This document shows, piece by piece, positions 1 through 38,802 of a stretch of DNA of 38,802 bases. The first letter of the stretch is position 1. Every line of letters starts with the position of its first letter. The notes below the pieces were generated by a model, which was given only the letters and a program-made list of their open reading frames with translations, ran no database searches and was not told the origin of the DNA. The translations under genes were made by a program, and so were the position numbers. The DNA is taken from positions 1 through 38,802 of the forward strand of contig JAIKXO010000220.1 of NCBI GenBank assembly GCA_024684065.1, in the 5' to 3' direction. This DNA is from Lachnospiraceae bacterium. GTDB lineage: Bacteria; Bacillota_A; Clostridia; Lachnospirales; Lachnospiraceae.

Positions 1-161
1 ACAAAAGCCTTGTTTGATGTTAAATGCATATATGTAGCCTGAATCATATCAGGTAGAGGCATCAGGCTAATGCCATTAAAAGACCGAAGCACAAATGCTT
101 TGGGAATTTATTAATATCAACCACGAGTTGGTAAATAGCCAAACATATAAACATCTGAGGA
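1..161. other. Left-edge non-coding stretch, no gene supported
   Basis: No convincing gene is seen between the window edge and the stop codon of the amidotransferase. The stretch is AT-rich and carries a 7-bp inverted repeat (AGCCTGA at 36-42, TCAGGCT at 62-68) with a nested 5-bp repeat (CCTGA 39-43, TCAGG 50-54), so alternative hairpins are possible. No run of T follows either arm on either strand, so I do not call a terminator. A short minus-strand reading frame starting near 78 stays open to the edge but lacks a ribosome site. Confidence 0.4.
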
Positions 162-1271
162 TCAGGAGACCGGTTCCCTAAGTACCCATTCATCAAAAGC
201 ATTCTTCTCAAACAGCTCCTCATTATAGAAGCTATCTACTATCGCCCAGAACTCGGATTCCGAATAGCCCAAAAATTCACAAAAATCCTCCACACATTTG
301 GGATCGAGCATTCCGTCTCTCTCCTTAACGATCTTTACTGCCTCTTCCCTGCTTATCATTCCATATCTCACATATCTTGAGGCATAATCCGTTGCCACCC
401 CGTGACCGAACTTCGGATATTTCATCCAGGGGTGAACTATATATGCCCTTGAATCCACCTGATCAAAGTTCTCGGCATTCTGGGTCCTGTCCCACTCATG
501 AGTAAGATCGTGGAATCCGTGTTTCTTTGCAAAATTATAATTCGCAACACTGTTCCAGGGAACAAAATAGGATACGTACATCGGGTCAAGCTTATCGATC
601 TGTTCTTTATCCAGCGCTTTCAAAAGCGAAAGATCCTTTTTATCAACTCCCGGCAATTCACAAAGCTCGTCAAAATCAATATCGCTTGCTACTCCGTTGT
701 TTAATAATCCCCTGGCGGAATAGGTCTCCTCTGCATCAGTCCCGCCATATTCAAGACTGACATTCTCTCCGTAAACAAGCAGGGGAGTGTTGAACCTTAA
801 AGCCATAAGCATGGGAAATGTATATATCAGCCTGTCTATATACCAGGTGGGCTTGCCATACTTCTCAAAGGTATACCTCATTACCGTCTTCTGCGTTCTG
901 ATATCCGGCTTCAGGCTGATGATATGGCATCCAAACTCCTCAGAAATATTTTTTATGTTATGAATACCCGCCCTGGTCATCGGGAAATTATCCTCAACAC
1001 TTACGAGGATAGGGTTCATCTTCATGACATTTTTCATAAGATAGGTCTGATAATGGCTGTCTTTGCCTCCGCTGGCCGCGATCATGCAGTCATAACCGTC
1101 CCCGTTCATGCCCCTGTATTTGTCACATAATTTCTCAAGTTCCTTAAAACGTTCCTCCCAGTTTACCTTTGCCTTGGACTCATGTGCCCGGCACGCTGAA
1201 CATATTCCTTCCTCATCGAATTTGATTCCCGGCCTGGTATCAGGCATGACACATCTTTTACAGTATTTCAT
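162..1271 (-). CDS. pseA: N-acetyl sugar amidotransferase (PseA/WbpG family)
   Basis: A 369-residue enzyme of the PseA/WbpG/PtmG family. Members convert an N-acetyl group of a nonulosonic acid or related sugar to an acetamidino group, using ammonia from a glutaminase partner. Visible are two CxxC pairs (C4/C7 and C24/C27) that look like a metal site, and the PP-loop ATP motif SGGKDS at residues 67-72. The longer reading frame begins at 1307, but the ATG at 1271 is preceded by GGGAGGAGG at good spacing and gives the family N-terminus MKYCKRCVMPD, so I start there. It is the last gene seen in the minus-strand legionaminate unit, 96 bp after a GT-C gene. Context suggests it makes an amidino form of legionaminic acid. 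No glutaminase (HisH-like) partner is in the window; it may lie to the left. Confidence 0.88.
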   Translation of the reverse strand: MKYCKRCVMPDTRPGIKFDEEGICSACRAHESKAKVNWEERFKELEKLCDKYRGMNGDGYDCMIAASGGKDSHYQTYLMKNVMKMNPILVSVEDNFPMTRAGIHNIKNISEEFGCHIISLKPDIRTQKTVMRYTFEKYGKPTWYIDRLIYTFPMLMALRFNTPLLVYGENVSLEYGGTDAEETYSARGLLNNGVASDIDFDELCELPGVDKKDLSLLKALDKEQIDKLDPMYVSYFVPWNSVANYNFAKKHGFHDLTHEWDRTQNAENFDQVDSRAYIVHPWMKYPKFGHGVATDYASRYVRYGMISREEAVKIVKERDGMLDPKCVEDFCEFLGYSESEFWAIVDSFYNEELFEKNAFDEWVLREPVS

Positions 1272-1367
1272 AACATTCCTCCTCCCGCGTATGAAACCGC
1301 ATATCATTGAAAATCCGATAATTCTTTTTGTCTCCTGTAATAGCTTGATACTTATAACTATATTATT

Positions 1368-3812
1368 TTAATCAACTTCTTGTAAATACCCGGTTCTAAG
1401 AACTGACCGGCTGTCAGATCCAGTATCAATTGTAACAGAATCTACAACCTGATCCATATCATCATCATATGTAACTATGCTTATACCATTAATTTTCTGT
1501 AAAAAATCAAAACCGTCTATTTCAACAGAATTGTATCCTTCCACGTCTTTTCCCGCAGAAGTCAATATATACCGATGGTTTTGATCAAATCTGCCTACTG
1601 TACCTATAGACTCAGGACCATATTTTTCCCTGATACTATTGCCACCCTTAAGAACCGCATAAAAGCTGTTTGCCTCAGGATCCGAAAGATCTGATTGAAC
1701 ACCCAGCAGATACAGCCCGGATTTTAACTCATCTGAAATCTGATTAACGGCTGTTTCTCCGGCGGAAATAAAGACAGTATAGTCTGTTTTGGCAAGGCTT
1801 TCAAGATATGCCTCTGCATTATCTTCAAGCATAATATACTCCGTTGCGGGATCATCTTTAAAGTCCTTATTCTCAAGCAGATAATAATCCCCTCTTGAAT
1901 ATATCGTTTTATATTCCGCTCCGTGCCACTCTATGGTCTCATTCTCCAATTCTCCAAACCAAAGCACAGCCTGCGGCTTAAAAGTCCTATCCTCATATTT
2001 TGCAGATGCAATGTCCTCATTAACGATATATTCAATTCTTTTAACACTGTCACACATAGGCCATATCGGATAGGAATAATGGTAATTATCCGTTTTAAAT
2101 CCAATATCGCTGTATTTTTTCATATTTACTAAGCTTGTAACTGCAGTCCACTCCCTGTATATCTTATTAGCGGCAAAATATCCGGCAGGCCTGACCCCTG
2201 CCTCTGTTTTGTATTTCGCAAAATGCCTTGTCTCTAAATCCAAAAAACTGCATATGCATAAAAACATAATAATACTGAAAAATGTAATTTCTCTATGCTG
2301 AGACGAATCAGAGAAGCTATTCAGACAAAATGCAATAAACGGGCATAACAACGCTAAATATGATATCTGATATCTTGTTTCATATGGTTCCCATCTTAAG
2401 ACAAACATAAAAGCAATATATGATATTACTGAACACCAGCAATAATTATTAAAGACCCGTCTTCTGGTTATCAGCCATCTTATGGCAGCTATTATTATTA
2501 CTACCAGGAACAAAGATACTATTATTGCATTTATGGCAGTATCATGGCCAATATCATCCGCGGCATTCATCGCATACTCCATACCGCGTTCTGAAATACT
2601 TCTGTCATTAATATCAACCCTTAGGGATCCCGCAAAGAAAGTGACAAATCTATATAAATAGCCTGAAATCTCCGGTACATATACATTAGGCAGGGTAAAA
2701 GCAATATTCTTTACGAAATTTACCAGAAGATACCTTGGCGAAAGTGTCCCGACAAGCTGCTGGGCTCCCACGTCGGAAGTCGAAAAAGCGCCAAAAGTAT
2801 AAATGTTTCTGATTATTTCAGGCAATATTATAAATAAGGCCACAATCCCAACTATAACAGGTGCCGATAATATCACAGAAATCCTGTCATGTGCCTTTAT
2901 CCTGGCAATAAGCAGCCCAACGGAGAAAATCACCATAGCAATGCATACTGACGGCTTCGTAATATATCCGAATCCGGCATTGGCGCCAAGCATAATAATA
3001 TCAGCAATGCATTCTCTGTCTGATAGATCAATATGCTCTCTGTCAGTCAGTGATATTGCAATATATGCAAAAATCACCATCCAAACAGCGGCAAACTGGT
3101 CTACCTGGGTCGTTAATGCTTCGGAAAATACTATAGGAGCCGACATAAATAAAACTTCAGCTAGAATACTCCACTTTCTGTTAAGACCAAGGCTTTTTGA
3201 GATAGCATATACAGAAACAGCATTAAAGCAATATGATACGCCTTGAAGAAGGTTAAAACACCTGTCATTTCCATTCAGGACATATAAATGTAAATTCACA
3301 AATTCAGCCAGAAACGGGCTGCTGAGCTGACGGGCATCTTCTGTTGCAAAATGCGCCACTGAATGGTTTTGTGCCCAAAACATTATCCTGGGCAGATGGT
3401 AAGACATACTGTCCCAGTTATATGGCACCGTTATCCGGTTTAAAATTATTACTGCAAGAAATGACAAACTTATAAGGAGGTATGCCACCTTATAGCCGGT
3501 CGGTAAATCTTTGTATTCAGATACTGATCTTCTCCACAAATTCGAAATTTCGTTTAATTTAAGCTTACGCTTATTGATTGCATAATAAACTCCCAAAATT
3601 AAAATACAATCAGTCAGAATCCATACCTTAAACAATCCACTCTCAGTTATTCCCTTAAATAAAGAAAGCACTTCAGTATATATAAACAGCAACAGACTCC
3701 ATGAGCCTACAGCATATGCCATGCACCTATAGCGAACAGCCTTCTGCCGGCCAGAAGATATAACTCTGTATAATATATAAAATAAAATGAGCGGTATGAT
3801 AACAAAAATCAT
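1368..3812 (-). CDS. GT-C membrane glycosyltransferase with C-terminal ILEI-like domain
   Basis: An 814-residue polytopic membrane protein. The N-terminal ~530 residues have about a dozen hydrophobic segments and, in the first large extracytoplasmic loop near residues 130-150, the acidic motif NWDSMSYHLPR, as in GT-C enzymes (PMT/ArnT type) that use polyprenyl-phosphate sugars. The soluble C-terminal part ends in about 140 residues that resemble the ILEI/PANDER (FAM3-type) domain known at the C-terminus of some bacterial glycosyltransferases. The cues are the block LTSAGKDVEGYNSVEIDG followed by INGISIVTYDDD and VVDSVTIDT. The ATG at 3812 has only a weak GAG-type ribosome site. It lies 60 bp after the DAHP-synthase gene. 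The donor and acceptor are unknown. The GT-C call is from topology and motif, the ILEI call from a remembered pattern. Confidence 0.72.
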   Translation of the reverse strand: MIFVIIPLILFYILYRVISSGRQKAVRYRCMAYAVGSWSLLLFIYTEVLSLFKGITESGLFKVWILTDCILILGVYYAINKRKLKLNEISNLWRRSVSEYKDLPTGYKVAYLLISLSFLAVIILNRITVPYNWDSMSYHLPRIMFWAQNHSVAHFATEDARQLSSPFLAEFVNLHLYVLNGNDRCFNLLQGVSYCFNAVSVYAISKSLGLNRKWSILAEVLFMSAPIVFSEALTTQVDQFAAVWMVIFAYIAISLTDREHIDLSDRECIADIIMLGANAGFGYITKPSVCIAMVIFSVGLLIARIKAHDRISVILSAPVIVGIVALFIILPEIIRNIYTFGAFSTSDVGAQQLVGTLSPRYLLVNFVKNIAFTLPNVYVPEISGYLYRFVTFFAGSLRVDINDRSISERGMEYAMNAADDIGHDTAINAIIVSLFLVVIIIAAIRWLITRRRVFNNYCWCSVISYIAFMFVLRWEPYETRYQISYLALLCPFIAFCLNSFSDSSQHREITFFSIIMFLCICSFLDLETRHFAKYKTEAGVRPAGYFAANKIYREWTAVTSLVNMKKYSDIGFKTDNYHYSYPIWPMCDSVKRIEYIVNEDIASAKYEDRTFKPQAVLWFGELENETIEWHGAEYKTIYSRGDYYLLENKDFKDDPATEYIMLEDNAEAYLESLAKTDYTVFISAGETAVNQISDELKSGLYLLGVQSDLSDPEANSFYAVLKGGNSIREKYGPESIGTVGRFDQNHRYILTSAGKDVEGYNSVEIDGFDFLQKINGISIVTYDDDMDQVVDSVTIDTGSDSRSVLRTGYLQEVD

Positions 3813-3872
3813 CTATATTCTCGATCTTTTGCTGATGAATTAAATAACGATGTCGTTCATACTCATGATGAT

Positions 3873-4691
3873 TTATTCATCTATCGATTCCTTAAATTTG
3901 AGTATTTCCCGTACCTTAACCATCATCCTTACAAACTGTTCCCGGTCTAACTGCTGTTTGCTGTCACTAAGCGCATCTTTGGGAGAAGGATGAACTTCTA
4001 TCTCCAATCCGTCACATCCGGCCATAACAGCGCTTAGCGACATAGGTTCTATAAGTTCCGCGCGGCCCGTCGCGTGCGAAGGATCGACGATCACCGGAAG
4101 ATGTGTCAGATTTTTCAAAGCCGCTACAGCGCTAAGATCCAGAGTATTCCTGGTATATGTCTCCATTGTGCGGATACCTCTCTCACAGAGGATGATTTTT
4201 TCGTTTCCGGCATTCATTATGTATTCAGCACAATTGAGCCACTCTTCTATAGTGGCATTCATCCCTCTTTTTAAGAGAACAGGCTTTCCGCATTTTCCCA
4301 CCTCTATAAGCAGAGAATAGTTCTGCATATTTCTGGCTCCGATCTGCAGAACATCGGCATACTCGCTTATAAGGAAGACATCCCTTGTATCTGTCACCTC
4401 TGTCACTATGGGAAGGCCGTATTCTTCGCCGGCTTTTTTAAGATACTGTAAGCCTACCCTCCCAAGCCCCTGGAAAGAATATGGCGAAGTTCTGGGTTTA
4501 TAGGCACCTCCTCTTAGCATGTTGGCACCGGCCTTCTTTACTATCTCGGCCGCCTTAAGCACCTGCTCCTCAGATTCTACGCTGCAGGGTCCTGCTATGA
4601 CCAGAAAATCCCTGCCTGCGGTTACTTCTCCTATCTTAAATTCGGTTCTTTTTCCATCCTCTTTGAGATCAACAAGCTTCAGGCCATACAT
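3873..4691 (-). CDS. aroF: DAHP synthase, type I-beta, catalytic domain only
   Basis: A 272-residue 3-deoxy-7-phosphoheptulonate synthase, which condenses phosphoenolpyruvate with erythrose 4-phosphate. Signature blocks are VIAGPCSVES (metal-ligand Cys36), RGGAYKPRTSPYSFQGLG, LLKRGM, the DPSHATGR histidine block, and IEVHPSPKDALSD with the remaining metal ligands. All expected catalytic residues appear present. Only about 28 residues precede the barrel, so the ferredoxin-like or chorismate-mutase regulatory domain of many type I-beta enzymes is absent; a feedback-insensitive enzyme is inferred. The start is the ATG at 4691, overlapping the stop of the carrier-protein gene by one base (TGATG), with GGGGG upstream. 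The coupling to a carrier protein and ligase, away from any other shikimate gene, is unusual. It may serve a dedicated decoration pathway rather than aromatic amino acids. Confidence 0.9.
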   Translation of the reverse strand: MYGLKLVDLKEDGKRTEFKIGEVTAGRDFLVIAGPCSVESEEQVLKAAEIVKKAGANMLRGGAYKPRTSPYSFQGLGRVGLQYLKKAGEEYGLPIVTEVTDTRDVFLISEYADVLQIGARNMQNYSLLIEVGKCGKPVLLKRGMNATIEEWLNCAEYIMNAGNEKIILCERGIRTMETYTRNTLDLSAVAALKNLTHLPVIVDPSHATGRAELIEPMSLSAVMAGCDGLEIEVHPSPKDALSDSKQQLDREQFVRMMVKVREILKFKESIDE

Positions 4692-4939
4692 CAGGATTCC
4701 CCCATCTTCTTTTCAATAAGCTCCGCAAGGCTTCCGATCACCTGAAAACGCGGGTCCGTAAGCTCGGCATCATCAAAGGAGATTCCAAATTCATCCTCGA
4801 GCTCCATTACAAAGCTTACCATTCCTACAGAATCTATATAACCGTTCTCCACATAATTAAAACTGTCTGTATCCACTCCTTCAGGCAGATCATATTCGTT
4901 TTGAATATGTTCCAAAATAAATTCTTTTATTCTGTCCAC
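4691..4939 (-). CDS. Acyl carrier protein (stand-alone)
   Basis: An 82-residue acidic carrier protein. The phosphopantetheine attachment site is GYIDSVGM with Ser37, followed by the typical helix-II stretch SFVMELEDEFGISFDDAEL. It resembles D-alanyl and other stand-alone carrier proteins more than fatty-acid ACP, because it has IDSVGMV rather than DSLDTVE. Translation starts at GTG (4939), fixed by a perfect AGGAGG eight bases upstream that lies inside the last codons of the AMP-ligase gene. The stop overlaps the DAHP-synthase start. The tight ligase-ACP order implies the ligase loads this protein with an acyl or aminoacyl group. What is loaded and where it is transferred cannot be read from the sequence. 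Confidence 0.88.
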   Translation of the reverse strand: MDRIKEFILEHIQNEYDLPEGVDTDSFNYVENGYIDSVGMVSFVMELEDEFGISFDDAELTDPRFQVIGSLAELIEKKMGES

Positions 4940-4942
4940 TTA

Positions 4943-6463
4943 TCAAACCTCCTGTGTTCTTACAAGTTCAAATATTCTGTTTCTGACAAGCTTTCCCATC
5001 GGATTTTTAGGGAGCTCATTAACAAAAAAAACATAATGGGGCTGTTGAAAATCCGCAAGATTCCGGGCGCAGTGTATCTTAATGTCTCTTTCAGTTATAT
5101 CGGTGTCCTTATCCTTAACCAGGGCTACAGCAACCACCTCTCCGAGTCTGTCATCCGGGTAGGAAAAGGCGGCGCATTCCTTTACCCCCCCGACTTTTGA
5201 TATTGATGACTCAACATCATACGGATATACATTTATTCCCCCCGTTATGATCAGCTCTTTTTTTCTCCCGCAGTAATATAAATACCCATCCTCATCGAGC
5301 CGTCCCAGGTCTCCGGTTTTAAAATATCCGTCTTTTGAAAAGGCCTTTTGTGTCATGTCTTTATTCTTATAATATCCGTTAAACATAAGAGTGCTCTTTA
5401 CGGCAATCTCTCCTTTTTCCCCGGTGGAAACAACGTTTTCGTCATCATTTATTATTATAATATCCGCCTCAGGTATCGAGCGTCCTACAGACTGCTGTTT
5501 GCTTTCCGCCTCTCTGAAATTGATACTGGTAACGGTTGAGGTCTCACTGGTACCATACATTTCATGAAAATCGCAGCTAAGCTTTTGAATAAGCTCAGTC
5601 CTTACATGAGGCTCGAGAAGTGCGGATGATGATACGATCGAGCGAAAACCGGTTATATCCGGAACAAAGGGGCTTGAAAGGAGCTGTGCCACCTGTCCGA
5701 GCTGTGCCGAAACAGCTATGGTAAAGGTGGCTTTGTTTTCGCTTGCGCATTTCAGCCATATATTGGGAGTGAATCTGGGGAGCAGGATAGACGCAGCGCC
5801 TGTCACAAGAGGGATCAGCACAAGCCTTTCGGCAAGGGAATGGTATAAAGGCGTAGCTGCAAGAACCCTGTCATTCTCTGTTATACCATAGAGTTTAACA
5901 TGGGCTTCTATTCTGTGAAGCTTATTATTCTGCGTCAGCTCTATAGGTTTCGGTACCCCCGTGGATCCGGAGGTCATTGTAAGTATCCATGTTTCATCCC
6001 CTGTAACAGCGCTCATATCCGGTTTATCGGCCGGCATTTTATAAACATCGTTAAGAGAATCCATTCCTTCCACGTTCCCATCCAGGCAAAGTCTTAAGCC
6101 TTCCCTGCAGGAAAGCTTTTCCGTATGCTTTTTAAAGAAGGAGCTTCTTGCTATGACATGCTTTACCTGTCCTGCTTCAAACGCGGCATCTATGGCATCA
6201 ACAGGGAGTGTGGGATTAATGGGAGCAAGGCCAGCTCCTATGGAGGCGCTGGCCAGCATAAGGGCCACGGATTCTATGCTGTTATTCATGGGAATACCTA
6301 TGATATCTCCTCTGTTAACCCCTTTTTTCCTAAGGTAATTTGAGTAACGGCAGACAAAAGAGGCCAGTTCGGAATAGGTCATTTCCTTTCCATCACACCA
6401 TATAGCCTGTTTATCGGGTTTTCTTTCAGCCTGTTTGAAAAATAACTCTGTTATGCTTCCCAT
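4943..6463 (-). CDS. AMP-dependent acyl-ACP ligase (ANL superfamily)
   Basis: A 506-residue adenylate-forming enzyme that activates a carboxylic acid with ATP and passes it to a thiol, here most likely the carrier protein encoded next. Motifs in order: TSGSTGVPK at 164-172 (phosphate loop), MYGTSETST around 302-310, TGD at 383-385, GRKKELIITGG from 399, and the C-terminal lysine K491 in NPMGKLVR. All core residues are intact and the length is normal for the family. The ATG at 6463 has AAGGA seven bases upstream. The substrate pocket cannot be assigned by eye; D-alanine (DltA type), hydroxy acids and aryl acids are all possible. The gene sits directly downstream of the legionaminate genes and is coupled to the ACP and DAHP-synthase genes. 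Confidence 0.87.
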   Translation of the reverse strand: MGSITELFFKQAERKPDKQAIWCDGKEMTYSELASFVCRYSNYLRKKGVNRGDIIGIPMNNSIESVALMLASASIGAGLAPINPTLPVDAIDAAFEAGQVKHVIARSSFFKKHTEKLSCREGLRLCLDGNVEGMDSLNDVYKMPADKPDMSAVTGDETWILTMTSGSTGVPKPIELTQNNKLHRIEAHVKLYGITENDRVLAATPLYHSLAERLVLIPLVTGAASILLPRFTPNIWLKCASENKATFTIAVSAQLGQVAQLLSSPFVPDITGFRSIVSSSALLEPHVRTELIQKLSCDFHEMYGTSETSTVTSINFREAESKQQSVGRSIPEADIIIINDDENVVSTGEKGEIAVKSTLMFNGYYKNKDMTQKAFSKDGYFKTGDLGRLDEDGYLYYCGRKKELIITGGINVYPYDVESSISKVGGVKECAAFSYPDDRLGEVVAVALVKDKDTDITERDIKIHCARNLADFQQPHYVFFVNELPKNPMGKLVRNRIFELVRTQEV

Positions 6464-6501
6464 AATATCATCCTTAAATGCATGTTTTACAGTAATACGA
6501 T

Positions 6502-7134
6502 CTAAATAGGCATCAGCCTTGCCGGGTTGCCAAAGGTTTTCATTTTTTCCGGAACATCTTTAACAACAACACTGCCAATGCCAAGATATGCATCATCTCC
6601 GACGGTAACATCCTGTGCTATTGCTACATTCGAACCGATAAAAACCCGCTTTCCGATCTTTACGTTCCTTAAGATACTGCACATCCCGCTGAGCGTGGAA
6701 TAATCATCGATGAAAACATCATGTCCGACCCCCGACGAGCATATCGTTACAAAATCTCCCACTTTGGAATTTACTGAAAGCTTTGCATGCGGGAACATTA
6801 TCAGTCCCTCGCCATAATGGCTGAATTTGGTTACAGTGGCGGTAGGATGTATGATCGGAGGAAAATATGCGCCTTTATCCTTTAACTCCTTAACTCTTTT
6901 TTCTTTATCGGCAGGAGTTGCTATTGCCATGGCAAAAACCTCTCCTTCTTTGGGGATCCAGTCACTGTTTCTCCCTACCACAGGATAATCGCACTCTACA
7001 CCCCAAAGAGCGTCAAGCTTATTGTCAAGAAAGCCTCCTATATCCCAGGTCGGTTTTACTTCATTTATATCTTTGATCCATTGAAGGAGTTCTCTTCCCA
7101 GACCACCGGCTCCTACTATATATATCTTATCCAT
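6502..7134 (-). CDS. NeuD/PglD-family sugar acetyltransferase
   Basis: A 210-residue acetyltransferase with an N-terminal Rossmann-like part (YIVGAGGLGREL) and a C-terminal left-handed beta-helix of hexapeptide repeats (for example the stretch VNSKVGDFVTICSSGVGHDV, and VGDDAYLGIGSVVVKDVP). The catalytic-type histidine is in SGVGHDVFIDD. Family members N-acetylate amino sugars (PglD, LegH) or O-acetylate sialic acids (NeuD). In this setting it most plausibly acetylates the 4-amino group of the legionaminate precursor (LegH role), but O-acetylation of the finished sugar is possible. I choose the ATG at 7134. A TTG at 7143 is an alternative, but it lies only three bases from the AAGGA motif, which suits neither start perfectly. 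It begins six bases after the legF stop. Confidence 0.83.
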   Translation of the reverse strand: MDKIYIVGAGGLGRELLQWIKDINEVKPTWDIGGFLDNKLDALWGVECDYPVVGRNSDWIPKEGEVFAMAIATPADKEKRVKELKDKGAYFPPIIHPTATVTKFSHYGEGLIMFPHAKLSVNSKVGDFVTICSSGVGHDVFIDDYSTLSGMCSILRNVKIGKRVFIGSNVAIAQDVTVGDDAYLGIGSVVVKDVPEKMKTFGNPARLMPI

Positions 7135-7139
7135 CGTAA

Positions 7140-7838
7140 TCAATAATCCTTTGAAAGTTTATATATGGCCTCTGCCACATCAAAATCGAACTGATCATCA
7201 ATATCCACGGATACCCTCTTATCCATTATAAAGGCATATGCCCTTTCTCTGAATATATTATGATGATCCTCAAGAAAATAGGGGATCCTCATGAGATAAA
7301 TGGCTCCGTTTATCCGATAATGCTTTGAGAAGTCCTGGCGGCGCTTTTCATTATCATCGGCATTTCCAAACGCGCTCATATCCCCGTCCTGTGGTAAAGT
7401 ATGGAACCAGGCAGGCGGATGGTCTGCTTCACAAACAGATATGACGGCATTAGCATTTTTCCCCCGAAACAGATCAAATGCCGCTTCGATATCTTTAGCG
7501 CTTCTTAACGGACTTGTAGGCTGAAGCACCGTGAGTGTTTCAAACTCACGGCCTTCTTCTTTATATCTTTCAAGCACTTCTGTCATTACATCCCAGGAAT
7601 CGGCTGTATCCGAAGACAGAGCCGGGCTTCTTAAAAAATGTACGTCAGCACCGTATTTTGCAGCTATCTCAGCATATTTTTCGGAATCAGTGGATACATG
7701 GACAACTTCGTATTTCCCTGAACCGATCGCCGCCTCTACGGAATATGCAAGAAGAGGTTTATTGCAAAACGGCTTTATATTTTTGTCTTTAAGGCCTTTT
7801 GATCCGCTTCTCGCCGGAATTATCGCTATATTTCCCAA
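7140..7838 (-). CDS. legF: CMP-legionaminic/N-acylneuraminate cytidylyltransferase
   Basis: A 232-residue nucleotidyltransferase of the NeuA/LegF/PseF family, activating a nonulosonic acid with CTP to give the CMP-sugar. The signature IPARSGSKGLKDKNI is at residues 6-20, followed by LQPTSPLR and the metal-binding VDIDDQFDFDVAEAI near the C-terminus. It starts with TTG at 7838, decided by GGAGG seven bases upstream; this site lies in the last codons of legG, which it overlaps by 13 bp. It is the single-domain form without the C-terminal phosphatase/hydrolase domain of some NeuA proteins. LegB, PtmE, LegG and LegI next door favour legionaminic over neuraminic or pseudaminic acid. Confidence 0.92.
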   Translation of the reverse strand: MGNIAIIPARSGSKGLKDKNIKPFCNKPLLAYSVEAAIGSGKYEVVHVSTDSEKYAEIAAKYGADVHFLRSPALSSDTADSWDVMTEVLERYKEEGREFETLTVLQPTSPLRSAKDIEAAFDLFRGKNANAVISVCEADHPPAWFHTLPQDGDMSAFGNADDNEKRRQDFSKHYRINGAIYLMRIPYFLEDHHNIFRERAYAFIMDKRVSVDIDDQFDFDVAEAIYKLSKDY

Positions 7839-9010
7839 TTAACTGCCTCCAGATCATAAAATTTCTTTTTCAGGTCTATCCTGCCTGAGACCAGAGTGCT
7901 TTTTATCACATGTATTATTTCATCCGAAGTGTTTCCGTCCCCGAAAGGACTTTTCATGTTCCGTATGGATTCACGAAATTCTGCGGATCCTGTCGTCTTT
8001 ATCGCCCGGATTATCTCTTCCTTTACGGGAGCACAGCATATAACGCTGTCCGCCATCACTCTGCCCTTCTGCCGGTCTCCTATGTTCACCGTAGGCACCC
8101 TCAGGGAAGGGGCCTCCGAGATACCGCTTGATGAGTTTCCCAGCATACAGACCGAATATTTAAGTGCCGAGAGATATCTTACCGCTCCAAGGGACGACGT
8201 ATAGTACCAGTTTGCCCGTTTCTTCGCACCCTCTTCCCACATCTTATTAATCTCCCGTCCCCCGGCATCCGCATTTGATTTTGTAATAATGAATCTGTAT
8301 CCGGGAAAAGCGTCCATCGCAGATATGAGCGCATCCATCTGTGCTTTGACGGTATGACCTTCGTGTGTTACAGGATGATAGGTGACGACAGCATATTTTT
8401 CTTCTTTAAGTTTAAAACCCAGATCTCTTTCCAATGCATCGACAGACATTAAGGGAAGGTTTAAAGCGTTCTCCACACCTAAGGATCCCACATTAAAAAC
8501 CCTGTCCGGTGACTCTCCGAGCTGTATAACTCTTTTCCGGTATACTTCGCTTGACGTAAAATGAAGGAAACTCATTTTGGTAATGCTGTGGCGCATAAAT
8601 TCATCCACCGCGCCCTCGGTTGTATCACCCCCATATAAATGGGCAATGGGTATTCCCATGATAGCGGCCGCTGTAGCAGTCCCGAAGATCTCAAAACGGT
8701 CTCCCAAAAGTATTACAATATCCGGCGGGTACAGGTTAAAATAATCCGAAAAGCTTTTGACTGCTGCCGCGACCGATTCCGCCATGCTGTGTTTATCATC
8801 ACCTTTTATGGGGAGCTCTATCTTCTTGTCTACCTTTATCCCGTCTCTTTCCGCATCGCTCTGAGTGTCTCCGAAAAGAGAGCTTAAATGGCTTCCCGTA
8901 AGAACAAAGCTAAGGTCGATATCCGCATCACGGCCAAGCTTTATGACAAGTGGCTTTAACAGATCATATTCCGCCCTGCTTCCGCTGACTATACATATCT
9001 TATAGCTCAA
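7826..9010 (-). CDS. legG: UDP/GDP-sugar hydrolysing 2-epimerase
   Basis: A 394-residue GT-B-fold hydrolysing 2-epimerase of the NeuC/LegG family. It releases the nucleotide and inverts C2, giving the 6-deoxy-mannosamine-type precursor for LegI. Visible are GSRAEYDLLKPL at the N-terminus, LLGDRFEIFG, HLYGGDTTEGAVDE, TYHPVTHE and GNSSSGISEAP. Several starts are possible: TTG 9028, ATG 9019 and TTG 9010. GGAGG abuts the ATG but lies nine bases before TTG 9010, which also gives a family-like N-terminus (SYKICIVSGSRAEY), so I choose TTG 9010. The gene overlaps legI by 11 bp upstream and legF by 13 bp downstream, implying translational coupling. Confidence 0.9.
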   Translation of the reverse strand: MSYKICIVSGSRAEYDLLKPLVIKLGRDADIDLSFVLTGSHLSSLFGDTQSDAERDGIKVDKKIELPIKGDDKHSMAESVAAAVKSFSDYFNLYPPDIVILLGDRFEIFGTATAAAIMGIPIAHLYGGDTTEGAVDEFMRHSITKMSFLHFTSSEVYRKRVIQLGESPDRVFNVGSLGVENALNLPLMSVDALERDLGFKLKEEKYAVVTYHPVTHEGHTVKAQMDALISAMDAFPGYRFIITKSNADAGGREINKMWEEGAKKRANWYYTSSLGAVRYLSALKYSVCMLGNSSSGISEAPSLRVPTVNIGDRQKGRVMADSVICCAPVKEEIIRAIKTTGSAEFRESIRNMKSPFGDGNTSDEIIHVIKSTLVSGRIDLKKKFYDLEAVNWEI

Positions 9011-9998
9011 TCGGTTCATCCTCCGCAAAATCCCTTACCGCTTCGGTTCCGATCACCTCAAACCATCTCATCGGAGAAATACCATTGGCCGGTCTTTTTG
9101 CCATAATATTTTCTTCCGTCAGGATCTCACCCTTTTTTATATCCCTGAGCGCCACGATACTTTTGCGCGCCGCTTCGATATTCTTCGATTCAGAAGGACT
9201 CGGTCTCTTTATCCCATCTCCCAGAGCTTTCTCGATATTTCTTATCGCATCAACCATTTCCTTTAATTCCAAAGGCTCAAGGCTTGCCTTCTGATCAGGT
9301 CCGGGCATGTTTCTGTCAAGCGTAAAATGCTTTTCTATTATCGATGCCCCTAATGCAACCGCTGCGACAGGAACCTCAATTCCTCTCGTATGATCTGAAT
9401 ATCCTACCTCTACATTAAATCTGTTACGCATCGAAAGCATTGCCCGGAGATTAACATCCTCGTACGGAGTCGGATATTCCGTATTGCAATGGAGAAGCGA
9501 TATGTTTTCGGTCCCGTTTTCCCTAAGAACATGTAACGCATCTTCTATTTCCTCCATGTTGCACATTCCCGTAGACATTACGACCGGTTTTTTCGTTCTG
9601 GCAATAGCGATCAGATAAGGCAGATGTGTTATCTCTCCGGAAGGGATCTTCCAGAAAGGCATATCAAGTCTGTCAAGATATTCCACGCTGTCCACGGTAA
9701 AAGGGGTCGACAGAAAAGTTATCCCTGTCCTTCCGCATTCCTCATATAATTCATCAAAAGCGGAATAGGGCAGGGTAAGATCTAAACACATATCTAACAT
9801 GCTTCCTTCTTTTCCAGTCGTCACTTTCTGATAATCGGCCTTGCCCGCAAATTTGGACATTACATAGCTGGTCTTGCCTGTCTGAAATTTTACTATATCC
9901 GCACCGGCATCCTTTGCGGCCTTTATCATTTTCTTAGCCAGCTCTATATCCCCGTTATGATTGATCCCCGCCTCGGCTATTATTAATGTCCTGCCCAT
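9000..9998 (-). CDS. legI: N-acetylneuraminate/legionaminate synthase
   Basis: A 332-residue NeuB-family synthase that condenses phosphoenolpyruvate with the six-carbon amino sugar to form the nine-carbon nonulosonic acid. The N-terminal barrel carries IIAEAGINHNGD, ADIVKFQTG, STPFTVDSV, KIPSGEI, VMSTGM, GYSDHT and EKHFTLD. The C-terminal ~60 residues form the antifreeze-like SAF domain (starting about SIVALRDIKKGEILTEENI). I take the ATG at 9998, eight bases after GAGGGG; a GTG at 10007 overlaps the ribosome site and is less likely. It starts five bases after ptmE stops. With PtmE and LegB alongside, the product is probably legionaminic acid. Confidence 0.93.
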   Translation of the reverse strand: MGRTLIIAEAGINHNGDIELAKKMIKAAKDAGADIVKFQTGKTSYVMSKFAGKADYQKVTTGKEGSMLDMCLDLTLPYSAFDELYEECGRTGITFLSTPFTVDSVEYLDRLDMPFWKIPSGEITHLPYLIAIARTKKPVVMSTGMCNMEEIEDALHVLRENGTENISLLHCNTEYPTPYEDVNLRAMLSMRNRFNVEVGYSDHTRGIEVPVAAVALGASIIEKHFTLDRNMPGPDQKASLEPLELKEMVDAIRNIEKALGDGIKRPSPSESKNIEAARKSIVALRDIKKGEILTEENIMAKRPANGISPMRWFEVIGTEAVRDFAEDEPIEL

Positions 9999-10003
9999 AG
10001 CTT

Positions 10004-11056
10004 TCACCCCTCGACATTCAAACGTCGTTTCATCCTCTCCATTTCTTCAAGCTGGCCCATATCAAGCCAGTTTTCCTCGTTTACCAGATATGTTCCGACT
10101 TTATCGCCGTCTTTTATGCATTGTTCGATCACGTCTGTTATATCTGTCTTTGTTTCTCCGGGTATTTTTTTTATAAGCTCCGGTTCAACAAGATAAAGAC
10201 CGGTATTAGTATTGAATTCAAAAGTCGGTTTCTCCCTTATCGCTTTTACCGTTCCGGTGCTCTCATCGGTTTCTATCGTCCCGTAAGGTATGGTGACTTT
10301 CTTTTTTGCACACACAACAGTAAGGATATTCCCGCTTTCTTTATGCTTGCTGACAATGTCTTCATAGTCAGCCTGGATCAGGATATCGCAATTTGTCACA
10401 AAAAATGTAGATCCGTATTTATTCTCTATTAGCTTGAGTCCTCCGGCCGTACCCCAGAATTCCGGCTCTTCTATAAAGCAGATATCATATGGATTATCAT
10501 TATCCTGAAAATATGATTTAATAAAATTCTTTTTATAATTTATTATCATATCAAAATGTTCGCAGCCATACTCCTTAAACCTTGATATGATATGCTCCGT
10601 GATCGTTTTGTTCCCTATGGGGATAAGGGGCTTTGGAAGGATCTCCGTAAACGGTTTGAGGCGGGTTCCCTTTCCGCCCGCCATGATAACAACAGGAAGT
10701 GTGAGCTTCTTTTTTATGACAAATCTTTTGCTTAAAAAGCGTATGTCCAGAATACTTCCGTTTTCGTCCACTATCGGAAGCGCATTTATGGCCTTTTCCC
10801 TCATAAGCGCATCATAATCGACCTCTTCATTATAGAGAACGCTTATCGGGGAATAATTGGCCACCTCGCTCACAGGCCTTTCCACGTCGCCCCCGGAAAT
10901 GATGAATCTCCTCACATCTCCATCGGAAACAGCCGCTACCAGATGTCCTTTTCGGCATACAAAGGCGATCGCATTATCTCCTGCATTTATTTTTTTCATT
11001 GTCTCTATTATACTGGTTTCTTCCGAGACAATATAGTATTTCAGATTTGAATTCAT
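10004..11056 (-). CDS. ptmE: CBS-domain sugar-1-phosphate nucleotidyltransferase (PtmE-like)
   Basis: A 350-residue fusion. Residues ~5-115 form a pair of CBS motifs and residues ~122-345 a nucleotidyltransferase with MAGGKGTRLKPFTEILPKP, followed by GTAGGL and VTNCDIL with its metal-binding aspartate. This architecture matches PtmE of Campylobacter, the glucosamine-1-phosphate guanylyltransferase that opens the GDP-linked legionaminic-acid route. CBS pairs usually bind adenosyl ligands, so allosteric control is plausible. It begins two bases after the legB stop without a clear ribosome site (only AATCTGTAATT precedes the ATG), suggesting translation depends on coupling to legB. Nucleotide specificity (GDP rather than UDP or CDP) is inferred from neighbours, not read from the pocket. 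Confidence 0.85.
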   Translation of the reverse strand: MNSNLKYYIVSEETSIIETMKKINAGDNAIAFVCRKGHLVAAVSDGDVRRFIISGGDVERPVSEVANYSPISVLYNEEVDYDALMREKAINALPIVDENGSILDIRFLSKRFVIKKKLTLPVVIMAGGKGTRLKPFTEILPKPLIPIGNKTITEHIISRFKEYGCEHFDMIINYKKNFIKSYFQDNDNPYDICFIEEPEFWGTAGGLKLIENKYGSTFFVTNCDILIQADYEDIVSKHKESGNILTVVCAKKKVTIPYGTIETDESTGTVKAIREKPTFEFNTNTGLYLVEPELIKKIPGETKTDITDVIEQCIKDGDKVGTYLVNEENWLDMGQLEEMERMKRRLNVEG

Positions 11057-11058
11057 AA

Positions 11059-12039
11059 TTACAGATTATATATATCCGTTTTATAGGTGTGTAAATTATC
11101 CCTGATCCACTTTATGGTTTCGGATATACCTTCCTTAAAGGTATAATTCTGTTTCCATGAAGTCAGAGCCCTTAATTTTTCGTTACTTCCAAGCAGCCTT
11201 TCCACTTCACTGTTTTCCGGCCTCAGCCTTTCATTATCGGTAATAACCTTTGCCTCCGGGTTTATCTGGCTTATTATCTCTTTTGCAAGATCGCCTATCG
11301 AGATCTCCGTCTGTGTTGCTATGTTTATTTCCTCTCCTGCAGTCTTATCACTTATTGCAATTTCATAAAAACCGTTGATCGTATCCTTTACATAATTGAA
11401 ATCCCGGGTAGGTGTAAGGGCCCCTAATTTTATTTCTTTTTTCCCTGACAGGAGCTGGGTTATTATCGTCGGAATAACCGCTCTTGCTGACTGTCTGGGG
11501 CCATATGTATTAAAAGGCCTTACTATAGCAACCGGTAGATTAAAGCTTCTGTAAAAACTCTCCGCAAGCCTGTCCGCTCCGATCTTGGTCGCAGAATACG
11601 GAGACTGTCCCTGGAAAGGATGCTTTTCATCAATAGGGACATATTTTGCGGTCCCATATACCTCGGAGGTAGACGTTACGAGGAGCTTTTCAACGGAGAA
11701 ATCCCTTGCAGCCTGAAGAACATTCAAAGTGCCTTTTATGTTTGTATCCACATACGAATCCGGTGAATGATAGCTGAATGGAATGGCGATAAGCGCAGCC
11801 AGGTGGAACACCATATCCGTTCCGCTGACAGCATTCCTTACCCCGTTTGGATCCCGTATATCTCCGCATATTACTTCAATTTCCCTCATCTTTTCCTTAG
11901 GGAGGGTATCCAGCCATCCCCAGTTATTAAAAGAATTATAAAAGGAAAATGCCCGAATGTCATATCCTTTTTCCAGCAAAAGCTCCGTGAGATGGCTTCC
12001 GATGAATCCATCAGCACCGGTGATCAATACTTTTTTCAT
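11059..12039 (-). CDS. legB: NAD-dependent sugar-nucleotide 4,6-dehydratase LegB
   Basis: A 326-residue short-chain dehydrogenase/reductase of the extended type. The nucleotide-binding loop GADGFIGSH is at residues 8-16, the active-site STSEVYG near 123-129, and the YSATK pair is Tyr148 and Lys152. The N-terminal blocks YNSFNNWGWLD and FHLAALIAIPFSYHSPDSY are typical of LegB. The enzyme converts GDP-GlcNAc to the 4-keto-6-deoxy intermediate. It starts at ATG 12039, nine bases after the GT-B gene ends, with AGGA close by. The aminotransferase that normally acts next (LegC) is not beside it. Confidence 0.92.
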   Translation of the reverse strand: MKKVLITGADGFIGSHLTELLLEKGYDIRAFSFYNSFNNWGWLDTLPKEKMREIEVICGDIRDPNGVRNAVSGTDMVFHLAALIAIPFSYHSPDSYVDTNIKGTLNVLQAARDFSVEKLLVTSTSEVYGTAKYVPIDEKHPFQGQSPYSATKIGADRLAESFYRSFNLPVAIVRPFNTYGPRQSARAVIPTIITQLLSGKKEIKLGALTPTRDFNYVKDTINGFYEIAISDKTAGEEINIATQTEISIGDLAKEIISQINPEAKVITDNERLRPENSEVERLLGSNEKLRALTSWKQNYTFKEGISETIKWIRDNLHTYKTDIYNL

Positions 12040-12048
12040 ATTCCTATA

Positions 12049-13395
12049 TCAGTCTCCGATCTCTCTGTCCGCCCCCTTAAGAGCATCATTTATTCTCTTC
12101 TTCATTGAAAGAAATTCTTCTTCTGTTATATTATTCTTAAGATTCATCTGGCCAATGTATTCAAGATACTCCCTGTCTTTAGGGTCCATTTCCTTTTTCC
12201 CCCTGATTTTCTTAAGTATCTTACCTAAAGATGAAGCTTTTATTACAAGCTTTAAATTGGCACTCCACTCCTTAAGATTTCTTTTTTCCCTTAAATATCC
12301 TTTTTTTGACCTGAATATATCTTCAGCTATGTCAGCGATCTTTAAATAAGTCGGATGATCCCGGTCAAAATAATAGTTTTCCGTAATGTTATCCTTTGGA
12401 ACCGGTAATTCCTGCTGCTCTGTATCTACTGAACTTTCAAACTCATCATACGTCGTTAAAGAACTGAGTCCCTCCATTATCAGGCATTCAAATTCCGCAG
12501 GTATGGGAAAGGGTCTCAGAAAGTAACAGCTTTTCCCTGCAAAATACACCTCCCCCAAAGAAGTGCTGTACCAGTTATAGATCACATCACAGCAAAGTAT
12601 CCATTGTTTTACCGAATAATCCTTTATTACCTTAAATCTGTCATTCTGTCCGGATATACGCTTAAGTTCTGAATTATCCGCTTCTGCCGGATGAGGCCTG
12701 TAAATAACGGTTATATCATCGCGTTTCTCAAGAAGCTTCACAAACCATTCAAGGATAACAGTCTGGCTCTTTCCCGATATGAAAAACAGCTCTTTAAGCT
12801 CCGGTTCTATCATATTTTCCGGAAGATTTATAAAAGAAAAGGAAGAAATAAAAAGGCAGAGCCTGGTATTATTATCAATCCCGTACTCTTTGCAAAGTTC
12901 ATCTTTGGACAGGTAAAACGCTCTAAGCTCCGGCCTTAAAAAATCCATACCGACGTGACCGGTTTTTTTTACAAGCTCACTGTTTATATCATCTGTTTTC
13001 GTCAGTTTATTATAATTAACATCACCCCAGGAAATATGAGTTATTTTTTTTACATCACCCGTCATTTTCCAGGGGGATTTCGGATTTGTAAGATCTCTTC
13101 TGCTATATATCTGTTCCCACTGCAGATTAATAACCTTTGCGGCGCTTCCTGTCTTTTGCAGCAGGATATAAAGCGATCTGTCAGAATAGGCGGAGGGAAT
13201 AAAAACAACATCACAGCGTGGTCTTAAAAGCTGCCCATATAAAAAGGACGGCCAGGTATTCATTATCCCGACAGAATACCCTCTTCTCTCAAGTTCCGAT
13301 GCGATAAGGCATACACTCTCAATTTCCCGGACTTTTGACTCATATATAAAAAGAAAATCTACTTTGTTGCTCTTTTTTTTATTTAGAATGATCAT
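12049..13395 (-). CDS. Putative GT-B glycosyltransferase of a surface-carbohydrate family
   Basis: A 448-residue soluble protein with two Rossmann-like halves. The N-terminal half starts VDFLFIYESKVREIESVCLI. The C-terminal half carries VIYRPHPAEAD (residues ~230-240) and, some 40 residues later, YNWYSTSLGEVYFAGK. The HP plus small-residue/S-L-G-E pattern occurs in sialyltransferase-like, KpsS-like and CDP-glycerol transferase-like GT-B enzymes. The basic, helical C-terminus (~370-448) may bind membrane. The ATG at 13395 has AGGA seven bases upstream. Because it is directly upstream of legB, it is my best candidate for the transferase using CMP-legionaminic acid. That is inference; a glycerol-phosphate-type transferase is the main alternative. 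Confidence 0.6.
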   Translation of the reverse strand: MIILNKKKSNKVDFLFIYESKVREIESVCLIASELERRGYSVGIMNTWPSFLYGQLLRPRCDVVFIPSAYSDRSLYILLQKTGSAAKVINLQWEQIYSRRDLTNPKSPWKMTGDVKKITHISWGDVNYNKLTKTDDINSELVKKTGHVGMDFLRPELRAFYLSKDELCKEYGIDNNTRLCLFISSFSFINLPENMIEPELKELFFISGKSQTVILEWFVKLLEKRDDITVIYRPHPAEADNSELKRISGQNDRFKVIKDYSVKQWILCCDVIYNWYSTSLGEVYFAGKSCYFLRPFPIPAEFECLIMEGLSSLTTYDEFESSVDTEQQELPVPKDNITENYYFDRDHPTYLKIADIAEDIFRSKKGYLREKRNLKEWSANLKLVIKASSLGKILKKIRGKKEMDPKDREYLEYIGQMNLKNNITEEEFLSMKKRINDALKGADREIGD

Positions 13396-13404
13396 CTGCG
13401 GTTC

Positions 13405-14154
13405 CTAATAGCCCAGCCACTTTTTTATCGTCCTGACTGCTTTTCTCATAACATATTTCCTGTTGCTCAAAAGCCCGTATTCCTTTAGCAGTACATCCGT
13501 TTCAAGCTCGGAGGCCATTGAACCCGACAGGCTTCCTTCCGAGAAATCTGCCATTTTATCATATATCGGATAGAAAAGACTGCTGTCCTTATAATACAGC
13601 CTCAGCATTAACTCATAATCCGCAACTATCCTGTACCTGAGATCAAACAACCCGTATCGTTCATAAATATCCCTTGTGACAAAACATGACGGATGATTGA
13701 TCATTCTTTCCGGAAGGAAAGCATGGTTATAAAACAGAATCGCCTTCTCTGCTCCTTTATTGTAAAGTCCCATGGCTCCGTAATATACCCCGGGGCTTTT
13801 TTTATTTTCAATATATTTCCTGACTACTGTTTCTGCAGCATCTGTTTCATACCAGTCATCGCTGTTTATGATCCCTATGATCTCTCCCGAGCTTTTCTTT
13901 ATGCCCTTGTTCATGGCATCATATATACCATTATCCGGTTCTGAAATATAATGGATAAAATCAAATTCCCTGGCGTATTTCTTTATGATATCCACGGTCC
14001 CATCGCCTGAACCGCCGTCGATTATGTTATACTCTAACGGCCTGTATGTCTGACCGGTCACGCTTTTTATCGTTCTTTCTATCGTTTTACAGCTGTTGTA
14101 AGAAACAGTTATTATCGATACAAGAGTGTCCCGGGGATCATTTACGACCTGCAT
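13405..14154 (-). CDS. Family 2 glycosyltransferase
   Basis: A 249-residue GT2 enzyme with a GT-A fold. Visible are VSIITVSYNSCKTIERTI at the N-terminus, the IDGGSGDGT block, SEPDNGIYDAMNKGI and the metal-binding NSDDWYE. The EPDNGIYDAMNKG form is common among soluble transferases acting on lipid-linked oligosaccharides. No membrane segment is obvious, so it should act on the cytoplasmic face. The ATG at 14154 has GAGG nine bases upstream and overlaps the preceding GT4 gene by 17 bp. Sugar specificity cannot be read. Confidence 0.88.
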   Translation of the reverse strand: MQVVNDPRDTLVSIITVSYNSCKTIERTIKSVTGQTYRPLEYNIIDGGSGDGTVDIIKKYAREFDFIHYISEPDNGIYDAMNKGIKKSSGEIIGIINSDDWYETDAAETVVRKYIENKKSPGVYYGAMGLYNKGAEKAILFYNHAFLPERMINHPSCFVTRDIYERYGLFDLRYRIVADYELMLRLYYKDSSLFYPIYDKMADFSEGSLSGSMASELETDVLLKEYGLLSNRKYVMRKAVRTIKKWLGY

Positions 14155-15439
14155 TCAGTATTTCCTCATAAGTATTTAAAAGCTGATTATAATTATTCTC
14201 TCTGTCATTAACGATTGAAGCATTCTGCGATGCTTTTTTCCCCAGAGTTGCCGCCAGTTCATCATCCGAAAAGATTTTTCTTAAGTAATATGCCAGCATA
14301 TAACTTTCCTCATACTGATACTGAAACCCGTCTATACCGTGCTGAACCCTGCATGCGGTCCCCCCCGCAACAGAGGCTATAACCGGCATCCCCAAAAGCT
14401 TAGCTTCGCTTAAAGCATTTGATTCATTTTCAATGGATGATGCAGAGACAAACACATGGCATCCGAGCATTTTCTCTACCATGGCATCAGCCGATAAAAC
14501 ACCTGAAAAAACAATATTATCCCACAACCCCAATCTTCCGATAAGCCTCTTTATATAAGCTGAATAACCATCTTTCCTGATAAGGCTTTTAAAATCATTC
14601 TTAAGCTTCAGCTCAGGCCCGGCTACATATATCTTTATATCAGGATAATCATACTTAATCAAGGCCGCAGCCTCCAGCACTTTATGGAGCCCCTTAAGCG
14701 GATAGCCCGCCTGGCTTATGAAAATAGAATTTCTTTTGCACCTTTCTATGCTCCAGTGATTCTCATACTCATAAAAAACATTCCTTAAGGCTTCATTGAC
14801 ATGAAAATAGCATGCTTTCGGATTGATCATATTAGAAGCGGCCTCGTCCCAATCGGTCCTCCCGATCAAATATCCCGCATTCTTTATAGCCCTTTTCTCA
14901 AACTTTCCGCGTTTTCCAAAATTGACCTGCTGGCATTTTAAATTGTCAAATCTTAATAAGTCTTTAACCGTCCATGTATAAGGAATAATGGATGGAATGT
15001 CGCCCTGATAATGCCTTGCGCATATCGAGATGAGTCCCTGAATGGAAATCACAGTTTTTTCAGGAGTTCCAAAGGCATCTGCAAGTTCGGCAGAATGAAG
15101 ATATTCCGTCCCCCAAATGTGAACTAATTCCGGCCGTTCCTTCTGCAGTATTGTTTCAAACTCCCCCCTTTTTGTTTTACTGTAGCAGGTTCGAGGCTTT
15201 CTTGGAGAATAAAAGCCATAGTAAACTGTTTGCCCCGCATTCCACTTAATTATCTCCCTTCTCTTATTTTGAGGATACAGGACTACCATATCAAACCTGT
15301 CTTCATAAACAAGTCTGTTAAAAAAACTGTTTATCCATCCGCCGCTTTGAACCAGATTATCATCTAACAGCCCGTTTCCTCCTTCGGACACAGGTATGCT
15401 GATAAGCCATAGCAGCTTTATTCTTTTATCCATTATCAT
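14138..15439 (-). CDS. Family 4 glycosyltransferase
   Basis: A 433-residue GT-B enzyme. The N-terminal half has LLWLISIPVSEGGNG and a glycine-rich acceptor region (VQSGGWINSFFNRL). The C-terminal donor half has AGYPLKGLHKVLEAA, YPDIKIYVAGPE and the E-x7-E region NESNALSEAKLLGMPVIAS followed by AGGT. It is cytoplasmic or peripheral. Two ATG codons (15439 and 15433) are both possible, with only a weak GAG upstream; I give the longer one. It overlaps the downstream GT2 gene by 17 bp and follows the ABC transporter gene by 16 bp. Donor unknown. Confidence 0.87.
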   Translation of the reverse strand: MIMDKRIKLLWLISIPVSEGGNGLLDDNLVQSGGWINSFFNRLVYEDRFDMVVLYPQNKRREIIKWNAGQTVYYGFYSPRKPRTCYSKTKRGEFETILQKERPELVHIWGTEYLHSAELADAFGTPEKTVISIQGLISICARHYQGDIPSIIPYTWTVKDLLRFDNLKCQQVNFGKRGKFEKRAIKNAGYLIGRTDWDEAASNMINPKACYFHVNEALRNVFYEYENHWSIERCKRNSIFISQAGYPLKGLHKVLEAAALIKYDYPDIKIYVAGPELKLKNDFKSLIRKDGYSAYIKRLIGRLGLWDNIVFSGVLSADAMVEKMLGCHVFVSASSIENESNALSEAKLLGMPVIASVAGGTACRVQHGIDGFQYQYEESYMLAYYLRKIFSDDELAATLGKKASQNASIVNDRENNYNQLLNTYEEILNAGRK

Positions 15440-15455
15440 ATCTCAACGGCAAAGA

Positions 15456-17189
15456 TCATCGTATCTGATTGACTTTTGTGTCTTTTATTTCAAATACGTG
15501 GTCACAGCCTTCAATAGTGCTAAGCCTGTGAGCGATAATCAGCATTGTCTTTGTTCCGTGAAGGCTGTTTACCGCTTCCATAACTTCCCGTTCCGTATCA
15601 TTATCGAGGGCAGATGTAGCCTCGTCGAACACTAAAAAAGAAGGATTCCTGTAAAGAGCTCTTGCTATTCCAATACGCTGCCTCTGCCCGCCTGAAAGCC
15701 TCATTCCTCTTTCTCCAACAAATGTGTCAAGCCTTTCTCCAAGCGACATAACAAACTCTTTTAGCTGCGCCTCCTCTAATGCCTTCCAAACCTTATCATC
15801 ATCTATATCGTAGTCCTGTATCCCATAGGCAACATTTCTTCTTATCGAGTCGTCAGACAGATAAATAAACTGCGGAATATATCCTATATTGGCATGCCAG
15901 CCTGTACTGTCTTCAGAAATATCCCTTCCATCTACCAGAATTCTTCCGCTGTCCGGCTTAAGTAATCCCAGTATAAGATCCGCCATCGTGGTTTTTCCCT
16001 GGCCCGACGGTCCGATAAAAGCAACTGAGGTACCCTTTTTTATCGAGAAGCTGACTCCATCCATTATCTTCACGCCCGGCTGATATGAAAAGACAACAGA
16101 TTTGATTTCTATCTCTTTTTTATATTTCAGGGGTTTTATCTCACATGCTTTCGGTACAGAAAGAAGCTTATTTTCATTTGTATCCCTAAGTTCATCATAA
16201 ATAGTATCCACAGCCGGTCTGTAAAACATAACAGCATTGCTGTATACATAGATGGAATTTACATACGGCAGAAGGCGAAAAGCCGAAACGGCAAAAACAG
16301 CAAGCTGAGGAACAATAGTACTGAAACTTTCGCCTGCTAAAATGATTATAATCATATAAAACAGGATGCCTGCTATGCATACCGTTTCAATAATGTATTT
16401 AGGCAATGAATTCAGCAGCCGATACTTCATGGTGATATTCGCCTGACGTTGAAATACACGGTTATATTCTCCAAGAAAAAAGGGTTCCGTGTTAAGAATC
16501 TTAATCTCTTTTATCCCTTCAAATGCCTGTTTTACATATTGGATAAGCTTTCCATTCAGGTCAAGATTTTCAGCCCCGTATCTTCTTGTTCTTTTCCGTA
16601 CTGAAATAAGAATGACCAAAGCGCAGGCTCCCAATAACATAGCGACTACACAGGTCAGCATAATATTGGTTACAGCAAGAAATACCATGATCACTAAACT
16701 GGTTACAGCAAGAGATATAATAGTTATTATGTTCCATACTACTTCATAAATACTTGCCGAATCTCCATTTATGCTTCTGATTATCTCCGCAGTATTTTTA
16801 TCCAGAAAATAATCGTAAGACTCATATAGAAACGACTCCATGACTCTCGTGGATAAATATCTTCGAATTTCCATGGAGACCTTAGCCACATAAGCCTCTT
16901 TCCAGGACAGATAAGCATTCTTCAACACATAAACAGCTATTGTAAAGACCAGAAGTATTATAAGGACCTTATGAAAATCGCTGATCCCCGTAATGTCTGA
17001 TATTATCCGATATGCCCTTACCTCTTCAGGATTTTCTGTCTGAAGCGCAATATCCAAAATAGGCATAAAAACAGATACTGCCAGAAGTTCAAGACCTGCA
17101 GCAAAAATAACAACAATTGATAAAGCAAACAGCTGTTTTTTGAATTTCTTTCCTACTAAAAAATAAAGCTTTTTAAAAAGCTCCGTCAT
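15456..17189 (-). CDS. ABC half-transporter, lipid-linked oligosaccharide flippase type
   Basis: A 577-residue ABC exporter half with a six-helix membrane domain (residues ~20-330) fused to an ATPase. The ATPase has Walker A GPSGQGKTT at 393-401, signature LSGGQ at 498-502, Walker B and D-loop FLVFDEATSALD at 518-529, and the H-loop IIAHRLST. Its size and MsbA-like plan match PglK/WlaB-type flippases for undecaprenyl-diphosphate oligosaccharides and also lipid exporters. The frame runs 60 codons further upstream, but the ATG at 17189 (MTELFKKLYFLVGKKF) has AGG nine bases before it and avoids overlapping the preceding GT2 gene, so I start there. Among glycosyltransferases, the flippase role is the simplest reading. 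Confidence 0.88.
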   Translation of the reverse strand: MTELFKKLYFLVGKKFKKQLFALSIVVIFAAGLELLAVSVFMPILDIALQTENPEEVRAYRIISDITGISDFHKVLIILLVFTIAVYVLKNAYLSWKEAYVAKVSMEIRRYLSTRVMESFLYESYDYFLDKNTAEIIRSINGDSASIYEVVWNIITIISLAVTSLVIMVFLAVTNIMLTCVVAMLLGACALVILISVRKRTRRYGAENLDLNGKLIQYVKQAFEGIKEIKILNTEPFFLGEYNRVFQRQANITMKYRLLNSLPKYIIETVCIAGILFYMIIIILAGESFSTIVPQLAVFAVSAFRLLPYVNSIYVYSNAVMFYRPAVDTIYDELRDTNENKLLSVPKACEIKPLKYKKEIEIKSVVFSYQPGVKIMDGVSFSIKKGTSVAFIGPSGQGKTTMADLILGLLKPDSGRILVDGRDISEDSTGWHANIGYIPQFIYLSDDSIRRNVAYGIQDYDIDDDKVWKALEEAQLKEFVMSLGERLDTFVGERGMRLSGGQRQRIGIARALYRNPSFLVFDEATSALDNDTEREVMEAVNSLHGTKTMLIIAHRLSTIEGCDHVFEIKDTKVNQIR

Positions 17190-17203
17190 AAGAATATACC
17201 TGA

Positions 17204-18028
17204 CTATTTTCTGAGTATTATTCTGATATATGGTGTAAAAGCGTGTACAAGCGCTGTAAATATCCCAAAGTTTTTTCTGAGGAAATAAAACCACTGCCTG
17301 AAAGGGGCCCCCTTCACGCTTTCTTTGAGTTTTATTCTCTCGCATAGCCCGAGAGTTATGTCCATCCAAGTTCCTTTAATATCGTTACTATTGCAGATGC
17401 CAACATAATCATCAAAGGTCTTTATTCTGATTCCGCTCCTGCTGATAGACAGACCATAATCATAATCCCCCAATGTGTGAATATAAACCGGATCAATATT
17501 GGGAGTTGAGAAGAACACATCTCTGGGAATCAGTACGCAATTCGCACAAAATGTATCACAATTTATATCTTCCTCCGGCCCTACGATTCTGCTCCTTGCA
17601 TGCTTATCAAATATCACTCCCCCGTATGTCATTTCGCCGTGATCGGATCGCGTACAGCCAACAATAACCTTACCGCTTTCAAACTCAGAATTCTCATGCG
17701 TAATAATCATTTTTTCCAGGACTTGAGGCAGGAACCTGACATCATCATTAACCAACAGATAATAATCTGAAGCAGTATGATCGATGGCATAGGAAATCCC
17801 TTGTCGCATTCCCCCTGAATAGTAAAGACTGCCATCGCCTCTCAGAACAGTAATATCGAGACCGGATTCTTTTAATATTTCAAGCTCATATAATGTGCTG
17901 TCCCCGCTATTATCATCTACCACTATAAAGGAACAGCATAATGCACCGCATTCGGCTAATGATCTGATACAGGCAACAGTCATCTCGCATCTGTTATGAC
18001 ATGTCATTATTACAACTATACTGCACAC
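17204..18028 (-). CDS. Family 2 glycosyltransferase
   Basis: A 274-residue GT2 enzyme. The N-terminal strand and nucleotide-binding region read SIVVIMTCHNRCEMTVACI and VVDDNSGDST; LYYSGGMRQGI and the metal motif VNDDVRF follow, with GDYDYGLSISRSG in the acceptor half. This is the rhamnosyl/fucosyl-like group of GT2, soluble or peripheral on the cytoplasmic face. It starts with GTG at 18028, decided by GAGG six bases upstream. It follows the GT4 gene by 25 bp and precedes the ABC gene. Specificity unknown. Confidence 0.85.
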   Translation of the reverse strand: MCSIVVIMTCHNRCEMTVACIRSLAECGALCCSFIVVDDNSGDSTLYELEILKESGLDITVLRGDGSLYYSGGMRQGISYAIDHTASDYYLLVNDDVRFLPQVLEKMIITHENSEFESGKVIVGCTRSDHGEMTYGGVIFDKHARSRIVGPEEDINCDTFCANCVLIPRDVFFSTPNIDPVYIHTLGDYDYGLSISRSGIRIKTFDDYVGICNSNDIKGTWMDITLGLCERIKLKESVKGAPFRQWFYFLRKNFGIFTALVHAFTPYIRIILRK

Positions 18029-18053
18029 TCTACACCTCTTTTTTGCTGATTTA

Positions 18054-19172
18054 TCAGTATTGAAGGCAACGCTCTATAGCCTCGACAAATCCCACGCTTG
18101 TGTTAATAAAGCTGAAATCCCTTGATTTTTCTCTGCCCTTTCTCCCCATCTCGGCCATTTTTTCCTTGTCAGAAAGCATATTCGTTATAGCTTCTGAAAA
18201 GCCAATTCTGTCATACGGATCTATAATATAACCATTCACGCCCTCCTCTATCAGATCATACGATCCGTCAGCATATTTAGACGAAATAACCGGCAATCCG
18301 CAGCACATAGCTTCCAATGTCACCAGTCCAAAGCAATCCTCCCTGGTCGGGAGAATAAATAAAGAGCTGTTTTCATACGCCTTGATCAGCTCCTCGTTCT
18401 CAATAAACCCCCTGAAAACAACCTTGTCATCAATACCCAACTCTACAGCCAGATTTTTCAGCGGCTTCTCTTCTTCTCCGCAACCTATGACGACAAGCTT
18501 CCACTCCCTTTCGCCAATCAGCGCCAAAGCTTCAAAAAGAAGATCCAGCCCTTTCCTCTTGATCAGGCTTCCTACAAAAACAAGCCCGCCATCAGGGTTA
18601 TATTTTTCTCCGCAATGTATATATTTATCTACATCTATTGTCAACTCGCTTAAATAGATCCTGTCAGGATCTGCTCCCAGATATATCTGATTTTCCTTTG
18701 TTTTTGAAGAGCTCGCAATAAAAGCTGCGGATTTTCTTATAATATATTTTCTTGATATTTTCTGCCAAAGTCCGATATTACGCTCAGAGAATCTGGTGCC
18801 ATCCGACCAGGAAATATATGGTATATTTTTCGTATTACACCAAAACTTAGCAGAAATCGCAGTATAATTATATTCCGCACACACAACCACGCACGGAGAT
18901 ATCTGATAGAGCACTTCCCTAATGCCGTAAGTAATTATAACCTCATGAATGTCCAGCTGTTTTTTGAAGCTGAAGACCTTTGATTTTAAAAAATGTATGT
19001 TCTTTAACTTCTCTATATCGGAAGACCATACCCTGATCGTTTTCCCGTTATCTGAAGCAAAAACTATATGAAACTCATAATCTCCCGCATATTTCCGCTG
19101 TAGATAATAAAAAAAATCCACTCTGTAGGGAGATGGCTGGTTCGTAATAATAACAACTCGCTTCATTTTCAT
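18054..19172 (-). CDS. Family 4 glycosyltransferase
   Basis: A 372-residue GT-B enzyme. The N-terminal half begins RVVIITNQPSPYRVDFFYYL, a form common in capsule and exopolysaccharide transferases. The C-terminal half has FVGSLIKRKGLDLLFEAL, VVIGCGEEE and the E-x7-E block REDCFGLVTLEAMCCGLPVI followed by EEGVNGYI. The ATG at 19172 overlaps the stop of the small upstream gene (ATGA), so the two are translationally coupled. It probably adds a sugar to the lipid-linked intermediate. Donor unknown. Confidence 0.88.
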   Translation of the reverse strand: MKMKRVVIITNQPSPYRVDFFYYLQRKYAGDYEFHIVFASDNGKTIRVWSSDIEKLKNIHFLKSKVFSFKKQLDIHEVIITYGIREVLYQISPCVVVCAEYNYTAISAKFWCNTKNIPYISWSDGTRFSERNIGLWQKISRKYIIRKSAAFIASSSKTKENQIYLGADPDRIYLSELTIDVDKYIHCGEKYNPDGGLVFVGSLIKRKGLDLLFEALALIGEREWKLVVIGCGEEEKPLKNLAVELGIDDKVVFRGFIENEELIKAYENSSLFILPTREDCFGLVTLEAMCCGLPVISSKYADGSYDLIEEGVNGYIIDPYDRIGFSEAITNMLSDKEKMAEMGRKGREKSRDFSFINTSVGFVEAIERCLQY

Positions 19173-19624
19173 TCCACATTTGTAGAATAAAATAACCGCT
19201 TAAGCTTCTTAAGGACAGCTGAAAAAACTCCATTATCAACTGCCTCCTTCCACATTGAAGCCTTGGACCTTCCTCCCAGCACATACTTGCTGAGGACTCC
19301 TTTCAACACGTCTATATCCTTCAGGTGCGCATTCTCTATTGCTTTAAGCTCGTCCTCCACGGTTTTTATACGATATCTCGTAAACACATAGGGATAATTT
19401 CGGTCAACAAGCCTGGTTTTACCCGCCTCTTTCACAAACTCAAGAAGATTGGAATCGAAAACCGGTATCTGAATAAGTTTATACTCTCCATTCCCGTCAT
19501 AATAATGCGATACTGACTTACCCTGGATTTTATCAAACCATGGAATAAATCTTACCAGCCTGTCCACATCATCCATATACTGATTTCTGATCTTTTCACT
19601 CGTTTTTTCTTCCTGACCGTACAT
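19169..19624 (-). CDS. Small soluble protein, DUF6508-like, first gene of its unit
   Basis: A 151-residue soluble protein with no membrane segment or signal peptide. The pattern (R-F-I-P-W-F near residue 25, a central FDSNLLEFVKEA block, a C-terminal region with LGGRSKASMWKEAVDNGVF and AVLKKLKRLF) resembles DUF6508 proteins as I remember them. The function of that family is unknown. The ATG at 19624 has AGGGG six bases upstream. It is the first gene after the strong promoter at 19746-19774 and overlaps the GT4 gene by four bases. It might be a regulator or accessory factor for this operon, but nothing in the sequence shows that. Confidence 0.6.
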   Translation of the reverse strand: MYGQEEKTSEKIRNQYMDDVDRLVRFIPWFDKIQGKSVSHYYDGNGEYKLIQIPVFDSNLLEFVKEAGKTRLVDRNYPYVFTRYRIKTVEDELKAIENAHLKDIDVLKGVLSKYVLGGRSKASMWKEAVDNGVFSAVLKKLKRLFYSTNVE

Positions 19625-19745
19625 TCCCGACCCCTAAATCTGTCATGATTACCTGTATTATACTGAATAAAGTAATTATATTCCGTTATTGAGTATAATA
19701 TACGCTGATAAAAACAAAGATACCTTGTTTATTTAATAATTTTAT

Positions 19746-19774
19746 ATTATAAAGCACCGGTACTTTGTTGTAAA
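19746..19774 (-). promoter_or_regulatory. Strong sigma-A promoter with palindromic spacer
   Basis: Read on the minus strand there is TTTACA (19769-19774), a spacer of exactly 17 bp, and TATAAT (19746-19751): five of six and six of six consensus bases. The spacer contains an imperfect palindrome, AAAGTACCGGTGCTTT (19751-19766). A second palindrome, GCAGTACACTGC (19785-19796), lies just upstream of the -35. The leader to the first ATG at 19624 would be about 115 bases and holds an AT-rich hairpin (AAACAAGG-TAT-CTTTGTTT). It should drive the unit from the DUF6508-like gene through the legionaminate genes. The 228-bp gap it lies in holds no gene. Confidence 0.68.
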
Positions 19775-19852
19775 GGCTCAGTTAGCAGTGTACTGCCCTG
19801 GTTGTCATAAGCTGATCAGAAAGACAAAAGATTGTTTTTGCAGACTTAGCCG

Positions 19853-22021
19853 TCAATCATCCTCCCCTTCTTGTTTCTCTCTTTCGATCTTTTTTTCCAG
19901 ATAATAAATATCTATATCCTTCAGCTCTATAGCCGTAGCAGACCAGGTATTATAATGTATATTCTGAGCGGATTTCAGCTTAAGATCCTGAAAAAAAATA
20001 CCTTCTATATACCTTTCATTGTCCAGGAACGGGAACAGGATCAGAAATACTCTGTCAAAACTGACCTCTGATTTATCCCTTCCTATTACAGTAACATCTC
20101 CATTATATGCGAAATTCCCCCATAAAACCTCCGTTTTATCTTCCGACATACATGGCATTGTAATGAGCTTCTTCTTCTCGGCATCATACCATAAACCGCC
20201 GCCATAATAGACCCCGCGTATTGTTTCGATATTCCGCTTATCATTCATTTCGGGAACCAGTACAAGAGTGTTTTCATCATAATTTATCTTCTTCAAAACT
20301 GTTTCAATAAGATTTCCGTAGTCATATCCCTGCCGGTTAACCTGTATGACCGGAGAGATAAGAATGTCTTTACTGCTATCACTGTCCAGATATACAATTT
20401 TCCCGTCCCCGGAATTGTATACATCCCGGTTAAAAAGAGTCGCAGGGTCTATTATAGTGTAATGCTCAATATTGAATAAAACGCAGAGAATTATAAGAAG
20501 TCTGTTCCGTAGTGTTCTCTTTTTTATGAACAGGCAAACTCCGGTCAGCGAAACTATCAGCACCAGTATACTACCCGCCACAACATTCCTGTAAATATCG
20601 TCGGTACGGCAGACACAATTTGTAATGCCCGCAATTATTATCGCAGATATAATCGGGCTCAGTTCTGTCAGATTTTTCAAATTTTTCAGATTTCTGACAC
20701 TATAGAAAATCAGCATCAGAGAAAAAGGAATCCATAGAAAATGAAAAACAAACATTTCAATCAGCTTTGAGATCACATAAGGATATCTTGAATGAACTCC
20801 ATTCTTGGATTGGATCGATTCATGAATAGAATCTATTTCTCCTATTATTTGTTCCGGACCTTTTACTACTTTCTCTTTATCCATACCCTCTGAACTATCG
20901 TCCTGTTCCGAATCCTGTATACCTAAAGATCCCCAGATTTTTTGGGGGTTGTAAGAACCGTCCGCACTTCCTTTGACCGCAAAGATACTGAATATTATCA
21001 GCCACATTATTAAAGGCATTGAAAAAAGAAGAACTTTTGGCGTACAACTTCTTTTGCTTTCGCCCCTCCTTATGATCTTCTCCTTCAGAAGCATTCCTGC
21101 CAGGAACCCTCCATATAGCAATGCCAGCGGTTCCTTTGTAAAGCAAAGAAGGATAGCAGAGATCATAAACATATAATGATATCCATAATAGTAAAAAAAC
21201 ACCATCGCTATCAGCAGGATCATACCAATATAATCGAGATTCGGAGACTGGATTCCGATAACCGGAGCAAAAGAAAGAAATACAACAGATAATATTGTTA
21301 TTTCAATATTCGATAAAGAAGGAAGAAGTTTTTTAAATATAAAATATATCAGTACCGAATCTATAAGCAGATAAAACAGCAGAATTATTCTTATGCCAAA
21401 ATACGGGTTAGTCCGGCTCATATGGACTCCCGGGAAAAGCAGTATATTAACAGCATAGGATAAATGACCGTCTAACAGATCGATATCCGGCAGTATAAAA
21501 TCAAAATCACGCGCATCAACTAACGCATTTGTATAAACCAGATCGTCCCATATAGGGATCCATTTTAAAGTACCAAGGCTCATTGCCAAAGTATATGCAA
21601 TACAGACTATAATACCCCAATTATACCTGATCCTCTTAACCGTTATTCGATTTAAGTCTTTCAGGATATCTTTCCGTATTAACTGCCTGTACCAGAAAAA
21701 AGCCATAATAAACAATGTAGCCGCTTCCAGTATGATAATTAATACGTGTTTCTTTTCCGTAAAAGGACTTATAAGCGCGATCCCAAACCAGAATACAAAA
21801 CCTGTTATAACTATTACCGCCTGTAATATATGTCCTTTCCCATAAGAGACATTATAAATAATATCCGTTACATACCGTACCGATATCAAAAGAAGCGACA
21901 TGCCAAACAGTACAGAGGACGTCGTTTTCAGATCCGCCCTTCCTACAGCCATTGAGAGAAATATAAGCAAATAGCCGGCAATGCTTAACATACGCCCCAA
22001 ATCTTTTCTTGTATTAGACAT
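19853..22021 (-). CDS. GT-C-type membrane glycosyltransferase, tandem paralogue A
   Basis: A 722-residue membrane protein with about a dozen hydrophobic segments in the first ~520 residues and a soluble C-terminal domain of ~190 residues. The first large loop carries IPIWDDLVYTNALVDARDFD, the acidic pair expected of GT-C enzymes using polyprenyl-phosphate sugars. It is a clear paralogue of the gene just upstream; shared blocks include SLGTLKWIP, MQSPNLDYIG-type IQSPNLDYIG, CFTKEPLA and IDPATLFNRDVYNSG. Its variable loop (between KIWGSLG and YVISKL) is only about 45 residues. The ATG at 22021 has GGAG six bases upstream. Donor and acceptor are not known. Confidence 0.75.
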   Translation of the reverse strand: MSNTRKDLGRMLSIAGYLLIFLSMAVGRADLKTTSSVLFGMSLLLISVRYVTDIIYNVSYGKGHILQAVIVITGFVFWFGIALISPFTEKKHVLIIILEAATLFIMAFFWYRQLIRKDILKDLNRITVKRIRYNWGIIVCIAYTLAMSLGTLKWIPIWDDLVYTNALVDARDFDFILPDIDLLDGHLSYAVNILLFPGVHMSRTNPYFGIRIILLFYLLIDSVLIYFIFKKLLPSLSNIEITILSVVFLSFAPVIGIQSPNLDYIGMILLIAMVFFYYYGYHYMFMISAILLCFTKEPLALLYGGFLAGMLLKEKIIRRGESKRSCTPKVLLFSMPLIMWLIIFSIFAVKGSADGSYNPQKIWGSLGIQDSEQDDSSEGMDKEKVVKGPEQIIGEIDSIHESIQSKNGVHSRYPYVISKLIEMFVFHFLWIPFSLMLIFYSVRNLKNLKNLTELSPIISAIIIAGITNCVCRTDDIYRNVVAGSILVLIVSLTGVCLFIKKRTLRNRLLIILCVLFNIEHYTIIDPATLFNRDVYNSGDGKIVYLDSDSSKDILISPVIQVNRQGYDYGNLIETVLKKINYDENTLVLVPEMNDKRNIETIRGVYYGGGLWYDAEKKKLITMPCMSEDKTEVLWGNFAYNGDVTVIGRDKSEVSFDRVFLILFPFLDNERYIEGIFFQDLKLKSAQNIHYNTWSATAIELKDIDIYYLEKKIEREKQEGEDD

Positions 22022-22076
22022 GTTTTACTCCGTTACCACCTGTTCGAATCCCTTCCCGTAATTACTGTCTAAGAAA

Positions 22077-24539
22077 TCATACATCAGATTCTTCCTGCTC
22101 CATTTTTTTCTCAAGATAAAACAGATCTATATCCTCAAGCTCTATCGCTTTCGCTGCCCAGGTTCCGTATTCCACATCTCTTGAAGATTTCATCTTAAGA
22201 TCCAGGTTATACACCGCCTGTATATAATCATCATTATCCAAAAAGGGAAACGCTAAAAGAAAAACCCGGTCAAAACTGGCCTGAGATTTATCTTCTCCAA
22301 GTATTTCAACACCTCCGGATAAATCAAGCCTTCCCCAATGTATTTTTGTTTTTCCTTCAGACATACTCGATAATGTAACAAGCTTATTATTTTGTTTATC
22401 GTATGAAAAGCCCTCCACAAAAGTTCCACGCATGGAAACAGTATTCGGATGAAATTTCATCTCAGGTATCAGCAGAAGAGTACTTTCATCATAATCTATA
22501 GTCGCCAGAATCTTTTCAATGAAATTACCGTATTCATATCCCTGTCTGTTAGTCTGTATTGCCGGCGATATATACAGATCTTCTATATTATTATTATCAA
22601 GATATACAAATTTCCCATTTCCGGAACTGTAAACATCCCTGCGGTACATGGTCGCAGGATCTATAACAGTAAACTGCTCCACAACAAATAAAACGCCCAA
22701 AGCAATAAAGAATCCATTCAATACTGTCTTATTTCTGATACGCACGCTTAATCCCGTCAACGACAGAAGCAATACTAAAACGCTGCCTGTCATAACATAT
22801 CTGTATTCATCATATGTATGAAAAATACAGTTAATGGCAGCATAAGAAACGATTGCTAAGAAAACAGGTATCAAGCTCTTTAAACGCCTGAAGAGCCTGA
22901 TGTCACAAATAACCAGCAATAATAGCAAAGGAATCCATAAGAAGTGGAAACTCAGCATTTCATTCAGCTTAGAAACTACATATGATTGACTGAAAAAGAA
23001 TCCATTAGTGACATCCCCTGAACGCACCTGCAAATTTCCTATGGAAAGGTTTTTATTATCTTCTCCCTCCTCATCATATATTTCTTCTTTACCTGACAGT
23101 TCTGTGTCATCACTATTATCCTTGGTATCTGTATCCGTCTCTTTGGCATATGTATTATTACCGGTATTATCAGCATACGCCTCTGGAACCGGCTGAGGGT
23201 CAGTGTTTACCGGTTCTGACATGTCCGGGCTTTCCGGCGGATCATTCTGTGCCTCCGCTATATGTCCATCTGTATTTATCTCCTCTGTAACAGCGGTGTC
23301 ATCCGTAATATTGATCTGTTCTTTTACAGAATCCTGTTCTTCCAAACTGCCCGGATCCGGAACATCAGTGTTTTCCATGATATATTCCTGTACATCAACA
23401 TCGTATTGTTCTTCCTCGTTATTATACATTTCATTATCCCCTATTTTCATCCCCCAAATGCTTGAAGATTGATAATTCCCCGTAACTATGCCCATAACTG
23501 TAGGGATGCTGAATATGACCAACCAAATGACAAACGGTAATGAAAAGAAGATGGTGCTGAGTATATAACCTTTCAGGTTATTATATCTTTTTCCAATGAG
23601 ATTCGTTATAAATATACCCAGTAAAAATCCTGCGTATAATACCGCGAGCGGTTCTTTTGTAAAGCAAAAGATAAGCGATGACAGAATGAATAAATACCAA
23701 TACTCATAATAGTAAAAAAATAACATGCCAATAAGTACAACTATTCCTATATAATCAAGGTTTGGCGACTGCATTCCGATAATCGGGACAAAGGAGAGAA
23801 AAACGACTGAAATGATAGTTACGTCGAGATTTGATATTGAGGGAATCAGCTTCCTGAACAAGAAAAAAGACAACGCCGCATCTGCCAATAAATATAATAA
23901 TATCCATAATCTTATACATAAGTACGGATCTGTAACATTAAATTGAATCGCAGGAAAAAGAATAGCATTTACACCATAGGATAAATGGCCACATAAAAGG
24001 TTAATGTTAGATACTGTAAAGTCAAAATATCTGGCATCCAGCAGGCTGTCTGTATAATATCCCTCATCCCATAGCGGTATCCATTTTAATGTTCCCAAAC
24101 TCATCAATAAGGTATACAAAACACAAACGACTACGCCCCAATTCTTTTTTATACCCTCTACTGCCCACTGACTGATATTTTCGCCTACACAATGATGTAC
24201 AAACTGTCTGCACCAGAAAAAAGACATCAGCAGCAACATAACGGCTTCTAATACAATAACAGCAAAATTATTTTTTTCAGTATATGGACTAATCAGTGCG
24301 ATCACAAACCATATCACAATTCCCACACTTACTATGACCGCCTGACAAATATGTGACCTGCCATATGTTGTACAGAATACGATATCGGCAATATATCTGG
24401 CAGACATTAAAACTAGTGATATGACCAGCATCCAGCGTGATGCATCTGCCATATTCACTCTTTGGGAAACTATGGAACAGAACAAAATCATATAGGCAAT
24501 GTACCCTAACGATTGCCCCGATTTTTTTAATATTTTCAT
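22077..24539 (-). CDS. GT-C-type membrane glycosyltransferase, tandem paralogue B with acidic insert
   Basis: An 820-residue paralogue of the next gene, with the same plan: about a dozen membrane segments, the loop motif IPLWDEGYYTDSLLDARYFD, CFTKEPLAVLY, and a soluble tail with IDPATMYRRDVYSSG. It differs by a hydrophilic, strongly acidic insert of about 145 residues (DNA about 23010-23444), rich in D, E, N, T, S and P, between SSIWGMKIG and YVVSKLNEM. The insert accounts for essentially the whole length difference from paralogue A. The ATG at 24539 has AGGA ten bases upstream; a TTG two codons earlier is less likely. A 157-bp gap precedes it, with a possible weak promoter. Confidence 0.75.
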   Translation of the reverse strand: MKILKKSGQSLGYIAYMILFCSIVSQRVNMADASRWMLVISLVLMSARYIADIVFCTTYGRSHICQAVIVSVGIVIWFVIALISPYTEKNNFAVIVLEAVMLLLMSFFWCRQFVHHCVGENISQWAVEGIKKNWGVVVCVLYTLLMSLGTLKWIPLWDEGYYTDSLLDARYFDFTVSNINLLCGHLSYGVNAILFPAIQFNVTDPYLCIRLWILLYLLADAALSFFLFRKLIPSISNLDVTIISVVFLSFVPIIGMQSPNLDYIGIVVLIGMLFFYYYEYWYLFILSSLIFCFTKEPLAVLYAGFLLGIFITNLIGKRYNNLKGYILSTIFFSLPFVIWLVIFSIPTVMGIVTGNYQSSSIWGMKIGDNEMYNNEEEQYDVDVQEYIMENTDVPDPGSLEEQDSVKEQINITDDTAVTEEINTDGHIAEAQNDPPESPDMSEPVNTDPQPVPEAYADNTGNNTYAKETDTDTKDNSDDTELSGKEEIYDEEGEDNKNLSIGNLQVRSGDVTNGFFFSQSYVVSKLNEMLSFHFLWIPLLLLLVICDIRLFRRLKSLIPVFLAIVSYAAINCIFHTYDEYRYVMTGSVLVLLLSLTGLSVRIRNKTVLNGFFIALGVLFVVEQFTVIDPATMYRRDVYSSGNGKFVYLDNNNIEDLYISPAIQTNRQGYEYGNFIEKILATIDYDESTLLLIPEMKFHPNTVSMRGTFVEGFSYDKQNNKLVTLSSMSEGKTKIHWGRLDLSGGVEILGEDKSQASFDRVFLLAFPFLDNDDYIQAVYNLDLKMKSSRDVEYGTWAAKAIELEDIDLFYLEKKMEQEESDV

Positions 24540-24616
24540 AACCAAATATTCCTGCTTTTTATTAAGTCTGTCATATGACCTGCATCTGCCATATCTACGG
24601 CTCTGATCATCCGATC

Positions 24617-24644
24617 ATTATACTCTGTAGGCATCTCCATAAAA
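24617..24644 (-). promoter_or_regulatory. Possible weak promoter before paralogue B
   Basis: On the minus strand a perfect TATAAT (24617-24622) is present, but the hexamer 17 bp upstream is TTTTTA, matching only three of six consensus bases. A small inverted repeat (TGATC-ATCC-GATCA on the plus strand) lies just downstream of the -10. It could give internal transcription of the two paralogues. Evidence is thin. Confidence 0.25.
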
Positions 24645-24702
24645 AACGGCAACACCAACAAGTCTATTACACTTTACCCCATTACTAAACAGAATTTCGC
24701 CA

Positions 24703-26283
24703 TTATCGGACTATTCTGTCATTTTTCAAAATAACGAATACTTCATCCCGGTACAGTACTGAATGTCCCGTGTCAATATTCAGATTCAGGATATCATTAA
24801 CATTTTCTTCTTCTGAATTTATCAATACATATCCTGCTTCAGTATTTGCCTCCCCACTGATCATAAAATTCGTTCCCGTACCATCCGGTAACGCCAGTTG
24901 CCAGTATGGGCCGAGGAATCCATAAGTCGCTACCGTATTGTTCCATCTGTCATTGTCCTCTGATATATCCATTATTTCGGTAAGCATCTCTTTTTCCTGC
25001 AATATCGCCTCGGTATAGGCAGAAACCTCAACGCGTTCATAGATCAGACCGCTATGGTATTTCTTTATTCCTACAATAGCAATAACAAACAGCAAAACAC
25101 CAAGTTTACGAAGATCTGTGAAACTTCCTCCTTTCGGCTTTAAGACCGACATCAGCAAGAAGGTACAAATCAAACCTGTATTGCTACCCCTGCACAGGGT
25201 CCAGCCGCTGCCTGTATAGAGAATACAATATCCGAAAAGAAACCCGGCGAGAATATATACAAAAATGTAATCCCTTTCACTTCTTGTGAGTATAAGGTTA
25301 TAGACAGACACGAACATAATGATCAAATATACTATAAAGTACCAGAAAAGGGTATGGTCATTAGCCTGAAGAACGGAAGGAAGATCCACTGTTTCAAGGT
25401 TTTCGAATGTGTTATCTACAACATATACTACCATTGAATACAAACCGTTTTCCTTAAGCTCATTTACATAGCTTGCTATTGTAGACTCCGTATATGGAGA
25501 AGAAACTAACGAAACGATCTTATTTTCAATAAAAGCGATCAGCAATGTACTCACTAAAGATATAATAATTCTGATATGAAAAGGCTTTCTTTTCAATAAG
25601 GCATTACAAAACAAAGGGATAAATAATGCCAGAATAACATATACATTTATTGCAAATATAGTAAACAGGAAAAAGCATAATATCATAAATAAATGCTTCT
25701 TCCCGTAATTTTCCTGTTCTTCTACTTTTCTATATAAATAAACAGTAATACCTGTTAATACTATAGCCAATGAATAGCGTAATCCTTCACACATAGATGT
25801 CATAGAATATCCGATAGTGATGAACGATATACAATACATAATGATCATCCAGATCATTTCCCGTCTGTCCGGTTGAGTCAGTATACAAAACAAAAAAAGT
25901 GATATCGCTAAAAAAGACAGATTTGCCAACGCCATAGAGTATAAATGCCAACCGAATAATGTACCAAACACTGCATATGGTAAAAGCGGAGAGATCCCCC
26001 ATGGACCAAATGTTCCAAATTGAGCATGTGTCCCGTTATAGCCATAATATCCCAGGGGTCTGCCATATGTTATAACAGCCTGCACCTGATTATGCCACCC
26101 TACTTCATCGTTCCACACCGGAATAAGAATCTTCAGATCAAATCTCTGTCCATTTATTAAAAGCAATAAGAAAGCCACGGAAAAAGGCACCAGCAGAATA
26201 AGTAAATACCATAAATTAAATCCATGTAATAATCTGCTTTTTCTGTCTTTAATATTTGTATATAAATTCAATAACGAGTTCAT
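24703..26283 (-). CDS. GT-C-type membrane glycosyltransferase
   Basis: A 526-residue polytopic membrane protein with roughly eleven hydrophobic segments. The first extracytoplasmic loop has LIPVWNDEVGWHNQVQA, placing an acidic N-D-E at the position typical of GT-C catalytic bases, followed by an aromatic- and glycine-rich stretch (YGYNGTHAQFGTFGPWG). A soluble tail of about 90 residues ends the protein. The frame opens at a TTG (26328) overlapping the upstream gene, but the ATG at 26283 gives a better N-terminus although AAAAGG is 13 bases away, so the start is uncertain. It is the second of two GT-C genes after the ArnC-like gene, so it may use that enzyme's lipid-linked sugar. Confidence 0.7.
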   Translation of the reverse strand: MNSLLNLYTNIKDRKSRLLHGFNLWYLLILLVPFSVAFLLLLINGQRFDLKILIPVWNDEVGWHNQVQAVITYGRPLGYYGYNGTHAQFGTFGPWGISPLLPYAVFGTLFGWHLYSMALANLSFLAISLFLFCILTQPDRREMIWMIIMYCISFITIGYSMTSMCEGLRYSLAIVLTGITVYLYRKVEEQENYGKKHLFMILCFFLFTIFAINVYVILALFIPLFCNALLKRKPFHIRIIISLVSTLLIAFIENKIVSLVSSPYTESTIASYVNELKENGLYSMVVYVVDNTFENLETVDLPSVLQANDHTLFWYFIVYLIIMFVSVYNLILTRSERDYIFVYILAGFLFGYCILYTGSGWTLCRGSNTGLICTFLLMSVLKPKGGSFTDLRKLGVLLFVIAIVGIKKYHSGLIYERVEVSAYTEAILQEKEMLTEIMDISEDNDRWNNTVATYGFLGPYWQLALPDGTGTNFMISGEANTEAGYVLINSEEENVNDILNLNIDTGHSVLYRDEVFVILKNDRIVR

Positions 26284-26315
26284 AATCAGAACATTACCTT
26301 TTAAAACATTTAATT

Positions 26316-27545
26316 CTATATGCTCCAAGGGATTTCAACACCTTGAGCCACATTAACAAAATATACTATTCCACTTATCAGATGCCAGAAAAGTACAAAA
26401 ATACCTATCAGATAGTAAACGTCTTTAGATGCGGATTTAGATTCGTTTCTCTTATAGGTATATTGAAGCATATTTTGAAAAAAATAAGGAACTGCATATA
26501 TGAATACTATATAAAGCCCCGCTGGAATACCCCATCCAAAATTCCCGTGATATTCTCTTGAACCAGTTTCTTTAAAAACACTATAAATTACAACTGAAAC
26601 AAAAAACAACCAAAGAGAATATCCCAGATTCGGATCAACAGGCCTATTATCCCTTTTGGATACAATCAAATCAGCTATCCAAACATACAAAGGGAAAAAA
26701 AAACTTCTGGCAAACTTGAGGAGCATATGACCTATGCTTCCCTCCCATAACAAGTTCGAAAAAAAAACTATTGCTATCCCTGATTCTTCGCTCCCTCCGC
26801 CACTCTTATATATCAATATATATTGAACTGCAAGTACGATCATTGATAGAACAACTGTCAGCCCCATAATAAAAGTACTTTTCAAACATACCATATTTCT
26901 ATGCTTCAATAATCCTGCCAATAATACTGTTGCCAGTGAAATGCATACCGTCAGGAGAAAGTTTGGCTTAAACATGGTGGCAACAGCAAGTGACAGCGCC
27001 ATTGTCCACCAGCTTTTTGTTTTTATCCCGTCTAAATACGTTGGATACGTTCCATAAAAAAAATAGAGATAGACAACTGCAAACAGTCTCATCCCAAAAT
27101 ATGTTGAATTATGCCAAGGTTGGGATCCTAAGGAAAAAGCATAGAAATATGGATAAATAACAGGTATATATAGGGCCGTCACGAAGATCAGACCAGTCGA
27201 AATAAAAAGAGCGATCCATTTTGTCAGAGTAAAATATCGTTCTATCAGCTTTAATGATATCAACCATGTAAGCATTACCAGAAATGATTCCGCAACTGCA
27301 AAAATCAGTTGCAGCAAGGGAAATGATGTCAAAAGACCTAAAAAAAATATAAATATAGTTTCTAATCCATACCCATCCAACAATATGCCGGCATCAATAT
27401 GCAAAGGAGTATCACTTACATATAATCCATCCGGATGAATTGCCATACCAAAAAAGACAGCTGTCATTAAAGCTGTAATGATTATCGCTATGACCAGTCT
27501 GACTTTTTCATAATAAGCAATGCTTTTTAACAGTTCTTTTTTCAT
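26316..27545 (-). CDS. Polytopic membrane protein, probable GT-C glycosyltransferase
   Basis: A 409-residue protein with about ten membrane segments and no large soluble domain. Near residue 45 an extracytoplasmic loop carries YVSDTPLHIDAG, resembling GT-C active-site loops, and further on SLGSQPWHNSTYFGMRL and FKPNFLL. The frame starts at a TTG (27587) that lacks a ribosome site, so I choose the ATG at 27545 (MKKELLKSIAYYEKVRL), which still has only a modest GAG/AGG upstream. It follows the ArnC-like gene by 77 bp. A role as an acceptor-side transferase for the lipid-linked amino sugar is inferred from context; a polymerase-like role cannot be excluded. Confidence 0.62.
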   Translation of the reverse strand: MKKELLKSIAYYEKVRLVIAIIITALMTAVFFGMAIHPDGLYVSDTPLHIDAGILLDGYGLETIFIFFLGLLTSFPLLQLIFAVAESFLVMLTWLISLKLIERYFTLTKWIALFISTGLIFVTALYIPVIYPYFYAFSLGSQPWHNSTYFGMRLFAVVYLYFFYGTYPTYLDGIKTKSWWTMALSLAVATMFKPNFLLTVCISLATVLLAGLLKHRNMVCLKSTFIMGLTVVLSMIVLAVQYILIYKSGGGSEESGIAIVFFSNLLWEGSIGHMLLKFARSFFFPLYVWIADLIVSKRDNRPVDPNLGYSLWLFFVSVVIYSVFKETGSREYHGNFGWGIPAGLYIVFIYAVPYFFQNMLQYTYKRNESKSASKDVYYLIGIFVLFWHLISGIVYFVNVAQGVEIPWSI

Positions 27546-27622
27546 TTTCTCAAAAAACCTGTGATAAAAGGATACCGGAACAAACAAATCAATAGCATTC
27601 TGATCGATCCCGGAACATGGAG

Positions 27623-28567
27623 CTATTTATTGTCCGATAGAACTGTATCGCCATACTCTTCCCGAATAACATATTGCGGAGCATTGTTCAGACTAATATA
27701 TATACGTCCTATATATTCTCCGACCAATCCAATCATAATCAGTAAAAATCCATCCAGCAACAAGGTCAGCGCAATAACAGAGCTCCAACCTTCAAGATAT
27801 TGAAATCCGCAAATTCTTTTTATTATTATGACAATTGCATACAGCATTCCTATCAGTGCTATAACAACACCCGATAACGAAGCTATTTCCAAGGGTTTGA
27901 CAGAAAAAGCCGTAAACCCGTTCATCCACAGCCTGATCAGTTTTCTTAAAGTATAATTTGATCTGCCGGCGAGCCTCTCCCTGTGTTCGATCTCAACATC
28001 GCATAAATTCGATGTGGTTCGAAACGCCAGACCTCCGACATATGGATACGGTTTATCATATCTGATCATTTCATCAATGACGAACCTTCTGTAAGCTGCA
28101 AAACTCATAGGGTGAAGATCCTTCGGCATGTCTATCAGTGAAATGCACATTCTGCGATTTATTTCACTTCCGACAGAACGCCATTTGGCTTTTTTTTCAA
28201 CGGGATATCTGGCATAAACAGTGTCATATCCTTCATCTATCTTTCCAAGCAGCGTAAAAATTCCCTTTGGATCGGCCTGTCCGTCATCATCCATCTGGAT
28301 TATGACATCGCCCTTAGAAGCTCTGTATCCGGCCATCAAAGCAGAATGCTGCCCGAAATTCCTTGAAAATCTTATACCTTTTACTTTTCCGGGGTACTTA
28401 TCGGCCAGCCTTTTTATAGCATCCCACAACTCAGAGGTTGATCCGTCATTCACCAATATTATCTCATATAAAAGTCTGTCCTCGATCGTTGAGACTATCT
28501 CGTCCACAACCGGTTCTATAGTCTTATCTGAATTGAAGCAAGGTATCACAACAGAAATATTCCACAT
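27623..28567 (-). CDS. Polyprenyl-phosphate glycosyltransferase, ArnC/GtrB-like
   Basis: A 314-residue GT2 enzyme of the DPMS/ArnC/GtrB group, which moves a sugar from its nucleotide onto undecaprenyl phosphate at the inner membrane face. Visible are SVVIPCFNSDKTIEPVV, LVNDGSTSE, RFSRNFGQHSALMAGYRASK (very like ArnC) and the metal motif QMDDDGQADP with Asp93-95. Two C-terminal membrane helices and LVGEYIGRIYISLN, a hallmark of this group, follow. The ATG at 28567 has AAGGA seven bases upstream. Neighbours (DegT aminotransferase, ATP-grasp, SMR pair, GT-C) point to an amino-sugar substrate such as a 4-amino-4,6-dideoxy sugar. Confidence 0.88.
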   Translation of the reverse strand: MWNISVVIPCFNSDKTIEPVVDEIVSTIEDRLLYEIILVNDGSTSELWDAIKRLADKYPGKVKGIRFSRNFGQHSALMAGYRASKGDVIIQMDDDGQADPKGIFTLLGKIDEGYDTVYARYPVEKKAKWRSVGSEINRRMCISLIDMPKDLHPMSFAAYRRFVIDEMIRYDKPYPYVGGLAFRTTSNLCDVEIEHRERLAGRSNYTLRKLIRLWMNGFTAFSVKPLEIASLSGVVIALIGMLYAIVIIIKRICGFQYLEGWSSVIALTLLLDGFLLIMIGLVGEYIGRIYISLNNAPQYVIREEYGDTVLSDNK

Positions 28568-28609
28568 GTTCGTTTCCTTTTTTTTTAACTAAACTATCAT
28601 TATTCAGAT

Positions 28610-29785
28610 TCATTCAAATTCGATCCGGGCAAGTTCATCGAATCTGTTCAGTATATCCATCATCTTCCCATAGGAATCAAATTTCATTATCAGGATCCCT
28701 GCTTTGTATTTTAACGGATCATCCACGACCGTTCCCTTATTATCACGCATGTACTCGTATATTATAAACGGTTTCAATTCATCATCTATAAAGATATCCT
28801 TAATTATGCCCTTTCGGGAGGTCATGATGCACTCCCGTGCAACATAATTATGTTCCACCGCATAACTGTCATCCGGCTTCTCCCCGCACTCCGACCTGAC
28901 GATCTGCGCAGGATAATCGACCCCTGTCGTATATTTCGCAAGCAGCACATAAAGATCCCCCGGCATCCTTCTGCACGGGTCTATCATGACCGGATAGCCG
29001 CTTTCATCCAGAATAAACTGGGTATGAAAAAGACCGTCAGCCAGTTTACAGTGCCCTGCTATCTTTTCTATGTCATTAATGAGCGAAAATTCGGCATGCT
29101 GAGGGATATCCGAAGGGGAACACGCCCCACGAACAAGATATTTGTTTATTCCGTACTGCTCATTATCGATCATATACCAGACAATCTTATCATTCTTTAA
29201 AAGCGCTGTAATGCCATGATACGATCCGGTAATGAACTGTTCTAAAATAACATATTCCTCTCTTGTCATTTTCATGGCCTGACGGAATGCTTCTATCGCT
29301 TCGTTTTGTTCATGACAGACCCTGACGCCCTTGCCGCCGGTCAGGTCAACCGGCTTCACAAGCAGGGGAACCCCGACTTCATCAAATGCTTTTTTCACAC
29401 CGGCCTCATCCCGGCATTTTCTTATCAGTGGGGTTTTTATACCGATTCTTTCAGTCATTTCCCGGAATCTGTCCTTTATATGGATCAGTTTTGCCGTTTC
29501 ATATGAATCGTGGCCGGGAAGCCCAAGCCTTTCACAGGCGTAGGCTGTTGAAATATAGGCAAAATCATTGGCACCGGAAACAATGCCCTCTACGCCTTCC
29601 GTTTCTGCAAGGCTTAAGACCCATTCCCTGTCTGAAAAGTCACCTTTTACATATTTATCTGCCGTCAAATGGCCTATGGAGCCCTCATCATTCCCTGTTG
29701 AAACAACATACCAGCCAAGAGCCTTAGCAGCCTGAATAACCGGATATTCTGAATGGCTGCCACCTGTTATCAGTAATTTTTTCAT
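28610..29785 (-). CDS. ATP-grasp carboxylate-amine ligase-like enzyme
   Basis: A 391-residue ATP-grasp protein. The N-terminal Rossmann-like part begins KKLLITGGSHSEYPVIQAA. The ATP-binding core has LLVKPVDLTGGKGVRV (Lys144 and the glycine loop at 150-154) and EYVILEQFITGSYHGI. The metal-binding part reads FHTQFILDESGYPVMIDPCR. Such enzymes join a carboxylate to an amine or similar nucleophile through an acyl phosphate. Its position between an oxidoreductase and an ArnC-like transferase, in a unit headed by a sugar aminotransferase, suggests ligation of an amino acid or other acid to the sugar amine. That substrate assignment is inference. The ATG at 29785 has AGGA ten bases upstream and follows the oxidoreductase by 12 bp. 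Confidence 0.82.
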   Translation of the reverse strand: MKKLLITGGSHSEYPVIQAAKALGWYVVSTGNDEGSIGHLTADKYVKGDFSDREWVLSLAETEGVEGIVSGANDFAYISTAYACERLGLPGHDSYETAKLIHIKDRFREMTERIGIKTPLIRKCRDEAGVKKAFDEVGVPLLVKPVDLTGGKGVRVCHEQNEAIEAFRQAMKMTREEYVILEQFITGSYHGITALLKNDKIVWYMIDNEQYGINKYLVRGACSPSDIPQHAEFSLINDIEKIAGHCKLADGLFHTQFILDESGYPVMIDPCRRMPGDLYVLLAKYTTGVDYPAQIVRSECGEKPDDSYAVEHNYVARECIMTSRKGIIKDIFIDDELKPFIIYEYMRDNKGTVVDDPLKYKAGILIMKFDSYGKMMDILNRFDELARIEFE

Positions 29786-29797
29786 GTGTCCTAAATC

Positions 29798-30979
29798 CTA
29801 TAATTCCACTGCTTCTCCTAATTCGGATGATTTGTACGCGGCATATATTATTTTTATGCTGTCATATGCAAGATCAAATCCCGATTTCGGTTCCCTGTCA
29901 TAGTATATGGAATCCATAAAATCCCTCATCTCATCAGTATATCCTCTGATTATCTCATCCTCCAGAAAGGGATTGTTCCATCCGGTTTTTGACGGAAGCA
30001 TCTCTGATAAATATATATCATTCATATTATCCTCATCCAGGAAATATGTACTCATGAGATTTGACATGGTAAGATTACAGTTGATCACCGCATCGTTACA
30101 GTACAGCTCAATATAGTTTTTACTGCCACCCAGAAGTACATCCGTTGCAATGACCGTTGCTTTGCTGCCATCCGTAAAGGTTACGATAACCGTGCCGTTG
30201 TCTTCGACATCATGCGGTCTTGCGGCGATATGCCTGTGATCATACTCGTTTAACGACGGAGTTATCCTGCCCATATCCGCGAATATCGATCTTACCTTAA
30301 TGGTTTCCCCACGTGCTTTTGCTTCTATTCTTTTAAGCCAGAGCAGGGCACATAGAGGATGGGCTCCGGTCCTTATAAACGTTCCTCCTCCCGTCCTGCA
30401 CCACTCCCCTGCTACCGGAGAACTTGACCCCTTCAGGCTCTCCTCTCCCTTTGCATAAAGGATCTTGCTCTTCTTTTTTGAAATGATCTCGGCTGCCTTA
30501 CTTACCGCAGGCGCATAGACGAAATTCTCGGCATACATGAATTTCTTCCCGCTGCTCTTTACTATTTCTCCCAGCGCATCAATTTCCTTTAGAAGCTCTT
30601 CATACATGATGCTTTTTGATACTTTATCCCCTATGGGCTCCGGATCTCCCTCTTTTCCAAAATATCCGCTTAATGGCTTCTCACAGATCACATGCTTTCC
30701 TGCCTTCAGGGCCTTTATTATCATATCCTTATGAGCATAGGGAGGCGTACAGACATCTATCACATCGATCTCTTTATCCTTCAACAGATCCTCAAAATCC
30801 AGGGATGCATTTACAAAACCGTACCGCTCCTTCATCGCATTAACCTGCTCTGCACGACGGGCGATAATATGTTTAAAGCATACGGGAACCCCGGTATATC
30901 TGATAAGAGCATTCATATGAAGCTCTGTCGCCCTTCCCGCGCCTGCCATCCCCAGGCATATTTCACCTTTACCGTTCAT
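29798..30979 (-). CDS. Gfo/Idh/MocA-family oxidoreductase
   Basis: A 393-residue NAD(P)-dependent sugar or small-molecule oxidoreductase. The Rossmann loop is GMAGAGRATELH near residue 10-21. The family block GKHVICEKPL places the conserved EKP at 100-102. The C-terminal alpha/beta domain has GGTFIRTGAHPLCALLW, with a histidine where the family's catalytic base lies. Members oxidise or reduce hydroxyl groups on sugars, inositols and nucleotide sugars. In this unit it could act on a sugar nucleotide, or make the acid used by the ATP-grasp enzyme. The ATG at 30979 has GGGGG seven bases upstream. Confidence 0.85.
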   Translation of the reverse strand: MNGKGEICLGMAGAGRATELHMNALIRYTGVPVCFKHIIARRAEQVNAMKERYGFVNASLDFEDLLKDKEIDVIDVCTPPYAHKDMIIKALKAGKHVICEKPLSGYFGKEGDPEPIGDKVSKSIMYEELLKEIDALGEIVKSSGKKFMYAENFVYAPAVSKAAEIISKKKSKILYAKGEESLKGSSSPVAGEWCRTGGGTFIRTGAHPLCALLWLKRIEAKARGETIKVRSIFADMGRITPSLNEYDHRHIAARPHDVEDNGTVIVTFTDGSKATVIATDVLLGGSKNYIELYCNDAVINCNLTMSNLMSTYFLDEDNMNDIYLSEMLPSKTGWNNPFLEDEIIRGYTDEMRDFMDSIYYDREPKSGFDLAYDSIKIIYAAYKSSELGEAVEL

Positions 30980-31000
30980 GATCTGTCCCCCAAAAACAGT

Positions 31001-31354
31001 CTATCCGAAAAGCGAATAAACTATTATTCCCGTAATGATAAGTCCCAGTGCCATAAACTTCTTAGTTCCGATCTTTTCATGAAATATCTTTACGCCAAAA
31101 TATGAAACATATATATAACTGGTCGTTTCAAGTACAGGCCCCATAGAAAGCGGAATGCCCCTGTAGGCGATCACTGAAATAAAGGTGGCAGCGGCAAAAA
31201 CAGTATACGCCGATACCACCAGAGGATTAAGATATTCCTTTATCGGAGAATCATATTTCTTTTCCGAGGCTTTCTTCAGCATAACCTGCGATAACGAACT
31301 GATAAAGACGCCAAAGAGCAGGATCAGGGCATAAACGATCTTAAAATCTCTCAT
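31001..31354 (-). CDS. SMR/EamA-type four-helix membrane protein, flippase subunit candidate
   Basis: A 117-residue protein with four predicted membrane helices, of the small multidrug resistance/half-EamA size class. Features are SSLSQVMLKKAS in helix I, GIPLSMGPVLETTSYIYVSY in helix III, and FHEKIGTKKFMALGLIITG leading into helix IV. ArnE and ArnF, which form the undecaprenyl-phosphate-aminoarabinose flippase, belong to this class. Its start overlaps the stop of a second such gene (ATGA), and GGAG lies six bases upstream of the ATG at 31354. The paired arrangement next to an ArnC-like enzyme suggests a heterodimeric flippase. Confidence 0.8.
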   Translation of the reverse strand: MRDFKIVYALILLFGVFISSLSQVMLKKASEKKYDSPIKEYLNPLVVSAYTVFAAATFISVIAYRGIPLSMGPVLETTSYIYVSYFGVKIFHEKIGTKKFMALGLIITGIIVYSLFG

Positions 31355-31719
31355 GCTTCACTCTCCCCGCCGTTTGCCTGCGAATACAGTACGACGCCGA
31401 TCATTACGATAATAATCCCCACAATTTTCCCCACGCTTATGGCTTCATCAAAAAAAACAATTCCCCATATCATGCCCCACGCAACAGTCACTGCCTTGTT
31501 TGAAAACGCCGTAGTGAGCGGCAGTTTTTTTAGCACCTGCTGCCAGCCTATTGCATAAAAACCCAACAGTAAGAACAGCATTCCGTAATACATGAAAAAC
31601 TCCCGGCTTAAGAACCCGGCCTGAGCCGCCTTCTTGCTGCAGATACCGCCTAAGGAATATATCATTAACAGCAGATGCAGGGCGATAAACACTTTCACTC
31701 TTTCACTTATAATTTTCAT
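31351..31719 (-). CDS. SMR/EamA-type four-helix membrane protein, second flippase subunit candidate
   Basis: A 122-residue, four-helix membrane protein of the same size class as its downstream partner. Features are LLLMIYSLGGICSKKAA, QQVLKKLPLTTAFSNKAVTV, where the P-L-T-T-A-F-S block resembles SMR helix III, and FFDEAISVGKIVGIIIVMIG. I use the ATG at 31719; a TTG at 31728 is also open. No ribosome site is visible before either, so expression may depend on coupling to the aminotransferase gene 27 bp upstream. Together the two genes look like an ArnE/ArnF-type pair. Dimerisation and substrate are inferred. Confidence 0.78.
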   Translation of the reverse strand: MKIISERVKVFIALHLLLMIYSLGGICSKKAAQAGFLSREFFMYYGMLFLLLGFYAIGWQQVLKKLPLTTAFSNKAVTVAWGMIWGIVFFDEAISVGKIVGIIIVMIGVVLYSQANGGESEA

Positions 31720-31746
31720 ACATATCAAACAGCATCATAATTATCA

Positions 31747-32889
31747 TTATTTACGCATGGATCGATCGTAAAATTCCCTTATGCATTCAGCTACCATATC
31801 GACAGCTTCATTACCCATGCCATAATACATCGGAAGCCTTATGAGTCTTTCACTTTCTTTTGTAGTATACTTATCTTCTCCGGCAAATCTTCCATACAGC
31901 CTTCCTGCAGGAGCGGAATGAAGGGGAATGTAATGAAACACCGCCCCTATCTCCCTCGTCTTAAGATAGTCAAGCAGCTTTGTCCTTTCCTCTAAATCCT
32001 TCACTTTAATATAGAACATATGAGCATTATGGATACATTCCTTCGGTATATAAGGAAGCGTTATCCTCCCCTCATCCATAAGAGGCTTTAAACGTTCATA
32101 GTACCTGTTAAAGCTGTTCATCCTGTCATTATAGATTTCCTGAGCCTTATTCATCTGCGCGTAAAGAAAAGCGGCATTAAGCTCGCTCGGAAGATAAGAC
32201 GAACCCGCAGCCACCCAGGTATACTTGTCTATCTCACCCCGGAAAAACTTGCTCCGATTGGTACCTTTTTCGCGGATTATCTCTGCTCTCTCTATATCTG
32301 CCGGATCACGCATCAAAAGCGCGCCACCCTCTCCCATGGAGATATTTTTGGTCTCATGAAAACTATAACACCCGAAATCACCGATCGTTCCCAGTGCCCG
32401 TCCTTTATACGAACTCATGATACCCTGTGCGGCATCCTCGACCACCCTGAGCCTATATCTGTGAGCGATATCCATGATAGTATCCATCTCACAGGCTACA
32501 CCGGCATAATGCACGGGTACGATAGCTTTTGTCCTTGATGTTACGGCATTCTCTATCAATGTTTCGTCAATATTCATGGTATCAGGTCTGATATCAACAA
32601 ATACCGCCGTAGCACCTCGCAGGACAAAGGCATCGGCAGTTGAAACAAATGTATAGGAGGGCATGATAACCTCATCGCCTGGTTTGATATCGATAAGAAG
32701 CGCCGCCATTTCCGTAGCATGAGTGCAGGATGTGGTCAGCAGGGCCTTTGATATTCCTGTATATCTCTCTATCCATTCGCTGCAGAGCCTTGTATATTTA
32801 CCGTCTCCGCTGATCTTATGCAATTTCAGCACATCCGCTATATTTTCAGCCTCTCCTCCGACAACCGGAGGGATATTAAATGGGATCAT
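31747..32889 (-). CDS. wecE: dTDP-4-amino-4,6-dideoxygalactose transaminase (WecE/RffA)
   Basis: A 380-residue PLP enzyme of the DegT/DnrJ/EryC1 family. It is very close to WecE (RffA) along its whole length: MIPFNIPPVVGGE, TTSCTHATEMAALL, MPSYTFVSTADAFVLRG, VPVHYAGVACEMDTIM, FHETKNISMGEGG with the PLP lysine Lys181, and AVFHYIPLHSAPAG. WecE converts dTDP-4-keto-6-deoxyglucose to dTDP-Fuc4N using glutamate. The one visible difference is a residue missing after the PLP lysine (GEGG versus GGEGG as I recall WecE). The ATG at 32889 has GGAG seven bases upstream. It heads the minus-strand unit after a good promoter. RmlA/RmlB, needed for its substrate, are not in the window. Confidence 0.93.
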   Translation of the reverse strand: MIPFNIPPVVGGEAENIADVLKLHKISGDGKYTRLCSEWIERYTGISKALLTTSCTHATEMAALLIDIKPGDEVIMPSYTFVSTADAFVLRGATAVFVDIRPDTMNIDETLIENAVTSRTKAIVPVHYAGVACEMDTIMDIAHRYRLRVVEDAAQGIMSSYKGRALGTIGDFGCYSFHETKNISMGEGGALLMRDPADIERAEIIREKGTNRSKFFRGEIDKYTWVAAGSSYLPSELNAAFLYAQMNKAQEIYNDRMNSFNRYYERLKPLMDEGRITLPYIPKECIHNAHMFYIKVKDLEERTKLLDYLKTREIGAVFHYIPLHSAPAGRLYGRFAGEDKYTTKESERLIRLPMYYGMGNEAVDMVAECIREFYDRSMRK

Positions 32890-32947
32890 AATTGTTCTCC
32901 AGTCTTACAACGCACCGATCAATCTTCCGAATATCTATAACAAAATT

Positions 32948-32976
32948 ATAATAGCAAACCGTCTCTTTATTTGCAA
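32948..32976 (-). promoter_or_regulatory. Promoter of the wecE unit
   Basis: On the minus strand: TTGCAA (32971-32976), a 17-bp spacer and TATTAT (32948-32953), with an extended -10 TG (TTTGCTATTAT). Start of transcription would be near 32941, giving a leader of about 52 bases to the ATG of wecE. The 299-bp divergent gap holds no gene. The -35 hexamer is palindromic and is also the apparent -35 of the opposite promoter. Confidence 0.62.
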
Positions 32977-32999
32977 TTGTTTTTATATTGTGCTAAACT
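32971..32999 (+). promoter_or_regulatory. Divergent promoter sharing the -35 hexamer
   Basis: On the plus strand: the same TTGCAA (32971-32976), a 17-bp spacer and TAAACT (32994-32999), with an extended TG (TGTGCTAAACT). The -10 matches four of six consensus bases, so this side should be weaker than the wecE side. Transcription would start near 33006, leaving a leader of about 180 bases before the GT-C gene, which includes the hairpin at 33113-33138. Confidence 0.45.
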
Positions 33000-33112
33000 G
33001 CTGATATTGTCATGTATTTTGATTATTCGGTCATCCGTTCGGCGAATAGTTATCATATTAAGACGATTTTCAAGGCAGATCACGCATTCAGGCATAAACG
33101 CTCAATTATACC

Positions 33113-33138
33113 GGTTTGGTCTGTTTTCAGACCGAACC
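33113..33138 (+). other. Leader hairpin (11-bp stem, TTTT loop)
   Basis: Arms are GGTTTGGTCTG (33113-33123) and CAGACCGAACC (33128-33138), with a TTTT loop. As RNA all 11 positions pair, one of them G-U. No T-run follows on either strand, so it is not an ordinary terminator. It lies in the plus-strand leader about 50 bases before the GT-C start. It could be a regulatory leader structure or a DNA operator. Confidence 0.5.
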
Positions 33139-33188
33139 AATTCACATGCGCTATTGCCAATATTTTTTCATCATTAGGGACTTGATTA

Positions 33189-35432
33189 TTGTTTATGCTT
33201 AAAAGATTGATATCAGACTCTTTTTTTCTGATAATTCCCCTGATCGTTTTACTACTTGGATACCGGAATATTTTCAGGGACAGAAAACATGCTCTGATCT
33301 CCGCGGTTGTACTCGGCGTGGCCGATCCTGCTATTATATTTTTTATTAGACGGCTATCAAATGCCGCATTGACCAATTATGAATATCTGTGTATCGTTTC
33401 CGTTACAGCCTGTATCTATGGTTTTATATATCAGATGAAACAGAAAACCGGCAGTCTGTCCCGCAGAATATCTTTTTTTATCCTATGTATAGGCATTACT
33501 TTTGTCCTCTATTCCATACTCACATATGGACAAACGGTAATTCATTCTGATACAGCTACCGCTACTCTGCTGGCCCAGAGCCAGATTAATCACCGGTCTC
33601 TTTTTCCAAAAACCTGGTGCTATGTGAACGGTGATATCTGGACCTTGTCATCAAATCTCTTTACTATGCCCTTCACCTTTTTCCTGAATGATCAAAGTCT
33701 GGCCAGAATGCTTGGCTCTGCCGCTTATGTTATTTTTACATGTGTGTGCCTATATCTATTCAGTAAGAGACTGCTGAAAAACGAATCTTATATAGTTATT
33801 ATCCCCTTGTACTTTCTCCTGACCTTTGTAGGTTTTTATTTTACCGGCTCCTATGACTCCGGCTTTTATGATATGACCTTATATCAGGCTGCTTATACCG
33901 GGGTCATATTTATGCACGTGCTGATCATATGGAGCGCATACGGGATGCTATCCTCCGCTAATCATAAGCAGATGATCCCTTACGCAGTTTCTTATGCCAT
34001 GATTTCCATTATTCTCCATATGGGAGGAGTTCGTGCAGCAGCAGAATTTTCTCTGCCGTTATTGGCAACAATGTTGTTTTATTATCTGAAAAAATATAAT
34101 GAAGAAAAACATATCGATAAACGGAGCTTCAGGACGGATCTTACAAAATTCTTTCTGTATATATTTCCGCCCGCTTTAGGATTGTCCATATATATCGGAT
34201 TATGCCGTACTCATATAGTCGTTACACAGAATAACGATACATGGATGGCGGAAAATATAGAAACCTTATGGAACTATGCTGTCAAGGTATTTCTCAATAC
34301 ATTCGAGTGTTTCGGTTACAAAAGCTATGTTAAAATAGCCTCATTTGACGGGCTTCGAAACCTCTTTTCCATCCTTCTTTGCATCCTGTTTATTTTCGTT
34401 ATTCCCGTGCTTCAGGCAAGATGTATTAAAACGGAGTCAGATGAGACAAAATTCTTATTTGTATATGGTATATTTCATAATATATGTCTTTTTTCCTCCT
34501 GTGTTCTTCTCGGAAAGACTACTAACCGGTATTTTCTGTCATCGGTTTTTATCTTTGATCTTATTTCCGTATCCTATATCATGAACCATTGGAAAGATCA
34601 TAAAAATCTTTTTAAGGCCATAGCCGTCGCTTTGTACTCGTTTATCATCATAATATACTGCGTGCCTTTTCTGTCACAATCCGAAGACTGGGATATTGTT
34701 TTAAAAGAAAAAAAGGAATTCTGCCGGACCCTTGCAGACCACGGGCTCCACAAGGGATATGCGACTTTCTGGAATGCTTATTCCAACGAAATATATTCCG
34801 ATCTGAAGCTTGAATTTGCGGCTATTAATTATGATCAGCAATATGATAAATATTACCCCATGTCCTTAGATGGACAATATTGGTGGCTGGTTGACAGCTC
34901 AAGGTTCTATCCGGATCATGAAGCAGATAATACTTTCATTCTGCTTACTGAAGAGCAGAATGAAAGCGCTGTGAAAGGTGATCTTCTGAAAGCTTTCGGA
35001 CCGAGTATTGAAGATTTTCAGATTGATAATATGTATGTATATGTCTATGACTACGATATAGCAGAGAGGATGAAAAACGGACTCTGGGATAATGTCCTTA
35101 AACCAAACGAACTATCCTTCAGCGGGAATACGGAATTCGGATATGATAAGTATGTGATCCATGTAGGCGGTACGGTCTCCGGTCCCGGATATGTTTTTGA
35201 TAAGGGCAATTATGAGATTTTGATAAAAGGTGAAAACCTTGATACGATCCAGTACGGGATCGATGCCGGTATTTTTTCCAGATTTATCAACTCTGCGGAA
35301 ATAGACCGGGACAATGAGAATATACGGCTCAGGCTTAATATATCGCTGAAAGCCGAAGATGTTCAGTTCATATTACAAAACAATGAATATACCGATGCTG
35401 TCCTGTATGAAATCGAAGTTGATAAGATATAA
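33189..35432 (+). CDS. GT-C-type membrane glycosyltransferase with beta-rich C-terminal domain
   Basis: A 747-residue membrane protein with about a dozen hydrophobic segments up to residue ~500. The first large loop has VIHSDTATATLLAQSQINH, an acidic GT-C-like motif, then TWCYVNGDIW. The soluble C-terminal ~240 residues end in a glycine- and strand-rich region (GPGYVFDKGNYEILIKGENL) that looks like a carbohydrate-binding beta sandwich outside the membrane. The start is uncertain: AGGG lies nine bases before TTG 33189 and 15 before ATG 33195, so I favour TTG. It is the first plus-strand gene after the divergent promoter. Specificity unknown. Confidence 0.72.
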   Translation: MFMLKRLISDSFFLIIPLIVLLLGYRNIFRDRKHALISAVVLGVADPAIIFFIRRLSNAALTNYEYLCIVSVTACIYGFIYQMKQKTGSLSRRISFFILCIGITFVLYSILTYGQTVIHSDTATATLLAQSQINHRSLFPKTWCYVNGDIWTLSSNLFTMPFTFFLNDQSLARMLGSAAYVIFTCVCLYLFSKRLLKNESYIVIIPLYFLLTFVGFYFTGSYDSGFYDMTLYQAAYTGVIFMHVLIIWSAYGMLSSANHKQMIPYAVSYAMISIILHMGGVRAAAEFSLPLLATMLFYYLKKYNEEKHIDKRSFRTDLTKFFLYIFPPALGLSIYIGLCRTHIVVTQNNDTWMAENIETLWNYAVKVFLNTFECFGYKSYVKIASFDGLRNLFSILLCILFIFVIPVLQARCIKTESDETKFLFVYGIFHNICLFSSCVLLGKTTNRYFLSSVFIFDLISVSYIMNHWKDHKNLFKAIAVALYSFIIIIYCVPFLSQSEDWDIVLKEKKEFCRTLADHGLHKGYATFWNAYSNEIYSDLKLEFAAINYDQQYDKYYPMSLDGQYWWLVDSSRFYPDHEADNTFILLTEEQNESAVKGDLLKAFGPSIEDFQIDNMYVYVYDYDIAERMKNGLWDNVLKPNELSFSGNTEFGYDKYVIHVGGTVSGPGYVFDKGNYEILIKGENLDTIQYGIDAGIFSRFINSAEIDRDNENIRLRLNISLKAEDVQFILQNNEYTDAVLYEIEVDKI

Positions 35433-35567
35433 TTCGATCTGTACAGCCTTTATACCCTGCTCTTGTCGGTCATTCAGCAGAAAAATTCGAAAGCATCGGA
35501 TTATAACCCGATATGAATCTGAGACCTGCCCCTGGAATCCTGCAGACCTCTCAAACCGATAATAATT

Positions 35568-37301
35568 ATGCGTAAATCCTTACCTTATTTCATATTGCTC
35601 ATAATATCAGTTTTTTTCCTTCTCTTCTTCTCCCTCTGGACCAGTCCGTTCTATGAGCACTGGTACGGCTGCGACTGCAGCTTTTTTTCCATGGTGGGGA
35701 GGGGGATTACCGAGGGAATGGTTCCCTACAGGGATTTCTTCGATCTTAAAGGGCCCTATTTCTTTTTTATAGAGGCTCTCGGACAGCTGATACACCGGGA
35801 CAGGCTCGGGGTCTATCTTATCCAGATCCCTTTTATGTGGGTTTCCCTGATCCTTGTGATGAAGCTTTCCGGACTTTATCTTTCCAAGGCAAAAAGCATT
35901 GCTGTCATGCTTATCTTTCTGTTTTGCCATATCTCGACTATCTGGGGCGGCAATACCCTGGAGGAATATATGCTGCCGGTCAACCTGCTCGTTATATATT
36001 TAACTGTCAGGCATCTTAAGCTCCATCCGCTTAAATCAGACAGCCTTCCCTTCTACATCCCGCTTATAACAGGAATATGCTTCGGGATCATGCTTTTTGC
36101 GAAAGTTACCATAGCTGCCCCTATTATGGGAGTGTGTATGGGAATATTCATTTCATTGCTCGCATATAAGCGGTACAGGGAGCTGCTCTATTATATCATT
36201 TACTTTATCTTAGGCGTACTTTTGGCGACAGTGCCTGTTTTCATCTATTTTTCCCTGCACGATTCGCTCCTTACCATGCTTTACTGCGTTTTTGAATTCG
36301 CCTTCAAGCGTTCTGTCGATTTTTCCGACCCTTTTTCCATAAAATGGGAGCTTAAGCTGACCGCCTGCTTCCTCGGGTTCTTTACCGCAGTCCTTCATAT
36401 ACCGCTATCGGAAGTATTTCAGAGAAAGACGGGCACTGCTTCCCTGAATACCAAAACCGATTCCTTGGATACAGAGCCTGATTCCGGAGAGCAAAGCCCG
36501 CTTCCTTCTGAAAACCTTTATAATAAGCAGATACCTGGCCAGAATTTAAAAAATCAGAAAGACATTACATCAGAAGATCATAAAAACAGCGCGGCTAATG
36601 ACAGAGAACCTGAATATTCGATAAAATATGCGCTCGGAAGAGCAGAAAGATGGATGAGGAAGAAAAACACGGAAAAAAAGACTCCCTCTCTTCCGATAGA
36701 ACTCTGCCTGATACTCATTTTTATGTCTTTAATTACATATATCCTGCTTCACCTTGGAAATCCCTGGATATACTATTTCATTACGGCGGAACCTGTTTTG
36801 GTGCTTGCCTGCGTCATGCTCTTTTATATGTATGATCCTTTAATATTGTTCAGTTCGGTAAGGGAGGGGATATGCCTTATCACTCTGGGTGTTTACATAT
36901 TTTATTTTGGCAGCTGCAGCATGGATACGATACAGACCTTTATATATGACCACGGCAATCAGTACTATGCAGAATACTATAATGATGCCCAGAACATCGC
37001 TCTGCTGATACCGGAAATGGAACGCGACAGCGTATTCTCCTTTGATATAGACATGACTTTTTTTGAGGCGGTTCAGATAATGCCCTGTTATAAATATCAG
37101 ATCAATCTACAGTTTTTTATTGCGCTTGAGCCTTCCATACAGGATGAGATCATGGAGTATTTCGACAAAACCCCGCCAAAATGGATGATAATAAGCGAAA
37201 CCCTGGATCAGTATCTTCCAGATATATATAACATGATGATGGAAAAATACCACTGCCTGTACTTTAATTCCGCCGGATGCCTGTATGTGCTGAATGAATG
37301 A
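35568..37301 (+). CDS. GT-C-type membrane glycosyltransferase with hydrophilic mid-insert
   Basis: A 577-residue membrane protein of the GT39/PMT-like group. The first loop has EHWYGCDCSFFSMVGRGI and VPYRDFFDLKGPYFFF; the PYRDFFDLKGP block is characteristic of this bacterial group. About ten membrane segments are interrupted at residues ~284-373 (DNA about 36417-36686) by a polar segment rich in N, D, E, S and T, flanked by basic residues (FQRK and MRKKNTEKK), so probably cytoplasmic. The C-terminal ~120 residues are soluble. No clear ribosome site precedes the ATG at 35568, and the 135-bp gap upstream shows no good promoter. It probably shares the transcript of the preceding GT-C gene. Confidence 0.72.
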   Translation: MRKSLPYFILLIISVFFLLFFSLWTSPFYEHWYGCDCSFFSMVGRGITEGMVPYRDFFDLKGPYFFFIEALGQLIHRDRLGVYLIQIPFMWVSLILVMKLSGLYLSKAKSIAVMLIFLFCHISTIWGGNTLEEYMLPVNLLVIYLTVRHLKLHPLKSDSLPFYIPLITGICFGIMLFAKVTIAAPIMGVCMGIFISLLAYKRYRELLYYIIYFILGVLLATVPVFIYFSLHDSLLTMLYCVFEFAFKRSVDFSDPFSIKWELKLTACFLGFFTAVLHIPLSEVFQRKTGTASLNTKTDSLDTEPDSGEQSPLPSENLYNKQIPGQNLKNQKDITSEDHKNSAANDREPEYSIKYALGRAERWMRKKNTEKKTPSLPIELCLILIFMSLITYILLHLGNPWIYYFITAEPVLVLACVMLFYMYDPLILFSSVREGICLITLGVYIFYFGSCSMDTIQTFIYDHGNQYYAEYYNDAQNIALLIPEMERDSVFSFDIDMTFFEAVQIMPCYKYQINLQFFIALEPSIQDEIMEYFDKTPPKWMIISETLDQYLPDIYNMMMEKYHCLYFNSAGCLYVLNE

Positions 37302-37321
37302 CCGGTTGTACCCAGAATAAA

Positions 37322-37344
37322 CGGAAAAGAGTTTATAATTTCCG
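37322..37344. terminator. Possible weak terminator between convergent genes
   Basis: An inverted repeat CGGAAA (37322-37327) and TTTCCG (37339-37344) with an 11-base loop lies between the convergent genes and overlaps the end of the YfhO gene. On the minus strand it is followed by TTTATTCT, a poor U-tract. The six-pair stem is short, so termination here is only a possibility. Confidence 0.22.
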
Positions 37345-38802
37345 CCTTTTCTGATAAAACAATATATCTGCCATAAGCATCATAATTCCCATGATCGAAA
37401 AATAAATTCCTGGGAAGAACCCTTCTGGTATATATTTCATCTCTATATGATGTTCATTTCCGCTTTCTTCTATATCAGAAGAGGCTTCTGCTCCTGAAAT
37501 ATCTTCTGAAGTTTTATAGTCTCCCGACCTTCCTACAGGGATCGCAAGCAGGGTGTCAAGCACCTTTTCCGCTCCTACTCTTTCACCGTCAAGCTCTATC
37601 TGCCAGCCTTTGTCATATGGTATGGAAAGGATTATATAAGAGTGGTCCGGAACTTTTATATCAAAGCTGATCCTTGAACTTTTTGGCATTTTTATTTCAG
37701 CAGGCCTGTAATCCTTAAACACACTTTCGTACCACTCCCCGATCGCTTCCGAATTCTCATAATAAAAGCATTCTTCCGTTACGGAAAACTTCTCTCCCAG
37801 ACGGCTTAAAACGACCGTAAGCTCTGTTCCCGGGTCATAGAGCCCCGCATTATATACATTCCAGTTTGTGTCGGTAAAATAGGGGCCTTTGTCCTCACCG
37901 TTTACGAATATCCGGATGCTGTCCGAGTCTTCGGTGTCAAAATAGTAATATAAAGGCAGGCGGTCGGAGATATGTATGGTATAACGAATCTCATCTTCGG
38001 TAACCGTCCTGTCGTAGAGAGCCGGAACATACAGGGTTTCTTCTTTTCCGCTTAATACAGAGGCGATATCGTTTTGCGTTTCAAAGATATCGTTTTCCTC
38101 AATATCAAGCTTCCTTATCCTTCTGCCGGATGAAAACGCAAAAGGCAGCGAAAAATGGTTGATGTAAATATAATAATCACCTGTTTTTTGAAGAGACATA
38201 TAGGGCTTATAGCTTTCATCAAATCTGGAAACATAGTATTTTACCCCCAGCAGGCAGTCTGCAAAGGCCGTGCTTCCCTGGCCGTAAAAAGCATAGATCC
38301 CGGTATCCCGGAAACCCATCCTCTGCATAAAATGCTTGACCTCGTCCTTTTCGCATGAGCTGTAATGAGAAAGGCCGATATAATCAAGCAGCATCGGATC
38401 GTTAGGTGAACGGGAAAAATCTTTTTCAATGCGGTAAATTCCCTTATCATAGGCTTTTATACAGTCAACCGGCTCTTTGATCGTTTTGTATTCATCATAA
38501 AACTCCGACAGAAGAGGAAGGTTGTCAGGTCTTTTATCGGCATTATATGCAAGATAAGAGGTTACAGAGCTGTAAGCGAGCTCAAGGAATGTAACCGCAA
38601 AACACAGTATTCCGGCATAGCAGGTGTATTTCCTTTTTCTCCCAGGGAATGCCAAAAGCAGGATCAGAAGAAGGATAAATAGGTTTACCGACATTCTTTT
38701 AAAGCTCATGTAGGGATTATGCAAAAGGAACAGAAGGAACAAAGCCGTGATCACAAACCCCGCCGGCAGCAGAATACGCAGTCTGTTTCCTTCATCATTG
38801 TT
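37333..38802 (-). CDS. YfhO-family membrane protein, C-terminal part (runs off window)
   Basis: The frame is open to the right edge with no stop or ribosome-site-supported start, so the N-terminal part lies outside the window; a GTG at 38754 is internal. The visible ~490 residues have three or four membrane segments, then a large extracytoplasmic domain with YDKGIYRIEKDF, DYIGLSHYSS, MGFRDTGIYAFYGQGSTAFADCLLGVKYY-type blocks and SIPYDKGWQIELDGE, and a final helix ending in a basic tail (FYQKRRKL). YDKGW and the lgvkYyv-type blocks are hallmarks of YfhO, a GT-C-type family linked in Gram-positives to glycosylation of teichoic-acid-like polymers. It is convergent with the GT-C gene, 31 bp apart. 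Confidence 0.85.
   Translation of the reverse strand, partial: NNDEGNRLRILLPAGFVITALFLLFLLHNPYMSFKRMSVNLFILLLILLLAFPGRKRKYTCYAGILCFAVTFLELAYSSVTSYLAYNADKRPDNLPLLSEFYDEYKTIKEPVDCIKAYDKGIYRIEKDFSRSPNDPMLLDYIGLSHYSSCEKDEVKHFMQRMGFRDTGIYAFYGQGSTAFADCLLGVKYYVSRFDESYKPYMSLQKTGDYYIYINHFSLPFAFSSGRRIRKLDIEENDIFETQNDIASVLSGKEETLYVPALYDRTVTEDEIRYTIHISDRLPLYYYFDTEDSDSIRIFVNGEDKGPYFTDTNWNVYNAGLYDPGTELTVVLSRLGEKFSVTEECFYYENSEAIGEWYESVFKDYRPAEIKMPKSSRISFDIKVPDHSYIILSIPYDKGWQIELDGERVGAEKVLDTLLAIPVGRSGDYKTSEDISGAEASSDIEESGNEHHIEMKYIPEGFFPGIYFSIMGIMMLMADILFYQKRRKL

What the first reader, a model, noticed from the sequence alone, without database searches (positions are those of the whole stretch)
24703..32889. 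Arn-like pathway rebuilt around Fuc4N: aminotransferase, ATP-grasp, ArnC-like GT2, SMR pair and GT-C in one unit
Seen: a co-directional block of WecE-type transaminase, two overlapping SMR-size membrane genes, a Gfo/Idh oxidoreductase, an ATP-grasp ligase, an ArnC-like GT2 (RNFGQHSALMAG, GEYIGRIY) and two GT-C-type proteins. Known: the Gram-negative arn system uses ArnB (same aminotransferase superfamily), ArnC, a bifunctional ArnA, ArnD, ArnE/ArnF (SMR class) and ArnT (GT-C). Inference: this is an analogous amino-sugar decoration system in a Gram-positive. The ATP-grasp enzyme would replace the formyl chemistry by attaching an amino acid or other acid to the sugar amine, and the oxidoreductase would supply or modify a substrate. 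I know of no described pathway with exactly this set.
Basis: partly seen in the sequence, partly recalled or inferred. Interest (0 to 1): 0.82.

Follow-up and report, generated by a model that had tools for sequence, protein, structure and literature searches.

The report
Surface amino-sugar cassette with acid cap
A mobile set of genes in gut and rumen bacteria appears to build a lipid-carried amino sugar for the cell surface and to cap its nitrogen with an unusual ring-shaped acid drawn from the pathway that normally makes aromatic amino acids.

Summary
In detail: eight co-directional genes (WecE-type transaminase, overlapping SMR-size pair, Gfo/Idh oxidoreductase, ATP-grasp ligase, ArnC-like GT2, two multi-TM proteins) lie at 24703-32889 (-). 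The core is a conserved, sparsely distributed cassette. L001 has a stand-alone six-gene copy (Gfo, ATP-grasp, GT2, WecE, SMR pair) between spoIIP and lepA; L007 adds RmlA, RmlB and a YfhO-type GT-C. The 541-aa protein has a GT-C fold; ArnT is its first Foldseek hit.

Gfo/Idh is repeatedly adjacent to a DAHP synthase (9 of 43 loci within 2 kb; 0.11 expected), of two subfamilies, once in a gene run with dehydroquinate synthase. Relatives outside the glycan-linked clade lie near dehydroquinase or shikimate dehydrogenase at 4 loci, and 8 of 10 such genomes tested had no DAHP synthase match. The acid-activating partner alternates between ATP-grasp and AMP-ligase/ACP; the window carries both.

Best reading: Gfo/Idh makes a quinate-type cyclitol carboxylate and the ATP-grasp enzyme ligates it to the Fuc4N amine. 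The cassette is well supported; the acid's identity is inference (about 0.5). Nothing was tested biochemically. The nine literature searches listed gave no paper describing it.

The parts
31747..32889 (-). WecE-type dTDP-4-amino-4,6-dideoxygalactose (Fuc4N) transaminase
   Evidence: TIGR02379 625 bits (cut-off 435), NF008687 623 (375); best PDB 4piw/4zah, 6blg
31351..31728 (-). SMR-size subunit 1 of a presumed glycolipid flippase pair
   Evidence: EamA 24 bits, ArnE model 29 bits below cut-off 92; no acidic residue in first TM segment in 9 of 9 loci, read from the alignment
31001..31354 (-). SMR-size subunit 2, overlaps subunit 1 by 4 bp
   Evidence: EamA 25 bits, ArnE model 30 bits; no acidic residue in first TM segment in 9 of 9 loci, read from the alignment
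29798..30979 (-). Gfo/Idh oxidoreductase, inferred cyclitol-carboxylate (quinate-type) dehydrogenase
   Evidence: PF01408; K101 (EKP), R203 and H207 in 45 of 45 rows aligned, window included; neighbours and tree
28610..29785 (-). ATP-grasp ligase, inferred to join the acid to the Fuc4N amine
   Evidence: AF2 pLDDT 94.2, L-amino acid ligase and PurT folds
27623..28567 (-). ArnC/PgfS-like GT2, presumed polyprenyl-phosphate glycosyltransferase
   Evidence: NF007986 169 bits, NF047588 155 bits, both below cut-off
26316..27587 (-). multi-TM protein, 423 aa, presumed glycosyltransferase; fold not tested
   Evidence: no Pfam or NCBIfam match
24703..26328 (-). GT-C-fold glycosyltransferase, 541 aa
6502..7143 (-). 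NeuD/PglD-family acyltransferase
   Evidence: TIGR03570 160.9 bits, cut-off 160.8; 61-62% identical to copies near Gfo in L066 and L069
4943..6463 (-). AMP-forming acyl ligase
   Evidence: PF00501 224 bits; 43-64% to copies near Gfo in L005, L066, L068, L069, L089
4691..4939 (-). acyl carrier protein
   Evidence: PF00550 25 bits; relatives near Gfo in L066, L068, L069, L089
3873..4691 (-). DAHP synthase without the N-terminal part of the longer enzyme model
   Evidence: TIGR01361 386 bits (cut-off 268); matches positions 75-333 of the 338-position NF006421; 66-73% to copies near Gfo in L005, L066, L089, L092, L093

Best explanation
The block is an Arn-like cassette that puts an N-acylated 4-amino-4,6-dideoxygalactose (Fuc4N) on a surface glycan. 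WecE makes dTDP-Fuc4N. The Gfo/Idh enzyme, fed by a dedicated DAHP synthase and by dehydroquinate synthase (elsewhere in the genome as a rule, in the locus itself in L005), makes a polyhydroxy-cyclohexane carboxylic acid of the quinate type. The ATP-grasp ligase activates the carboxylate as an acyl phosphate and joins it to the 4-amino group. The ArnC-like GT2 loads the sugar on undecaprenyl phosphate, the SMR pair flips it, and a GT-C enzyme that differs from locus to locus moves it to an acceptor. The window's AMP-ligase, ACP and NeuD/PglD-like acyltransferase probably carry the same acid to a second amino sugar, perhaps a legionaminic-acid precursor. Shown here by computation: gene content, conservation, folds, repeated linkage, tree. 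Inferred: every reaction, the order of acylation and lipid loading, and the identity of the acid.
Against: No substrate was tested. The window's own DAHP synthase is 25 kb from Gfo, though on the same strand. Seven related loci (L004, L006, L007, L008, L009, L011, L012) have no DAHP synthase in the stretch held, and L031/L032 have another Gfo/Idh in its place. AroB is linked to the cassette only once. L035 has a KdsA-like and L033 a KpsF-like gene near the ATP-grasp gene, which would suit a 3-deoxy-sugar acid. Dehydroquinase and shikimate dehydrogenase link to outgroup relatives at 46-55% identity, not to the window's own clade, except AroE in L005; 16 of the 20 outgroup rows have neither within the stretch held. 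The genomes for searches were picked. Two of 9 outgroup genomes have no type I dehydroquinase, and 2 of 3 glycan-clade genomes tested have none either; type II dehydroquinase and type II DAHP synthase were not searched. A QuiC match of a TIM-barrel neighbour is far below cut-off (24 bits, 1200). Several genomes are MAGs of unknown completeness.
Confidence: 0.5

Rival explanations
1. The acid is an open-chain 3-deoxy-aldonic acid: DAHP (C7) or a KDO-type acid (C8) is dephosphorylated, reduced at C2 by Gfo/Idh, often O-methylated by the FkbM methyltransferase, and ligated to the amine by the ATP-grasp enzyme.
For: DAHP synthase linkage fits equally. FkbM-like genes are in 13 of 28 ATP-grasp loci, not in the window. 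KdsA-like gene in L035 and KpsF-like gene in L033, the latter named by reading only. Recalled precedent: the 450.2 Da Treponema denticola flagellin glycan, which I remember as an N-(2-methoxy-4,5,6-trihydroxyhexanoyl) nonulosonate; only the mass and the words novel glycan were seen, as passages of PMC9481697. Treponema-labelled loci L002 and L003 carry ATP-grasp, FkbM and Gfo in a row, L002 with DAHP synthase next; the L003 contig ends there.
Against: Needs a phosphatase: no ORF with a HAD motif in the 10 DAHPS loci, window included (other phosphatase families not looked for). Does not explain AroB beside Gfo in L005 nor dehydroquinase and AroE near Gfo relatives.
Confidence: 0.2
2. The ATP-grasp enzyme attaches an ordinary amino acid or small acid, and Gfo/Idh acts on the nucleotide sugar itself, for example as a 3-dehydrogenase; DAHP synthase linkage is incidental.
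For: Closest folds include L-amino acid ligases; a Gfo/Idh model for a nucleotide sugar, UDP-GlcNAc 3-dehydrogenase, matches at 33 bits (cut-off 450).
Against: Nine DAHP synthases next to Gfo against 0.11 expected; the Gfo family also occurs with AMP-ligase/ACP and without a WecE match in the stretch held (L066, L068, L069, L089) and in runs with carboxylate-type transporters.
Confidence: 0.17
3. The genes are ordinary neighbours in a variable polysaccharide island and do not form one pathway; WecE, GT2 and ATP-grasp act on different sugars.
For: The window is a large island with a legionaminic set and many glycosyltransferases; 15 of 28 ATP-grasp loci lack a close WecE and 19 lack the SMR pair in the stretch held.
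Against: Copies among housekeeping-type genes (L001, L004, L007, L011, flanks named by reading except SpoIIP and LepA) and varied gene order with the same content.
Confidence: 0.1

Closest known systems
Arn (L-Ara4N) pathway of Gram-negative bacteria
   Same: 4-aminosugar made by a DegT-family transaminase, ArnC-like GT2, SMR pair, GT-C with ArnT as first fold hit
   Different: dTDP-Fuc4N instead of UDP-L-Ara4N; no ArnA or ArnD at cut-off in the window; amine apparently kept acylated with a large hydroxy acid; equivalog cut-offs for ArnB, ArnC, ArnE, ArnF not reached
Three-component extracytoplasmic glycosylation (polyprenyl-P GT2, flippase, GT-C such as CsbB/GtcA/YfhO)
   Same: Same architecture; YfhO-family protein in L006, L007, L035. 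Known to me and from abstract starts of PMC7389260 and PMC11127046
   Different: Sugar apparently pre-acylated in the cytoplasm by a dedicated acid pathway; flippase candidate is an SMR pair rather than a GtrA/GtcA protein
Enterobacterial common antigen Fuc4NAc branch (WecE, WecD)
   Same: WecE-type transaminase over the curated cut-off
   Different: An ATP-grasp ligase (elsewhere, AMP-ligase/ACP/acyltransferase) stands where WecD acetyltransferase would be
Inositol 2-dehydrogenase and levoglucosan dehydrogenase (Gfo/Idh)
   Same: Among the best NCBIfam and PDB relatives; conserved EKP lysine and histidine
   Different: Arg where DgpA of this superfamily has Asp in GGGxxxDxGxH; far below equivalog cut-offs
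L-amino acid ligases BacD/YwfE/BL00235 and PurT
   Same: ATP-grasp carboxylate-amine ligase fold
   Different: About 14-21% identity; substrates unknown

Membership tests
Arn pathway | ArnB UDP-Ara4N aminotransferase | tested here: not met
   NF008658 205 bits, cut-off 631; WecE model reached instead
Arn pathway | ArnA bifunctional formyltransferase/decarboxylase and ArnD deformylase in the unit | tested here: not met
   No formyltransferase or polysaccharide-deacetylase Pfam match in 28 minus-strand window proteins; LegB scores 60 bits against the ArnA model, cut-off 777; rest of genome not held
Arn pathway | ArnC equivalog | tested here: not met
   NF007986 169 bits, cut-off 529
Arn pathway | ArnE/ArnF equivalogs | tested here: not met
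   ArnE model 29 and 30 bits, cut-off 92; ArnF 25 bits, cut-off 99; works-like claim not affected
Arn pathway | GT-C transferase with ArnT-like fold | tested here: met
Lipid-type SMR flippase | No glutamate in the centre of TM1, paired subunits | tested here: met
   9 of 9 SMR1 and 9 of 9 SMR2 rows, read from the alignment; feature as in passages of PMC9574504
Lipid-type SMR flippase | Opposite topology of the two subunits | tested here: inconclusive
   Crude hydropathy segmentation did not give usable TM segments; K/R difference +1 and +2, not opposite
WecE (TIGR02379) | Score above curated cut-off | tested here: met
   625 bits, cut-off 435
ATP-grasp carboxylate-amine ligase | Fold | tested here: met
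ATP-grasp carboxylate-amine ligase | Acid and amine substrates | not testable with these tools
   needs assay
Gfo/Idh sugar or cyclitol dehydrogenase | EKP lysine and GGGxxxDxGxH motif | tested here: inconclusive
   K and H kept, R in place of D in 45 of 45
Quinate-type dehydrogenase | Activity on quinate, shikimate or dehydroquinate | not testable with these tools
   only gene linkage
DAHP synthase (TIGR01361) | Score above curated cut-off | tested here: met
   window 386 bits, cut-off 268

The most novel reading that the evidence does not exclude
Bacteria of several phyla divert the early shikimate pathway, through an extra DAHP synthase and a Gfo/Idh cyclitol-carboxylate dehydrogenase for which my searches found no description, to cap amino sugars of their surface glycans with a quinate-type acid, using two interchangeable activation systems (ATP-grasp ligase, or AMP-ligase plus carrier protein) and an Arn-like lipid export route.
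Probability: 0.42. Interest if true: 0.82.

Novelty: new variant of a known kind. Interest (0 to 1): 0.7.

Why it matters
If true, it links primary aromatic metabolism to surface-glycan identity in rumen and gut bacteria, adds a new class of N-acyl group on amino sugars, and shows an Arn-like lipid route reused with a bulky hydroxylated cap. The six-gene cassette is compact enough to reconstitute in vitro. It also gives a testable function to a Gfo/Idh family that occurs in gene runs resembling inositol breakdown.

Tried and rejected
Amino-acid ligation as the main reading: kept as a rival, not favoured, because it leaves the DAHP synthase linkage unexplained. 3-deoxy-aldonic acid: my first explanation after the neighbour survey (note), lowered when AroB, AroD and AroE linkages appeared. 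A catabolic role for the window block: rejected, since WecE, GT2 and GT-C accompany it.

Rows dropped. ATP-grasp loci L014 and L015 (25-27% identity) do not appear, under the score limit. L022 (3 kb contig, ATP-grasp 46%) was left out with the short duplicates L016-L030. L041-L065, L082-L088, L096-L101 and L108 were left out as shorter copies of places fetched at length, except L056 (G281), L061 (second G066 copy) and L065 (fourth G322 copy), which were not fetched at length and are in no count. L013 has its Gfo reading frame broken and was left out of the alignment and tree (45 of 46 rows used). L094 and L095 (G964, G686) are and the tree but not. L013 and L040 come from one genome, L033 and L039 from another. 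The tallies include seed genomes already known; one search's and one search's only hit is the seed itself.

One search uses genome sizes, copy numbers and locus numbers that I entered, and assumes uniform gene placement. One search, a PF00793 count in 38 genomes (37 with 1-3 copies) as background, was not used. The SMR topology test was uninformative.

Literature: searches (listings and abstract starts only, plus passages of PMC9481697 and PMC9574504) showed no paper joining quinate, ATP-grasp and an amino-sugar glycan, nor a Gfo/Idh quinate dehydrogenase; listings are capped at 8-20 papers and subscription journals are mostly not held.


Full report
What is there. The eight genes of the finding are all present, co-directional on the minus strand and tightly packed. 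Family scans identify a WecE-type transaminase over its curated cut-off, two SMR-size proteins overlapping by 4 bp, a Gfo/Idh oxidoreductase, an ATP-grasp protein without a named equivalog at cut-off, a GT2 nearest to ArnC and PgfS but below both cut-offs, and two multi-TM proteins without Pfam match. The minus-strand run continues to base 162 and holds glycosyltransferases, an ABC transporter, a legionaminic-type set, an N-acetyl sugar amidotransferase (WbuX, 368 bits, cut-off 203), and, at 3873-7143, a DAHP synthase, an acyl carrier protein, an AMP-forming ligase and a NeuD/PglD-type acyltransferase.

Is it conserved. An alignment of 31 ATP-grasp sequences, window included, found 13 close loci and 2 remote ones in one genome per species. 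In whole genomes 12 of 397 of one family (centred on G006, labelled Lachnospiraceae; 3 of the 12 already known) and 1 of 245 of the Treponema-labelled family (the seed itself) had a match at 1e-80: the module is patchy, as expected of surface-glycan genes. One search counts 28 ATP-grasp loci: the window, 23 found by the ATP-grasp search and 4 (L090-L093) found by the Gfo search. Gfo occurs in 21 of the 28, GT2 in 14, WecE in 13, an FkbM-like methyltransferase in 13 and each SMR gene in 9, always with GT2. Among the 23 alone the numbers are 16, 13, 12, 13 and 8. Gene order varies. L001 carries only Gfo, ATP-grasp, GT2, WecE, SMR, SMR between SpoIIP and LepA genes; L007 carries YfhO, WecE, ATP-grasp, Gfo, GT2, SMR, SMR, RmlA, RmlB. 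Order shuffling with constant content, and stand-alone copies, argue for one pathway.

The acid. Searching the Gfo protein gave matches in 16 of 397, 10 of 392, 5 of 291 and 1 of 145 genomes at thresholds of 1e-100 to 1e-90 (the sets overlap and include seeds). With the ATP-grasp loci this makes 46 Gfo loci including the window. A DAHP synthase lies within 2 kb of Gfo at 9 of 43 loci in 34 genomes; 46 PF00793 copies in those genomes predict 0.11. Seven of the nine genomes have another copy. The nine belong to two subfamilies of PF00793: four of the AroFGH type (58-60% to that of L002) and five of the B. subtilis type found in the window (66-73% to it). The window, L005 and L066 enzymes align only from position 67-75 of a 338-position model, so they lack the N-terminal stretch that, as I recall, carries feedback control in such enzymes; the L092 and L093 frames are longer. 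In L005 AMP-ligase, DAHP synthase, dehydroquinate synthase and Gfo are adjacent on one strand, with an AroE-like gene 1.9 kb away on the other. All 9 DAHPS-linked genomes have a dehydroquinate synthase; in G005 it is only the copy beside Gfo. A HAD phosphatase motif, recalled and covering one enzyme family, was in none of 190 ORFs of the ten DAHPS loci, window included.

Relatives of the Gfo protein. A maximum-likelihood tree of 45 sequences puts all 24 glycan-linked ones plus L067 in one supported group (96/92); DAHP synthase and the two activation systems are scattered within it. The other 20 are outside. Of those 20, L071 and L076 have a type I dehydroquinase next to Gfo, L107 an AroE-like gene next to it and L103 one 5.4 kb away; the other 16 have neither in the stretch held. 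L103 and L107 also carry ThDP-dependent, TIM-barrel, aldehyde-dehydrogenase and HMG-CoA-lyase-like genes and TRAP-type transporter genes. I read these as inositol-breakdown-like routes for a cyclitol acid; the comparison with IolG, IolE, IolD and IolA is from memory. The outgroup rows come from 12 genomes. Ten were searched for DAHP synthase: 8 had none. Nine of these, picked after seeing that result, were searched for dehydroquinate synthase (8 without) and type I dehydroquinase (7 with 1-4 copies, 2 without). So dehydroquinase there probably serves uptake and breakdown of quinate-like compounds. All 45 sequences keep K101 and H207 and have Arg at 203, where the aligned DgpA segment has Asp, which would suit a carboxylate substrate. 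This is a prediction, not a result.

Two activation systems. L066, L068, L069 and L089 have Gfo with AMP-ligase and ACP and no ATP-grasp match in the stretch held; 21 of the 46 Gfo loci have ATP-grasp; the window has both, and L005 has ATP-grasp and AMP-ligase. This replacement suggests that both systems activate the acid made with Gfo. L089 also has NeuB-, NeuC- and PseF-like genes, so the second amino sugar in the window may belong to its legionaminic set.

Limits. Nothing was assayed. FkbM, present in 13 of 28 loci, is absent from the window. KdsA- and KpsF-like genes in L035 and L033 keep a 3-deoxy-sugar acid possible, and a recalled Treponema denticola glycan would fit that. The window's host is unknown; its closest Gfo relatives lie in genomes reached as one family with Lachnospiraceae-labelled ones.

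Verdict. Architecture 0.85, amide ligation of a carboxylate to an amino sugar about 0.7, quinate-type acid about 0.5 (my estimates).

Noticed in passing
window 6502-12039: Legionaminic-type set: LegB over cut-off (513/475), PtmE-like CBS plus nucleotidyltransferase, NeuB, NeuC, PseF-like (below cut-off), NeuD; no LegC-type transaminase at cut-off among the window proteins scanned.
   Followed up: partly
window 162-1307: N-acetyl sugar amidotransferase WbuX type, 368 bits against cut-off 203, suggesting an acetamidino sugar.
   Followed up: partly
window 37333-38802: C-terminal half of a YfhO-family membrane protein, cut by the window edge.
   Followed up: no
window 19853-24545: Two multi-TM proteins of 722 and 822 aa in tandem, paralogous by eye, no Pfam match; the longer has an acid-rich insert.
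   Followed up: no
L103 1386-8846, L105, L107: Gene runs resembling inositol breakdown, L103 and L107 with an AroE-like gene and TRAP-type transporter genes, in genomes without a DAHP synthase match: possible anaerobic quinate or shikimate route.
   Followed up: partly
L001, L031, L067: Cassette genes lie next to lepA and hemW-like genes in three loci, perhaps a preferred insertion site; lepA checked by model only in L001.
   Followed up: no
L039, L040, L036: Diverged ATP-grasp relatives with aldehyde dehydrogenase (L039, L040) or TRAP-type transporter and SDR (L036), named by reading; possibly other acids.
   Followed up: no
L037 5250-8022: Glycyl-radical-like enzyme and activase-like radical SAM gene directly upstream of the module; identified by reading only.
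   Followed up: no
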